Assembly (NCBI GenBank): GCA_021788365.1
Contig: JAJYKS010000007.1
Span: 1 to 33,141, forward strand
DNA from: a bacterium
Lineage (GTDB): Bacteria; Patescibacteriota; Microgenomatia; UBA1400; UBA12108
Direction of reading: 5' to 3'
Length of the DNA stretch: 33,141 bases
This document shows, one piece after another, positions 1-33,141 of this stretch. Below the pieces are notes generated by a model that did not search any database, was not told the DNA's origin, and worked only from the letters and a program-made list of their open reading frames with translations. Within the stretch, counting starts at the first letter, position 1, and every line of letters starts with the position of its first letter. Made by a program: the position numbers and the translations under genes.

Positions 1-150
1 CCGGGACGGCTGTGCCGCTCCGTAGCTCGAAGAGCGAAGGGCGGTACCACCCTTTATTTATCTTCGTTAGTGACTATTTCGCTAGTCGGACGGGCTATTT
101 AGGCCGGAGCTAAGGAGTTCGCGACGCTCCCTGAATAAGGGGATATTGTA
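1..150 (-). promoter_or_regulatory. Probable T-box leader (antiterminator region) for a gene lying left of the window
   Basis: Reverse complement contains AAAGGGTGGTACCGCCC (about 37-54), matching the conserved T-box motif AGGGUGGNACCGCG, followed by ...GCCGTCCCGG resembling the usual downstream CGTCCC. Regulated gene and terminator are outside the window. Confidence 0.65.
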
Positions 151-160
151 CCACGGATTA

Positions 161-484
161 CTATTCTAGCATCTTAACTGCTTCGATGAGATTAGCAATA
201 GTTCCGTGTACTAAATTATTCAATGATTCCTTAACTCTCTTCGCCTCACTTGCACTCGGCATTGTAAGCTTTCTTTGATTGATTCCATTGTGTTGCACAT
301 AGGCCGACAAAGAACTTTCACTTCCAATTAACGCAAAAACAAGTTTATTTTCCAAAAGATCATCGGGTATCACATCACAACCATTCGTCTGGAAATTCCG
401 CACTAAGCCACGCTCTCTCAAAAACCCGCCTAACTCAGAGCTGACAACCCCGTATTCCGGAGCAACACCTTTTTCTCTCGCCAT
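161..484 (-). CDS. Hypothetical protein, 107 aa
   Basis: Complete ORF; purine-rich SD-like AGGAGAGAGG upstream of ATG on the minus strand. Family not recognised. Confidence 0.6.
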   Translation of the reverse strand: MAREKGVAPEYGVVSSELGGFLRERGLVRNFQTNGCDVIPDDLLENKLVFALIGSESSLSAYVQHNGINQRKLTMPSASEAKRVKESLNNLVHGTIANLIEAVKMLE

Positions 485-530
485 AAACCTCTCTCCTAAG
501 ATATAACTATCTCCATTCTACCCCACTTGT

Positions 531-753
531 CTACCGTGCAGACTTGCGATGGCCTGAAAGCCCCGCCCCCACCCCCACCGCAACGATTGCCGACACAATG
601 GCGGCAAGTGCTCCGATCCACCAGTACCGGGCAAACGCCGACTCCGAAATGTTTGTCCTCTGGAAGGCTCGGCTAAAAGACGCAGATACCCAAAAGTGTT
701 ATGCAAAGCCCAAACACAAGCACGGCAACAACCGAAGGGATTATTCGTCGCAT
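531..753 (-). pseudogene. Possible frameshifted small two-TM membrane protein
   Basis: Minus-strand ATG at 753 reads MRRIIPSVVAVLVFGLCITLLGICVF then TAG (673-675). The +1 frame continues SFSRAFQRTNISESAFARYWWIGALAAIVSAIVAVGVGAGLSGHRKSAR stop at 531. Both halves are membrane-like. Confidence 0.4.
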
Positions 754-864
754 TGTAAGTACAGATATATGTTTCACGAAGTTTAATCGTACCGTCAGGA
801 GCGTCGCTGTCCAAGTCATATCTAATATGTAGTAAATACAGTATTTGGTACACTACAGTTATCT

Positions 865-2265
865 ATGATAAAAAACATATGCGGCATGAGCCTTGTACTC
901 GCCGTCATACTTCTCAACCCTACACCAACCCACGCCGGCAGCACCGGACAACTCAGAACCACCACCATGACCGCAGTTACGAGTAGCGCGGGTGACAACA
1001 ACGGTTTCGAGACTACCTACGGTACGACGACACCCAAAGACACAACCACCACTAACACGGCAGGTATCGAAAGCGTGAACTCAGGTACCGCGGCAAGCAC
1101 GAGCTGTGCCCTTCCCAACACCAGCTCCGACCAGGCGATTTTCAGCAACTTCAACGTCTCTCTGCCAGCTGGTGCCGTAATCACGGGTATTACTGTCACC
1201 ATCCGCGGCCACTACGATAGCGCGACGGGTACAAACACATTTTGTACGTTCCTCTCTCCCGACGGAGGGTCCACCTGGACTGCCGGTCAAAAGACCGGCG
1301 ACGTCAATGCCTCTGACGTAACCAACACTCTCGGCGGCACGAGTAACTTGTGGGGCCGATCCAACTGGTCGGCCTCCGAGGTAAACAACACCAACTTCCG
1401 CCTGCGCCTCATGACCCTGGTGGCGAGTACTTCCCGCGATGCGTTTATCGACTATCTAGCCATCACCGTATCCTACAATTCACCGCCAAATCCACCAGGC
1501 ATGTACAACCCAACAAACGGTGAAACCGATGTCTCGACTACCCCCGAGCTCCAATTTAGTGCCAGCGACCCCGACGGCGACAACCTCGGATACAAAGTGG
1601 TTATCTATTCCGACTCCGGCTGCTCATCCGCCCTACAAACATATGACCAGGCAGTAAGTAGCGCCGGTTGGATAGGGCAAAACGCTACATGCGTCAATAG
1701 CCCCACCAGCTGCTATGGTTCCAGCATCACCGCAGGTCTCACTCTACAATCGGCACTTAGCTCTGGAACCGAGTACTGGTGGCGAGCCTCGGCCTTTGAC
1801 CCCGACGGGAGCGGAGTAGTTATCGACGCCACCTCGTGCAACAGCTTCACCACCCTCTCCCCCATTATCTCTGTCTCTTTGACCTCATCGGGGACTATCT
1901 CGTACGGCTTCCTCGGACCAGGAGCACAAAAAAATACAACCACAAATGGTATAAGCGCCACACAGACCGTGCAAAACGACGGCAACGTGCTAGAAGATCT
2001 AACCATTAAGACAACAAATGCTACGGGGGGTATACCGTGGTCTCTCGGAGAAAGCGCTGGCACAAATATGTTCGTCCACGAGTTCTCGACAAATAGCGGC
2101 GGAGCATGGACAAAATTTTCCGCTGCCGATACGTACCAATCATTGATTTCTAACCTGGGAGCGGGGAGCACACAAGACATTGATTTCCGTCTCACGGGTC
2201 CCACAGCAAGTACCGACCTCCTCGAGAAGACTATTACCGTCACCATCCTTGCCGCCCAGCACTAA
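865..2265 (+). CDS. Secreted beta-sandwich/Ig-like surface protein, C-terminal domain similar to next gene
   Basis: Signal peptide (MIKNICGMSLVLAVILLNPTPTHAG). C-terminal ...GTISYGFLGP...TQTVQNDGNVLEDLTIK...WSLGES resembles ORF 2350-2880. Confidence 0.8.
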   Translation: MIKNICGMSLVLAVILLNPTPTHAGSTGQLRTTTMTAVTSSAGDNNGFETTYGTTTPKDTTTTNTAGIESVNSGTAASTSCALPNTSSDQAIFSNFNVSLPAGAVITGITVTIRGHYDSATGTNTFCTFLSPDGGSTWTAGQKTGDVNASDVTNTLGGTSNLWGRSNWSASEVNNTNFRLRLMTLVASTSRDAFIDYLAITVSYNSPPNPPGMYNPTNGETDVSTTPELQFSASDPDGDNLGYKVVIYSDSGCSSALQTYDQAVSSAGWIGQNATCVNSPTSCYGSSITAGLTLQSALSSGTEYWWRASAFDPDGSGVVIDATSCNSFTTLSPIISVSLTSSGTISYGFLGPGAQKNTTTNGISATQTVQNDGNVLEDLTIKTTNATGGIPWSLGESAGTNMFVHEFSTNSGGAWTKFSAADTYQSLISNLGAGSTQDIDFRLTGPTASTDLLEKTITVTILAAQH

Positions 2266-2271
2266 TTCTGC

Positions 2272-2299
2272 TTGACAATAGTAGTAAATTTGCCATACT
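2272..2299 (+). promoter_or_regulatory. Sigma70-like promoter upstream of 2350 CDS
   Basis: TTGACA (2272-2277), 16 bp spacer, CATACT (2294-2299). Confidence 0.6.
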
Positions 2300-2349
2300 A
2301 AAAAATAGTTTCATATACAAGTTAGTTTTAATAAAAAAGGAAACAATAT

Positions 2350-2880
2350 ATGAGCCGCAATATGAGCGCTATTGTCGTAAACTTGGGGCTCGCCGGCATT
2401 GTCGCGCTTGCATCTGCTGGGGTTGCCCTTGCAGGAACAACGGCCCAGATTTCCGCAACCGTGACCGCCCAAAACGTTTCCATCACCCTTACTTCGGACG
2501 GCTCCGTTGCCTACGGGACACAATCGTTGAGTAATACTCCGGACACGACAACGGGAACATATGGAGTAGACGACACTCAAACTGTCCAAAACAACGGTAA
2601 CGTGGCCGAAGATTTTACCATCCAGGGTGCCAACTCAACCAACTGGTCCCTCGCGGCAACAGCTGGCGCCAATCAATACGGATACAAGTTCTGTACAACA
2701 ACCTGCGACACGACTCCCAGCTGGACGAGTATGAACAACGCTACTGGCGTATCACTGTCAACATCGGTCGGCGCCGGGAGCAGCAAAGATGTAGACTTCC
2801 AACTCCTCATGCCCACCTCCGACTCATCGGGGTATGCAGAACAGTCGTTTAACGTGACCATAACCGCTGCTGCCTCGTAG
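2350..2880 (+). CDS. Small secreted WxL-like/beta-sandwich surface protein
   Basis: Signal peptide; SD-like AAGGAAA upstream; VTITLTSDGSVAYG...TQTVQNNGNVAEDFTIQ...NWSLA; paired with following anchor gene. Confidence 0.75.
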   Translation: MSRNMSAIVVNLGLAGIVALASAGVALAGTTAQISATVTAQNVSITLTSDGSVAYGTQSLSNTPDTTTGTYGVDDTQTVQNNGNVAEDFTIQGANSTNWSLAATAGANQYGYKFCTTTCDTTPSWTSMNNATGVSLSTSVGAGSSKDVDFQLLMPTSDSSGYAEQSFNVTITAAAS

Positions 2881-2895
2881 GCGTAGAGAGATACG

Positions 2896-3504
2896 ATGTA
2901 CATAAAATGGACTAGCCTGCTTGTTGCGACCGCCATTGCGACCAGTGTCTCCCCCGCCCTTGCACGCCTCGGCGTCGGTGTAGCAACGGGAAAAATCGAG
3001 ATAAAAGAGACCTTGCATCCAGGTAGTGTCTACCGCTTACCGCCCTTTACTGTGGTTAATACCGGTGACGAGCCGTCCGACTACACGGTTGGCATCTCAC
3101 AACTCCAAGGACAGCGCGAGCTCTCCCCCAATCCGGCGTGGTTCTCCTACTCGCCAGCCACATTTTCCCTCGATCCCGGTGCAACCCGCGCGGTCACGGT
3201 TACCCTCGCCATTCCTGTTCGGGGCGTAACCCCAGGAACATACTTTGCCTACCTGAGCGCTCACCCCGCAACCAAAGTGCAGGGTGGCTCGTCGGTGGGT
3301 ATCGCCGCCGCCGCCAAGCTGTACTTCAGCGTCGCCCCTGCCAATATATTCGCGAGTCTATACTACCGCATTCGTTCCCTGTGGCAGGATTATCTGCCAT
3401 GGAGCAATGTTGTCGCTGCGGTCATGGTTGGCAGCCTCATACTCGTCTACCTGCGCCATACCTTTAGCTTTACCATCCGGAAAAAGCAGGAAAAGAATGA
3501 ATGA
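2896..3504 (+). CDS. DUF916/WxL-interacting-like membrane-anchored protein
   Basis: Signal peptide; GKIEIKETLHPGSVYRLPPFTVVNTGDEPSDYTVGI...ATFSLDPGATRAVTVTLAIP; C-terminal TM followed by basic tail (RKKQEKNE). Confidence 0.7.
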   Translation: MYIKWTSLLVATAIATSVSPALARLGVGVATGKIEIKETLHPGSVYRLPPFTVVNTGDEPSDYTVGISQLQGQRELSPNPAWFSYSPATFSLDPGATRAVTVTLAIPVRGVTPGTYFAYLSAHPATKVQGGSSVGIAAAAKLYFSVAPANIFASLYYRIRSLWQDYLPWSNVVAAVMVGSLILVYLRHTFSFTIRKKQEKNE

Positions 3505-4112
3505 ACCTTCGCGCTCCCGCCGCCGCTGTCATCCTTGTTTTCCTCTGTACTAGTACGCTCGCTCATGCCGCGACTTCTCGCACCATACACACAACGGTGG
3601 GGGTAAACGTCTGCGGGAATGGCGCGGTCGAACGGCCAGCCGAAGATTGCGAAGGCAGCAACCTCCACGGTGGGACATGCCAAAATCAAGGATACGGTCC
3701 TGGCACCCTCACCTGCGATATAGCCTGCAGCTACGACACCTTCGGATGTGCCTCCCCCTCGCCGCATCCCTCGCCATCACCATCCTCATCTCCCACACCT
3801 ACAGCTACCGCCACTACCACGACAAACAACTCGAGCGACAGCGAGGCCCCGCCGGTAGGCAGCGGCAGGGCCAGTACCGTACCCATCGAAGTAGTGGCAC
3901 CACGCCTCCCCACACCCCTTGCCGCGCTTGACCCCAACGGCGACGGTACTATCTCAATAGCAGAGCTTTATACAACCGTCAAAAGCTGGGTAGGTAGTTG
4001 GCGAGCAAGCATTGGATCAGAAGGAAAAACTACGATAGCTTGCGATATCAACGGCGACAAATCGTGCGACATCATCGACTTGTCTTTATTGCTATACTAT
4101 ATTGAAAGATAA
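3501..4112 (+). CDS. Secreted dockerin-like protein with Cys-rich N-terminal domain
   Basis: Signal peptide; CGNGAVERPAEDCEG Cys motif; Ser/Pro/Thr linker; C-terminal duplicated Ca-binding loops LDPNGDGTISIAEL and CDINGDKSCDIIDLSLLLYY. Confidence 0.75.
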   Translation: MNLRAPAAAVILVFLCTSTLAHAATSRTIHTTVGVNVCGNGAVERPAEDCEGSNLHGGTCQNQGYGPGTLTCDIACSYDTFGCASPSPHPSPSPSSSPTPTATATTTTNNSSDSEAPPVGSGRASTVPIEVVAPRLPTPLAALDPNGDGTISIAELYTTVKSWVGSWRASIGSEGKTTIACDINGDKSCDIIDLSLLLYYIER

Positions 4113-4127
4113 ATACTTATCGGAGCG

Positions 4128-5120
4128 ATGGTGATGTCGATCTGGGCTGTGTGTAAACAAGTTCTATTTATATGCATCGCTATACTCATCTCGTGGGTCG
4201 GTGTCCACGTGGTTGCCATATTCGGACTCTTTTTTGCAGCGGCTATCCCCATCCTCTATCTCTTCTTCACTCCAGCCATACCCTGCTTTTGGTGTCGCAT
4301 AACCGGCGCTACGCACAAGGGTCACCATGGCCTGATAGACGCTGGACTCATGCTAGTCGCAACCGCAGTCGCGATCAGCTTGGTATACCTCGAAGCGCGC
4401 ATACTCTCCTACGTAGGTTTCCCCCCAACCCCAAAAACGGTAAGTTTCGTGATCCCCGCCCATAATCAATATAAGCTCGGAGAAGTATTTCCCATGAAAA
4501 TAGAAGTGTCGGGCGCCAAACAGCCGGTAAACGCCGTCCAAGCCGACCTAGGATTTGACCCCGGGAAACTCGAGGTTGTAAGCATAACAACCGACGAGTC
4601 GTTTGCCAAACTTTTTGTCCAGAAAGAATTTAGCAACACCCTAGGCTACGCACGACTAACCGGCGGATTGCCGAACCCCGGCTTCTCAGGAGAAGTTGGC
4701 ACGTTTGGTACCGTCTACTTCCGCGGCAAGGTAGCTGGCCTCGCCGAAGTCACCTTCCTCCCGACATCTATGGTACTTGCCAACGATGGCCGCGGCACAA
4801 ACGTCCTGAAAGATTTTGCGACCGCGAGCTACCTCATCACCCCAGAAAAAGTGAGCGCCGCCGAGCAACAAATGGAAGAGTCATTGGTAAACGCCAAGAC
4901 GCCGGTCTTGGGAACCGAAACACAAGCGCAGATGACCTTTTATGACGACGCACCACCCGCTGCGTTTGCAGAGGATAAGGGCACCGTCCTTGGCACAACT
5001 ACCACTACCGTCCCCTCCCAAGATGATCCGTTATCATGGCTCGGTTCCCTTGATCTTAGTATCGTCAAGTTTTGGCAAAGCGTAGGTAGTGCCCTCCTCT
5101 CACTTTTTTCTCCGCAGTAA
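4128..5120 (+). CDS. Membrane-anchored cohesin-like domain protein
   Basis: N-terminal TM segments; ectodomain VSFVIPAHNQYKLGEVFPMKIEVSGAKQPVNAVQADLGFDPGKLEVVSI...GTVYFRGKVAGLAEVTFLPTSMVLANDGRGTNVL resembles cohesin fold; C-terminal hydrophobic end. Confidence 0.7.
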   Translation: MVMSIWAVCKQVLFICIAILISWVGVHVVAIFGLFFAAAIPILYLFFTPAIPCFWCRITGATHKGHHGLIDAGLMLVATAVAISLVYLEARILSYVGFPPTPKTVSFVIPAHNQYKLGEVFPMKIEVSGAKQPVNAVQADLGFDPGKLEVVSITTDESFAKLFVQKEFSNTLGYARLTGGLPNPGFSGEVGTFGTVYFRGKVAGLAEVTFLPTSMVLANDGRGTNVLKDFATASYLITPEKVSAAEQQMEESLVNAKTPVLGTETQAQMTFYDDAPPAAFAEDKGTVLGTTTTTVPSQDDPLSWLGSLDLSIVKFWQSVGSALLSLFSPQ

Positions 5121-5179
5121 GTAGCTGCTAGCTACTAGCTGTAGAGAAAAAATAGCTTATATAGTGTAATTTGGGCGCT

Positions 5180-5416
5180 ATGGGTAAACCGCGAAAGCCG
5201 AATAAAGAGCTGCGCAAACACTTCGGACGCCGCGTCCGCGAGCTACGGAAAGCTCGTGGCTATTCGCAGGAAGAGCTCGGGTTTCGCACCAACATCCACC
5301 GCACCTACATCGGCTCCGTCGAGCGCGGAGAACAGAATATTTCTTTAGACAACATCGGCCGGTTGGCAAAAGCTCTCGGCGTCCCACTTCACGATCTATT
5401 CGAGAAGGTTTCGTAG
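5180..5416 (+). CDS. XRE-family helix-turn-helix transcriptional regulator
   Basis: FGRRVRELRKARGYSQEELGFRTNIHRTYIGSVERGEQNISLDNIGRLAKALGVPLHDLF. TTG at 5171 is an alternative start. Confidence 0.9.
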   Translation: MGKPRKPNKELRKHFGRRVRELRKARGYSQEELGFRTNIHRTYIGSVERGEQNISLDNIGRLAKALGVPLHDLFEKVS

Positions 5417-5420
5417 ATCG

Positions 5421-6359
5421 CTACGGCAACTCTGTCACCACATCACCCTCCTTATCGGTTCGCATAATCGTTGCCCCCACCATACCCAAGCGGTCGAGCA
5501 CGTCCGGTGTGGGGTGTCCATACGCATTCCCCAGACCAACAGAGATGACGGCTACGGTTGGTTGCAATATCCCCAAAAACTCCAGGGAAGAAGAATATTT
5601 TGACCCATGGTGACCTACTTTGAGGTAGTCTATTTTACCCAGCACACCCTCCGCCAGCATATCTTTTTCCTCTGGTACTCCAGAGTCGCCGGTAAAAAGC
5701 GCCCTATAACTATCGCTCGTAAGGAGAAGTACGACTGATCTGGTATTAGTTTCTACCTTTTTGGCACTCGCTCCCAGTATCTGCTCACGCGCGGAGGAAT
5801 CGATATTACCCGCGACAGCCGCAACATATCGCATGTCGGTATCTGGCGGCCATAGCACGCGGAAGGTGAAAGCAGCCACACCCCCGCGATCGTGTACAGC
5901 GATAGTATTACCAGCGGCAACAGCCGCGACCGGTACCCGCCTCTCACGCAAAATTGCCGTCAGGTGGATAAGTGTACTGCTCTCCTGTACTCCATCTGCC
6001 ATAGCAAACTGCAGCGTACTATATCGCTCCAGTACAGCCACCACCCCAGTCATGTGGTCGTAGTCCGTATTGGTGAGGACTATAAGCTCCACCTTTCTAT
6101 CCCAAAACGGCATATGGCGCGACAGACAGGTAAGCACCTTTTGCGAGCTCGGCCCGCCATCGATAAGAACTTGCACGCTGCCGCGGATGAGGAGTATGGC
6201 GTCCCCCTGCCCCACATCGCAAGCGATGATCCTGGTTTTCCCATCCGGCAGTTGCGACGCCACGAGTATTGCTAACCCCAAAACCAGACCTACAGCGTAG
6301 TAAACTAGCTTTTTTGCTTTCCTCTGGTCCCACATATAAGTCCTATCTGCCTCCCCCAA
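5421..6359 (-). CDS. ComEC C-terminal metallo-beta-lactamase-fold domain as separate ORF
   Basis: IACDVGQGDAILLIRG...LIDGGPSSQ...LVLTNTDYDHMTG...LFTGDSG...YLKVGHHGSKYSSS...VISVGLGNAYGHPTPDVLDRL. Start may be TTG at 6359 or an internal ATG. Confidence 0.9.
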   Translation of the reverse strand: MGEADRTYMWDQRKAKKLVYYAVGLVLGLAILVASQLPDGKTRIIACDVGQGDAILLIRGSVQVLIDGGPSSQKVLTCLSRHMPFWDRKVELIVLTNTDYDHMTGVVAVLERYSTLQFAMADGVQESSTLIHLTAILRERRVPVAAVAAGNTIAVHDRGGVAAFTFRVLWPPDTDMRYVAAVAGNIDSSAREQILGASAKKVETNTRSVVLLLTSDSYRALFTGDSGVPEEKDMLAEGVLGKIDYLKVGHHGSKYSSSLEFLGILQPTVAVISVGLGNAYGHPTPDVLDRLGMVGATIMRTDKEGDVVTELP

Positions 6360-7545
6360 ATAATGCGATCACGCTAACCATCCACCACAGTGGTACGTAC
6401 GCCAAGAGCGCCCCAGGGACAGGTACCAGCACGGCGACTGCCGCGAGCGCCATCGAGAGCGGTACTATCGGAAGTACGAGCATGTTGGCGAGCAAGCTCA
6501 CCGCGCTCACCCGTCCGAACCACCAGAGAATGACTGGCAATGTAGCGACTGTAGCTGCTAGCGTCGGATAAAAATAGTCTGCCAAAATACTCTGGAAGCT
6601 CTTTAAGAATTGATTATTTGAAAATTGATTGAAAATTAAAAATTGGTTATTGAAAATTCTCTGAATCATCGGCTCCAAGTATAGTAGCCCCCACGTCGCC
6701 GCCACCGACAACTGGAAACCCGGGTCTACGAGATACAAAGGGTTTGCAAACAGCATAATGACAATAGTCACCCACAAGAGGCGCTTTGCCTCTGTGGGCC
6801 GCCCCCACGCGTAGGCGAGGACGGTGAGACCACCCATGACACCCGCCCGTATGACGGACGCCCCTGCCCCGGCCACGAGTATATAAAGGAATACTCCCAC
6901 GAGTCCGAGAGCCGTCGCCCACCCACGGGATACCATGTATAGCAGCGCTTTAGAAATTACTCCCAGCACTACGCTCACGTTGTATCCGCTGGCGGCAATG
7001 ATATGGGTGGTACCGGTACTGGCCAATGCTTGGTAAAAATCCGCCGGGAGCTGTGCTTTGACTCCCAGAAGTATTCCCGCAGCTAGGGACGCCATCGGCT
7101 CAGGTAGCGATTTTTCCAGAACAGCAACACAATGTTCGCGCAATCGCGACAACCAAACCGCGACACACCCGGTGTGAAAGGCTCCCACACACCGGGTGTG
7201 TGACATACCCTCAAATGTCGGATCCATCATGACAATCTTTGTTACCTTCCCCGCTATCACTGTGGGTTCCGGAGTGCCGGAGAAGCGCACACGATCGCCA
7301 GGCGTAATTACCGCATAACCCGGAAGTTGCAACTCCCATATCCCCGCACGTATGATGGTTTTTGTATCGGTGTGTTCCGGCTCCTCCATGATCGGTGCGG
7401 TAATTGTCACTGGCGTCCCCCGAACCCAACCGGTAGGGAGCGGAGACGGAAGCGTTACCCAACGAAGGATAAACACGACCGCCAAAAACAAAGTCATCAT
7501 AAACTTAATAGACACTAATGGCGTCCTTGATTTTGTCGTACACAC
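6343..7545 (-). CDS. comEC: ComEC/Rec2 membrane competence domain
   Basis: LLGVKAQLPADFYQALASTGTTHIIAASGYNVSVV...GASVIRAGVMGGL...RLLWVTIVIMLFANPLYLVDPGFQLSVAATWGLLYLEP. Confidence 0.9.
   Translation of the reverse strand: MCTTKSRTPLVSIKFMMTLFLAVVFILRWVTLPSPLPTGWVRGTPVTITAPIMEEPEHTDTKTIIRAGIWELQLPGYAVITPGDRVRFSGTPEPTVIAGKVTKIVMMDPTFEGMSHTRCVGAFHTGCVAVWLSRLREHCVAVLEKSLPEPMASLAAGILLGVKAQLPADFYQALASTGTTHIIAASGYNVSVVLGVISKALLYMVSRGWATALGLVGVFLYILVAGAGASVIRAGVMGGLTVLAYAWGRPTEAKRLLWVTIVIMLFANPLYLVDPGFQLSVAATWGLLYLEPMIQRIFNNQFLIFNQFSNNQFLKSFQSILADYFYPTLAATVATLPVILWWFGRVSAVSLLANMLVLPIVPLSMALAAVAVLVPVPGALLAYVPLWWMVSVIALFGGGR
7163..7201. repeat. 14-bp perfect inverted repeat inside comEC
   Basis: ACACACCCGGTGTG-11 nt-CACACCGGGTGTGT. 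Confidence 0.9.
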
Positions 7546-8107
7546 TCTGAGGTATTCCAGCTTTGGCTATGATCTCGTCCGTTGTGCCGTACGGTCGACC
7601 AGCAACAATCGCCGTCGCCCGCGACGGGCCTATCCCCCAAAGAGTATCGAGCTCTGCCTCGCTCGCCGTATTTATATTGACCTTTGCGGTTTTCTGACCT
7701 GCCGATGCACTGATCTGCTGATCCTGCTGGCTAGCAGACTCGCCGACTTGCTGATTTGCCGGAATGTATATCTTCTCCCCGTCTCTAACCGGCGTAGCCA
7801 GATTGAGCGTTGCAGATACCCAGGCATGATCAGCAGATGCAGCAAGTCCCCCAGCGGCAACAAGCACCTCTCCCACCCGCGAACCCTCTGGTAGCGTGTA
7901 CACTCCAGGATTGACTACCGCCCCGGAAACATCGACCACAAGCTGTTTCGCAACACGGCTCTCGGCGTCCGTATCGTGAGAGATCTCCACCACAACAGGC
8001 GGCGGTGCAATCGCCTGCCAAAATCCGTACCCGAAGCAGGAGAGTCCAACGACTCCAACGAGCAAGGCTAAACCATATTCACGCAAAAACTCAAATATTT
8101 TACCCAC
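7505..8107 (-). CDS. comEA: ComEA-like protein (SLBB plus helix-hairpin-helix)
   Basis: VDVSGAVVNPGVYTLPEGSRVGEVLVAAGGL and VNINTASEAELDTLWGIGPSRATAIVAGRPYGTTDEIIAKAGI; GTG start. Confidence 0.88.
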   Translation of the reverse strand: MGKIFEFLREYGLALLVGVVGLSCFGYGFWQAIAPPPVVVEISHDTDAESRVAKQLVVDVSGAVVNPGVYTLPEGSRVGEVLVAAGGLAASADHAWVSATLNLATPVRDGEKIYIPANQQVGESASQQDQQISASAGQKTAKVNINTASEAELDTLWGIGPSRATAIVAGRPYGTTDEIIAKAGIPQSVYDKIKDAISVY

Positions 8108-8127
8108 AGTTAAAGGCTAGCAAAATC

Positions 8128-9009
8128 CTACACTGCAAGCAACATTGCAAGCACACCAAGACCAAGGGCCAAACTCACCCACTGCCCGCTGTTGATCCGC
8201 TTATGTTCGCCAAACACAAAGAGTCCGGCCAGCGTCGTCACCGTCACGATTGCCACCCGACGTACAATACTCGAAAGCGAAAGCGGGACAGTGACAAGTA
8301 GCGTTGCGTACCAAAAAACAGAAGCCGCAAAAAGTGTTCCTTGGACTATACCCCACACAACTTGCCTCCGCCCCACGTGCAAATCCTGTCCTCGCGCGTA
8401 CACAAACACGATCCCACCAAAGAGTAGTCCCAGGTATTCCCAGAACATATAGCTTGCTGGCTTCACCCCCGCAACCGCCACCGCCCACTTCACGGCAAGA
8501 TTCGCGACGACAACCATTAAAGCAGAGGCGAGAAGTTTCGCACTCCAATGAAACCGCTTCGTACGCGTCAGCGTGTCATCACGCTTTTGGTAAAAGAACA
8601 CGAGAAAAAGTGTTAAACACAAGGCCAGGATGTTGAGAAGGCCACGTCCACTTCGTGGGTCAAAATACCCCCACTCTGAAAAGAGAAACCCCGAGGAGAG
8701 AACGATGAGGAGACTAGACAATGGATACGAGAAGACAACGGTCCCCGCCATCTCCTCACGGCTCGCCGAATAGTAGGCTGCCTGCATGACAGATTCGAGG
8801 ATGCCAACACCGACAAACAGGAGGTATAGTGGGGAAAACCCGTAGAGGTGTTGTACAACGCTCACCACCGCAACAACGAGGAGTATTGTCCCGTCTCGTA
8901 GCACACCACTCTGGAACGCGCTCATGCGAGAAACTTGTCGTTTGCCGATAGATTGGGCAATCCCCGACAATATCCCGGTTGTGACGACTGCCACCTGCCA
9001 CGTAATCAT
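8128..9009 (-). CDS. EamA/DMT-type permease-like membrane protein
   Basis: About 10 hydrophobic segments, EamA-like halves, e.g. LLVTVPLSLSSIVRRVAIVTVTTLAGLFVFGEHKRINSGQWVSLALGLGVLAML. Confidence 0.75.
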   Translation of the reverse strand: MITWQVAVVTTGILSGIAQSIGKRQVSRMSAFQSGVLRDGTILLVVAVVSVVQHLYGFSPLYLLFVGVGILESVMQAAYYSASREEMAGTVVFSYPLSSLLIVLSSGFLFSEWGYFDPRSGRGLLNILALCLTLFLVFFYQKRDDTLTRTKRFHWSAKLLASALMVVVANLAVKWAVAVAGVKPASYMFWEYLGLLFGGIVFVYARGQDLHVGRRQVVWGIVQGTLFAASVFWYATLLVTVPLSLSSIVRRVAIVTVTTLAGLFVFGEHKRINSGQWVSLALGLGVLAMLLAV

Positions 9010-9027
9010 GAGACCATTATAAAGGAG

Positions 9028-11676
9028 TTAAACAACAAAGTTCACGAGCCGGCCTGCCACAAAAATAACCTTCTTTGGCGCGCCTGTTACCCACTTTGCG
9101 ACCGACTGGTCCGCGAGCGCGAGTTTCGTGACCGCGTGCTCATCGCTTGCCACACTTTGTGCAACCCGCAGCGTCCCACGCAATTTCCCATTCACTTGGA
9201 TGGCGATGGTAACTGGTACATCCTGAGCGAGCGCTAGCGAGTCGAAGGACGGCCACGGCGCCTCGTCCACGCGGTCAGTTGCATACCAGGTCTGTGGGCT
9301 CCCTTCAAACCTGGTATGCAACTGTGTCCAAATCTTTTGTGCCGTTTGTGGTGCAAACGGACACAATAATTGCGCAAACTTTCGTACGTCATCCGCCGAA
9401 AGTACCAGACTTTCTGCCTTCCATGCATTCACAAATTCCATCATGCCGGCGATGGCCGTGTTAAATCGTTGTTCAAGAATGCTTTTTTCTATACGCTCAC
9501 CCAACTTCGATAGCTGTACCGCAAGAACGGGAGAGGTCTGTTCTCCCACTTTTTTCTCGCTCACATCTTTCACTTTTTCCAGAAACCGCACCTGTCCCGC
9601 AATAGCACCACTGTCCCACGCGATGGCCTGGTCCCACGGACCCATGAACATCTCGTAGAGGCGTGTCGCGTCCGAGCCGTACTTCGCGACCATGTCGTCA
9701 GGGTTGATAACATTGCCCCAGCTCTTACTCATCTTTCGCCCGTCTTCGGCGAGCACCATGCCAACAGATCGCAACCGCAAAAATGGCTCCGGAAAATCGA
9801 CAAGGCCCAGGTCTTGGAATACTTTCACCCAGAACCGAGCATACAAAAGATGAAGGACCGCGTGCTCTGCACCACCAAGATACCAATCGGCAGGCAGCCA
9901 CGCATCGATAGCCGGTTTAGCTACCTCTTTCCAAAACTCCGTAAACGGCGTCGGCGATTTCTCCCTGTATTCATCCAATATTTGTCTTGTTGGTTTGTTT
10001 TGAGCATTTGAATTTTGGATTTGTTTGGAATTTGGTGCTTGGTTATTGGTGATTTCGCTTCGCCAAAAGGCGAAAGCAAGGAAATACCAACAGCTTCCTG
10101 CCCAGTTGGGCATAGTATCCGTCTCGCGCTTTGCAGGACCACCGCACACGGGACACGTCGTATTCACCCAAGTTGTAACGCGCGACAGCGGACTCTCCCC
10201 CGTGTCAGTCGGCTCGTAGCTCTCAAGGGTCGGCAGCGTGAGCGGCAAGTCTTTCTCGAACAGTGGCACTACCCCATTTTTGTCCCCACATTTGTCGCAG
10301 TACACGAGCGGGATCGGTTCTCCCCAGTATCGCTGCCGCGAGAATACCCAGTCGCGGAGATGATAGGTAACCTCGCGTCTCCCAATCTTTTGATCGACAA
10401 TCCACCGCACCATTTCCCCAATCAACTCCGGCGAAATCGCCTTCCCGGTAAAGGGGCCACTATCTCTCAAAGTTCCTTCATTCAGGTGGGCGTTGACCGG
10501 CATGTGTGGGTCGGTACGATCCACTACCTCGTTCATGGGTATCTTGTATTTGGTCGCAAACTCGTAGTCGCGTACGTCGTGCGCCGAACAACGAATGATA
10601 CCGGTACCAAAATCCATCATGGCAAAGTTGGCCACCCATATCGGCATCTCACGGTTGCTATTAAAGGGGTCCAAGGCGTATCGGCCGGTAAATACCCCCT
10701 TCTTCTCAAACTTATCCTCGACCCGCTGCTGATTGGTAATTGTCGCGGACTCCTCGACAAAGGCTCGAACATCTTTCTCATATTTCGTCCCCGCCGTTAG
10801 CCTCTTCACCAAAGGATGCTCCGGAGCGATCACGATAAAGGTATCGGCGAATAGCCACGCTGGGTACGCAGAAAAGGTATCGAGCAAAAGATCCATGTCT
10901 TTCACCTGGTGGTGAATAACCACCCCCTCCTTCTTTCCTATCCAATTCCGCTGCATCTCCAATATTCCCCGGGGCCAGTCAAGCGACTTTGTCGCCTGAC
11001 TGTCCTGAGCTTGCCGAAGGACAGTCAAGTTGCTCTTACCAAACCATTTCGATAGGTCCTCATCCAATCCCCCAAGTAGCCTGTCTGCATACTCCGTGAT
11101 CCTCATGACCCACTGTGGCAGATTTTTCTTGGTGACCGGCGTGCCGCACCGCTCATGGGTACCGTCGCCCATCACCTCTTCATTCGCCAGTCCCGTCTTA
11201 CATTTGGGGCACCAGTTAATAGCCACCTCTTCACGATATACGAGACCTTTCTCGTAGAGTTTGAGGAATAGCCACTGGGTGAGACCATAATAGGTAGGGT
11301 CAGTGGTCGCGAACTCGTGCTCCCAATCGAAGGATAAGGAGAGCGCTTGCATCTGCTTCTTAAAATTTGCGTAGTTATGGGGAACCATTTGTTGGGGGAT
11401 TTTCTTGAACTTTATGGCAGCATTCTCAGCCGGCAGCCCAAATGCGTCCCACCCCATCGGAGAAAGCACCGCAGGTGCTTTCGGAGCCCCTGAGCGAGCG
11501 GAGCGAGTCGAAGGGTGGGCACTTTTCGCCCGAAAATACCGGGCCATGACATCGCACGCGGTAAAGATGCGCACGTGTCCTACATGGAGCCCCTCCCCTG
11601 ACGGGTACGGGAACATGCCGAGTACGTAAGTCTTATCCTGAGCTTGCCGAAGGATTTTATTTTTTACCTGTTTCAT
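9028..11676 (-). CDS. leuS: Leucyl-tRNA synthetase
   Basis: [14 protein letters not shown] (HIGH), [49 protein letters not shown] (KMSKS). Confidence 0.98.
   Translation of the reverse strand: [882 protein letters not shown]
10998..11026. repeat. Dispersed palindromic repeat (CCTGAG..CGAAGG family) in leuS
   Basis: GACTGTCCTGAGCTTGCCGAAGGACAGTC; translated on the minus strand as [11 protein letters not shown]. Confidence 0.85.
11487..11515. repeat. Dispersed palindromic repeat, variant, in leuS
   Basis: CCCCTGAGCGAGCGGAGCGAGTCGAAGGG; translated as [10 protein letters not shown]. Confidence 0.8.
11635..11655. repeat. Dispersed palindromic repeat in leuS N-terminus
   Basis: ATCCTGAGCTTGCCGAAGGAT; translated as ILRQAQD. 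Confidence 0.85.
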
Positions 11677-11695
11677 GATTTTCCCATTTTATAAC

Positions 11696-11716
11696 AAAAA
11701 CTCCCCTTGCGGGGAG
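11696..11716 (-). terminator. Rho-independent terminator/attenuator in leuS leader
   Basis: Minus strand CTCCCC-GCAA-GGGGAG followed by TTTTT, upstream of leuS ATG and downstream of a Leu-rich leader ORF. Confidence 0.8.
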
Positions 11717-11741
11717 CGACACACGTCAATCTCCCCTACAC

Positions 11742-11786
11742 CTAGGTGGTAAGAAGGAGAAGTGATAATCCGCGTGAGAACGTCAT
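11742..11786 (-). CDS. Leucine-rich leader peptide MTFSRGLSLLLLTT upstream of leuS
   Basis: Minus strand ATG ACG TTC TCA CGC GGA TTA TCA CTT CTC CTT CTT ACC ACC TAG; followed by competing GGGGAG/CTCCCC/GGGGAG segments and U-tract. Confidence 0.75.
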   Translation of the reverse strand: MTFSRGLSLLLLTT

Positions 11787-11808
11787 ACAGAGATGATAGC
11801 AGATCGAA

Positions 11809-12087
11809 TCAAGGTTTTGCAGTAGCATCTTCGTCCACATCAGCGAGTCGAGCGGTTGCCCGTTGCAAACCATTCTCTGCCGACAAGTACCCGAGTCCAG
11901 CAAGGATTGTCAGCCCGACAAATAATCCACCGAGTCCACTCGGATTTTCGAGATTAGTAAGAGCTCCGATTCCCAAAGCTGTCCCTACCCACGGCAACAC
12001 CTTTGTCCAAAACCGCGCAGCCTTAATGTAGCCCCTGAGTTCTTCCCCCGACATTTCCTCCGGTTGCCAATGAATTTGATCTTTCAT
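11809..12087 (-). CDS. Hypothetical small membrane protein
   Basis: Complete 92-aa ORF with two hydrophobic segments. Confidence 0.6.
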   Translation of the reverse strand: MKDQIHWQPEEMSGEELRGYIKAARFWTKVLPWVGTALGIGALTNLENPSGLGGLFVGLTILAGLGYLSAENGLQRATARLADVDEDATAKP

Positions 12088-12211
12088 GCCACGTATTCTA
12101 CCACTACTTTAGTGTAAACTTGTAGATCAAAGTGATCTATCAGCTTTGATTGATCTGTCCAAGGTAAGCCCCCGTTGTACACGTCATACAATCTGCGGTA
12201 AGCTAGTACCA

Positions 12212-12946
12212 ATGCCCATACGCTTTCTCTCTCATACATTCCTGCTCGTGGTCGCCGTCGGCGGGGTGTACTTGTGGCTCTCTTCACCCCTCCTCTTCCC
12301 CTACACGCTTCAGCTGGTCGCGCTCCTCGTACTCCTCTATCTGGCTACCCACTGGCTGCGTGCCCACAAACCGAAACTCTTCCACAAAAACACGGTCACG
12401 ATGGATGTAACACTCCTTACAGCCATGATCCTGCTCCTCGTCTCCGAAACCGGAGCCCTCACCTCTCCCCTCTTCTTCCTCCTATATTTCCTCATGTTCG
12501 GCGTGGCCATGCTGTACGATATCGAGGCTACGCTAGTTTTGACCGGCGTGCTCATCCTTTACTTCCTCCTCTTGCCCACGACCAATCTTTCCGACCTCGC
12601 CCATCTCTCCGAGCTGCTCGCCCTCGTCATGGTTACCCCGCTCGCCATTTTGACCGGTCACATTTATGAAACAGATCTGGAGGACCGCCGCGCCCGCGCC
12701 CTGCTGTCCCAGCACATTTCCAGGGAAGAAACCGATACACTCATGTTCCTCTCGCTAAACCTCAAAGATACCCTGCTCTCCGCGCTCGACAATCTCTCTG
12801 TGGTGATCCCCCAAACAAAGATCCGTTCTTTGCATACCGACCTGGAAACGCTCTACCAAGACCTCAAAACCCTCTACCGCTCCGCGGATGAGCTACAACA
12901 GACACTAGATCACGATAGTGATTCCCAAAATAGCAGACCATCCTGA
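12212..12946 (+). CDS. Hypothetical multi-TM protein with C-terminal coiled-coil-like region (sensor-like N-terminus)
   Basis: Several TM helices then charged helical region; ORF-track start at 12146 (TTG) is less likely than ATG 12212. Stop codon lies in a dispersed repeat. Confidence 0.65.
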   Translation: MPIRFLSHTFLLVVAVGGVYLWLSSPLLFPYTLQLVALLVLLYLATHWLRAHKPKLFHKNTVTMDVTLLTAMILLLVSETGALTSPLFFLLYFLMFGVAMLYDIEATLVLTGVLILYFLLLPTTNLSDLAHLSELLALVMVTPLAILTGHIYETDLEDRRARALLSQHISREETDTLMFLSLNLKDTLLSALDNLSVVIPQTKIRSLHTDLETLYQDLKTLYRSADELQQTLDHDSDSQNSRPS

Positions 12947-12960
12947 GCTTGTCGAAGGAT
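12940..12960. repeat. Dispersed palindromic repeat supplying the stop codon of 12212 CDS
   Basis: ATCCTGAGCTTGTCGAAGGAT, with TGA of CCTGAG as stop. Confidence 0.85.
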
Positions 12961-13000
12961 GAGCTTGAGCAAACGCTAGACAAAAAATCATAAAAATCAC

Positions 13001-13012
13001 TATAATGGTGCC
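13001..13012 (+). promoter_or_regulatory. -10 element immediately upstream of ATG (leaderless-type promoter)
   Basis: TATAAT-GGTGCC-ATG. Confidence 0.6.
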
Positions 13013-13837
13013 ATGAAGTCGGTGTTGCCATTCCTATTCAGAACGCCATCCACAAATAGCACCCCAACATCTCTCAACTCGTTTGCAAGCAAGATCACCC
13101 TCGTCACTATGCTCATCATTGGCATTTCCCTGTATGTACGCAGCTCGGTTGGCACCACACCGATGATCGCGGACATTAATGGTGTTGGTTGGCTGGTGGG
13201 TGCGCTTGCCACCATTTACACCTTCGTCGCTGCCTTCACAATTGTCGAGGTTTGGAGCCAATACAATAGCGCCAGCAGCCTCATCGCTCGCGAGGGAAAG
13301 GCGGTGACAGCTATCTGGAATTACGTCGATTATCTCGATGACAAGAACGTCGACAAAGCGATGAAAACAGCTCTCCTCATCTATCTTAAAAAAGCCGTAT
13401 CCGAGATGAGAGATGCCGCGAAAGGTATTCGTGCCATCCATCCCAGCCCAGAGCTAAAAACTATTCAACACGTAGTGGACGGAATAACGTTCAACGATCA
13501 CCGCGACGCTGCCGTATTTCCACCCCTCATGAATGCCTATGAAGAACTTTCAAGTATCCGAAGCGAGCGTATCGAAAGCAGCATCACGCGCCTCCCCGCA
13601 TTGCTCAAAAGTTTCGTCCTCCTCCTATCCACCATGCTCGTCATAGGTTTTGCTTTTCTCGGATTCGTAAATACGTGGTTCTACGCCATAGCCATCGGTT
13701 TTGTGAGTATTATCGTCGTTTATGTCTATACACTCATGAACGATCTGGATAATCCCTACGAAGGCATATGGAATGTCTCATTCGAGGCGTTTGAGCAAGC
13801 AGAAAAATATATCACCGGCACCAAGCACCAGTCGTAG
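13013..13837 (+). CDS. DUF4239/bestrophin-like membrane protein
   Basis: Four TM architecture with YNSASSLIAREGKAVTAIWNYVDYL... and NDLDNPYEGIWNVSFEAF motif. Confidence 0.7.
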   Translation: MKSVLPFLFRTPSTNSTPTSLNSFASKITLVTMLIIGISLYVRSSVGTTPMIADINGVGWLVGALATIYTFVAAFTIVEVWSQYNSASSLIAREGKAVTAIWNYVDYLDDKNVDKAMKTALLIYLKKAVSEMRDAAKGIRAIHPSPELKTIQHVVDGITFNDHRDAAVFPPLMNAYEELSSIRSERIESSITRLPALLKSFVLLLSTMLVIGFAFLGFVNTWFYAIAIGFVSIIVVYVYTLMNDLDNPYEGIWNVSFEAFEQAEKYITGTKHQS

Positions 13838-13857
13838 CTGCCTGCTATACTGGATTC

Positions 13858-14622
13858 ATGCCCACAAAAACTAGGAGAGAGATTCTAGATCCTGGAAGAG
13901 AGAAGTTAGGGACCCTTCTTTTACCCGTCCTCCTAGTATCTAGCATCTACCTTCTAGCATCTCGTCCCGCCCACGCCCAGTCCATGCGCTCCTCCGATTA
14001 CACCATCCGTCTTGGCAACTTCAACATGACGAGCGGTCTCAAAAGCTCCACAAGCTACTCGCTGACCGACACGGTTGGTCAGATAGTGGCGGACTACTTC
14101 AGCAGTACCGGCTACCATGTTAAAGCAGGTTTTCAATACCTCTATACACTGTACCCGTTTAGCTTTTCGGTAAGCTCTCTAACCGCCGACCTAGGCGCCC
14201 TATCACCAGGGAGTTTTAGCACGGCAGCAACCACCCTCACCGTCACCGCGCCGGGACAGGGATACAGCGTCACTGCTATGGAAAGTAGCAAGCTCACGAG
14301 TGCAAATAGCAATACCATCCCCGACACCATCTGTGACACCAGCTGTACAACAACAACCGCAGGCGTCTGGAATAGTACCTCTGCCTACGGCTTCGGCTAC
14401 AACGTGAGTGGTTCTGATGTACCAGCCGACTTTGTGGGGAGTACATACTTCCGCCCATTCCCCGACATATCGCTCGGCGGTACCCCGGCAACGGTGATGA
14501 CAAGTACCGCGGCCGGCAAAAATCGCACAGCAACAGTCACTTACAAAGCCGCGATTAGCGGCACCCAAGCCGAAGGATCCTACAGTACGCAAATCGTCTA
14601 TATAGCGACACCGGTATACTAA
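13858..14622 (+). CDS. Secreted surface beta-sandwich protein (WxL-like analogue)
   Basis: Signal peptide ending HAQS; C-terminal domain (TICDTSCTTTTAGVWNSTSAYGFGYNVSG...FPDISLGGTPATVM) resembles the C-terminus of 15675-17105. Confidence 0.75.
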   Translation: MPTKTRREILDPGREKLGTLLLPVLLVSSIYLLASRPAHAQSMRSSDYTIRLGNFNMTSGLKSSTSYSLTDTVGQIVADYFSSTGYHVKAGFQYLYTLYPFSFSVSSLTADLGALSPGSFSTAATTLTVTAPGQGYSVTAMESSKLTSANSNTIPDTICDTSCTTTTAGVWNSTSAYGFGYNVSGSDVPADFVGSTYFRPFPDISLGGTPATVMTSTAAGKNRTATVTYKAAISGTQAEGSYSTQIVYIATPVY

Positions 14623-14629
14623 AAAACAT

Positions 14630-15604
14630 ATGAAAAAAACACTAAACGCTGCAGTCATCACATGTCTCACACTACTTATTTCTCCCCTCGTTCCACGAGC
14701 TCACGCGCAGTCTATTGGGCTATCGATATCACCCCCGACGGTGGAAATTTTGCTCTCTCCGAACAAAAAGGTTATACAGACATTTCAACTCACAAACCAG
14801 GGAGAAAATACCGAAATAGTGCCAGAAATACACGCCGTTGTGCCAAGTGATTCTGCCGGTCACGTCGTGGTCGATCCCGCCCCCCTTTCGCCCACAAAAA
14901 TCCCGCTCATCATAAGTTGTGATCATACCTTAGGTACGCCGTTTTCAATTGCGGGTGGCGCGACAGTTCCCGTCACATTGAGTGTGGAGGGAGCAAGTAG
15001 CGACACTGTTACCGATACCTATTTTGCACTCGTACTCAAAGTGGTCCCATCCACACCGTCCCAAACACACACACTTTCTCCCACGCTTCCCGCCATCTCA
15101 ACCCTGGTATTTGTCACCCTGACGCAAACGGGTACCCTGCCCATAAATCTCGAAATTGGTAACTTCGACCCGCCCCTAGTCCAAGATTCGTGGGGAGTGC
15201 TCACCATCACACCCACCATTAAAAACACCGCACCGGTCATGATCCGCCCCAAAGGGACATACACCATCCTCTCTCCCCAGGGGAAAACGATCCTCTCGCT
15301 CCCCTTTTTCCCTAATCTGATATTAAAGACATCAGAACGGATCATTTTAGGTGAGAAAATGGCTGATGACGGCAAAACACCAGAGGCAATATCGCTCTCC
15401 TGGTCGCCACATTGGTACGACGTAGGCCCCTATCGGCTCCATCTAGCAGTCACAACCGAGGGTGGCACCAAAGTCACCGAAATCGAAAAAGTAGTCTGGC
15501 TCCTCCCTATACGAGCAACTATATTCACTGCACTGCTAGCACTATCAGCAATGACACTGCTTATATACTTCAAGAAGCGTCAAATATCTTCTACACATCC
15601 ATGA
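14630..15604 (+). CDS. DUF916/WxL-interacting-like membrane-anchored protein
   Basis: Signal peptide; IGLSISPPTVEILLSPNKKVIQTFQLTNQGENTEIVPEI; C-terminal TM and basic tail. Confidence 0.75.
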   Translation: MKKTLNAAVITCLTLLISPLVPRAHAQSIGLSISPPTVEILLSPNKKVIQTFQLTNQGENTEIVPEIHAVVPSDSAGHVVVDPAPLSPTKIPLIISCDHTLGTPFSIAGGATVPVTLSVEGASSDTVTDTYFALVLKVVPSTPSQTHTLSPTLPAISTLVFVTLTQTGTLPINLEIGNFDPPLVQDSWGVLTITPTIKNTAPVMIRPKGTYTILSPQGKTILSLPFFPNLILKTSERIILGEKMADDGKTPEAISLSWSPHWYDVGPYRLHLAVTTEGGTKVTEIEKVVWLLPIRATIFTALLALSAMTLLIYFKKRQISSTHP

Positions 15605-15637
15605 CATAATTATCAAAACATAATACATAGTATTGTA

Positions 15638-15666
15638 TTGACAGACTACTCGAAAGTTGGTTAAGT
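15638..15666 (+). promoter_or_regulatory. Possible promoter upstream of 15675 CDS
   Basis: TTGACA (15638-15643), 17-bp spacer, weak -10 TTAAGT. Confidence 0.35.
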
Positions 15667-15674
15667 AAAGGTGT

Positions 15675-17105
15675 ATGTCTCAGAAAGCCCTGATAGCTAT
15701 CGGCGTCATTCTTGTCGCAACCGGAGTAGTTCTCTACAAACCAGGAAAACTGGATTCTGCGAACTTGACCAGCGTCAAAGATACACTCCAATCCTCCCGC
15801 CTCTCGGTCGCCGCCCGCGTGAACGCAACCGGCACTGCCGTGGGTGGTAGTAACGTACAGATTTACACTGTTGCTTCCTCCCCCTACTACACCATCAGTA
15901 CCGCCAATCTGAGGGCAGGTGATACTGTCACCATCGGCTCGCACGCCTACTCGGTTGTAGGTATCGTCGACTCTGCCAACTTCACTGTCTCCCCTGTCTT
16001 AATTACCGGCGACACTACCGACGGCACCGCCATATATCTAAAAGAGAAGCCCCAGCACGTCGTCACCTTTACGACTGCAACCGCCGTCCCCAACGGTTTC
16101 TTCCAAATCCTTCTCCCCAGTAACGCCACAACCGGCAACGACGGCAACCCAGATTTCAACGGCTACGATTTCAACACCACCGTGGACGTCGTAGGAACCA
16201 ACGCCACCAACTACACTTTTGTCACTGGGGTCGCGACCGCCTCCGGCGGAACAGGTTGCACTGCCCCAGCCAACTACCATTGTTTCGAGGTGCACTACTC
16301 CGGCTCGGGCGGCGTGAGCACCGCGATCACCATTAAGATCGGCAACACCAATGGCACCAACACTCCCATAGCCCCGGCGACAGGCAGCAGCCACACGGAG
16401 GGGACCGCCGACACCTATCCCTTCATCGTCAAAAACTTCGCAGCCAGCGCCAACCCCAACACCGCCACCCCGGTAGACCAAACTACGGGTAGGATCGCCC
16501 AAATAGAATCCGTCCGCGTGACCGCGACCGTCTCGCCGACCATCAGTTTTGCAATCGCCGGCCACGCCGCTTCCGGTACCGTCTGCGGCGTCACCCCCGA
16601 CATCGACACAACTACGGGTTCAAACGCTCCCCTCGCCGTCCCCTTTGGTACCATGACCTTAAACACCTTTAAAACCGCCGTGCAATCCCTTACCGTCTCC
16701 ACCAACGCCGCCTCGGGCTACGTGGTGACGGCCAGCGAGAACCAGCCGCTCGGGAAAAATGGCGCAACGAGCCCCACGATCGCCGACACTACCTGCGACG
16801 CTGGCACCTGCTCCCAGACTACGGCCGGCGAATGGGCAACCGCCACCCACAACGGCTTCGGCTATTCTCTCCAGAACACTTCGGCTACCACTATTGCCTT
16901 TCAATATAACGACTCCGCCGGCACATTCCACGCCAAGCAGTTCGCCGACATTTCCGCCGCCGAGACACCCCAGACACTCTTCAGTAGTACAACGGTCGCG
17001 AACGCCGAAGCCGCCTACGTCTGCTACCGTCTCTCCGTAGGCGCCACTCAGGCCGCCGGCGACTACGAGAACCAGATTACTTATACCGCAACCGGAACAT
17101 TTTAA
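15675..17105 (+). CDS. Secreted surface beta-sandwich protein
   Basis: N-terminal TM/signal; Thr/Asn/Ala-rich beta repeats; C-terminus homologous to 13858-14622. Confidence 0.8.
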   Translation: MSQKALIAIGVILVATGVVLYKPGKLDSANLTSVKDTLQSSRLSVAARVNATGTAVGGSNVQIYTVASSPYYTISTANLRAGDTVTIGSHAYSVVGIVDSANFTVSPVLITGDTTDGTAIYLKEKPQHVVTFTTATAVPNGFFQILLPSNATTGNDGNPDFNGYDFNTTVDVVGTNATNYTFVTGVATASGGTGCTAPANYHCFEVHYSGSGGVSTAITIKIGNTNGTNTPIAPATGSSHTEGTADTYPFIVKNFAASANPNTATPVDQTTGRIAQIESVRVTATVSPTISFAIAGHAASGTVCGVTPDIDTTTGSNAPLAVPFGTMTLNTFKTAVQSLTVSTNAASGYVVTASENQPLGKNGATSPTIADTTCDAGTCSQTTAGEWATATHNGFGYSLQNTSATTIAFQYNDSAGTFHAKQFADISAAETPQTLFSSTTVANAEAAYVCYRLSVGATQAAGDYENQITYTATGTF

Positions 17106-17114
17106 AAGGAGTTT

Positions 17115-18125
17115 ATGCTTCGCCTGCCCCACCCAACCCAAGTTGCAATTCGACGTATAAGACATATAGGACTTATATGTCTTATAGGACTTATAACATC
17201 AGTGCTACCGCCGAAGGCGTTAGCAGCTGATGTATCGTTGGTCGTCTCCCCACCCCGCTTCGACGTCGCCGGCAATCCCGGCGAGACGATCCAAAAGATC
17301 ATCAAAGTCACAAACAATAGCGCCACCCAAACATTAAACCTCAAGGCATTTGTCAAAGATTTCATCGTCCAGGACGATATGGGCACCCCCGTCCCGGTGT
17401 CGGTCACCGCCTCCGGCCGCTACTTCGCTTCACCCTGGTTTACCCTCGACCGTAGCTCCCTCACCATCCCCCCCAAAAGTGAAGACCAGCTCATCGTACT
17501 CATCCAGGTACCTAGAGATGCCTTGCCCGGCGGCCACTACGCCGGGGTCTTCTTCCAGCCCGTACCTGAGGGAGGGCTCAAGACCACCGTTTCTTACACG
17601 GCCTCACAGGTAGGTTCCCTTTTTGGCATCACGGTCGCCGGCAACGTCAAATACAACGCCATCATTAAAGACTTCTCCGTCGGCAAAAACTTGTACGAAT
17701 TTGGGCCGGTCGACTTTCAGGCAACTATCGAAAACCAATCGGACACCCACATCAGCCCCAAAGCCGACGTCAAGGTTTACGACATGCTGGGGCGCCAACT
17801 CACCGATCTTTCCCTCGACTCCGTCAACATCTTCCCCTTTACCAGTCGCACGATTGCGGGTAGGTGGGAAACGGTCTGGGGGCTAGGCCGCTATACTGCT
17901 ACCTTGACCGCCGCCTACGGCCCAAATGGCGCCGTTGCCACCCGCACGATCCTATTCTGGATCCTTCCCTACAAACTCATGACCGCGCTCGGCGTAATTC
18001 TCCTGGTCCTCATCGCCGTCTTTATCCTGATCCGCCGTCACATCTTGCATCGCGAAGACAAGCGGGACGATGAGATCGACGAGCTGAAGCGCAAGATTGT
18101 AGAGCTAGAGAATAAGAACCGGTAA
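17115..18125 (+). CDS. DUF916/WxL-interacting-like membrane-anchored protein
   Basis: SD AGGAG; signal peptide; DVSLVVSPPRFDVAGNPGETIQKIIKVTNNSATQTLNLKAFVKDF...RDALPGGHYAGVFF; C-terminal TM and charged coiled tail. Confidence 0.85.
   Translation: MLRLPHPTQVAIRRIRHIGLICLIGLITSVLPPKALAADVSLVVSPPRFDVAGNPGETIQKIIKVTNNSATQTLNLKAFVKDFIVQDDMGTPVPVSVTASGRYFASPWFTLDRSSLTIPPKSEDQLIVLIQVPRDALPGGHYAGVFFQPVPEGGLKTTVSYTASQVGSLFGITVAGNVKYNAIIKDFSVGKNLYEFGPVDFQATIENQSDTHISPKADVKVYDMLGRQLTDLSLDSVNIFPFTSRTIAGRWETVWGLGRYTATLTAAYGPNGAVATRTILFWILPYKLMTALGVILLVLIAVFILIRRHILHREDKRDDEIDELKRKIVELENKNR
17152..17196 (+). repeat. 9-bp x 5 element, copy 1
   Basis: gacgtataa gacatatag gacttatat gtcttatag gacttataa; encodes the signal-peptide core RRIRHIGLICLIGLI. 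Confidence 0.9.
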
Positions 18126-18140
18126 AGCTATACTGGTAGC

Positions 18141-19418
18141 ATGCCCATCCCTGTCCCCAACCCACCATGTTCCCAGCATATAACTCCTATACGTCTTATA
18201 AGACTTATAAGTCTTATCGGACTTATAGTGGCGGCCATGCCGCCACATGCATTAGCAACTCCACCTCCCGCCACGAGTAGCGCACAGGTCTCCACCACCA
18301 TCCCCACTTTCTTCACGCCAAACGACACAACCGCCCCCACCGCCCCCCTTCTCCTTCGCCCCGCCGACGGCACCTACACCAGCGAAAAGACACTGGAGTT
18401 TGCCTGGCATCAAAGCACCGACATCGACTCCAATAAAATTATATATACATTATATCTGAATAACGTCGCCACCTACCTGGGCATAAGCAACGACGGAAAC
18501 GCCGAAGGCGCAGGCTATACCTCGCGGATCGAAGGCGGAGAAGTTCGCCTCATCCCCAATCCCCCGCTCCCCGACGGCACCTACGACTGGTACGTCACCG
18601 CCGAGGACCTGTCCGGCAACAAAAGCTACTCGGCGTCGTGGCACCTCACAGTTGACACCGTCCCGCCCACAATTCTCGTGACGGATATCGACACCTACCA
18701 TCACCTCGCGCTCGATTCTACTAACCCCGCTTCCGTCCCGCCAGGAACGAGCTTTGATGTAAATGGGCCAAAAGACGTGTACTTTACCGTTGTTACGGAA
18801 CCGTTTGCGACCATCTCACTCCAGTATCGGACCTATCTGTCCTATACGTCGTATCAAACCTATCCGTTTCCCACCGGCTCCGGTGGTCACGTCAACTCCT
18901 ACGCCCACTTTGACCCCGGTACCTACGAGGTGCTCATTTCAGCGGTGGACCGTGCCGGCCAGCCGGCCGCGCTGCCGCCACTGCTGCTTCGCGTCACCGC
19001 AGCAGCGGTGACTATCGGGCCTATCGGTCCTATTGGACGTATCGGCCCTATCAGCTTCCCCGCTCCGCTCACCTCTCTGCCTTCCACCATCTCGTACGTT
19101 GCCACTCGGGTAGGTATGGCAGGATATGTAGCCATTTCGCTAGCAGTATTAGTACTGATACTGCTCATATTCCTCTGGAACAGGCGGGACAACCTTATCT
19201 TGGTGGACGAGCATGGAAACCCCCTTGCCGCGAGTGTTTGGCACTCGCGGCAATATACGTCATATATGATATATAAGTCGTATAAGACGTATACAGGTAG
19301 GCTACGCGTCCCTCACCTAGGTCGCTACTCCACCCTCACGATCCGCACAAGCCGCATCACGCTCGTCCTCTCCCTCTGCCAAAATGCGCGCGTCTACACG
19401 GTCATAGTACCCCAATAA
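18141..19418 (+). CDS. Membrane-anchored surface protein with Ig/FN3-like domains
   Basis: Signal peptide MPIPVPNPPCSQHITPIRLIRLISLIGLIVAAMPPHALA; PLLLRPADGTYTSEKTLEFAWHQSTDIDSNKIIYTLYL; C-terminal TM VAISLAVLVLILLIFLW and cytoplasmic tail. Confidence 0.8.
   Translation: MPIPVPNPPCSQHITPIRLIRLISLIGLIVAAMPPHALATPPPATSSAQVSTTIPTFFTPNDTTAPTAPLLLRPADGTYTSEKTLEFAWHQSTDIDSNKIIYTLYLNNVATYLGISNDGNAEGAGYTSRIEGGEVRLIPNPPLPDGTYDWYVTAEDLSGNKSYSASWHLTVDTVPPTILVTDIDTYHHLALDSTNPASVPPGTSFDVNGPKDVYFTVVTEPFATISLQYRTYLSYTSYQTYPFPTGSGGHVNSYAHFDPGTYEVLISAVDRAGQPAALPPLLLRVTAAAVTIGPIGPIGRIGPISFPAPLTSLPSTISYVATRVGMAGYVAISLAVLVLILLIFLWNRRDNLILVDEHGNPLAASVWHSRQYTSYMIYKSYKTYTGRLRVPHLGRYSTLTIRTSRITLVLSLCQNARVYTVIVPQ
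18184..18228 (+). repeat. 9-bp x 5 element, copy 2
   Basis: ctcctatac gtcttataa gacttataa gtcttatcg gacttatag; in signal-peptide core of 18141 CDS. Confidence 0.9.
18821..18865 (+). repeat. 9-bp x 5 element, copy 3
   Basis: ccagtatcg gacctatct gtcctatac gtcgtatca aacctatcc; encodes QYRTYLSYTSYQTYP. Confidence 0.9.
19009..19053 (+). repeat. 9-bp x 5 element, copy 4
   Basis: tgactatcg ggcctatcg gtcctattg gacgtatcg gccctatca; encodes TIGPIGPIGRIGPI. Confidence 0.9.
19225..19253. repeat. Perfect 12-bp inverted repeat, 5-nt loop, inside CDS
   Basis: TTGCCGCGAGTG-TTTGG-CACTCGCGGCAA; overlaps start of 45-bp element copy 5. Confidence 0.9.
19250..19294 (+). repeat. 9-bp x 5 element, copy 5
   Basis: gcaatatac gtcatatat gatatataa gtcgtataa gacgtatac; encodes RQYTSYMIYKSYKTYT. 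Confidence 0.9.
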
Positions 19419-19454
19419 GTCCTATTTGACATATTCCTCCAATACGTCATATTT
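19410..19454 (+). repeat. 9-bp x 5 element, copy 6 (degenerate, mostly intergenic)
   Basis: ccccaataa gtcctattt gacatattc ctccaatac gtcatattt; spans stop codon of 18141 CDS. Confidence 0.7.
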
Positions 19455-19460
19455 ATTACT

Positions 19461-19973
19461 ATGCCATATAAAGAACTGTTATCCTACCAGATGACAACGA
19501 TCATCTACGATCTAACCGATATTTTTGTAAGAAAATATATTGACAAACGCTCCCGTACCAGTGACCAAATGGTACAAGCCGCCAGGTCTAGTAAGCAAAA
19601 CATTGTTGAAGGCTGCAGCGAACGCACATCAAAAAAAAGCGAGCTCAAGCTCCTAGGCGTAGCCCGTGCCTCACTCAAAGAACTCCTGGAAGATTACGAA
19701 GATTACCTCAGGCAGCGCGGGCTCAGACAATGGGAAAAGTCCTCGCCAGAGTCCCTGGTAGTCCGTAATCTCTCATATAGGTCATATAAGACCTATCAGA
19801 CCTATACGTCCTATATGACAACCCCCAACAAAGCCGCCAATTGTCTTATCTGCCTCATAAATCAAGCCGGATATCTGCTCGACAAACAAATTACGAAAGC
19901 GGAACAAGATTTTCTGCAACATGGTGGGTACACAGAAAATTTGTTTCGACAGCGGCTTCAAAACCGAAAATAA
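19461..19973 (+). CDS. Four-helix-bundle protein (23S rRNA-intervening-sequence protein family-like)
   Basis: DLTDIFVRKYIDKRSRTSDQMVQAARSSKQNIVEGCSERTSKKSELKLLGVARASLKELLEDYEDYL is family-typical; interrupted by a repeat-encoded YRSYKTYQTYTSYM segment. Confidence 0.85.
   Translation: MPYKELLSYQMTTIIYDLTDIFVRKYIDKRSRTSDQMVQAARSSKQNIVEGCSERTSKKSELKLLGVARASLKELLEDYEDYLRQRGLRQWEKSSPESLVVRNLSYRSYKTYQTYTSYMTTPNKAANCLICLINQAGYLLDKQITKAEQDFLQHGGYTENLFRQRLQNRK
19772..19816 (+). repeat. 9-bp x 5 element, copy 7
   Basis: ctcatatag gtcatataa gacctatca gacctatac gtcctatat. Confidence 0.9.
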
Positions 19974-20007
19974 CACATTCCCCCTGCATGTAAACGCGTG
20001 AAACTAT

Positions 20008-20034
20008 TACCGCAATCATTTGCGGTATTATTTC
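20008..20034 (+). terminator. Probable rho-independent terminator after 19461 CDS
   Basis: TACCGCAA-TCAT-TTGCGGTA followed by TTATTT. Confidence 0.55.
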
Positions 20035-20087
20035 TGGTCCCAGACTATTGACACGCCTTGTACAACGCTTTTATAGTAGACCTATGG

Positions 20088-20106
20088 TCCTGAGTTTATC
20101 GAAGGA
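20088..20106. repeat. Dispersed palindromic repeat, intergenic
   Basis: TCCTGAGTTTATCGAAGGA. Confidence 0.75.
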
Positions 20107-20138
20107 TAACAGTGTATAACGAAATATAACTACAAGAT

Positions 20139-23100
20139 ATGAAACCAAATACTGCCCACCCTACATTCGACACCATTCTCGCCACCTGCAAGCAGTTTCT
20201 TGCAAGCACCCACCTGAGTCTCACCAGCCGCAAGCTGTATCTCGCCGACATCAAGCGGTTTTTGCACTGGCTGCAAGCCAGTAAAACCCTGAGTGAATCG
20301 AAGGGCTCGCCGCTAGATATACTCACCCAACCAAGTAACTACACCTCGTATATGGAGTCCTTGAGGAACAATGGCGCTGACAAGTCTGTGCTACTTCGCG
20401 CCCTCGCCTCGCTCAAGCAGCTCGGCACTGTGCTTTCCGCAACCTACAGCATCGCAAACCCCACCGACGGGTTCACCTTGAAGCAAAGATCCGATCTTTC
20501 CGAAGATCGGATCTTTGCTGAGAACTACATCAAACCATTCACCAACCAGCTCGAAAGCGAGCACCTCTCCCCTTTGACCGTTAGGTCCTATAAATCTGAC
20601 GTCACCCGCTACCTGCATTGGGCAAGCTCCAACACTCCTAGCACTCAGATGGATGCAGTGCTAGGCACAAAAAATCGCGAAAAATACTTGGATCATCTGC
20701 GCCAAATTGATGGAATGTCTTCGGCGACCATAGAGCGAAAAGGTAAGTCCATCGCCCGTTTTGCAACGTGGTATGCCGGTGCCTACCCGCACGCCGTACT
20801 ACCCGATAGTTCTTCCGCCCACCTAGCGAGCGGTATAGGACCTATACGTCCAATACGTCCTATTGGACCTATACGTATTGGCTCCTCTGTTCCAGAGGAA
20901 CCAATAGATTCCGTGAAAAAAAATAATTCCCGCAAACGGTTCTTTCTCCCGATTCCGCGCCTGTTCGGCCCAGGTTCCGAACTTCTGGGAGTTCGGAACC
21001 TTCTTCCCTTTGCCATCCTCCTCCTCTTCACGATTACCCTTGGCGTCTTCTCCTACCGTCAGTTCTCCCGCGATCGGGTTGTCTTGACCGAAGCCTATCC
21101 CAGCACACCGGTTACCCCGAACCGGCAGATCTCCTTCCAGGGCAGGCTCGAGAACGCCGGTGGCACACCCATAACCAGCGCCACCAACTTTGTCTTTAAG
21201 TTGTTCGATGCCGCCTCCGCCGGCACGCAGCTCTATAGTAGTGGCACGTGTTCCGTGACCCCCGACTCCGACGGCGTCTTCAATACTCAGATCGGCAGTA
21301 CCTGTGGCTCGGCGATTACCTCCGATGTCTTTACCCAAAACGCCAACGTCTATCTTGAAGTCACGGTGGGCGCCGAGACCCTCACCCCCCGCCAGCAAAT
21401 CGCCACCGTCGCCTATGCCCTAAACTCCGAGACTCTGCAGGGATTCCCCATCTCCGCAACGGTCTCTGCAGTGCGGAACACCGTCGTCCCCATGAATCAG
21501 TGGGGTGAAATCTTGGTCGGCGAGCAAAATCCGCGCATGACCGGCGTCTCAGGGACGTTTCAAATCTCCGCCCCCGCCCTCTCGCTCGCGACGACCACGG
21601 GCAGTAGTGGCAACATCACGATTGCCCCCGACGGCACCGGCCAGGTCAACGTGAACGGCAACACCACGACCACCAATTTCTTCAACGTGGCCGACGCCCA
21701 GCTCAGTACCGGCACTTTGATTACCGGCACCGTGGGGAACAACACCACCGGCTTCAAACTCCTCGACCTCCTTTCAGGAACCAGCCCCACCAGCAAATTC
21801 TCGGTAGACGCCTCCGGCAACACCACCCTCGCCGGCACGCTTAGCCTCCCCAATAGCAATACCTTAACCGGAGTGACCAATTATATTGAAGCCAGCGGCG
21901 GCCTCGCGGTAGGTAGCGGCACCACCTATAAACTGACGAGTACCGGCGATCTCTACGCTAATAACATCTACACAGGTGGTACGCAAAGGTTGGACTCCGC
22001 CGGAAATTTAACAAACATTGGCACCACCCAGCTCCACGGGGTCACCTACACCTGGCCAAGTGCCGACGCCGGCTCCTCCGGCTACGTCCTGTCTAGTAAC
22101 GCAGGCGGCACCCTCTCGTGGGTGGCCCAGACCGGCGGGGGTGGTAGCACTTATTGGCGGCTCGCCACCGGCGCACTCTCCCCGGTAAACGACACCCTCG
22201 ACCTTTTGCTCGGAGGCAACGCCACCGGCTCCGCCAAAATCGGACTAATCAACGTGAATAGCGGCACTCCCACCGCGACCATTGCCGGCACCACCGCCAA
22301 TGTAGCAACCTACCTGAATGGCAACGGCACGCTAGGGACGACCAACGCGCAAACCTTGACCCTCGGCAGTATTTCGACCGGCAACGTCATCCTCGCTCCC
22401 GGCGGCACGACAGCGTTGACCGCGGCAGGCGCCAATCTGACCGCTGCCGGCACGCTCACCCTGCCAAGCACAAACACCTTGACCGGGGTGACCAACTATC
22501 TGCAGCTTTCCCAGGGCTTGTCCGTCGGCGGCGGCACCACCTACTACATTGCCGGCAACGGTAACGGCAATCTCAACGGCCTCACGCTGGGTGCCGCCCT
22601 CGCTCTACCAAATACCAACAGCCTAACCGGGGTGTCGGGTTATGTACAATTTAACAACGGGATATCCGTGGGGGCGGCAACCGCCTATCACTTCGACAAT
22701 ACCGGCAACCTCGTCGCCCAAGGCGTCTCCGGCACGTCCCTCACCGATTCTGGGCTCACCCCCGGCTCCATCGTCTTTGCCGGCATGGCTGGTCTCCTTT
22801 CCCAAAACAACGGCAATTTTTACTGGGACAACACGAACAAGCACCTGGGCGTGGGCGCCAGCGGGACGAATCTTTTGGGTACCCTTGACCTTCGCTCCAC
22901 GCTCGGCACCCTGCCGGTCGCAACCATTTCCGGAGCGACATCCATGGCCTCCCTCATGGTCGACCAATCTGGTGTCGGCGACCTTCTTACGGCGAGCAAG
23001 TCCGGCGCCACCAAATTCGTGGTAGCCAATAATGGCAATGTGGGGATTGGCACCGCCAACCCCAGCTATCTTCTGGACGTGAACGGCAACGCCCGGATCG

Positions 23101-26100
23101 TGGGCGCCACCTTTACCAACAACGTCTATTTTGCCAACAGCTCGGACACGACCGGCTACTATGTGGACGTGAACGGCAACGCCAAATTTCTGGATTTAAT
23201 CGCCTCCGACACCGGCAACCCCGGATTAACCGTGGGCAACGGCAGCATCGGTTTTGCCAAAATCGGCGGCAGCACCATCTCCGACAACGCCGGCAACCTG
23301 ACCCTCGCCTCCGACACCGGTACGACGGACATTACCGGGAACGCTACGACCACCGGCTATGTGACGGTGGGGAACGGCATCATCAATTCGGGAGTTGCCG
23401 ACGGCACCTCGGCTCTCGGCTTCACCCTCAACACCAACAACACTCTGACCGGCGCCGACGCCAAGCTCCTCTCCATTAAAAACAACGGCACCGAAAAAAT
23501 GTACCTGGATGCCAGCGGCAACCTCTACGTCTCCGGCACGATTACCTCCGGTGCCGGCTTCTCCGTCACCGCGGTCAACAAGAGCGGCGGCACCGTCGCC
23601 AAGAAGGCACTAGTCGTCCTCGACCCCACGAACGCCAACGCCTTCACCACCACGACTACCCCCTACTCCAAGGCCGTCTTTGGTGTAGTGCAGGGGGTAG
23701 AGGTCAACAGCGACACCAACAACAACGGCGCCTGCGACGCGAACGAGACCTGTCTCATCGCCGTTGCTGGCGAGGTCGACGTTACTATTAAAAATACAAC
23801 CACGGTCGCCAAAGGCGATTATCTCTTCACCTCCGACACGGCAGGTAGCGCCTTCTCCTCCGCCAAGCAGTACGACGGCCTGGTCGGCGTCGTCTCCGAT
23901 ACTACGAATGCCGGCTCCGGCTACGTCAAGATGATTTTCAAAGTTCAGCCCCAGGTCACGGCCAGCGCCGCCATAGACAAGACCAGCAAACACAACGAGT
24001 ATTGGCTCTACGCGAACGACTACACCGCTGTCAATGAGGGTACGAATACTAATGCTAACCTCCTGGCTCGGGGGCTTACCTTTGACAATTTCTACGACAA
24101 CACCAAAACGGATAGCGCCAACACCACGGTGAGCGGCCCCGCCCCCGTTGGCGGCGCCGCCGCTCCCTATCGGGCAGGCCTCATGGGTGGCCAAACCATG
24201 AGTGCAGCAACCACCGACAATGCCGGGAATACCTATCTAGGGAGTAGTACGGTCAACAAGGTCTTCTACTACGACCGTACCAAGGACAGTATCCCCCAGG
24301 TCCAGGTAGAGCTAGGGATCGATCCTAACTGGTACAACGGGGTAACCTTGTCGGTGGCAACAACCAGTGCTCAGTTTAGCCAGAACAGTACCACTCCCCA
24401 GAAGAATCCGAACTTAAGTACCTCGTACAACGGCTCCCTGATTAAAGCCACGGGGACATATAGCAGTAACGCCAAGACTATCTATATCACCATCAAGTCC
24501 CCCACCACCTTTGACTGGACGGACTACAACGGCCAGGCTGCGACCGGCGTCACCATGACTCCCGGGACAGCCCAGGCGCTAGGGGCAACCGGTGTCTCCG
24601 CGACCTTCACCTCCGCCTCCTACAATGTCGGTGATGTCTTCAAGATCGCCTCCTGGTTCACCGAACCATCCTCTTCCACCCGTGGGGCAAAGGCCCAGTT
24701 CCCGGAACGCTCCAATATCGTGGCGACCGCCTCCTCCGTGGACGTGATCGACGCCGATACCCAGAAACTCTGGATGAGGTTTAGCACTGGCGGAACTACG
24801 ATAAATAATTCTAATATGATCGGTGCTACCGCCGATCCACTAAATTCGACAACAGCGCTAAATGGAGAAATAATAACCGCTAATACTGGAACTGTTTCTA
24901 ACTCAACAACATTCATTAGATTTTTTAGCGACGAAGCACGTATCGCGAATGCAACCGGTGGCAATGGACATAAATACAACGGTGGTATCTCTCAAAGAAA
25001 TTCTGGACTAGGAATAATTACTAGTATATATGCTAACTTTAATATAGTGGCACCTCAAGCCAACGACGTCGCCGCTGCCGTCATCCCCAACCAACCCACC
25101 GGTCAAGTGACCGTGAGTGGGTGGGGGTATATCCAAGGTGCTGCCGCAACCAACGTAAGTGAAGCCGTCAATCTGCCGTACAAATTTAATAATATTCCAA
25201 AAGTAAACATTAGCTATACCGGCGCCAAACCAACAACAGCCCCAACCTCACTTTCAGATTGTAACGCTGCTTATAATCGTTACACCGTTTGGACTGGACC
25301 AGTAACAACTACAGGTTTCTCTGCATTTATAGGGCTTACAGATGCAGCAGATGGAAACATGAGTTCAAGCTACTATTTCTGTTACACCTGGACCGCAACC
25401 GGCGTCGTCTCCCCCAAACAGTTTGTGGCGGTAGCGACAGGTAGTAGCAGCTCAAACGGCGGTACCACCGTCATCAATGAAACCGATGGCACCAGTATCA
25501 ACATCTCCATCGGCAGCCAAAGCGGCGGCACGGTCTGGCAAGACAAGGTTGCCTTTGCCAACAACACCTTATATCTAGGTGGTGGTGGTACCCCCACCCC
25601 GACCTACTTGGCAGTATATTATGGGGTTCACGGCCTATCAGCCAGCGAAACATCTTGGGCTCAATATCGGAATGGATACTACTTTGTCGGACAACAATCT
25701 AGTGGTTGGTCGGCAACCGGACCTGTAATTTTAGGTGCAAATGGTGCTCGTTTTACCTCCCTTGTCGCGACTCCAAACACCTCAACCATAAATAGCCACA
25801 GCAACACCATCTATGCCGGGACTGCCAGTGGTCTTTCTGTCATCCAAGAAAACCAGGGAGGGGGCAATGTTGCGGACGGTTCCGTGGAATCCTCCGGTTC
25901 TGTTAAATACTACACCAAAGACTACGTCTCCGAAGAAATGGTTGGGGATGTCCGCGGCATGTGGCCCTTGTCCGCCAGTGGTGCCCTTTCCTTGTCCGAC
26001 GTCTCCGTTAAGGGTAATACATTAACAAACACAGGATCCGTTACTGCAGTGAGCGGCGTTCGTGGCATGGGGGCAACGTTTAATGGGTCAAACTACCTAT

Positions 26101-29100
26101 CTATTGCAGATAATTCATCGCTTAACCTCAGTGGCGGATCAACAATGTCAGTCGGGGCCTGGTTTAAAACAACATCGTCAGGTACCGTGATTGCCAAAAC
26201 ACAGGGAGGAGTATCGTATCCAGACTTTTATCTTGTCGTCGGAGCCATATCGTCCGGAAAGATAACATTTACTATGTCTGTCACCGCAGGTACTTCTCAG
26301 GTGGCAGTCACCTCTAACACGACAGTTAATGACGGTAATTGGCACTATGCAATTGGTTCATATGATGGTGCGAACATGAATCTTTACATTGATGGAAAAT
26401 TAGACAATACAGCTGCAAGAACGGGAGCAGTTTATCACAATGCATCGGCATCTTTAGCAATTGGCGCGGTCTTGGGCACACCGAATTCCAGTTTTCTTAC
26501 AGGATCAGTCGACGAGCCATTCGTGACGGCGACAGCCCTCTCCGCCTCTCAGGTTAAACACATGTACGAGGTAGGTGCTCGTGCTCTCCAGTCCCACGCT
26601 ACTACCCTGGGTGGTGGTGGAGCCGACTTGAATCAAGAGTTAGGTGGCTCGGTCAATACGGTGGGAGACGCAAGACCGGACTACAACAACCAGTTTATGT
26701 ATGTCGGTACCAACGATGCGACGAATGGCAGGGTATCTAAGATTAGCTTAAACAGTGATACCAACGTCAAGACCTATGACAAAACCACCAATACCCCGAC
26801 AGGAGGTACCCTTCTGGCCAATGACAACACCAACACTCTCGCCGTCGGCTACAACCTGGAGACCGTGGGGAGCGCCACCAGTGGGGTAAAAACCATAGGG
26901 ATCGATTCCTACGCGACCGCCACCTCCGGCAACTTTATCGGCAAAACAGTCACCACTGCCGAATCTTTCAACCAAGCCTACGTCTGGAGCCAGTACACCC
27001 TGGACAGCTCCGACGCGAGCAACACCGTTGCCGTCTGGGCCAGCAACGACGGCGGCAGCAACTACTACCAATGCAATCTCACCAACACCGATTCCAGCCA
27101 GTCCCCTCCCGAGTACGAATACTTCTGCCAGTTCAACACTCCCGGCACTTCGCTCAAAACCAAGTTCGTTATGGCCCGCGGCTCCACCAAAACGAACACC
27201 TATATTACTCGTTACGGCGTAGCGTGGGTGAGCGGCGACGCCGTCGCGAGCGCCCCCGGCGGCAACGGACTTTACACCAACACCAATACCGCGGTCGCGA
27301 GCGGCAGCTACATCGACGTCGCCCACAACCAGGGGACGAACGATCTTTTGACAAACGCCTGGATCAATTCCCAATCCGTCTGGAAATCCCTGGATGCCAG
27401 CTACCAGCCGGCTATAGCCTGGGCAGGCAAAGATACGGAAAAAGGCGTCTACCACAACGCCGTCAATTCGTACGTACCAACCGCCGAGACTACCGACACC
27501 ACCACCAATCTCGCAAGCGGCCTCCTCTTTGACACGTTCGAAGACCAGACAAAAACCGACTCCGGCAGCACCACCGCCTCCATTACTACTCAGAAGCCGG
27601 ACGACGGCGCCGCCAACTATATGACCCTGCAAAATAGGGTCCAATCCGGCCGCGTCGGCCTCATGGGTGGCCAAACCATGAGTGCAGCAACCACCGACAA
27701 TGCCGGGAATACCTATCTAGGGAGTAGTACGGTCAACAAGGTCTTCTACTACGACCGTACCAAGGACAGTATCCCCCAGGTCCAGGTAGAGCTAGGGATC
27801 GATCCTAACTGGTACAACGGGGTAACCTTGTCGGTGGCAACAACCAGTGCCCAGTTTAGCCAAAACAGTACCACTCCCCAGAAGAACCCGAACTTAAGTA
27901 CCTCGTATAACGGCTCCCTGATTAAAGCCACGGGGACATATAGCAGTAACGCCAAGACTATCTATATCACCATCAAATCCCCCACCACCTTTGACTGGAC
28001 GGACTACAACGGCCAGGCTGCGACCGGTGTCACCATGACTCCCGGGACAGCCCAGGCCCTTGGCACGACCGGTGTCTCCGCTACCTTTACCTCCGCCTCC
28101 TACAACGTGGGCGATGTCTTCCGTATTGCTTCATGGTTTGTCGAGCCGGCTTCCGCGACCCGTGGCAGCAAAGCTCAGTTCCCGGAGAGGAGTAATGTAA
28201 TTACTCAAAATAACTACACTGATATTATTGACGCCGATACGCAAAAATTATGGATGCGTTTTAATGTGGTCGCCTGGAAGACATCGTACGTCGCTCTAAG
28301 CGCCAACATGCTCAACGGTATTCTCTATATCGCCAACAATAATAGTGCCGGTAGCGACGGCAACCTCAGGCGTCTCAATTTTGCAATCGATAACGACAAT
28401 TATCTCTATGAAGGGAGTACTTTCAAAGCCATTGGAGCCCAGACAACTATTGCTGCTAGAAATATTGCCGGTACCAGCAACGTCATTATCGCTCCCATTG
28501 GACTAGTTTCGCGCTACGCTAACGACGTCTCCGCCGCCGTCATCCCCAACCAGCCGACGGGACAGGTGACGGTAAGCGGGTGGGGATATGTGGCCGGAGA
28601 TGGGGTTAGCACAGTTCTGACAGAAGCCGTCAACTTCCCATACAAATTTAATACGACTCCAACTGTCCAAGTCTCTTGGGCTGGACAAGTAGCATCAACT
28701 CCCACTTCCTTATCAAGTTGTGCCACATCTGGCGGAAGCGGAGCAGGGCTAGGATCAACAACTGCAGCTGCAGTTGGCACAAATACATTTAACGTTAGTA
28801 TGGCAAAAAACACAAACGTTTTTGCGAGTGGTGTTTACTTCTGTTACACCTGGACCGCCACCGGCGTCGTCTCCCCCAAACAGTTTGTGGCAGTAGCAGA
28901 AGGAACGAGTATCGCCGGCGGCGCCACAGACGTAATCAATGAAACGGATGGCACGGTTGCTCATATAATGTCTGCAAACGGAGCAGTAAACACCCTTAAC
29001 TATCAATCAAAAGTCGCCATCGCCGGAAATAATCTCTATATGGGAGATGGATACCTCCCCTCTACTGGTATATCATCAGTGGATATCTACCATGGTATTC

Positions 29101-32100
29101 ACGGACTCACCTCAGAGGCAGGAGTTGCCCAATACAGACGCGGATATTATGAAGTAGGGGCTATTGGTGCCTCATTTATTCCAAGCATTTTAGGTACAGC
29201 CACCGGTGCCAACCAGATTACCTCGCTTGCCGCCACCGCCGGAACTTCAACTGTCGACGGCAAATCAAACACGCTCTACATCGGTACCACCTCTGGCCTT
29301 ACGGTATTACAAGAGAATCAAGGATCGGGGAACATCACAGACGGCTCGGAAGAATCCTCCGGTTCCGTCAAATACTACACCAAAGACTACGTCTCCGAAG
29401 AAATGGTCGGCGACATCCGCGGCATGTGGCCGCTCTCCAGTAATGGCGCATTATCTTTAACCGACGCCTCTATAAAAGGAGATACTCTCACCAATAACGG
29501 TAGTGTCACCGCTATTTCCGGCGTGCGTGGTATGGCGGCCAGCTTCAATGGAAGTAATTACTTATCCTGTACCGACGCGGCCTGTGGAGGAACGACCAAA
29601 TTAGACTCCGGCGGCACTACTTGGAGCTATGGTGCTTGGTATAAAACAACAATGACAGGGTCAGGGGGAACGGCTGGAAGAATTATTGGTAAATGGGGTA
29701 ATGGAACTGCTGGAATAGCATCGTATTTATTATCCATGGGAGATTCTGGCACCGGAAAATTGAGAGGCGTTATACAAAACAGCTCTGCAACACAAGGTAT
29801 TGTTGACGACACAACGACAAGTAATGATGGCAGCTGGCACTACGCCGTAGTAACGTATGATGGAGCTAGCCTTAAACTATATCGAGATGGACAACTAGTT
29901 AACCAAACCGCCACTACTGTCACAATCGCTGATGGAACGGCTGGTTTTGCGGTTGGAGCGGCTGACACACCAGGCTATTATTTTACCGGCTCCATCGACG
30001 AGCCCTTCGTGACCGCCACGGCTCTTTCTGCTGGTCAGGTTAAACACATGTACGAGGTAGGTGCTCGTGCCCTCCAGTCTCACGCCACAACCCTGGGTGG
30101 TGGTGGAGCCGATCTCAATCAAGAGTTAGGTGGCTCGGTCAATACGGTAGGAGACGCTCGCCCCGACTACAACAACCAGTTTATGTATGTCGGTACCAAT
30201 GACGCGACGAATGGCAGGGTATCTAAGATTAGCTTAAACAGTGATACCAACGTCAAGACGTATGACAAAACCACCAATACCCCCACGGGAGGGACACTCC
30301 TAGCCAACGACGATACCAACACTCTCGCCGTCGGCTACAACCTAGAGACCGTGGGGAGTGCCACCAGTGGAGTCAAGACTATGGGGGTAGATGACTATGC
30401 AACGGCCACGAGCGGCAGCTACTACAGCAAGACCTACACCCTCCCCCAGAATATTGGCTCGGCTGTGCTCTGGGCATCCCCAATCCTGGATAGTGCAGAC
30501 GCCGGCAACACGCTAACGGTCAAGGCCTCGGTCGACGGTGGTAGCACCTACACTACCTGTACCCTGGCCAGCACCGATTCCGCTCCCACCGTCCCCGAAA
30601 AAGAATATGCCTGCACCTTCCCCGCCTCCGGCTCTTCCCTCAAGATCCGCTTCGACTTTGCCCGCGGTTCTACGAAAACCAACACCTATCTCGTCCAGTA
30701 CGGCATCTCCTGGCTCGGCCAGAGTGGCTTTAAAATCGAGCAAACTGACAACAACACCGTCCGCCTCTACAACTACTCCGGAGAAACCCAAAACCTCCGC
30801 CTCGACGTCGTGACCGGCGGCCTCGGCAGGAACTCCGGCACCATCAGCCTGGCCCCCTCCGTGGCCGACGTCAACGCCAACTCCAACACCAACAGTATCT
30901 GGGTGAATAATACCGGCACCGGCGGCAATCTTCTCAAATTACAGTCAGGGGGAACCGATGTCCTTTCGCTCACACCCACGGGCAATCTGACCCTGACCGG
31001 CGACTTGCATTTGACGGGTAAGCTCTACGATTCAAATGTCACATCGGGCATCAGTCTCGGCGATGCGAGCAACTCCTCCCTGGTCGGCTTTGGCGCCTCC
31101 TCCTTGGTCGGCGCCCTCAACGAACTTAAAAATAGCAACGCCAACATCTCCCACAACGACTATCTCGATTGGGCCAATTACTATACCGCTAAAGCCGAAG
31201 GATCAAACTCCAACGTCAACAGTGCTCTGAACGGCCTCTTCTTCGACACCTTCGCCGATAGTACCAAACTGGACAGCGCCAACTCCACGAGTAGCGGCGC
31301 CATTCAAATCTCGGATCCATCCGCCGCTGTCAAACCTTCGGCGCCCTTCCGTGTCGGTCTCATGGGTGGCCAAACCATGAGTGCGGGGACAACCGACAAT
31401 GCGGGGAATACCTATCTTGGGAGTAGTACAGTCAACAAGGTCTTCTACTACGACCGTACCAAAGATAGTATCCCCCAGGTCCAGGTGGAGCTAGGGATCG
31501 ATCCTAACTGGTACAACGGAGTAACCTTGTCGGTGGCAACAACCAGTGCCCAGTTTAGCCAGAACAGTACCACTCCCCAGAAGAATCCGAACCTAAGTAC
31601 CACCTACAACGGCTCCCTGATCAAAGCCACGGGGACATATAGCAGTAACGCCAAGACTATCTATATCACCATCAAATCCCCCACCACCTTTGACTGGACC
31701 GACTACAACGGCCAGGCTGCTACCGGTGTCACCATGACTCCCGGGACAGCCCAGGCACTCGGGACAACCGGTGTCTCCGCAACCTTTACCTCCGCCTCCT
31801 ACAACGTGGGCGATGTCTTCCGTATTGCTTCATGGTTTGTCGAGCCCGCTTCCGCCACTCGCGGTAGCAAAGCTCAATTCCCGGAGAGGAGTAATATTAT
31901 TGGCACTTTAGCCAATAATACCAGTATTATTGATGCCGATACTCAAAAATTGTGGATGTCATTTACTGGAGGAAATAACAATACCGCGGCCACAATGACC
32001 ATGCTGGGGTATGAATCTAATTCGATAAATGCTCTCAACGGAGTTATTTATTCCGGAACTCCAAATAGCAACAATGTAGGTTTAACAATGATCCGCTTCA

Positions 32101-33141
32101 ATGTAGACTCTGCTTCTCATGCTGACGGTGGAGGGAATAATTATATGACCTGGAAAGGATCGGGGATTGCTGGCCGTAATGTTGCCTCAGGATATTCAAC
32201 TACTAATTCCTCCATATCTATTGTTAGTTCAGTTGTTAACGACGTCTCCGCCGCCGTCATCCCCAACCAACCCACCCAAACTGTGACGGTGAGTGGGTGG
32301 GGGTATATCCAAGGGAGCGGCCTTGGAACGATGGCTGAAACAGTTAGATTACCATATAAATTCAACGACATTCCAAATATAGTAACCAACATAGGGGGCG
32401 CGACAAACAGTGGCGCGCCTACAAATCTTTCAAGTTGTACAACTGGCGCATTCGGTTACGGTACGATTGCTGCTTCCGCCTCTTCTGTAGGAAATTCTTC
32501 ATTTACGGTAAACATGACCATGCCTAGTGGTACTTTTAGCTCCTCATATTATTATTGCTACACCTGGACCGCAACCGGCACCGTCTCTCCTAAGCAGTTT
32601 GTGGCCGTGGCAACCCAAGTTGGCAATACGGTCATTAATGAAACTAACCAATCATCTATCAATGTTTATAATAACGGATCTGGTTATCCAAATAAAAAGA
32701 TCTTCCTTACTTCAAAAGGCGAACTCTATTACACGGAAGATCTCACTCTTGCCAGAGCAGAAGACCAGCTTTTGGTAAAACGGAACGTTGCAGGACTCAC
32801 TACAAATCAAACTGGCGCCAATGGGTTTGATTATTATTACAATCATCAGTCCACCTCTATCCCCTCATTGGGAAGTCTGGCCTATGTCCATAGCTTGTAT
32901 GTAACCGAAAATACATCAACCTATATAAACGGTGGAAACACTGTCTATTTTGGTGATGATGGGGGTCTAAAACTAATTCAAGAAAATAGTAACTACGGAA
33001 ATGCGAGCGACGCGGGTGGTGGAACACCTGGTGGTTCCGTCAAATACTACACCAAAGACTACATTTCCGAGGAAATGGTCGGGGATGTCCGCTTAATGAC
33101 ACCATTTGCCGGAACTTCTGCATTATCTACCAACACCACTC
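20139..33141 (+). CDS. Giant membrane-anchored repetitive surface protein (partial, runs off window): tandem core-binding-like domains, TM, adhesin-like ectodomain with H-lectin-like and LamG-like modules
   Basis: Frame (codon starts at positions divisible by 3) read from ATG 20139; sections translated at the start, in the repeats and at the end (33060 tac att tcc gag gaa atg) stay in one frame. N-term LTSRKLYLADIKRFLHWLQ and LTVRSYKSDVTRYLHWAS; TM LLPFAILLLFTITLGVFSY; NNGNVGIGTANPSYLLDVNGNARI; DGNWHYAIGSYDGANMNLYIDGKL. Confidence 0.9.
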   Translation, partial: MKPNTAHPTFDTILATCKQFLASTHLSLTSRKLYLADIKRFLHWLQASKTLSESKGSPLDILTQPSNYTSYMESLRNNGADKSVLLRALASLKQLGTVLSATYSIANPTDGFTLKQRSDLSEDRIFAENYIKPFTNQLESEHLSPLTVRSYKSDVTRYLHWASSNTPSTQMDAVLGTKNREKYLDHLRQIDGMSSATIERKGKSIARFATWYAGAYPHAVLPDSSSAHLASGIGPIRPIRPIGPIRIGSSVPEEPIDSVKKNNSRKRFFLPIPRLFGPGSELLGVRNLLPFAILLLFTITLGVFSYRQFSRDRVVLTEAYPSTPVTPNRQISFQGRLENAGGTPITSATNFVFKLFDAASAGTQLYSSGTCSVTPDSDGVFNTQIGSTCGSAITSDVFTQNANVYLEVTVGAETLTPRQQIATVAYALNSETLQGFPISATVSAVRNTVVPMNQWGEILVGEQNPRMTGVSGTFQISAPALSLATTTGSSGNITIAPDGTGQVNVNGNTTTTNFFNVADAQLSTGTLITGTVGNNTTGFKLLDLLSGTSPTSKFSVDASGNTTLAGTLSLPNSNTLTGVTNYIEASGGLAVGSGTTYKLTSTGDLYANNIYTGGTQRLDSAGNLTNIGTTQLHGVTYTWPSADAGSSGYVLSSNAGGTLSWVAQTGGGGSTYWRLATGALSPVNDTLDLLLGGNATGSAKIGLINVNSGTPTATIAGTTANVATYLNGNGTLGTTNAQTLTLGSISTGNVILAPGGTTALTAAGANLTAAGTLTLPSTNTLTGVTNYLQLSQGLSVGGGTTYYIAGNGNGNLNGLTLGAALALPNTNSLTGVSGYVQFNNGISVGAATAYHFDNTGNLVAQGVSGTSLTDSGLTPGSIVFAGMAGLLSQNNGNFYWDNTNKHLGVGASGTNLLGTLDLRSTLGTLPVATISGATSMASLMVDQSGVGDLLTASKSGATKFVVANNGNVGIGTANPSYLLDVNGNARIVGATFTNNVYFANSSDTTGYYVDVNGNAKFLDLIASDTGNPGLTVGNGSIGFAKIGGSTISDNAGNLTLASDTGTTDITGNATTTGYVTVGNGIINSGVADGTSALGFTLNTNNTLTGADAKLLSIKNNGTEKMYLDASGNLYVSGTITSGAGFSVTAVNKSGGTVAKKALVVLDPTNANAFTTTTTPYSKAVFGVVQGVEVNSDTNNNGACDANETCLIAVAGEVDVTIKNTTTVAKGDYLFTSDTAGSAFSSAKQYDGLVGVVSDTTNAGSGYVKMIFKVQPQVTASAAIDKTSKHNEYWLYANDYTAVNEGTNTNANLLARGLTFDNFYDNTKTDSANTTVSGPAPVGGAAAPYRAGLMGGQTMSAATTDNAGNTYLGSSTVNKVFYYDRTKDSIPQVQVELGIDPNWYNGVTLSVATTSAQFSQNSTTPQKNPNLSTSYNGSLIKATGTYSSNAKTIYITIKSPTTFDWTDYNGQAATGVTMTPGTAQALGATGVSATFTSASYNVGDVFKIASWFTEPSSSTRGAKAQFPERSNIVATASSVDVIDADTQKLWMRFSTGGTTINNSNMIGATADPLNSTTALNGEIITANTGTVSNSTTFIRFFSDEARIANATGGNGHKYNGGISQRNSGLGIITSIYANFNIVAPQANDVAAAVIPNQPTGQVTVSGWGYIQGAAATNVSEAVNLPYKFNNIPKVNISYTGAKPTTAPTSLSDCNAAYNRYTVWTGPVTTTGFSAFIGLTDAADGNMSSSYYFCYTWTATGVVSPKQFVAVATGSSSSNGGTTVINETDGTSINISIGSQSGGTVWQDKVAFANNTLYLGGGGTPTPTYLAVYYGVHGLSASETSWAQYRNGYYFVGQQSSGWSATGPVILGANGARFTSLVATPNTSTINSHSNTIYAGTASGLSVIQENQGGGNVADGSVESSGSVKYYTKDYVSEEMVGDVRGMWPLSASGALSLSDVSVKGNTLTNTGSVTAVSGVRGMGATFNGSNYLSIADNSSLNLSGGSTMSVGAWFKTTSSGTVIAKTQGGVSYPDFYLVVGAISSGKITFTMSVTAGTSQVAVTSNTTVNDGNWHYAIGSYDGANMNLYIDGKLDNTAARTGAVYHNASASLAIGAVLGTPNSSFLTGSVDEPFVTATALSASQVKHMYEVGARALQSHATTLGGGGADLNQELGGSVNTVGDARPDYNNQFMYVGTNDATNGRVSKISLNSDTNVKTYDKTTNTPTGGTLLANDNTNTLAVGYNLETVGSATSGVKTIGIDSYATATSGNFIGKTVTTAESFNQAYVWSQYTLDSSDASNTVAVWASNDGGSNYYQCNLTNTDSSQSPPEYEYFCQFNTPGTSLKTKFVMARGSTKTNTYITRYGVAWVSGDAVASAPGGNGLYTNTNTAVASGSYIDVAHNQGTNDLLTNAWINSQSVWKSLDASYQPAIAWAGKDTEKGVYHNAVNSYVPTAETTDTTTNLASGLLFDTFEDQTKTDSGSTTASITTQKPDDGAANYMTLQNRVQSGRVGLMGGQTMSAATTDNAGNTYLGSSTVNKVFYYDRTKDSIPQVQVELGIDPNWYNGVTLSVATTSAQFSQNSTTPQKNPNLSTSYNGSLIKATGTYSSNAKTIYITIKSPTTFDWTDYNGQAATGVTMTPGTAQALGTTGVSATFTSASYNVGDVFRIASWFVEPASATRGSKAQFPERSNVITQNNYTDIIDADTQKLWMRFNVVAWKTSYVALSANMLNGILYIANNNSAGSDGNLRRLNFAIDNDNYLYEGSTFKAIGAQTTIAARNIAGTSNVIIAPIGLVSRYANDVSAAVIPNQPTGQVTVSGWGYVAGDGVSTVLTEAVNFPYKFNTTPTVQVSWAGQVASTPTSLSSCATSGGSGAGLGSTTAAAVGTNTFNVSMAKNTNVFASGVYFCYTWTATGVVSPKQFVAVAEGTSIAGGATDVINETDGTVAHIMSANGAVNTLNYQSKVAIAGNNLYMGDGYLPSTGISSVDIYHGIHGLTSEAGVAQYRRGYYEVGAIGASFIPSILGTATGANQITSLAATAGTSTVDGKSNTLYIGTTSGLTVLQENQGSGNITDGSEESSGSVKYYTKDYVSEEMVGDIRGMWPLSSNGALSLTDASIKGDTLTNNGSVTAISGVRGMAASFNGSNYLSCTDAACGGTTKLDSGGTTWSYGAWYKTTMTGSGGTAGRIIGKWGNGTAGIASYLLSMGDSGTGKLRGVIQNSSATQGIVDDTTTSNDGSWHYAVVTYDGASLKLYRDGQLVNQTATTVTIADGTAGFAVGAADTPGYYFTGSIDEPFVTATALSAGQVKHMYEVGARALQSHATTLGGGGADLNQELGGSVNTVGDARPDYNNQFMYVGTNDATNGRVSKISLNSDTNVKTYDKTTNTPTGGTLLANDDTNTLAVGYNLETVGSATSGVKTMGVDDYATATSGSYYSKTYTLPQNIGSAVLWASPILDSADAGNTLTVKASVDGGSTYTTCTLASTDSAPTVPEKEYACTFPASGSSLKIRFDFARGSTKTNTYLVQYGISWLGQSGFKIEQTDNNTVRLYNYSGETQNLRLDVVTGGLGRNSGTISLAPSVADVNANSNTNSIWVNNTGTGGNLLKLQSGGTDVLSLTPTGNLTLTGDLHLTGKLYDSNVTSGISLGDASNSSLVGFGASSLVGALNELKNSNANISHNDYLDWANYYTAKAEGSNSNVNSALNGLFFDTFADSTKLDSANSTSSGAIQISDPSAAVKPSAPFRVGLMGGQTMSAGTTDNAGNTYLGSSTVNKVFYYDRTKDSIPQVQVELGIDPNWYNGVTLSVATTSAQFSQNSTTPQKNPNLSTTYNGSLIKATGTYSSNAKTIYITIKSPTTFDWTDYNGQAATGVTMTPGTAQALGTTGVSATFTSASYNVGDVFRIASWFVEPASATRGSKAQFPERSNIIGTLANNTSIIDADTQKLWMSFTGGNNNTAATMTMLGYESNSINALNGVIYSGTPNSNNVGLTMIRFNVDSASHADGGGNNYMTWKGSGIAGRNVASGYSTTNSSISIVSSVVNDVSAAVIPNQPTQTVTVSGWGYIQGSGLGTMAETVRLPYKFNDIPNIVTNIGGATNSGAPTNLSSCTTGAFGYGTIAASASSVGNSSFTVNMTMPSGTFSSSYYYCYTWTATGTVSPKQFVAVATQVGNTVINETNQSSINVYNNGSGYPNKKIFLTSKGELYYTEDLTLARAEDQLLVKRNVAGLTTNQTGANGFDYYYNHQSTSIPSLGSLAYVHSLYVTENTSTYINGGNTVYFGDDGGLKLIQENSNYGNASDAGGGTPGGSVKYYTKDYISEEMVGDVRLMTPFAGTSALSTNTT
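20287..20305. repeat. Dispersed palindromic repeat in giant ORF
   Basis: CCCTGAGTGAATCGAAGGG. Confidence 0.7.
20482..20519. repeat. Perfect 17-bp inverted repeat, 4-nt loop, inside giant ORF
   Basis: AGCAAAGATCCGATCTT-TCCG-AAGATCGGATCTTTGCT. Confidence 0.95.
20831..20875 (+). repeat. 9-bp x 5 element, copy 8
   Basis: gcggtatag gacctatac gtccaatac gtcctattg gacctatac; encodes GIGPIRPIRPIGPIR. Confidence 0.9.
20878..20906. repeat. 13-bp inverted repeat (1 mismatch), 3-nt loop
   Basis: ATTGGCTCCTCTG-TTC-CAGAGGAACCAAT. Confidence 0.85.
20972..21001. repeat. 12-bp perfect inverted repeat, 6-nt loop
   Basis: AGGTTCCGAACT-TCTGGG-AGTTCGGAACCT. Confidence 0.9.
24176..26900 (+). repeat. Large ectodomain module, copy 1
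   Basis: LMGGQTMSAATTDNAGNTYLGSSTVNKVFYYDRTKDSIPQVQVELG ... LamG-like ... NTLAVGYNLETVGSATSGVK. Confidence 0.9.
27656..30380 (+). repeat. Large ectodomain module, copy 2
   Basis: 27661 onward is identical to 24181 onward for about 190 nt, then near-identical; same domain order. Confidence 0.9.
31355..33141 (+). repeat. Large ectodomain module, copy 3 (partial)
   Basis: Starts 31360 tcatgggtggccaaaccatgagtgcg...; same order, cut by window end. Confidence 0.9.

What the first reader, a model, noticed from the sequence alone, without database searches (positions are those of the whole stretch)
17152..20875. A family of eight discrete 45-bp elements built from five degenerate 9-bp units
Eight arrays (17152, 18184, 18821, 19009, 19250, 19410, 19772, 20831) align to five consecutive units of about G[A/T]CNTATNN. 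TAT is nearly invariant at unit positions 5-7, while positions 2, 4, 8 and 9 vary between and within copies. All have the same orientation, length is constant at 45 bp, and no two copies are identical. Constant length with scaffold conservation argues against simple slippage microsatellites. They occur in four consecutive genes and one gene boundary over 3.7 kb and I saw none elsewhere in the window. They could be binding arrays, mobile mini-elements, or products of a dedicated diversification process.
Basis: partly seen in the sequence, partly recalled or inferred. Interest (0 to 1): 0.88.

Follow-up and report, generated by a model that had tools for sequence, protein, structure and literature searches.

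The report
Repeat arrays tied to four-helix-bundle genes
The short repeat arrays are the signature of a small mobile gene that makes a ring-forming four-helix-bundle (S23-type) protein; each lineage of that gene carries its own repeat 'dialect' at its ends, a link found in none of the open-access papers I could search.

Summary
The arrays are real, far above chance and constrained at the DNA level (codon control). The unit is TATNNGWCN. The window has eight; a second contig, probably the end of the giant gene, has three more. The mode is five units, but length is not constant. They belong to a four-helix-bundle (4HB, S23-type) gene at 19461-19973 with a TIGR04258 suffix. Among 70 loci chosen by that suffix domain, 60 have arrays close by, at fixed positions; 0 of 29 suffix-less 4HB loci carry such 9-bp arrays. 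At least five unit dialects exist, and dialect follows the 4HB protein tree (5 changes versus 37 shuffled). Suffix-less 4HB genes instead carry inverted arrays of 7-8-bp units. Array plus gene is a presence/absence cassette. In cyanobacterial plasmids, 97-98% identical empty sites show a 423-bp insertion between 5-bp direct repeats (GTAAT); a second site shows TTCTA. I conclude that S23-type 4HB genes are small mobile elements with array ends, whose solo arrays spread into tolerant protein loops. DNA binding and the way of moving are inferred. Main doubt: the target duplications come from the 7-bp branch, not the window's 9-bp branch.

The parts
19461..19973 (+). four-helix-bundle (S23/23S-IVP type) protein gene with suffix domain; the partner gene of the arrays
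   Evidence: TIGR04258 E 1.6e-17 (aa 124-170) and TIGR02436 E 6e-10 (aa 8-76); AlphaFold pLDDT 94.9, best PDB fold matches 2GSC and 2RLD
19410..19454 (+). degenerate type-A array just before the 4HB start codon (the 5' site of the cassette)
   Evidence: 3 of 27 mismatches; same site occupied in many TIGR04258 loci
19772..19816 (+). type-A array inside the 4HB gene, coding the linker between the TIGR02436 part and the suffix domain (SYRSYKTYQTYTSY)
   Evidence: same position +310..365 in many loci
17152..17196 (+). five-unit type-A array in ORF 17115-18125, coding the hydrophobic N-terminus (IRHIGLICLIGLI)
18175..18228 (+). type-A array (5-6 units) in ORF 18141-19418, coding the hydrophobic N-terminus (IRLIRLISLIGLI)
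18821..18865 (+). type-A array inside ORF 18141-19418 (YRTYLSYTSYQTY)
19009..19053 (+). type-A array inside ORF 18141-19418 (IGPIGPIGRIGPI)
19250..19294 (+). type-A array inside ORF 18141-19418 (YTSYMIYKSYKTY)
20830..20874 (.). type-A array (reads well on both strands) in the giant fibre gene, after the integrase-type SAM domain (IGPIRPIRPIGPI)
20139..33141 (+). giant open reading frame (4334 codons, no stop, runs off the contig); probably continues on G000:C16, where three more arrays lie
   Evidence: XerC/D N-terminal SAM domain and mosaic adhesive fibre hits

Best explanation
The arrays are the recognition and end sequences of a family of very small mobile elements whose only gene encodes an S23-type four-helix-bundle protein. 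SHOWN: (a) 4HB-suffix genes carry arrays of 9-bp units at fixed sites (before the start, in two inter-helix loops, at the 3' end); suffix-less 4HB genes are bracketed by arrays of 7-8-bp units, the 3' array being the inverted copy of the 5' array. (b) The unit sequence (dialect) is inherited with the 4HB protein clade, not with the host. (c) Array plus gene is a cassette that is present in some relatives and absent in others; two cyanobacterial plasmid sites show clean empty sites with 5-bp target duplications. (d) Arrays of known dialects also occur without a 4HB gene, in loops of other proteins. INFERRED: the 4HB protein, as a homopentamer like its solved relatives, binds its own dialect (about five units, one per subunit), brings the inverted ends together and promotes insertion, alone or with a host or foreign enzyme; solo arrays arise as by-products. 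In the window, the gene at 19461 is a type-A copy without a 3' array, and the seven arrays outside its coding sequence are its 5' end and local dispersed copies.
For: Association: arrays within +-450 bp in 60/70 suffix loci against 1/30 loci chosen by TIGR02436, the exception proving to be a suffix type, p = 1.3e-15; random stretches 0/60. Genome cross-table p = 3e-10. Period 9 is specific: 44/70 loci at lag 9, at most 6 at other lags. Dialects: 68 of 69 loci typed; a tree built without array-coded columns needs 5 changes, shuffled mean 37.0, 0 of 200 as low; one host family holds all five. Heptamer branch: 10/27 against 1.5% of null windows, own 5'/3' inverted similarity 0.658, direct 0.438, other loci 0.449; 14/14 3' flanks and 9/14 5' flanks in named plasmids against 9/208 null windows. 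Mobility: 423 bp between GTAAT repeats, flanks 97-98% identical; a second site with TTCTA; two presence/absence sites for type B and A cassettes. Pentamer: 2GSC is the only sequence hit; X. campestris S23p is a homopentamer torus (PMC4990558).
Against: No known nuclease or transposase motif was seen in the 4HB protein, so the catalyst is unknown. The target duplications come from the heptamer branch; for the 9-bp branch only presence/absence is shown. Several intragenic arrays fit loops of unchanged length (trxB; O-antigen-ligase-like gene), which simple insertion does not explain. The window copy has no 3' array. G404 and G245 carry type-C arrays without a detected type-C 4HB gene. Six of 35 array-bearing genomes showed no 4HB-suffix gene. 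Array length outside this class is broad, which weakens the pentamer/five-unit match.
Confidence: 0.74

Rival explanations
1. Regulatory or genome-organising sites: the 4HB protein is a DNA-binding regulator or nucleoid protein, and arrays are its operators, kept by selection on DNA at its own gene and at target genes.
For: Arrays inside genes can fit loops of unchanged length, as if sites evolved in place; autoregulation would explain arrays at the 4HB gene; binding is needed in either model.
Against: Clean empty sites with 5-bp target duplications; inverted arrays exactly at both ends of the gene; solo arrays lie at unrelated positions inside coding regions; insertion between operon genes (cas10/cmr3, nrdB/nrdA).
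Confidence: 0.13
2. Passenger model: the 4HB cassette and arrays are moved by an unrelated transposase or by recombination between arrays; the protein has another role (for example RNA binding).
For: No catalytic motif; a RAYT-like Y1 transposase lies beside the arrays on G000:C16 and another near an array in G255.
Against: Dialect follows the 4HB protein clade; no transposase was annotated beside many cassettes. A mere passenger would not predict dialect inheritance with the protein.
Confidence: 0.2
3. Ordinary slippage minisatellites, or repeats caused by peptide-level selection.
For: Whole-unit length changes occur (the cyanobacterial cassettes of 423 and 409 bp differ by two heptamers).
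Against: Codon-matched control and use of two reading frames; same scaffold in many phyla; fixed sites and dialect inheritance.
Confidence: 0.02
4. Diversity-generating retroelement-like system (the 4HB protein as an Avd relative) that rewrites loops of target proteins.
For: PF05635 resembles Avd (PMC10053308); arrays can occupy loops without length change.
Against: No reverse transcriptase or template repeat was seen in the ORFs listed around the window cluster or in the neighbouring loci read; the arrays are stereotyped. No dedicated RT search was run.
Confidence: 0.04

Closest known systems
REP/RAYT systems (REPINs)
   Same: A single chromosomal gene flanked by its own inverted repeat class, which is also dispersed in the genome; repeat class and gene lineage go together (literature leads PMC2817692 and PMC3116915, listed, not read in full).
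   Different: RAYTs are Y1 HUH transposases and REPs are 20-40-bp extragenic palindromes; here the protein is an S23-type 4HB with no such motif, and the repeat is a tandem array of 7-9-bp units, often inside coding sequence.
S23p-encoding intervening sequences (IVS) of 23S rRNA
   Same: S23-family ORF with short tandem repeats (GACAGAT heptamers) right before its start codon, number varying between strains; already suspected to be a mobile element (PMC4990558).
   Different: IVSs lie in rRNA genes; the cassettes here lie between or within protein genes, with inverted arrays at both ends and target duplications.
Rickettsia palindromic elements and other in-frame MITEs
   Same: Small repeats found in frame inside many protein genes (PMC2229807).
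   Different: RPEs are 105-146-bp hairpins; here the partner gene is identified and arrays can occupy loops without lengthening them.
Short tandemly repeated repetitive (STRR) heptamers of heterocystous cyanobacteria (own knowledge, not looked up)
   Same: Heptamer arrays in Nostoc, Calothrix and Anabaena; the 4HB genes there are flanked by such heptamers.
   Different: To my knowledge STRRs have no assigned partner gene.
NCBIfam TIGR04258 four helix bundle suffix domain
   Same: The window protein is a member.
   Different: The family name says nothing of arrays; its curation notes could not be read here.

Membership tests
TIGR04258 / TIGR02436 (S23-type four-helix bundle) | Match above the curated cut-offs and four-helix-bundle fold | tested here: met
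   63.2 bits against 40 and 39.3 against 24; fold matches 2GSC, TM-score 0.82-0.84 normalised to the target
TIGR04258 / TIGR02436 (S23-type four-helix bundle) | Homopentamer | not testable with these tools
   Known for the relative XCC0516, 2GSC (PMC4990558 citing Lin 2006); not modelled for this protein
REP/RAYT | Y1 HUH transposase as the partner of the repeat | tested here: not met
   The partner is a 4HB protein; the Y1 protein on C16 is not the one whose clade tracks the array dialect
REP/RAYT | Repeat class co-inherited with its gene | tested here: met
   (works like it; not a member)
IVS/S23p | Insertion within 23S rRNA | tested here: not met
   Cassettes lie between protein genes
DNA transposon (general) | Target-site duplication at an empty/filled pair | tested here: met
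   GTAAT and TTCTA, heptamer branch only
DNA transposon (general) | Terminal inverted repeats | tested here: met
   Inverted arrays
DNA transposon (general) | Encodes a recognisable transposase | tested here: not met
   Only TIGR02436/TIGR04258/PF05635-type hits for the 4HB gene
Diversity-generating retroelement | Reverse transcriptase plus template repeat | tested here: inconclusive
   None seen in the ORFs read near the arrays; no dedicated RT search was run

The most novel reading that the evidence does not exclude
S23-type four-helix-bundle proteins are the DNA-recognition core of a widespread class of minimal transposable elements: a pentamer reads inverted end arrays of about five 7-, 8- or 9-bp units in a clade-specific dialect. 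The same class explains the 23S rRNA intervening sequences, the cyanobacterial heptamer repeats and the in-gene arrays of candidate-phyla bacteria.
Probability: 0.45. Interest if true: 0.93.

Novelty: categorically new. Interest (0 to 1): 0.86.

Why it matters
S23/IVP four-helix-bundle genes are described as having no known function (PMC4990558). Tying them to clade-specific end arrays and to target-site duplications would give them a role, explain the suspected mobility of rRNA intervening sequences, give the cyanobacterial heptamer repeats a source, and open a new repeat-reading protein family to study. It also shows a kind of DNA that can settle in conserved protein loops.

Tried and rejected
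(1) '45-bp higher-order period' in the output: artefact of non-overlapping matching. (2) Simple insertion of 45 bp for every in-gene array: rejected for trxB and the O-antigen-ligase-like gene, where length is nearly unchanged. (3) Phage or plasmid origin of the suffix type: no match in 50,697 phage records and one in 72,556 plasmid records. (4) Peptide-level explanation: rejected by recoding. (5) G000's close family does not share the arrays (0 of 5 relatives), and I did not find orthologous empty sites for the window itself. (6) Dialect match between array and adjacent 4HB gene failed for G404 (adjacent gene is F-like, a second is A-like, the array is C). (7) The viral-contig scan with the suffix alignment gave only one locus, not useful as a replicate. 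(8) Collagen-like genes give look-alike arrays (L179). (9) Literature searches gave no paper linking 4HB genes to 9-bp arrays; subscription journals are not covered. (10) The PCC 7120 alpha and gamma copies of a 4HB gene are too diverged to mark element ends.

Full report
OBSERVATION. The unit is best written TATNNGWCN, and TATA-n-GWC-n-TATA is nearly self-complementary, so orientation is weakly defined. The genome (G000, 1.09 Mb, 26 contigs; the window is contig C7) holds three more arrays on C16, which shares 110 exact bases with the end of the window and probably carries the rest of the same giant gene. Shuffled sequence gave no arrays against 294 real ones, and reversed patterns gave none. 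Recoding the array peptides with the codon usage of the same genes reproduced the scaffold in 0-8 of 2000 trials, and all 15 Tyr codons in arrays are TAT against 98 of 228 outside. The constraint is therefore on DNA.

DISTRIBUTION. Exact four-unit matches occur in at least 120 stretches of GTDB genomes from many phyla. In this class 35 of 384 genomes have one (up to 1 mismatch), in the order 2 of 94, in the family 1 of 6. Unit number peaks at five in this class (70 of 132, with 41 at four) and spreads over 3-24 elsewhere. The 45-bp length is thus a preference, not a constant.

PARTNER GENE. The ORF at 19461-19973 is a four-helix-bundle protein with TIGR02436 and the TIGR04258 suffix domain, and the array at 19772 codes the linker between them. 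AlphaFold gives a helical model at pLDDT 94.9; the best PDB matches are the S23-family proteins 2GSC and 2RLD, whose entries show chains A-E. I then chose 70 loci by TIGR04258 alone. Arrays sit at four fixed sites: about -75..-20, +60..108, +310..365 and +500..560 relative to the domain start. Sixty of 70 have them close by, against 1 of 30 loci chosen by TIGR02436; that one turned out to be a suffix protein. Period 9 stands out (44 of 70 loci; other lags at most 6).

DIALECTS. Loci lacking TATNNGWCN carry other 9-bp units at the same sites: TTATAANNN, CTTARGTNA, GGGANATNN or TTTAGGGNN. In a tree made without array-coded columns, dialect needs 5 changes against 37 in shuffles, while one host family contains all five. 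The tree has few columns and many weak forks, so its branching order should not be leaned on. The host genome itself has two dialects: type A here, and type C at its second 4HB-suffix gene on C20 and at C12. Outside the class, the P. nigrescens 4HB-suffix gene has an array around CCTAGG at its 3' end (lag-9 score 26 of 36), and one Bacteroidota contig has two 4HB-suffix genes with different arrays.

HEPTAMER RELATIVES. Suffix-less 4HB genes are bracketed by 7-bp (sometimes 8-bp) arrays just outside both ends; 13 of 15 lag-7 sites within 600 bp fall there. Each locus has its own unit, and the 3' array is the inverted copy of the 5' one (0.658 inverted, 0.438 direct, 0.449 against other loci). 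The same holds in named cyanobacterial plasmids. This recalls the GACAGAT heptamers before S23p in the Coxiella intervening sequence, which others had proposed as a mobile element (PMC4990558).

MOBILITY. In one genus a type-B cassette lies between comEC and argS in one species and is absent in two; a type-A cassette after a giant fibre gene is present in two species and absent in the third. In cyanobacterial plasmids with 97-98% identical flanks, filled and empty sites differ by 428 bp: a 423-bp element between GTAAT repeats. The Scytonema copy is 14 bp shorter, two heptamers fewer in its 5' array. A second site shows TTCTA on both sides in Nostoc and once in the empty site. Cassettes also lie between operon genes (cas10/cmr3, cas6/cas4, nrdB/nrdA).

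ARRAYS IN OTHER GENES. In a gene next to the type-A cassette, orthologs carry type-A arrays (G395, G150), a decayed one (G290), type-C arrays (G245, G404) or none (G200, G095, G134) in the same loop. The type-A arrays leave the loop length almost unchanged (36 against 37 residues), and in trxB the length is unchanged. So in-gene arrays come and go, but not always by plain insertion; overwriting or selection in place is open.

MECHANISM. Shown: association, fixed sites, dialect inheritance, inverted ends, presence/absence, target duplications in the heptamer branch. Inferred: dialect-specific DNA binding, a pentamer reading about five units, and a role in insertion. The catalyst is unknown. Rivals are given with probabilities.

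NOVELTY. No paper in the searched library links these genes to such arrays, but subscription papers and the TIGR04258 curation notes were out of reach. In architecture it works like REP/RAYT, but it fails that family's defining feature.

Noticed in passing
G000:C16 (L033) 3576-4313: RAYT-like Y1 transposase gene (PF01797) just downstream of the giant gene's end; nearby DNA has several copies of an AAAGATCCGTTCTTTG-like palindrome.
   Followed up: partly
window 20475-20515 and 20970-21000; L033 about 3398-3425: Dispersed inverted repeats (AAAGATCCGATCTTT..., GTTCCGAACT...AGTTCGGAAC) inside coding sequence, unrelated to the arrays.
   Followed up: no
window 9028-11676 (leuS, - strand): Leucyl-tRNA synthetase contains in-frame LRQAQD(K/S) peptides, which look like another dispersed repeat settled in coding sequence.
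   Followed up: no
window 20139-33141: Giant ORF that begins with an integrase-type SAM domain and continues as a mosaic fibre protein; giant fibre genes with a similar end (FNWW or FDYW) also sit next to 4HB cassettes in other genomes (L220, L225, L227, L228).
   Followed up: partly
L409 and L416 (plasmids of Anabaena sp. 90 and Pseudanabaena galeata): 4HB cassettes with different heptamers (ACAGGTG, AAAGCTA) lie in the same cas6-cas4 gap, as if inserted twice independently.
   Followed up: partly
L318 (G200), loop 2 of the O-antigen-ligase-like gene: A different dispersed repeat (GTCATCCTGAGC...GAAGGATCT, peptide ILSAAKDL) sits where relatives have a type-A array.
   Followed up: no
G133:C28 (L339): Three identical TATTTGTCCTATCCGTCT... 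arrays in a genome where no 4HB-suffix gene was found (82% complete).
   Followed up: partly
L412, Picosynechococcus sp. PCC 7003 plasmid: A 4HB gene between cas10 and cmr3 flanked by 8-bp repeats (AGGAGATA), a third period besides 7 and 9.
   Followed up: no

What the first reader, a model, noticed from the sequence alone, without database searches (positions are those of the whole stretch)
20139..20820. Tandem recombinase core-binding-like domains at the cytoplasmic end of a giant surface protein
Residues about 1-230 contain two segments resembling SAM-like core-binding domains of tyrosine recombinases (LTSRKLYLADIKRFLHWL; LTVRSYKSDVTRYLHWASS...ATIERKGKSIARFATWYAGA). No catalytic R-HxxR-Y domain follows; instead there is a TM helix and ectodomain. 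A potential DNA-binding module on the inside fused to an adhesin-like exterior is unusual. The nearby arrays of half-site-sized 9-bp units make a binding relationship worth testing, but that link is speculation.
Basis: partly seen in the sequence, partly recalled or inferred. Interest (0 to 1): 0.78.

Follow-up and report, generated by a model that had tools for sequence, protein, structure and literature searches.

The report
Recombinase-type DNA-binding domains anchoring giant adhesin
In tiny, uncultured Microgenomates bacteria, a giant predicted cell-surface protein carries on its inner end two copies of the DNA-gripping domain of Xer recombinases, with the key DNA-contact residues kept but the cutting enzyme gone, which suggests a surface protein that also holds DNA at the membrane.

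Summary
Residues 9-112 and 118-217 of the ORF that starts at 20139 are two Xer-type core-binding (CB) domains. Both are modelled with high confidence, and both match XerD best (Z 12.6 and 10.7). No catalytic domain follows; a disordered linker, one TM helix and a large ectodomain (LamG domains) do. The start codon is supported by a promoter and hairpin conserved in four genomes. The architecture is a conserved family, mainly of Microgenomates (42 of 89 relatives by BLAST), alongside normal Xer enzymes. In both repeats the invariant residues (Y34/D37/R87/S91; Y151/D154/R200/S204, plus K/R32/149) include the counterparts of Cre K43, Q90 and Q94, which help set DNA specificity. DNA binding is therefore the best reading, but it is inferred, not shown.

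The 'array' idea fared better than expected in this genome: the 9-bp GWCNTATNN arrays occur only at this locus (50 of 51 genome hits, 0 in the reversed control). The nearest relative has a different 7-bp array enriched at the same locus. Most other relatives have none, so binding remains speculative. In several lineages the second CB domain is split between two adjacent genes.

Verdict: a real, conserved, apparently undescribed architecture; a new variant of known parts.

The parts
20139..33141 (+). giant surface protein gene, 5' part (>=4334 aa, open at window end; its 3' end is probably contig C16:1-3511)
   Evidence: the ectodomain repeat occurs nowhere else in the genome
20163..20474 (+). 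CB/SAM-like domain 1 (aa 9-112); invariant Y34, D37, R87, S91
   Evidence: AF2 model and VIA-align: XerD Z 12.6, rmsd 1.6/89 aa; conservation
20490..20789 (+). CB/SAM-like domain 2 (aa 118-217); invariant Y151, D154, R200
   Evidence: PF02899 29.3 bits; XerD Z 10.7, rmsd 2.0/83 aa; conservation
20790..20990 (+). disordered linker, includes the 9-bp-repeat-encoded IGPIRPIRPIGPIRIG stretch
   Evidence: pLDDT about 44-55 over most of the linker; translation
20991..21068 (+). single transmembrane helix (aa 285-310), predicted N-in/C-out
21117..21209 (+). conserved post-membrane motif P-N-R-x-x-S-F-Q-G-R-L at the start of the ectodomain
   Evidence: alignment A1
26082..26558 (+). Laminin_G_3 (ConA-like lectin) domain of the ectodomain
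   Evidence: PF13385 E 4e-19
29607..30041 (+). second Laminin_G_3 domain of the ectodomain
   Evidence: PF13385 E 1.9e-15
20008..20027 (+). conserved terminator-like hairpin upstream of the giant gene
20048..20077 (+). conserved sigma-70-type promoter TTGACA-N18-TATAGT
   Evidence: aligned in four genomes
17151..17198 (.). GWCNTATNN array 1 (signal-peptide region of gene 17115)
18179..18230 (.). GWCNTATNN array 2 (N-terminal hydrophobic region of gene 18141)
18826..18866 (.). GWCNTATNN array 3 (insertion absent from G001)
19012..19055 (.). GWCNTATNN array 4
19253..19293 (.). GWCNTATNN array 5 (C-terminal region of gene 18141; G001 has a 7-bp array at the same spot)
19419..19452 (.). GWCNTATNN array 6, intergenic (G001 has a 7-bp array after the same gene)
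19768..19822 (.). GWCNTATNN array 7 (four-helix-bundle gene 19461)
20834..20877 (.). GWCNTATNN array 8 (linker of the giant gene)
15675..19418 (+). conserved upstream neighbours (476, 336 and 425 aa secreted or membrane proteins), syntenic in the closest relative

Best explanation
This is a type II (N-in/C-out) membrane-anchored giant surface protein. Its cytoplasmic N-terminus is a tandem of XerD/XerA-type core-binding domains, taken over from a tyrosine recombinase and kept without the catalytic domain. The most likely mechanism is that the two CB domains grip chromosomal DNA side by side, each with helices B and D in the major groove. The surface fibre would thereby be tied to the nucleoid, or would act as a membrane-bound DNA-binding (ToxR/CadC-like) factor. 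Shown here: the two CB folds (by model), loss of the catalytic domain, a predicted TM helix, a conserved promoter and start, and conservation of the family. Inferred: cytoplasmic location, DNA binding, and tethering or regulation as its purpose.
For: Both domains fold as CB domains and match XerD best. The strictly kept residues are the DNA-facing ones of this fold. In both repeats Y and D are invariant, R87 is 18/18 and R200 24/24, S91 is 18/18 and S204 21/24, and position 32/149 is basic in 17/18 and 22/24. The end points of the structural alignment to Cre (model 10-97 to Cre 21-104) place T147, R149, R200 and S204 on Cre T41, K43, Q90 and Q94. Cre helices B and D, including K43, M44, Q90 and Q94, are specificity determinants and Q90 contacts a base pair (PMC6486577). 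In XerH the N-terminal domain makes most of the base-specific contacts (PMC5241119). Both CB domains have a net positive charge, about +4 on average. The domains persist in relatives at 16-47% identity, mostly Microgenomates. One relative keeps the tandem CB plus a TM helix with almost no ectodomain (L123). MrpR shows that a recombinase fold can become a pure DNA-binding protein (PMC10516654).
Against: No binding data exist. Net charge is lower than in true Xer CB domains (+4 against +7.6). CB domains bind together with the catalytic domain in recombinases, and a CB domain alone usually binds weakly (general knowledge). The charge asymmetry around the TM helix is only moderate: 17 of 22 sequences have more K/R before it. 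In some lineages the second CB domain is split or worn down, which would be odd if both must bind DNA.
Confidence: 0.55

Rival explanations
1. The CB domains no longer bind DNA and serve as a protein-protein docking module on the inner face of the membrane, as the helix-turn-helix domain of RodZ docks MreB. The conserved residues then hold a partner or the fold.
For: The charge is lower than in true Xer CB domains. Several lineages split domain 2 into a small soluble protein (CB1 plus half of CB2) and the membrane protein (other half of CB2), which looks like a docking pair. In Roizmanbacteria-type loci the CB2 halves have lost DNA-facing residues while CB1 keeps them.
Against: The invariant positions coincide with DNA-contact positions of Cre in both repeats, and CB1 keeps the full signature even in the split forms.
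Confidence: 0.28
2. The membrane-bound CB domains act on the cell's own Xer system, for example by pairing with or competing against XerC/XerD-like enzymes at dif near the membrane.
For: Every relative searched keeps at least one full-length tyrosine recombinase, most of them two, and the CB fold is closest to XerD/XerA.
Against: CB sequences of the giants form lineages separate from the genomes' XerC-type enzymes, with deep forks unresolved. No dif-like site was tested.
Confidence: 0.07
3. The domains are an inert leftover of a recombinase gene fused upstream of a surface protein, tolerated because a type II protein needs some cytoplasmic N-terminus.
For: Copy number varies from one half-domain to several, and some members are degenerate.
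Against: Invariant Y, D and R persist in distant members in both repeats, and the family spans an order and beyond.
Confidence: 0.07

Closest known systems
Xer tyrosine recombinases (XerD 1a0p, XerA 5hxy, XerH 5jk0)
   Same: four-helix SAM-like CB fold; T..Y..D / R..S signature on the DNA-facing helices
   Different: two CB domains in tandem, no catalytic domain, followed by a TM helix and a giant ectodomain
MrpR (YopR), master repressor of SPbeta
   Same: tyrosine recombinase fold turned into a DNA-binding protein without recombination
   Different: MrpR is soluble and keeps an inactive catalytic domain; here only CB domains remain and they are membrane-anchored
ToxR/CadC-type one-component regulators
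   Same: N-terminal DNA-binding-type domain, single TM helix, C-terminal outer domain
   Different: CB fold instead of winged helix; the outer part is thousands of residues of fibre and LamG domains; regulation not shown
RodZ (cytoplasmic HTH + TM + periplasmic domain)
   Same: a DNA-binding-type fold on the inner end of a type II membrane protein
   Different: RodZ HTH binds MreB, not DNA (general knowledge); the fold here is unrelated
Tandem repeats within ORFs of Borg elements (PMC9879509)
   Same: short tandem repeats placed inside coding sequences and giving low-complexity peptides
   Different: here one 9-bp family is confined to a single locus of a Microgenomates genome and is partly intergenic

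Membership tests
Core-binding domain of tyrosine recombinases (PF02899/PF13495) | SAM-like four-helix CB fold | tested here: met
   CB1 Z 12.6 and CB2 Z 10.7 to XerD 1a0p
Core-binding domain of tyrosine recombinases (PF02899/PF13495) | profile score above the curated cut-off, each domain on its own | tested here: inconclusive
   CB2 met (29.3 against 22.3 bits); CB1 alone below it (16.3 bits)
Core-binding domain of tyrosine recombinases (PF02899/PF13495) | DNA-facing residues on helices B and D | tested here: met
   Y/D/R/S and a basic residue conserved in both repeats, positions mapped on Cre through and PMC6486577
Tyrosine recombinase (enzyme) | catalytic domain PF00589 with R-K-H-R-H/W-Y | tested here: not met
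   no PF00589 on this contig; none in aa 1-333 or the ectodomain
ToxR/CadC-like membrane-bound regulator | N-terminal DNA-binding-type domain, one TM helix, outer C-terminal part | tested here: met
   (topology predicted)
ToxR/CadC-like membrane-bound regulator | winged-helix (Trans_reg_C) DNA-binding domain | tested here: not met
   CB fold instead; no such Pfam hit
ToxR/CadC-like membrane-bound regulator | binds and regulates promoters | not testable with these tools
   needs EMSA/ChIP and expression data
Adhesin / giant surface protein | extracellular ligand-binding domains | tested here: met
   two Laminin_G_3 domains above cut-off
Adhesin / giant surface protein | adhesion to cells or surfaces | not testable with these tools
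   no functional data

The most novel reading that the evidence does not exclude
The membrane-anchored tandem CB module recognises the locus-specific short arrays (9-bp GWCNTATNN here, 7-bp GTCTATC in the nearest relative) and so tethers its own gene cluster to the membrane where its giant product is inserted, with protein and array unit co-evolving between genera.
Probability: 0.15. Interest if true: 0.92.

Novelty: new variant of a known kind. Interest (0 to 1): 0.66.

Why it matters
Few bacterial surface proteins are proposed to reach from the outside of the cell to the DNA. A conserved family of this type in Microgenomates, which have small genomes and mostly uncultured, poorly understood lives, would be a new way of linking the envelope to the chromosome. 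It would also show Xer CB domains reused as stand-alone modules. The question can be tested with a 25-kDa soluble fragment and short DNA.

Tried and rejected
Sequence-only PDB search (phmmer) found no relative; the fold comparison was needed. IMG/VR viral contigs gave no relative, so a phage origin was not supported. Rfam found no known intron or other RNA in five loci with split genes. A CB-domain tree could not place the origin of the duplication: 95 columns and unresolved deep forks. Arrays as a general target of the family: not supported, as many family loci have none within 8 kb. 'All short arrays cluster here': rejected, since the genome also has period-7 arrays and a period-8 family spread over many contigs; only the 9-bp family is confined to this locus. 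Peptide-level selection as the cause of the arrays: disfavoured, because the unit is read in two frames and once lies between genes. Literature searches found no description of this architecture; the library lacks many subscription papers and preprints.

Full report
What was checked. The ORF starting at 20139 is open to the window end, 4334 codons. Residues 132-208 hit PF02899 above its cut-off; the first domain is weak by sequence alone (16.3 bits, E 0.012). NCBIfam gives the N-terminal parts of XerC and XerD. An AlphaFold2 model of residues 1-333 (24 sequences) has pLDDT mostly above 90 over two helical domains, a disordered linker at about 222-284 and a long helix at 285-310 that is the TM segment. 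VIA-align places domain 1 on XerD 1a0p with Z 12.6, 1.6 A over 89 residues, followed by a long run of Xer, lambda Int, IntI, Cre and other recombinase chains. Domain 2, modelled alone (pLDDT 89.7, pTM 0.82), matches XerD (Z 10.7, 2.0 A, 83 residues), the integron integrase and XerA. The plain Foldseek E-values were weak (best 0.04, XerA), so the claim rests on the combination of profile hit, fold and signature.

No enzyme. The whole genome has three PF00589 matches, none on this contig, and no catalytic domain follows in the ORF. Relatives keep at least one full-length tyrosine recombinase and usually two, so the giant protein is an additional use of the CB fold.

Start codon. A terminator-like hairpin (20008-20027) and a promoter TTGACA-N18-TATAGT (20048-20077) lie just before the ATG. 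They align with the corresponding positions in three relatives of the same family. The N-terminal protein sequence is 39-48% identical in these relatives. A downstream start is therefore very unlikely.

Family. A search with residues 1-333 found matches in 42 of 89 relatives, some of which cover only the TM and FQGRL region or only part of the CB domains. Named members are almost all Microgenomates: Collier-, Woese-, Roizman-, Levy-, Shapiro- and Pacebacteria and unnamed GW2011 genomes. In a phylum sample the full architecture occurs in the same class and once outside it (G095, a single CB domain); the other matches are ordinary Xer enzymes of about 300 aa. One or more CB domains, a variable linker, one TM helix and a P-x-R-x-x-S-F-Q-G-R-L motif follow in this order. 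One member (L123, G150) is a tandem CB plus TM helix with a tail of about 20 residues.

DNA-binding signature. In domain 1 (18 sequences) Y34, D37, R87 and S91 are invariant and K32 is 17/18. In domain 2 (24 sequences) Y151, D154 and R200 are invariant, S204 is 21/24, and position 149 is basic in 22/24. The end points of the structural alignment to Cre (model 10-97 = window residues 127-214, Cre 21-104) map T147, R149, S150, R200 and S204 to Cre T41, K43, M44, Q90 and Q94; this mapping is by register at the two ends, as residue-level output was not available. Cre helix B and helix D residues including K43, M44, Q90 and Q94 set DNA specificity, and Q90 contacts a base pair (PMC6486577). In XerH the N-terminal domain makes most base-specific contacts (PMC5241119). 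Both domains have a net positive charge on average (+4.3 and +4.0), less than true Xer CB domains (+7.6). The parsimonious reading is that DNA binding was kept. It has not been measured.

Topology. There is no signal peptide before the CB domains. The segment before the TM helix has more K/R than the segment after it in 17 of 22 sequences, and LamG domains lie in the C-terminal part. N-in/C-out is the likely arrangement but is a prediction.

The arrays. The unit is GWCNTATNN; GWC is its own reverse complement, so the array looks alike on both strands. A three-unit pattern with up to two mismatches hits the genome 51 times; the reversed control hits 0 times. Fifty hits fall in window 17148-20877 or contig C16:2628-3049 and one elsewhere (C23). 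C16:1-3511 is the end of an ORF made of the same ectodomain repeat, which occurs nowhere else in the genome, so C16 very probably carries the 3' end of this gene. The arrays are read in two frames (I-x-P-I and Y-x-x-Y) and one is intergenic, so they look DNA-level. By contrast a period-8 family in the same genome is spread over many contigs, and a 380-kb sample holds many period-7 arrays but no GWCNTAT array at the scan threshold. In the closest relative G001 a 7-bp array GTCTATC has all three hits with at most one mismatch, and six of ten with at most three, within 4.7 kb upstream of its giant gene. Two of these places are the counterparts of array positions in the window: the C-terminal part of the 425/405-aa gene and the intergenic stretch after it. 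In G005 7 of 23 hits of its CTTTCTA array lie within 6 kb upstream of its giant gene. G004 has no hit for either unit. Outside this family of genomes most loci have no array within 8 kb. So association is real in this genome and suggestive in two relatives, but it is not a general feature of the protein family. Local slippage and homogenisation could produce it without any protein.

Split genes. In several lineages an upstream small ORF carries CB1 plus the first half of CB2, and the giant ORF starts with the second half of CB2 (L011, L013, L014, L047, L053, L055, L060, L061, L064). The break is in or near the loop after the second helix of CB2 in all of them. In L011 and L013 about 400 nt separate the halves; in L014 the ORFs meet at ATGA; in L053 they overlap. 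In Roizmanbacteria-type loci a micro-ORF with the motif D/N-P-A-x-x-G-[SN]-P-Y lies between them. This suggests reassembly of the two halves at the membrane, or frameshifting; assembly error is an unlikely cause of so many cases. It was not tested further.

Judgement. Ordinary parts in a new, conserved arrangement. The anatomy is secure. DNA binding is likely. Its purpose is open, and self-tethering to the arrays is a low-probability but testable and striking possibility.

Noticed in passing
L011, L013, L014, L047, L053, L055, L060, L061, L064: The second CB domain is split at the same loop between a small upstream ORF and the giant membrane protein in several Microgenomates lineages (adjacent, overlapping, or about 400 nt to 1 kb apart).
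   Followed up: partly
L055:7529-7747, L060:7739-7909, L061:7810-7968, L064:7409-7615: A conserved micro-ORF with motif D/N-P-A-x-x-G-[SN]-P-Y sits between the two halves of the split locus in Roizmanbacteria-type genomes.
   Followed up: no
L123:1480-2445 (G150:C1, 322-aa ORF): Tandem CB domains, a proline-rich linker and a C-terminal TM helix with almost no ectodomain: a stand-alone membrane-anchored CB module.
   Followed up: no
L047:7013-7495, L023, L069:1-3511: A shared C-terminal ending (F-x-W-W-x-[IV]-E/D) in the giant protein and in short TM proteins encoded next to the CB half-genes.
   Followed up: no
G000 contigs C2, C6, C7:7726, C8, C10, C14, C15, C16: A dispersed period-8 array family GYCRGCNN and many AT-rich period-7 arrays in the same genome.
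   Followed up: partly
G001:C8:4657-6450: A tyrosine recombinase catalytic domain interrupted in frame by about 1.25 kb in a 738-aa ORF, possibly an intein.
   Followed up: no
window 3501-4112 and 4128-5120: Neighbouring genes with a dockerin-like end (below cut-off) and a cohesin domain (above cut-off).
   Followed up: no
window 19461-19973: A four-helix-bundle protein with the TIGR04258 suffix domain has a 9-bp array between its two parts and is inserted in an otherwise syntenic cluster (absent in G001).
   Followed up: partly

What the first reader, a model, noticed from the sequence alone, without database searches (positions are those of the whole stretch)
24176..33141. Mosaic modules: near-identical DNA blocks flanking divergent cassettes
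Three modules start at 24181, 27661 and 31360. The first ~190 nt of modules 1 and 2 are identical and the following ~230 nt differ at only a few positions, but the segments between LWM(R/S)F and ND V(A/S)AAVIPNQPT (about 24781-25065, 28261-28525, 31960-32235) are essentially unrelated at DNA level. Near 24610-24670, module 1 differs from modules 2 and 3, which agree. This fits gene conversion homogenising the scaffold while receptor-facing cassettes diversify.
Basis: partly seen in the sequence, partly recalled or inferred. Interest (0 to 1): 0.72.

Follow-up and report, generated by a model that had tools for sequence, protein, structure and literature searches.

The report
Mosaic modules of giant surface protein
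A very large surface protein of a tiny, probably host-attached bacterium is built from repeated units whose shared parts are kept nearly identical by DNA recombination, while the parts between them look like interchangeable cassettes shared with distant relatives, which may let the cell change what it sticks to.

Summary
One open frame (20139-33140, at least 4334 aa, cut by the contig end) in a Patescibacteria MAG carries three tandem modules. A second contig holds the tail of a probable fourth. In each module, near-identical blocks alternate with four or five divergent segments, not one.

Homogenisation of the blocks is supported. The 5' part of block I groups modules 1 and 2, the 3' part groups modules 2 and 3 (max-chi2 30.8, 0 of 10000 shuffles). 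Blocks I and V are 6-11% as diverged within the genome as between genomes.

"Cassettes diversify in place" is not supported. Cassettes of sister modules are as different as cassettes of different genera (ratio 0.98-1.13; LamG 0.67). Cassette E of modules 1, 2 and 4 belongs to three types found in other genomes (one clade rejected, p-AU 3e-75). Cassettes A-D keep a low GC3 (0.35-0.41) inside a GC3 0.65-0.72 gene.

Best reading: a recombining adhesin, with block conversion inside the genome plus cassette replacement from a pool shared among lineages. A predicted model shows a beta-propeller with a beta-sandwich and a LamG lectin inserted. Ligand binding is inferred. No reads were available, so array order and strain chimerism are untested.

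The parts
20139..33140 (+). Giant ORF, >=4334 aa, open at the contig end; continues, after a gap, on contig C16 (1169 aa tail)
20139..21052 (+). N-terminal anchor: Xer-like core-binding (Phage_int_SAM) domains without a catalytic domain hit, followed by a predicted transmembrane helix (about aa 288-305, read from sequence)
   Evidence: Pfam PF02899 E 1.3e-7; conserved in L020, L027, L028, L050
21120..21311 (+). MAT_N-like (mosaic adhesive trimer) stretch just after the membrane helix
   Evidence: NF053851 E 6e-7, 29 bits, below curated cut-off 60
24180..24647 (+). Module 1 block I (homogenised)
24648..24776 (+). Module 1, 3' end of block I, where modules 2 and 3 agree against module 1
24777..25061 (+). 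Module 1 cassette A (predicted propeller blades); GC3 0.26
25062..25133 (+). Module 1 block II
25134..25379 (+). Module 1 cassette B (core of a predicted beta-sandwich inserted in the propeller); GC3 0.32
25380..25433 (+). Module 1 block III
25434..25892 (+). Module 1 cassette C (predicted propeller blades)
25893..25970 (+). Module 1 block IV, with a synonymously conserved DNA island (AAATACTACACCAAAGAYTA)
25971..26498 (+). Module 1 cassette D = LamG/ConA-like lectin domain
   Evidence: Pfam PF13385 E 1.9e-19
26499..26888 (+). Module 1 block V (predicted last propeller blades)
26889..27230 (+). Module 1 cassette E, type alpha (83% identical to L021)
27231..27659 (+). Linker between modules 1 and 2 (divergent)
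27660..28256 (+). Module 2 block I and its 3' end
28257..28520 (+). Module 2 cassette A
28521..28592 (+). Module 2 block II
28593..28841 (+). Module 2 cassette B
28842..28895 (+). Module 2 block III
28896..29357 (+). Module 2 cassette C
29358..29435 (+). Module 2 block IV
29436..29984 (+). Module 2 cassette D (LamG)
   Evidence: Pfam PF13385 E 9.7e-16
29985..30374 (+). Module 2 block V
30375..30716 (+). Module 2 cassette E, type beta (74% to L052)
30717..31358 (+). Linker between modules 2 and 3
31359..31958 (+). Module 3 block I and its 3' end
31959..32237 (+). Module 3 cassette A
32238..32309 (+). Module 3 block II
32310..32555 (+). Module 3 cassette B
32556..32609 (+). Module 3 block III
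32610..33029 (+). Module 3 cassette C
33030..33141 (+). Module 3 block IV and the start of cassette D; last 110 nt (33032-33141) identical to C16:121-230, upstream sequences unrelated; contig ends here

Best explanation
The region is a tandem array of about 1100-residue modules in a giant, probably membrane-anchored surface protein of a Patescibacteria cell. Shown: blocks and cassettes have different histories. Blocks I and V of this genome's modules share a recent common origin, and block I shows a recombination switch between modules. Cassettes in the same modules are as diverged from one another as from other genera, and E falls in types found in other genomes. Inferred: (1) the module array arose by duplication in this lineage (most relatives have one module); (2) RecA-type intragenic recombination, as conversion or unequal crossing-over, keeps homogenising the blocks; (3) cassettes are replaced from a pool that circulates among lineages, using the conserved blocks as homology on both sides, with DNA taken up perhaps by competence; (4) each module is a beta-propeller carrying a beta-sandwich and a LamG lectin as inserts, and the array presents several different binding faces at once, for attachment to host cells or for changing what phages can grip.
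For: Topology switch in block I: 17 sites group M1+M2 against 2 grouping M2+M3 on the 5' side, then 19 grouping M2+M3 against 0 grouping M1+M2 on the 3' side; max-chi2 30.8, 0/10000. Amino-acid Dwithin/Dbetween: block I 0.06, block V 0.11, cassettes A 1.04, B 0.99, C 0.98, E 1.13, D 0.67, which controls for constraint. Block trees: modules one clade (93/92 and 98/95); cassette E: one clade rejected, p-AU 3e-75; C p=0.01, D p=0.047. The nearest relative changes from segment to segment. GC3 of A-D is 0.35-0.41 against 0.63-0.69 in blocks of the same modules (stratified by amino acid, z 4.2-7.9); across genomes block GC3 follows the rest of the gene (slope 0.84), cassette GC3 does not (slope 0.16, p 0.5). 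Two-module G079 shows the same split: E of its modules falls in two different types while block I groups. Fold: propeller Z 23.7 over 278 residues at 3.1 A spanning 174-912; LamG. ComEC/ComEA-like genes in the window; comEC-dependent transformation is shown in a Saccharibacterium (PMC10633639).
Against: Only species-level representatives were available, so no recent cassette swap between near-identical strains was seen, and donors are distant (best A-D match to another genome 58% DNA identity, 65% in the short C2 end). Long blocks I and V are only 63-70% identical in DNA between genera, too diverged for efficient direct homologous recombination, so exchange would have to go through closer relatives. 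Clade tests for A and B are not significant (p 0.07) because these segments are nearly saturated. Low GC3 could also come from relaxed codon selection. Clear homogenisation is seen in one genome only. The structure model is of moderate confidence (pLDDT 65, pTM 0.60; residues 1-99 unreliable). Surface location and binding are inferred.
Confidence: 0.68

Rival explanations
1. Ancient module array with concerted evolution of blocks only: the cassettes are old paralogous types kept by selection since before the genera split, with no import; gene conversion homogenises blocks and stops at the divergent cassettes.
For: Explains block trees, the topology switch and old cassettes equally well. Two-module G079 carries E types of both clades.
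Against: Most relatives have a single module, so an ancient array needs many losses. A long-resident cassette should have taken on the GC3 of its gene, but A-D have not.
Confidence: 0.2
2. In-place diversification: a recent module duplication, blocks held by conversion or purifying selection, cassettes changed by rapid point mutation and indels under positive selection.
For: Cassettes do contain many indels and saturated substitutions.
Against: Cassette E of M1, M2 and M4 is closer to three different foreign genomes (83%, 74%, 60%) than to each other (41-53%); one clade rejected at p-AU 3e-75. Four-fold sites are saturated in cassettes and nearly unchanged a few hundred nt away, so no single duplication time fits.
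Confidence: 0.06
3. Assembly chimerism or strain mixing: repeats made the assembler join pieces from different strains or paralogues.
For: The contig ends at a 110-nt repeat shared with C16 after unrelated upstream sequence. No read data.
Against: One frame stays open through 13 kb. Blocks with the same alternation of cassettes recur in independent assemblies, including a complete genome (L022, CP129470) and a 174-kb contig with two modules (G079).
Confidence: 0.06

Closest known systems
Mosaic adhesive trimer (MAT) fibres of Bdellovibrio (PMC10769870)
   Same: Conserved anchoring end and diversified adhesive parts on the surface of a bacterium that attaches to other bacteria; weak sequence match of the stretch after the membrane helix to the MAT_N model.
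   Different: MAT diversity is spread over 21 separate proteins with a diversified tip; here several variable cassettes sit inside tandem modules of one giant protein. Match is below the curated cut-off; no S74 domain found; trimer not tested.
Intragenomic recombination of NRPS adenylation domains (PMC9205934)
   Same: Modular giant gene, conserved flanks and swapped specificity segment with a different history from the rest of the module.
   Different: An enzyme assembly line, not a surface protein; donors there are in the same genome.
Giant1-5 surface proteins of Apilactobacillus kunkeei (PMC12863079)
   Same: Proteins of 3000-8000 aa shaped by intragenic recombination and exchange between genera.
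   Different: That study reports no recent gene conversion between the giant genes of one genome; here block conversion between modules is the main signal.
Large surface proteins with ConA-like domains of Patescibacteria (PMC13059738)
   Same: Proteins over 1500 aa, membrane-bound, with ConA-like and other adhesion domains in an epibiont.
   Different: Described as a list of candidates; no module or cassette exchange described in the passages read.

Membership tests
LamG / ConA-like lectin domain proteins | PF13385 match above curated cut-off | tested here: met
   70.7, 58.7 and 64.7 bits vs cut-off 27.6 for modules 1, 2 and the C16 module
Beta-propeller fold | Circular array of four-stranded blades, by fold comparison | tested here: met
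   Predicted model only: VIA-align Z 23.7, 278 residues, 3.1 A, model range 174-912, interrupted by inserts; pLDDT 65
MAT superfamily | MAT_N domain (NF053851) | tested here: inconclusive
   29.3 bits, E 6e-7, curated cut-off 60 bits
MAT superfamily | Intertwined trimeric beta-prism fibre | not tested
   No trimer prediction was run
MAT superfamily | S74 autoproteolytic chaperone (S74 subfamily only) | tested here: not met
   No S74 hit in the C16 C-terminal part; the non-S74 subfamily does not need it
Diversity-generating retroelement | Reverse transcriptase in the genome | tested here: not met
   No PF00078 match in the 94.8% complete genome
Diversity-generating retroelement | Changes confined to adenines of a template copy | tested here: not met
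   All six mismatch types in cassette A of M1/M3, many indels
Silent-cassette antigenic variation (pilE/pilS, MgPa type) | Partial silent copies elsewhere in the genome | tested here: not met
   Module 1 matches only C7 and C16; LamG ORFs on C5 are unrelated. Genome incomplete and fragmented
Concerted evolution of tandem modules | Paralogous blocks cluster by genome, with recombination breakpoints | tested here: met

The most novel reading that the evidence does not exclude
Short block sequences, above all block IV, are kept at the DNA level across distant Patescibacteria lineages because they act as recombination anchors: receptor-domain cassettes move between lineages by crossing over in these islands, so that a shared cassette pool serves giant adhesins across the radiation. 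Block IV has the highest synonymous conservation of the whole module (observed/expected 1.47; excess 0.23 against 0.177 at the 95% level and 0.227 at most in 300 simulations). Its 24-nt motif occurs only in these modules (6 of 373 genomes), and a within-genome breakpoint lies at its left edge.
Probability: 0.2. Interest if true: 0.75.

Novelty: new variant of a known kind. Interest (0 to 1): 0.58.

Why it matters
How Patescibacteria, most known ones living attached to other microbes, recognise and change hosts is open. A protein whose scaffold is homogenised while binding-type domains are swapped from a shared pool would give a concrete, sequence-trackable route for changing attachment, and cassette types could be matched to hosts or phages in metagenomes. 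It also warns that these genes break short-read assemblies and will be missed or truncated.

Tried and rejected
DGR: no reverse transcriptase and no adenine-limited change. Silent cassette store: none in the assembled genome; LamG ORFs on C5 are unrelated. GC-biased gene conversion as cause of the GC3 contrast: blocks are not richer (0.63-0.69) than the non-repeated part of the same gene (0.72); it is the cassettes that are low. Differential constraint alone: ruled out by the within/between ratio. Phage origin: no PHROG match; one weak viral-contig relative over 140 residues (L025). Block IV motif as a genome-wide recombination site: found only inside modules. Blocks II and III as DNA-level anchors: raised codon identity (ratios 1.20, 1.26) but not beyond the simulated maximum, so suggestive only. 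Correlation of segment distance matrices (blocks I-V r 0.60, blocks against cassettes A, B and D near 0) is weak evidence because cassettes A-D are near saturation. PDB/Foldseek hits to neurotoxin binding domains reflect only the shared jelly-roll lectin fold.

Full report
WHAT IS THERE. The window is the whole of contig C7 (33141 nt) of a 1.09-Mb, 26-contig genome, 94.8% complete. Its relatives include Microgenomates records, so it is a Patescibacteria (CPR) MAG. One frame runs from 20139 to the contig end, at least 4334 aa. It starts with Xer-type core-binding domains and a membrane helix, followed by a stretch that weakly matches the MAT_N model, then beta-rich repeats, then three modules starting at codons 24180, 27660 and 31359. 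Contig C16 carries a 1169-aa C-terminal part with a further module end. The last 110 nt of C7 are identical to C16:121-230, but the sequences just upstream are unrelated. C16 is therefore a fourth module or a strain variant of module 3, and the contig broke at the repeat.

CHECK OF THE OBSERVATION. Modules 1 and 2 are identical over 194 nt (24177-24370), with a sharp 5' edge (28% identity in the 60 nt upstream), then 11 differences in 229 nt. At 24610-24670 module 1 differs from both others at 15 sites, which differ from each other at 1. The codon alignment shows that the block/cassette pattern repeats through the module: blocks I-V alternate with variable segments A-E. Cassette A has no significant DNA similarity between modules, but it is still homologous as protein (21-27%).

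RECOMBINATION AMONG MODULES. Of 43 informative sites in block I, the first 22 read 17 M1=M2, 3 M1=M3, 2 M2=M3, and the last 21 read 19 M2=M3, 2 M1=M3. The maximum chi-square is 30.8, not reached in 10000 shuffles. The switch lies between about codons 113 and 135. In the 3' end of block I the GC3 of modules 2 and 3 (0.49, 0.43) is that of cassettes, while module 1 keeps 0.79, as if an incoming tract reached further into the block in modules 2 and 3.

HISTORY OF BLOCKS AND CASSETTES. Related modules were taken from other genomes, among them LCLX01000003 (L020), JAMCTH010000007 (L021), the complete Dojkabacteria genome CP129470 (L022) and JAGORQ010000003 (L023). The gene is patchy: 14 of 373 genomes of the class match at E 1e-20, 3 of 42 of one family at E 1e-40. 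The mean divergence between sister modules divided by that to other genomes is 0.06 (block I), 0.11 (block V), 0.23 (block III), but 1.04 (A), 0.99 (B), 0.98 (C), 1.13 (E) and 0.67 (D, LamG, lowered by ten residues shared by modules 3 and 4). This ratio takes out differences in constraint. In trees, the modules of this genome are one clade in blocks I and V. In E they fall with three different groups of genomes, and holding them together is rejected with p-AU 3e-75. C (p 0.01) and D (p 0.047) also reject; A and B (p 0.07) do not reach significance and are close to saturation. The two modules of G079 repeat this: together in block I, in different E groups. The nearest relative changes from segment to segment, and cassette B of the Dojkabacteria record is 65% identical to that of G049.

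COMPOSITION. In this genome cassettes A-D have GC3 0.35-0.41, blocks 0.63-0.69, the part of the gene upstream of the modules 0.72. Stratified by amino acid, the contrast has z 7.9, 7.7, 7.5 and 4.2 in modules 1-4. Across genomes, block GC3 follows the rest of the gene (slope 0.84, r 0.70) and cassette GC3 does not (slope 0.16, p 0.5), with L020 as a GC-rich exception. Circulation of cassettes among mostly AT-rich lineages explains this. Relaxed codon selection in variable segments is the rival, but E is type-swapped and yet GC-rich (0.74-0.77), so being variable is not enough.

FOLD. An AlphaFold2 model of module 1 (16 sequences; pLDDT 65, pTM 0.60; residues 1-99 unreliable) aligns with solved beta-propellers at Z up to 23.7 (278 residues, 3.1 A) over residues 174-912. 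From the aligned lengths and the strand pattern, I infer that the stretches of about 290-420 (blocks II-III and cassette B) and 600-797 (LamG, cassette D) interrupt the propeller as inserted domains; the LamG matches arabinanase domain 4 (Z 20.8, 194 residues, 2.6 A). Cassettes D and E coincide roughly with whole domains, A and C with propeller blades. This is what interchangeable units should look like, but it is a prediction.

DNA ISLANDS. Codons of same-residue columns are more alike between genomes than codon usage predicts in blocks IV (1.36), III (1.26) and II (1.20), and not in block V (1.00) or hardly in block I (1.07). In a window scan the peak of the whole module is block IV (VKYYTKDYV; excess 0.23, simulated maximum over 300 runs 0.227, 95% level 0.177); the other peaks lie within the simulations. 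The 24-nt motif of block IV occurs in 6 of 373 genomes of the class, each time in one of these modules. It may be an anchor for crossing over, or a mark of recent exchange; shared descent adds dependence that the simulation does not model.

MECHANISM. Shown: module-to-module recombination in block I, and different histories for blocks and cassettes. Inferred: conversion or unequal crossing-over keeps blocks alike; cassettes are replaced from other lineages between conserved blocks; the variable domains bind glycans or other surface ligands. The window also encodes ComEC- and ComEA-like proteins, and comEC-dependent transformation is known in a cultured Saccharibacterium (PMC10633639), so uptake of DNA is plausible here but not tested. 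The main limit is that only one genome per species was available and no reads.

COMPARISON. The pattern works like domain exchange in modular enzymes (PMC9205934) and like the conserved-anchor, variable-tip design of Bdellovibrio MAT fibres (PMC10769870). Giant proteins of Apilactobacillus recombine too, but without recent conversion between the giant genes of one genome (PMC12863079). Large ConA-bearing surface proteins are known in Patescibacteria (PMC13059738). I found no paper in the held library describing gene conversion or cassette exchange in them; most subscription papers are not held. I file it as a new variant of a known kind: a modular adhesin under concerted evolution with cassette replacement.

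Noticed in passing
20139-21052: Two Xer-like core-binding (SAM-like) DNA-binding domains without a catalytic domain sit at the N-terminus, apparently on the cytoplasmic side of a membrane helix, in front of a giant surface protein; similar N-termini are in L020, L027, L028 and L050. Why a surface protein carries it is unexplained.
   Followed up: partly
5421-8107: MBL-fold, ComEC-like and ComEA-like (SLBB+HHH) genes: competence locus on the same contig.
   Followed up: partly
13858-17105: Genes weakly matching CPR Pam pilus models (PamT, Pam pilin) just upstream of the giant gene, all below cut-off.
   Followed up: no
3501-5120: A protein with a weak dockerin match next to one with a cohesin domain match: possible cohesin-dockerin pair in a Patescibacteria genome.
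   Followed up: no
19461-19973: Four-helix-bundle (23S rRNA IVP-like, TIGR04258) gene of lower GC (0.44) directly upstream of the giant gene.
   Followed up: no
L063 (G000:C5:1-7585): Small contig with LamG proteins and pilin-like leaders that look archaeal (DPANN-like, by eye); possibly mis-binned into this genome.
   Followed up: partly
L020:11261-12130: In the LCLX01000003 module, cassette C is interrupted by an extra LamG-like stretch.
   Followed up: no
L028 (G005:C2): In a same-family genome the single module has GC3 0.27 in its blocks while the rest of the gene has 0.49 and the stretch after the membrane helix is 64% identical to the window's; the whole module looks imported.
   Followed up: partly
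L025: A 340-kb IMG/VR contig encodes proteins weakly like the block I/cassette A stretch (28% over 140 aa); two such ORFs lie side by side.
   Followed up: partly
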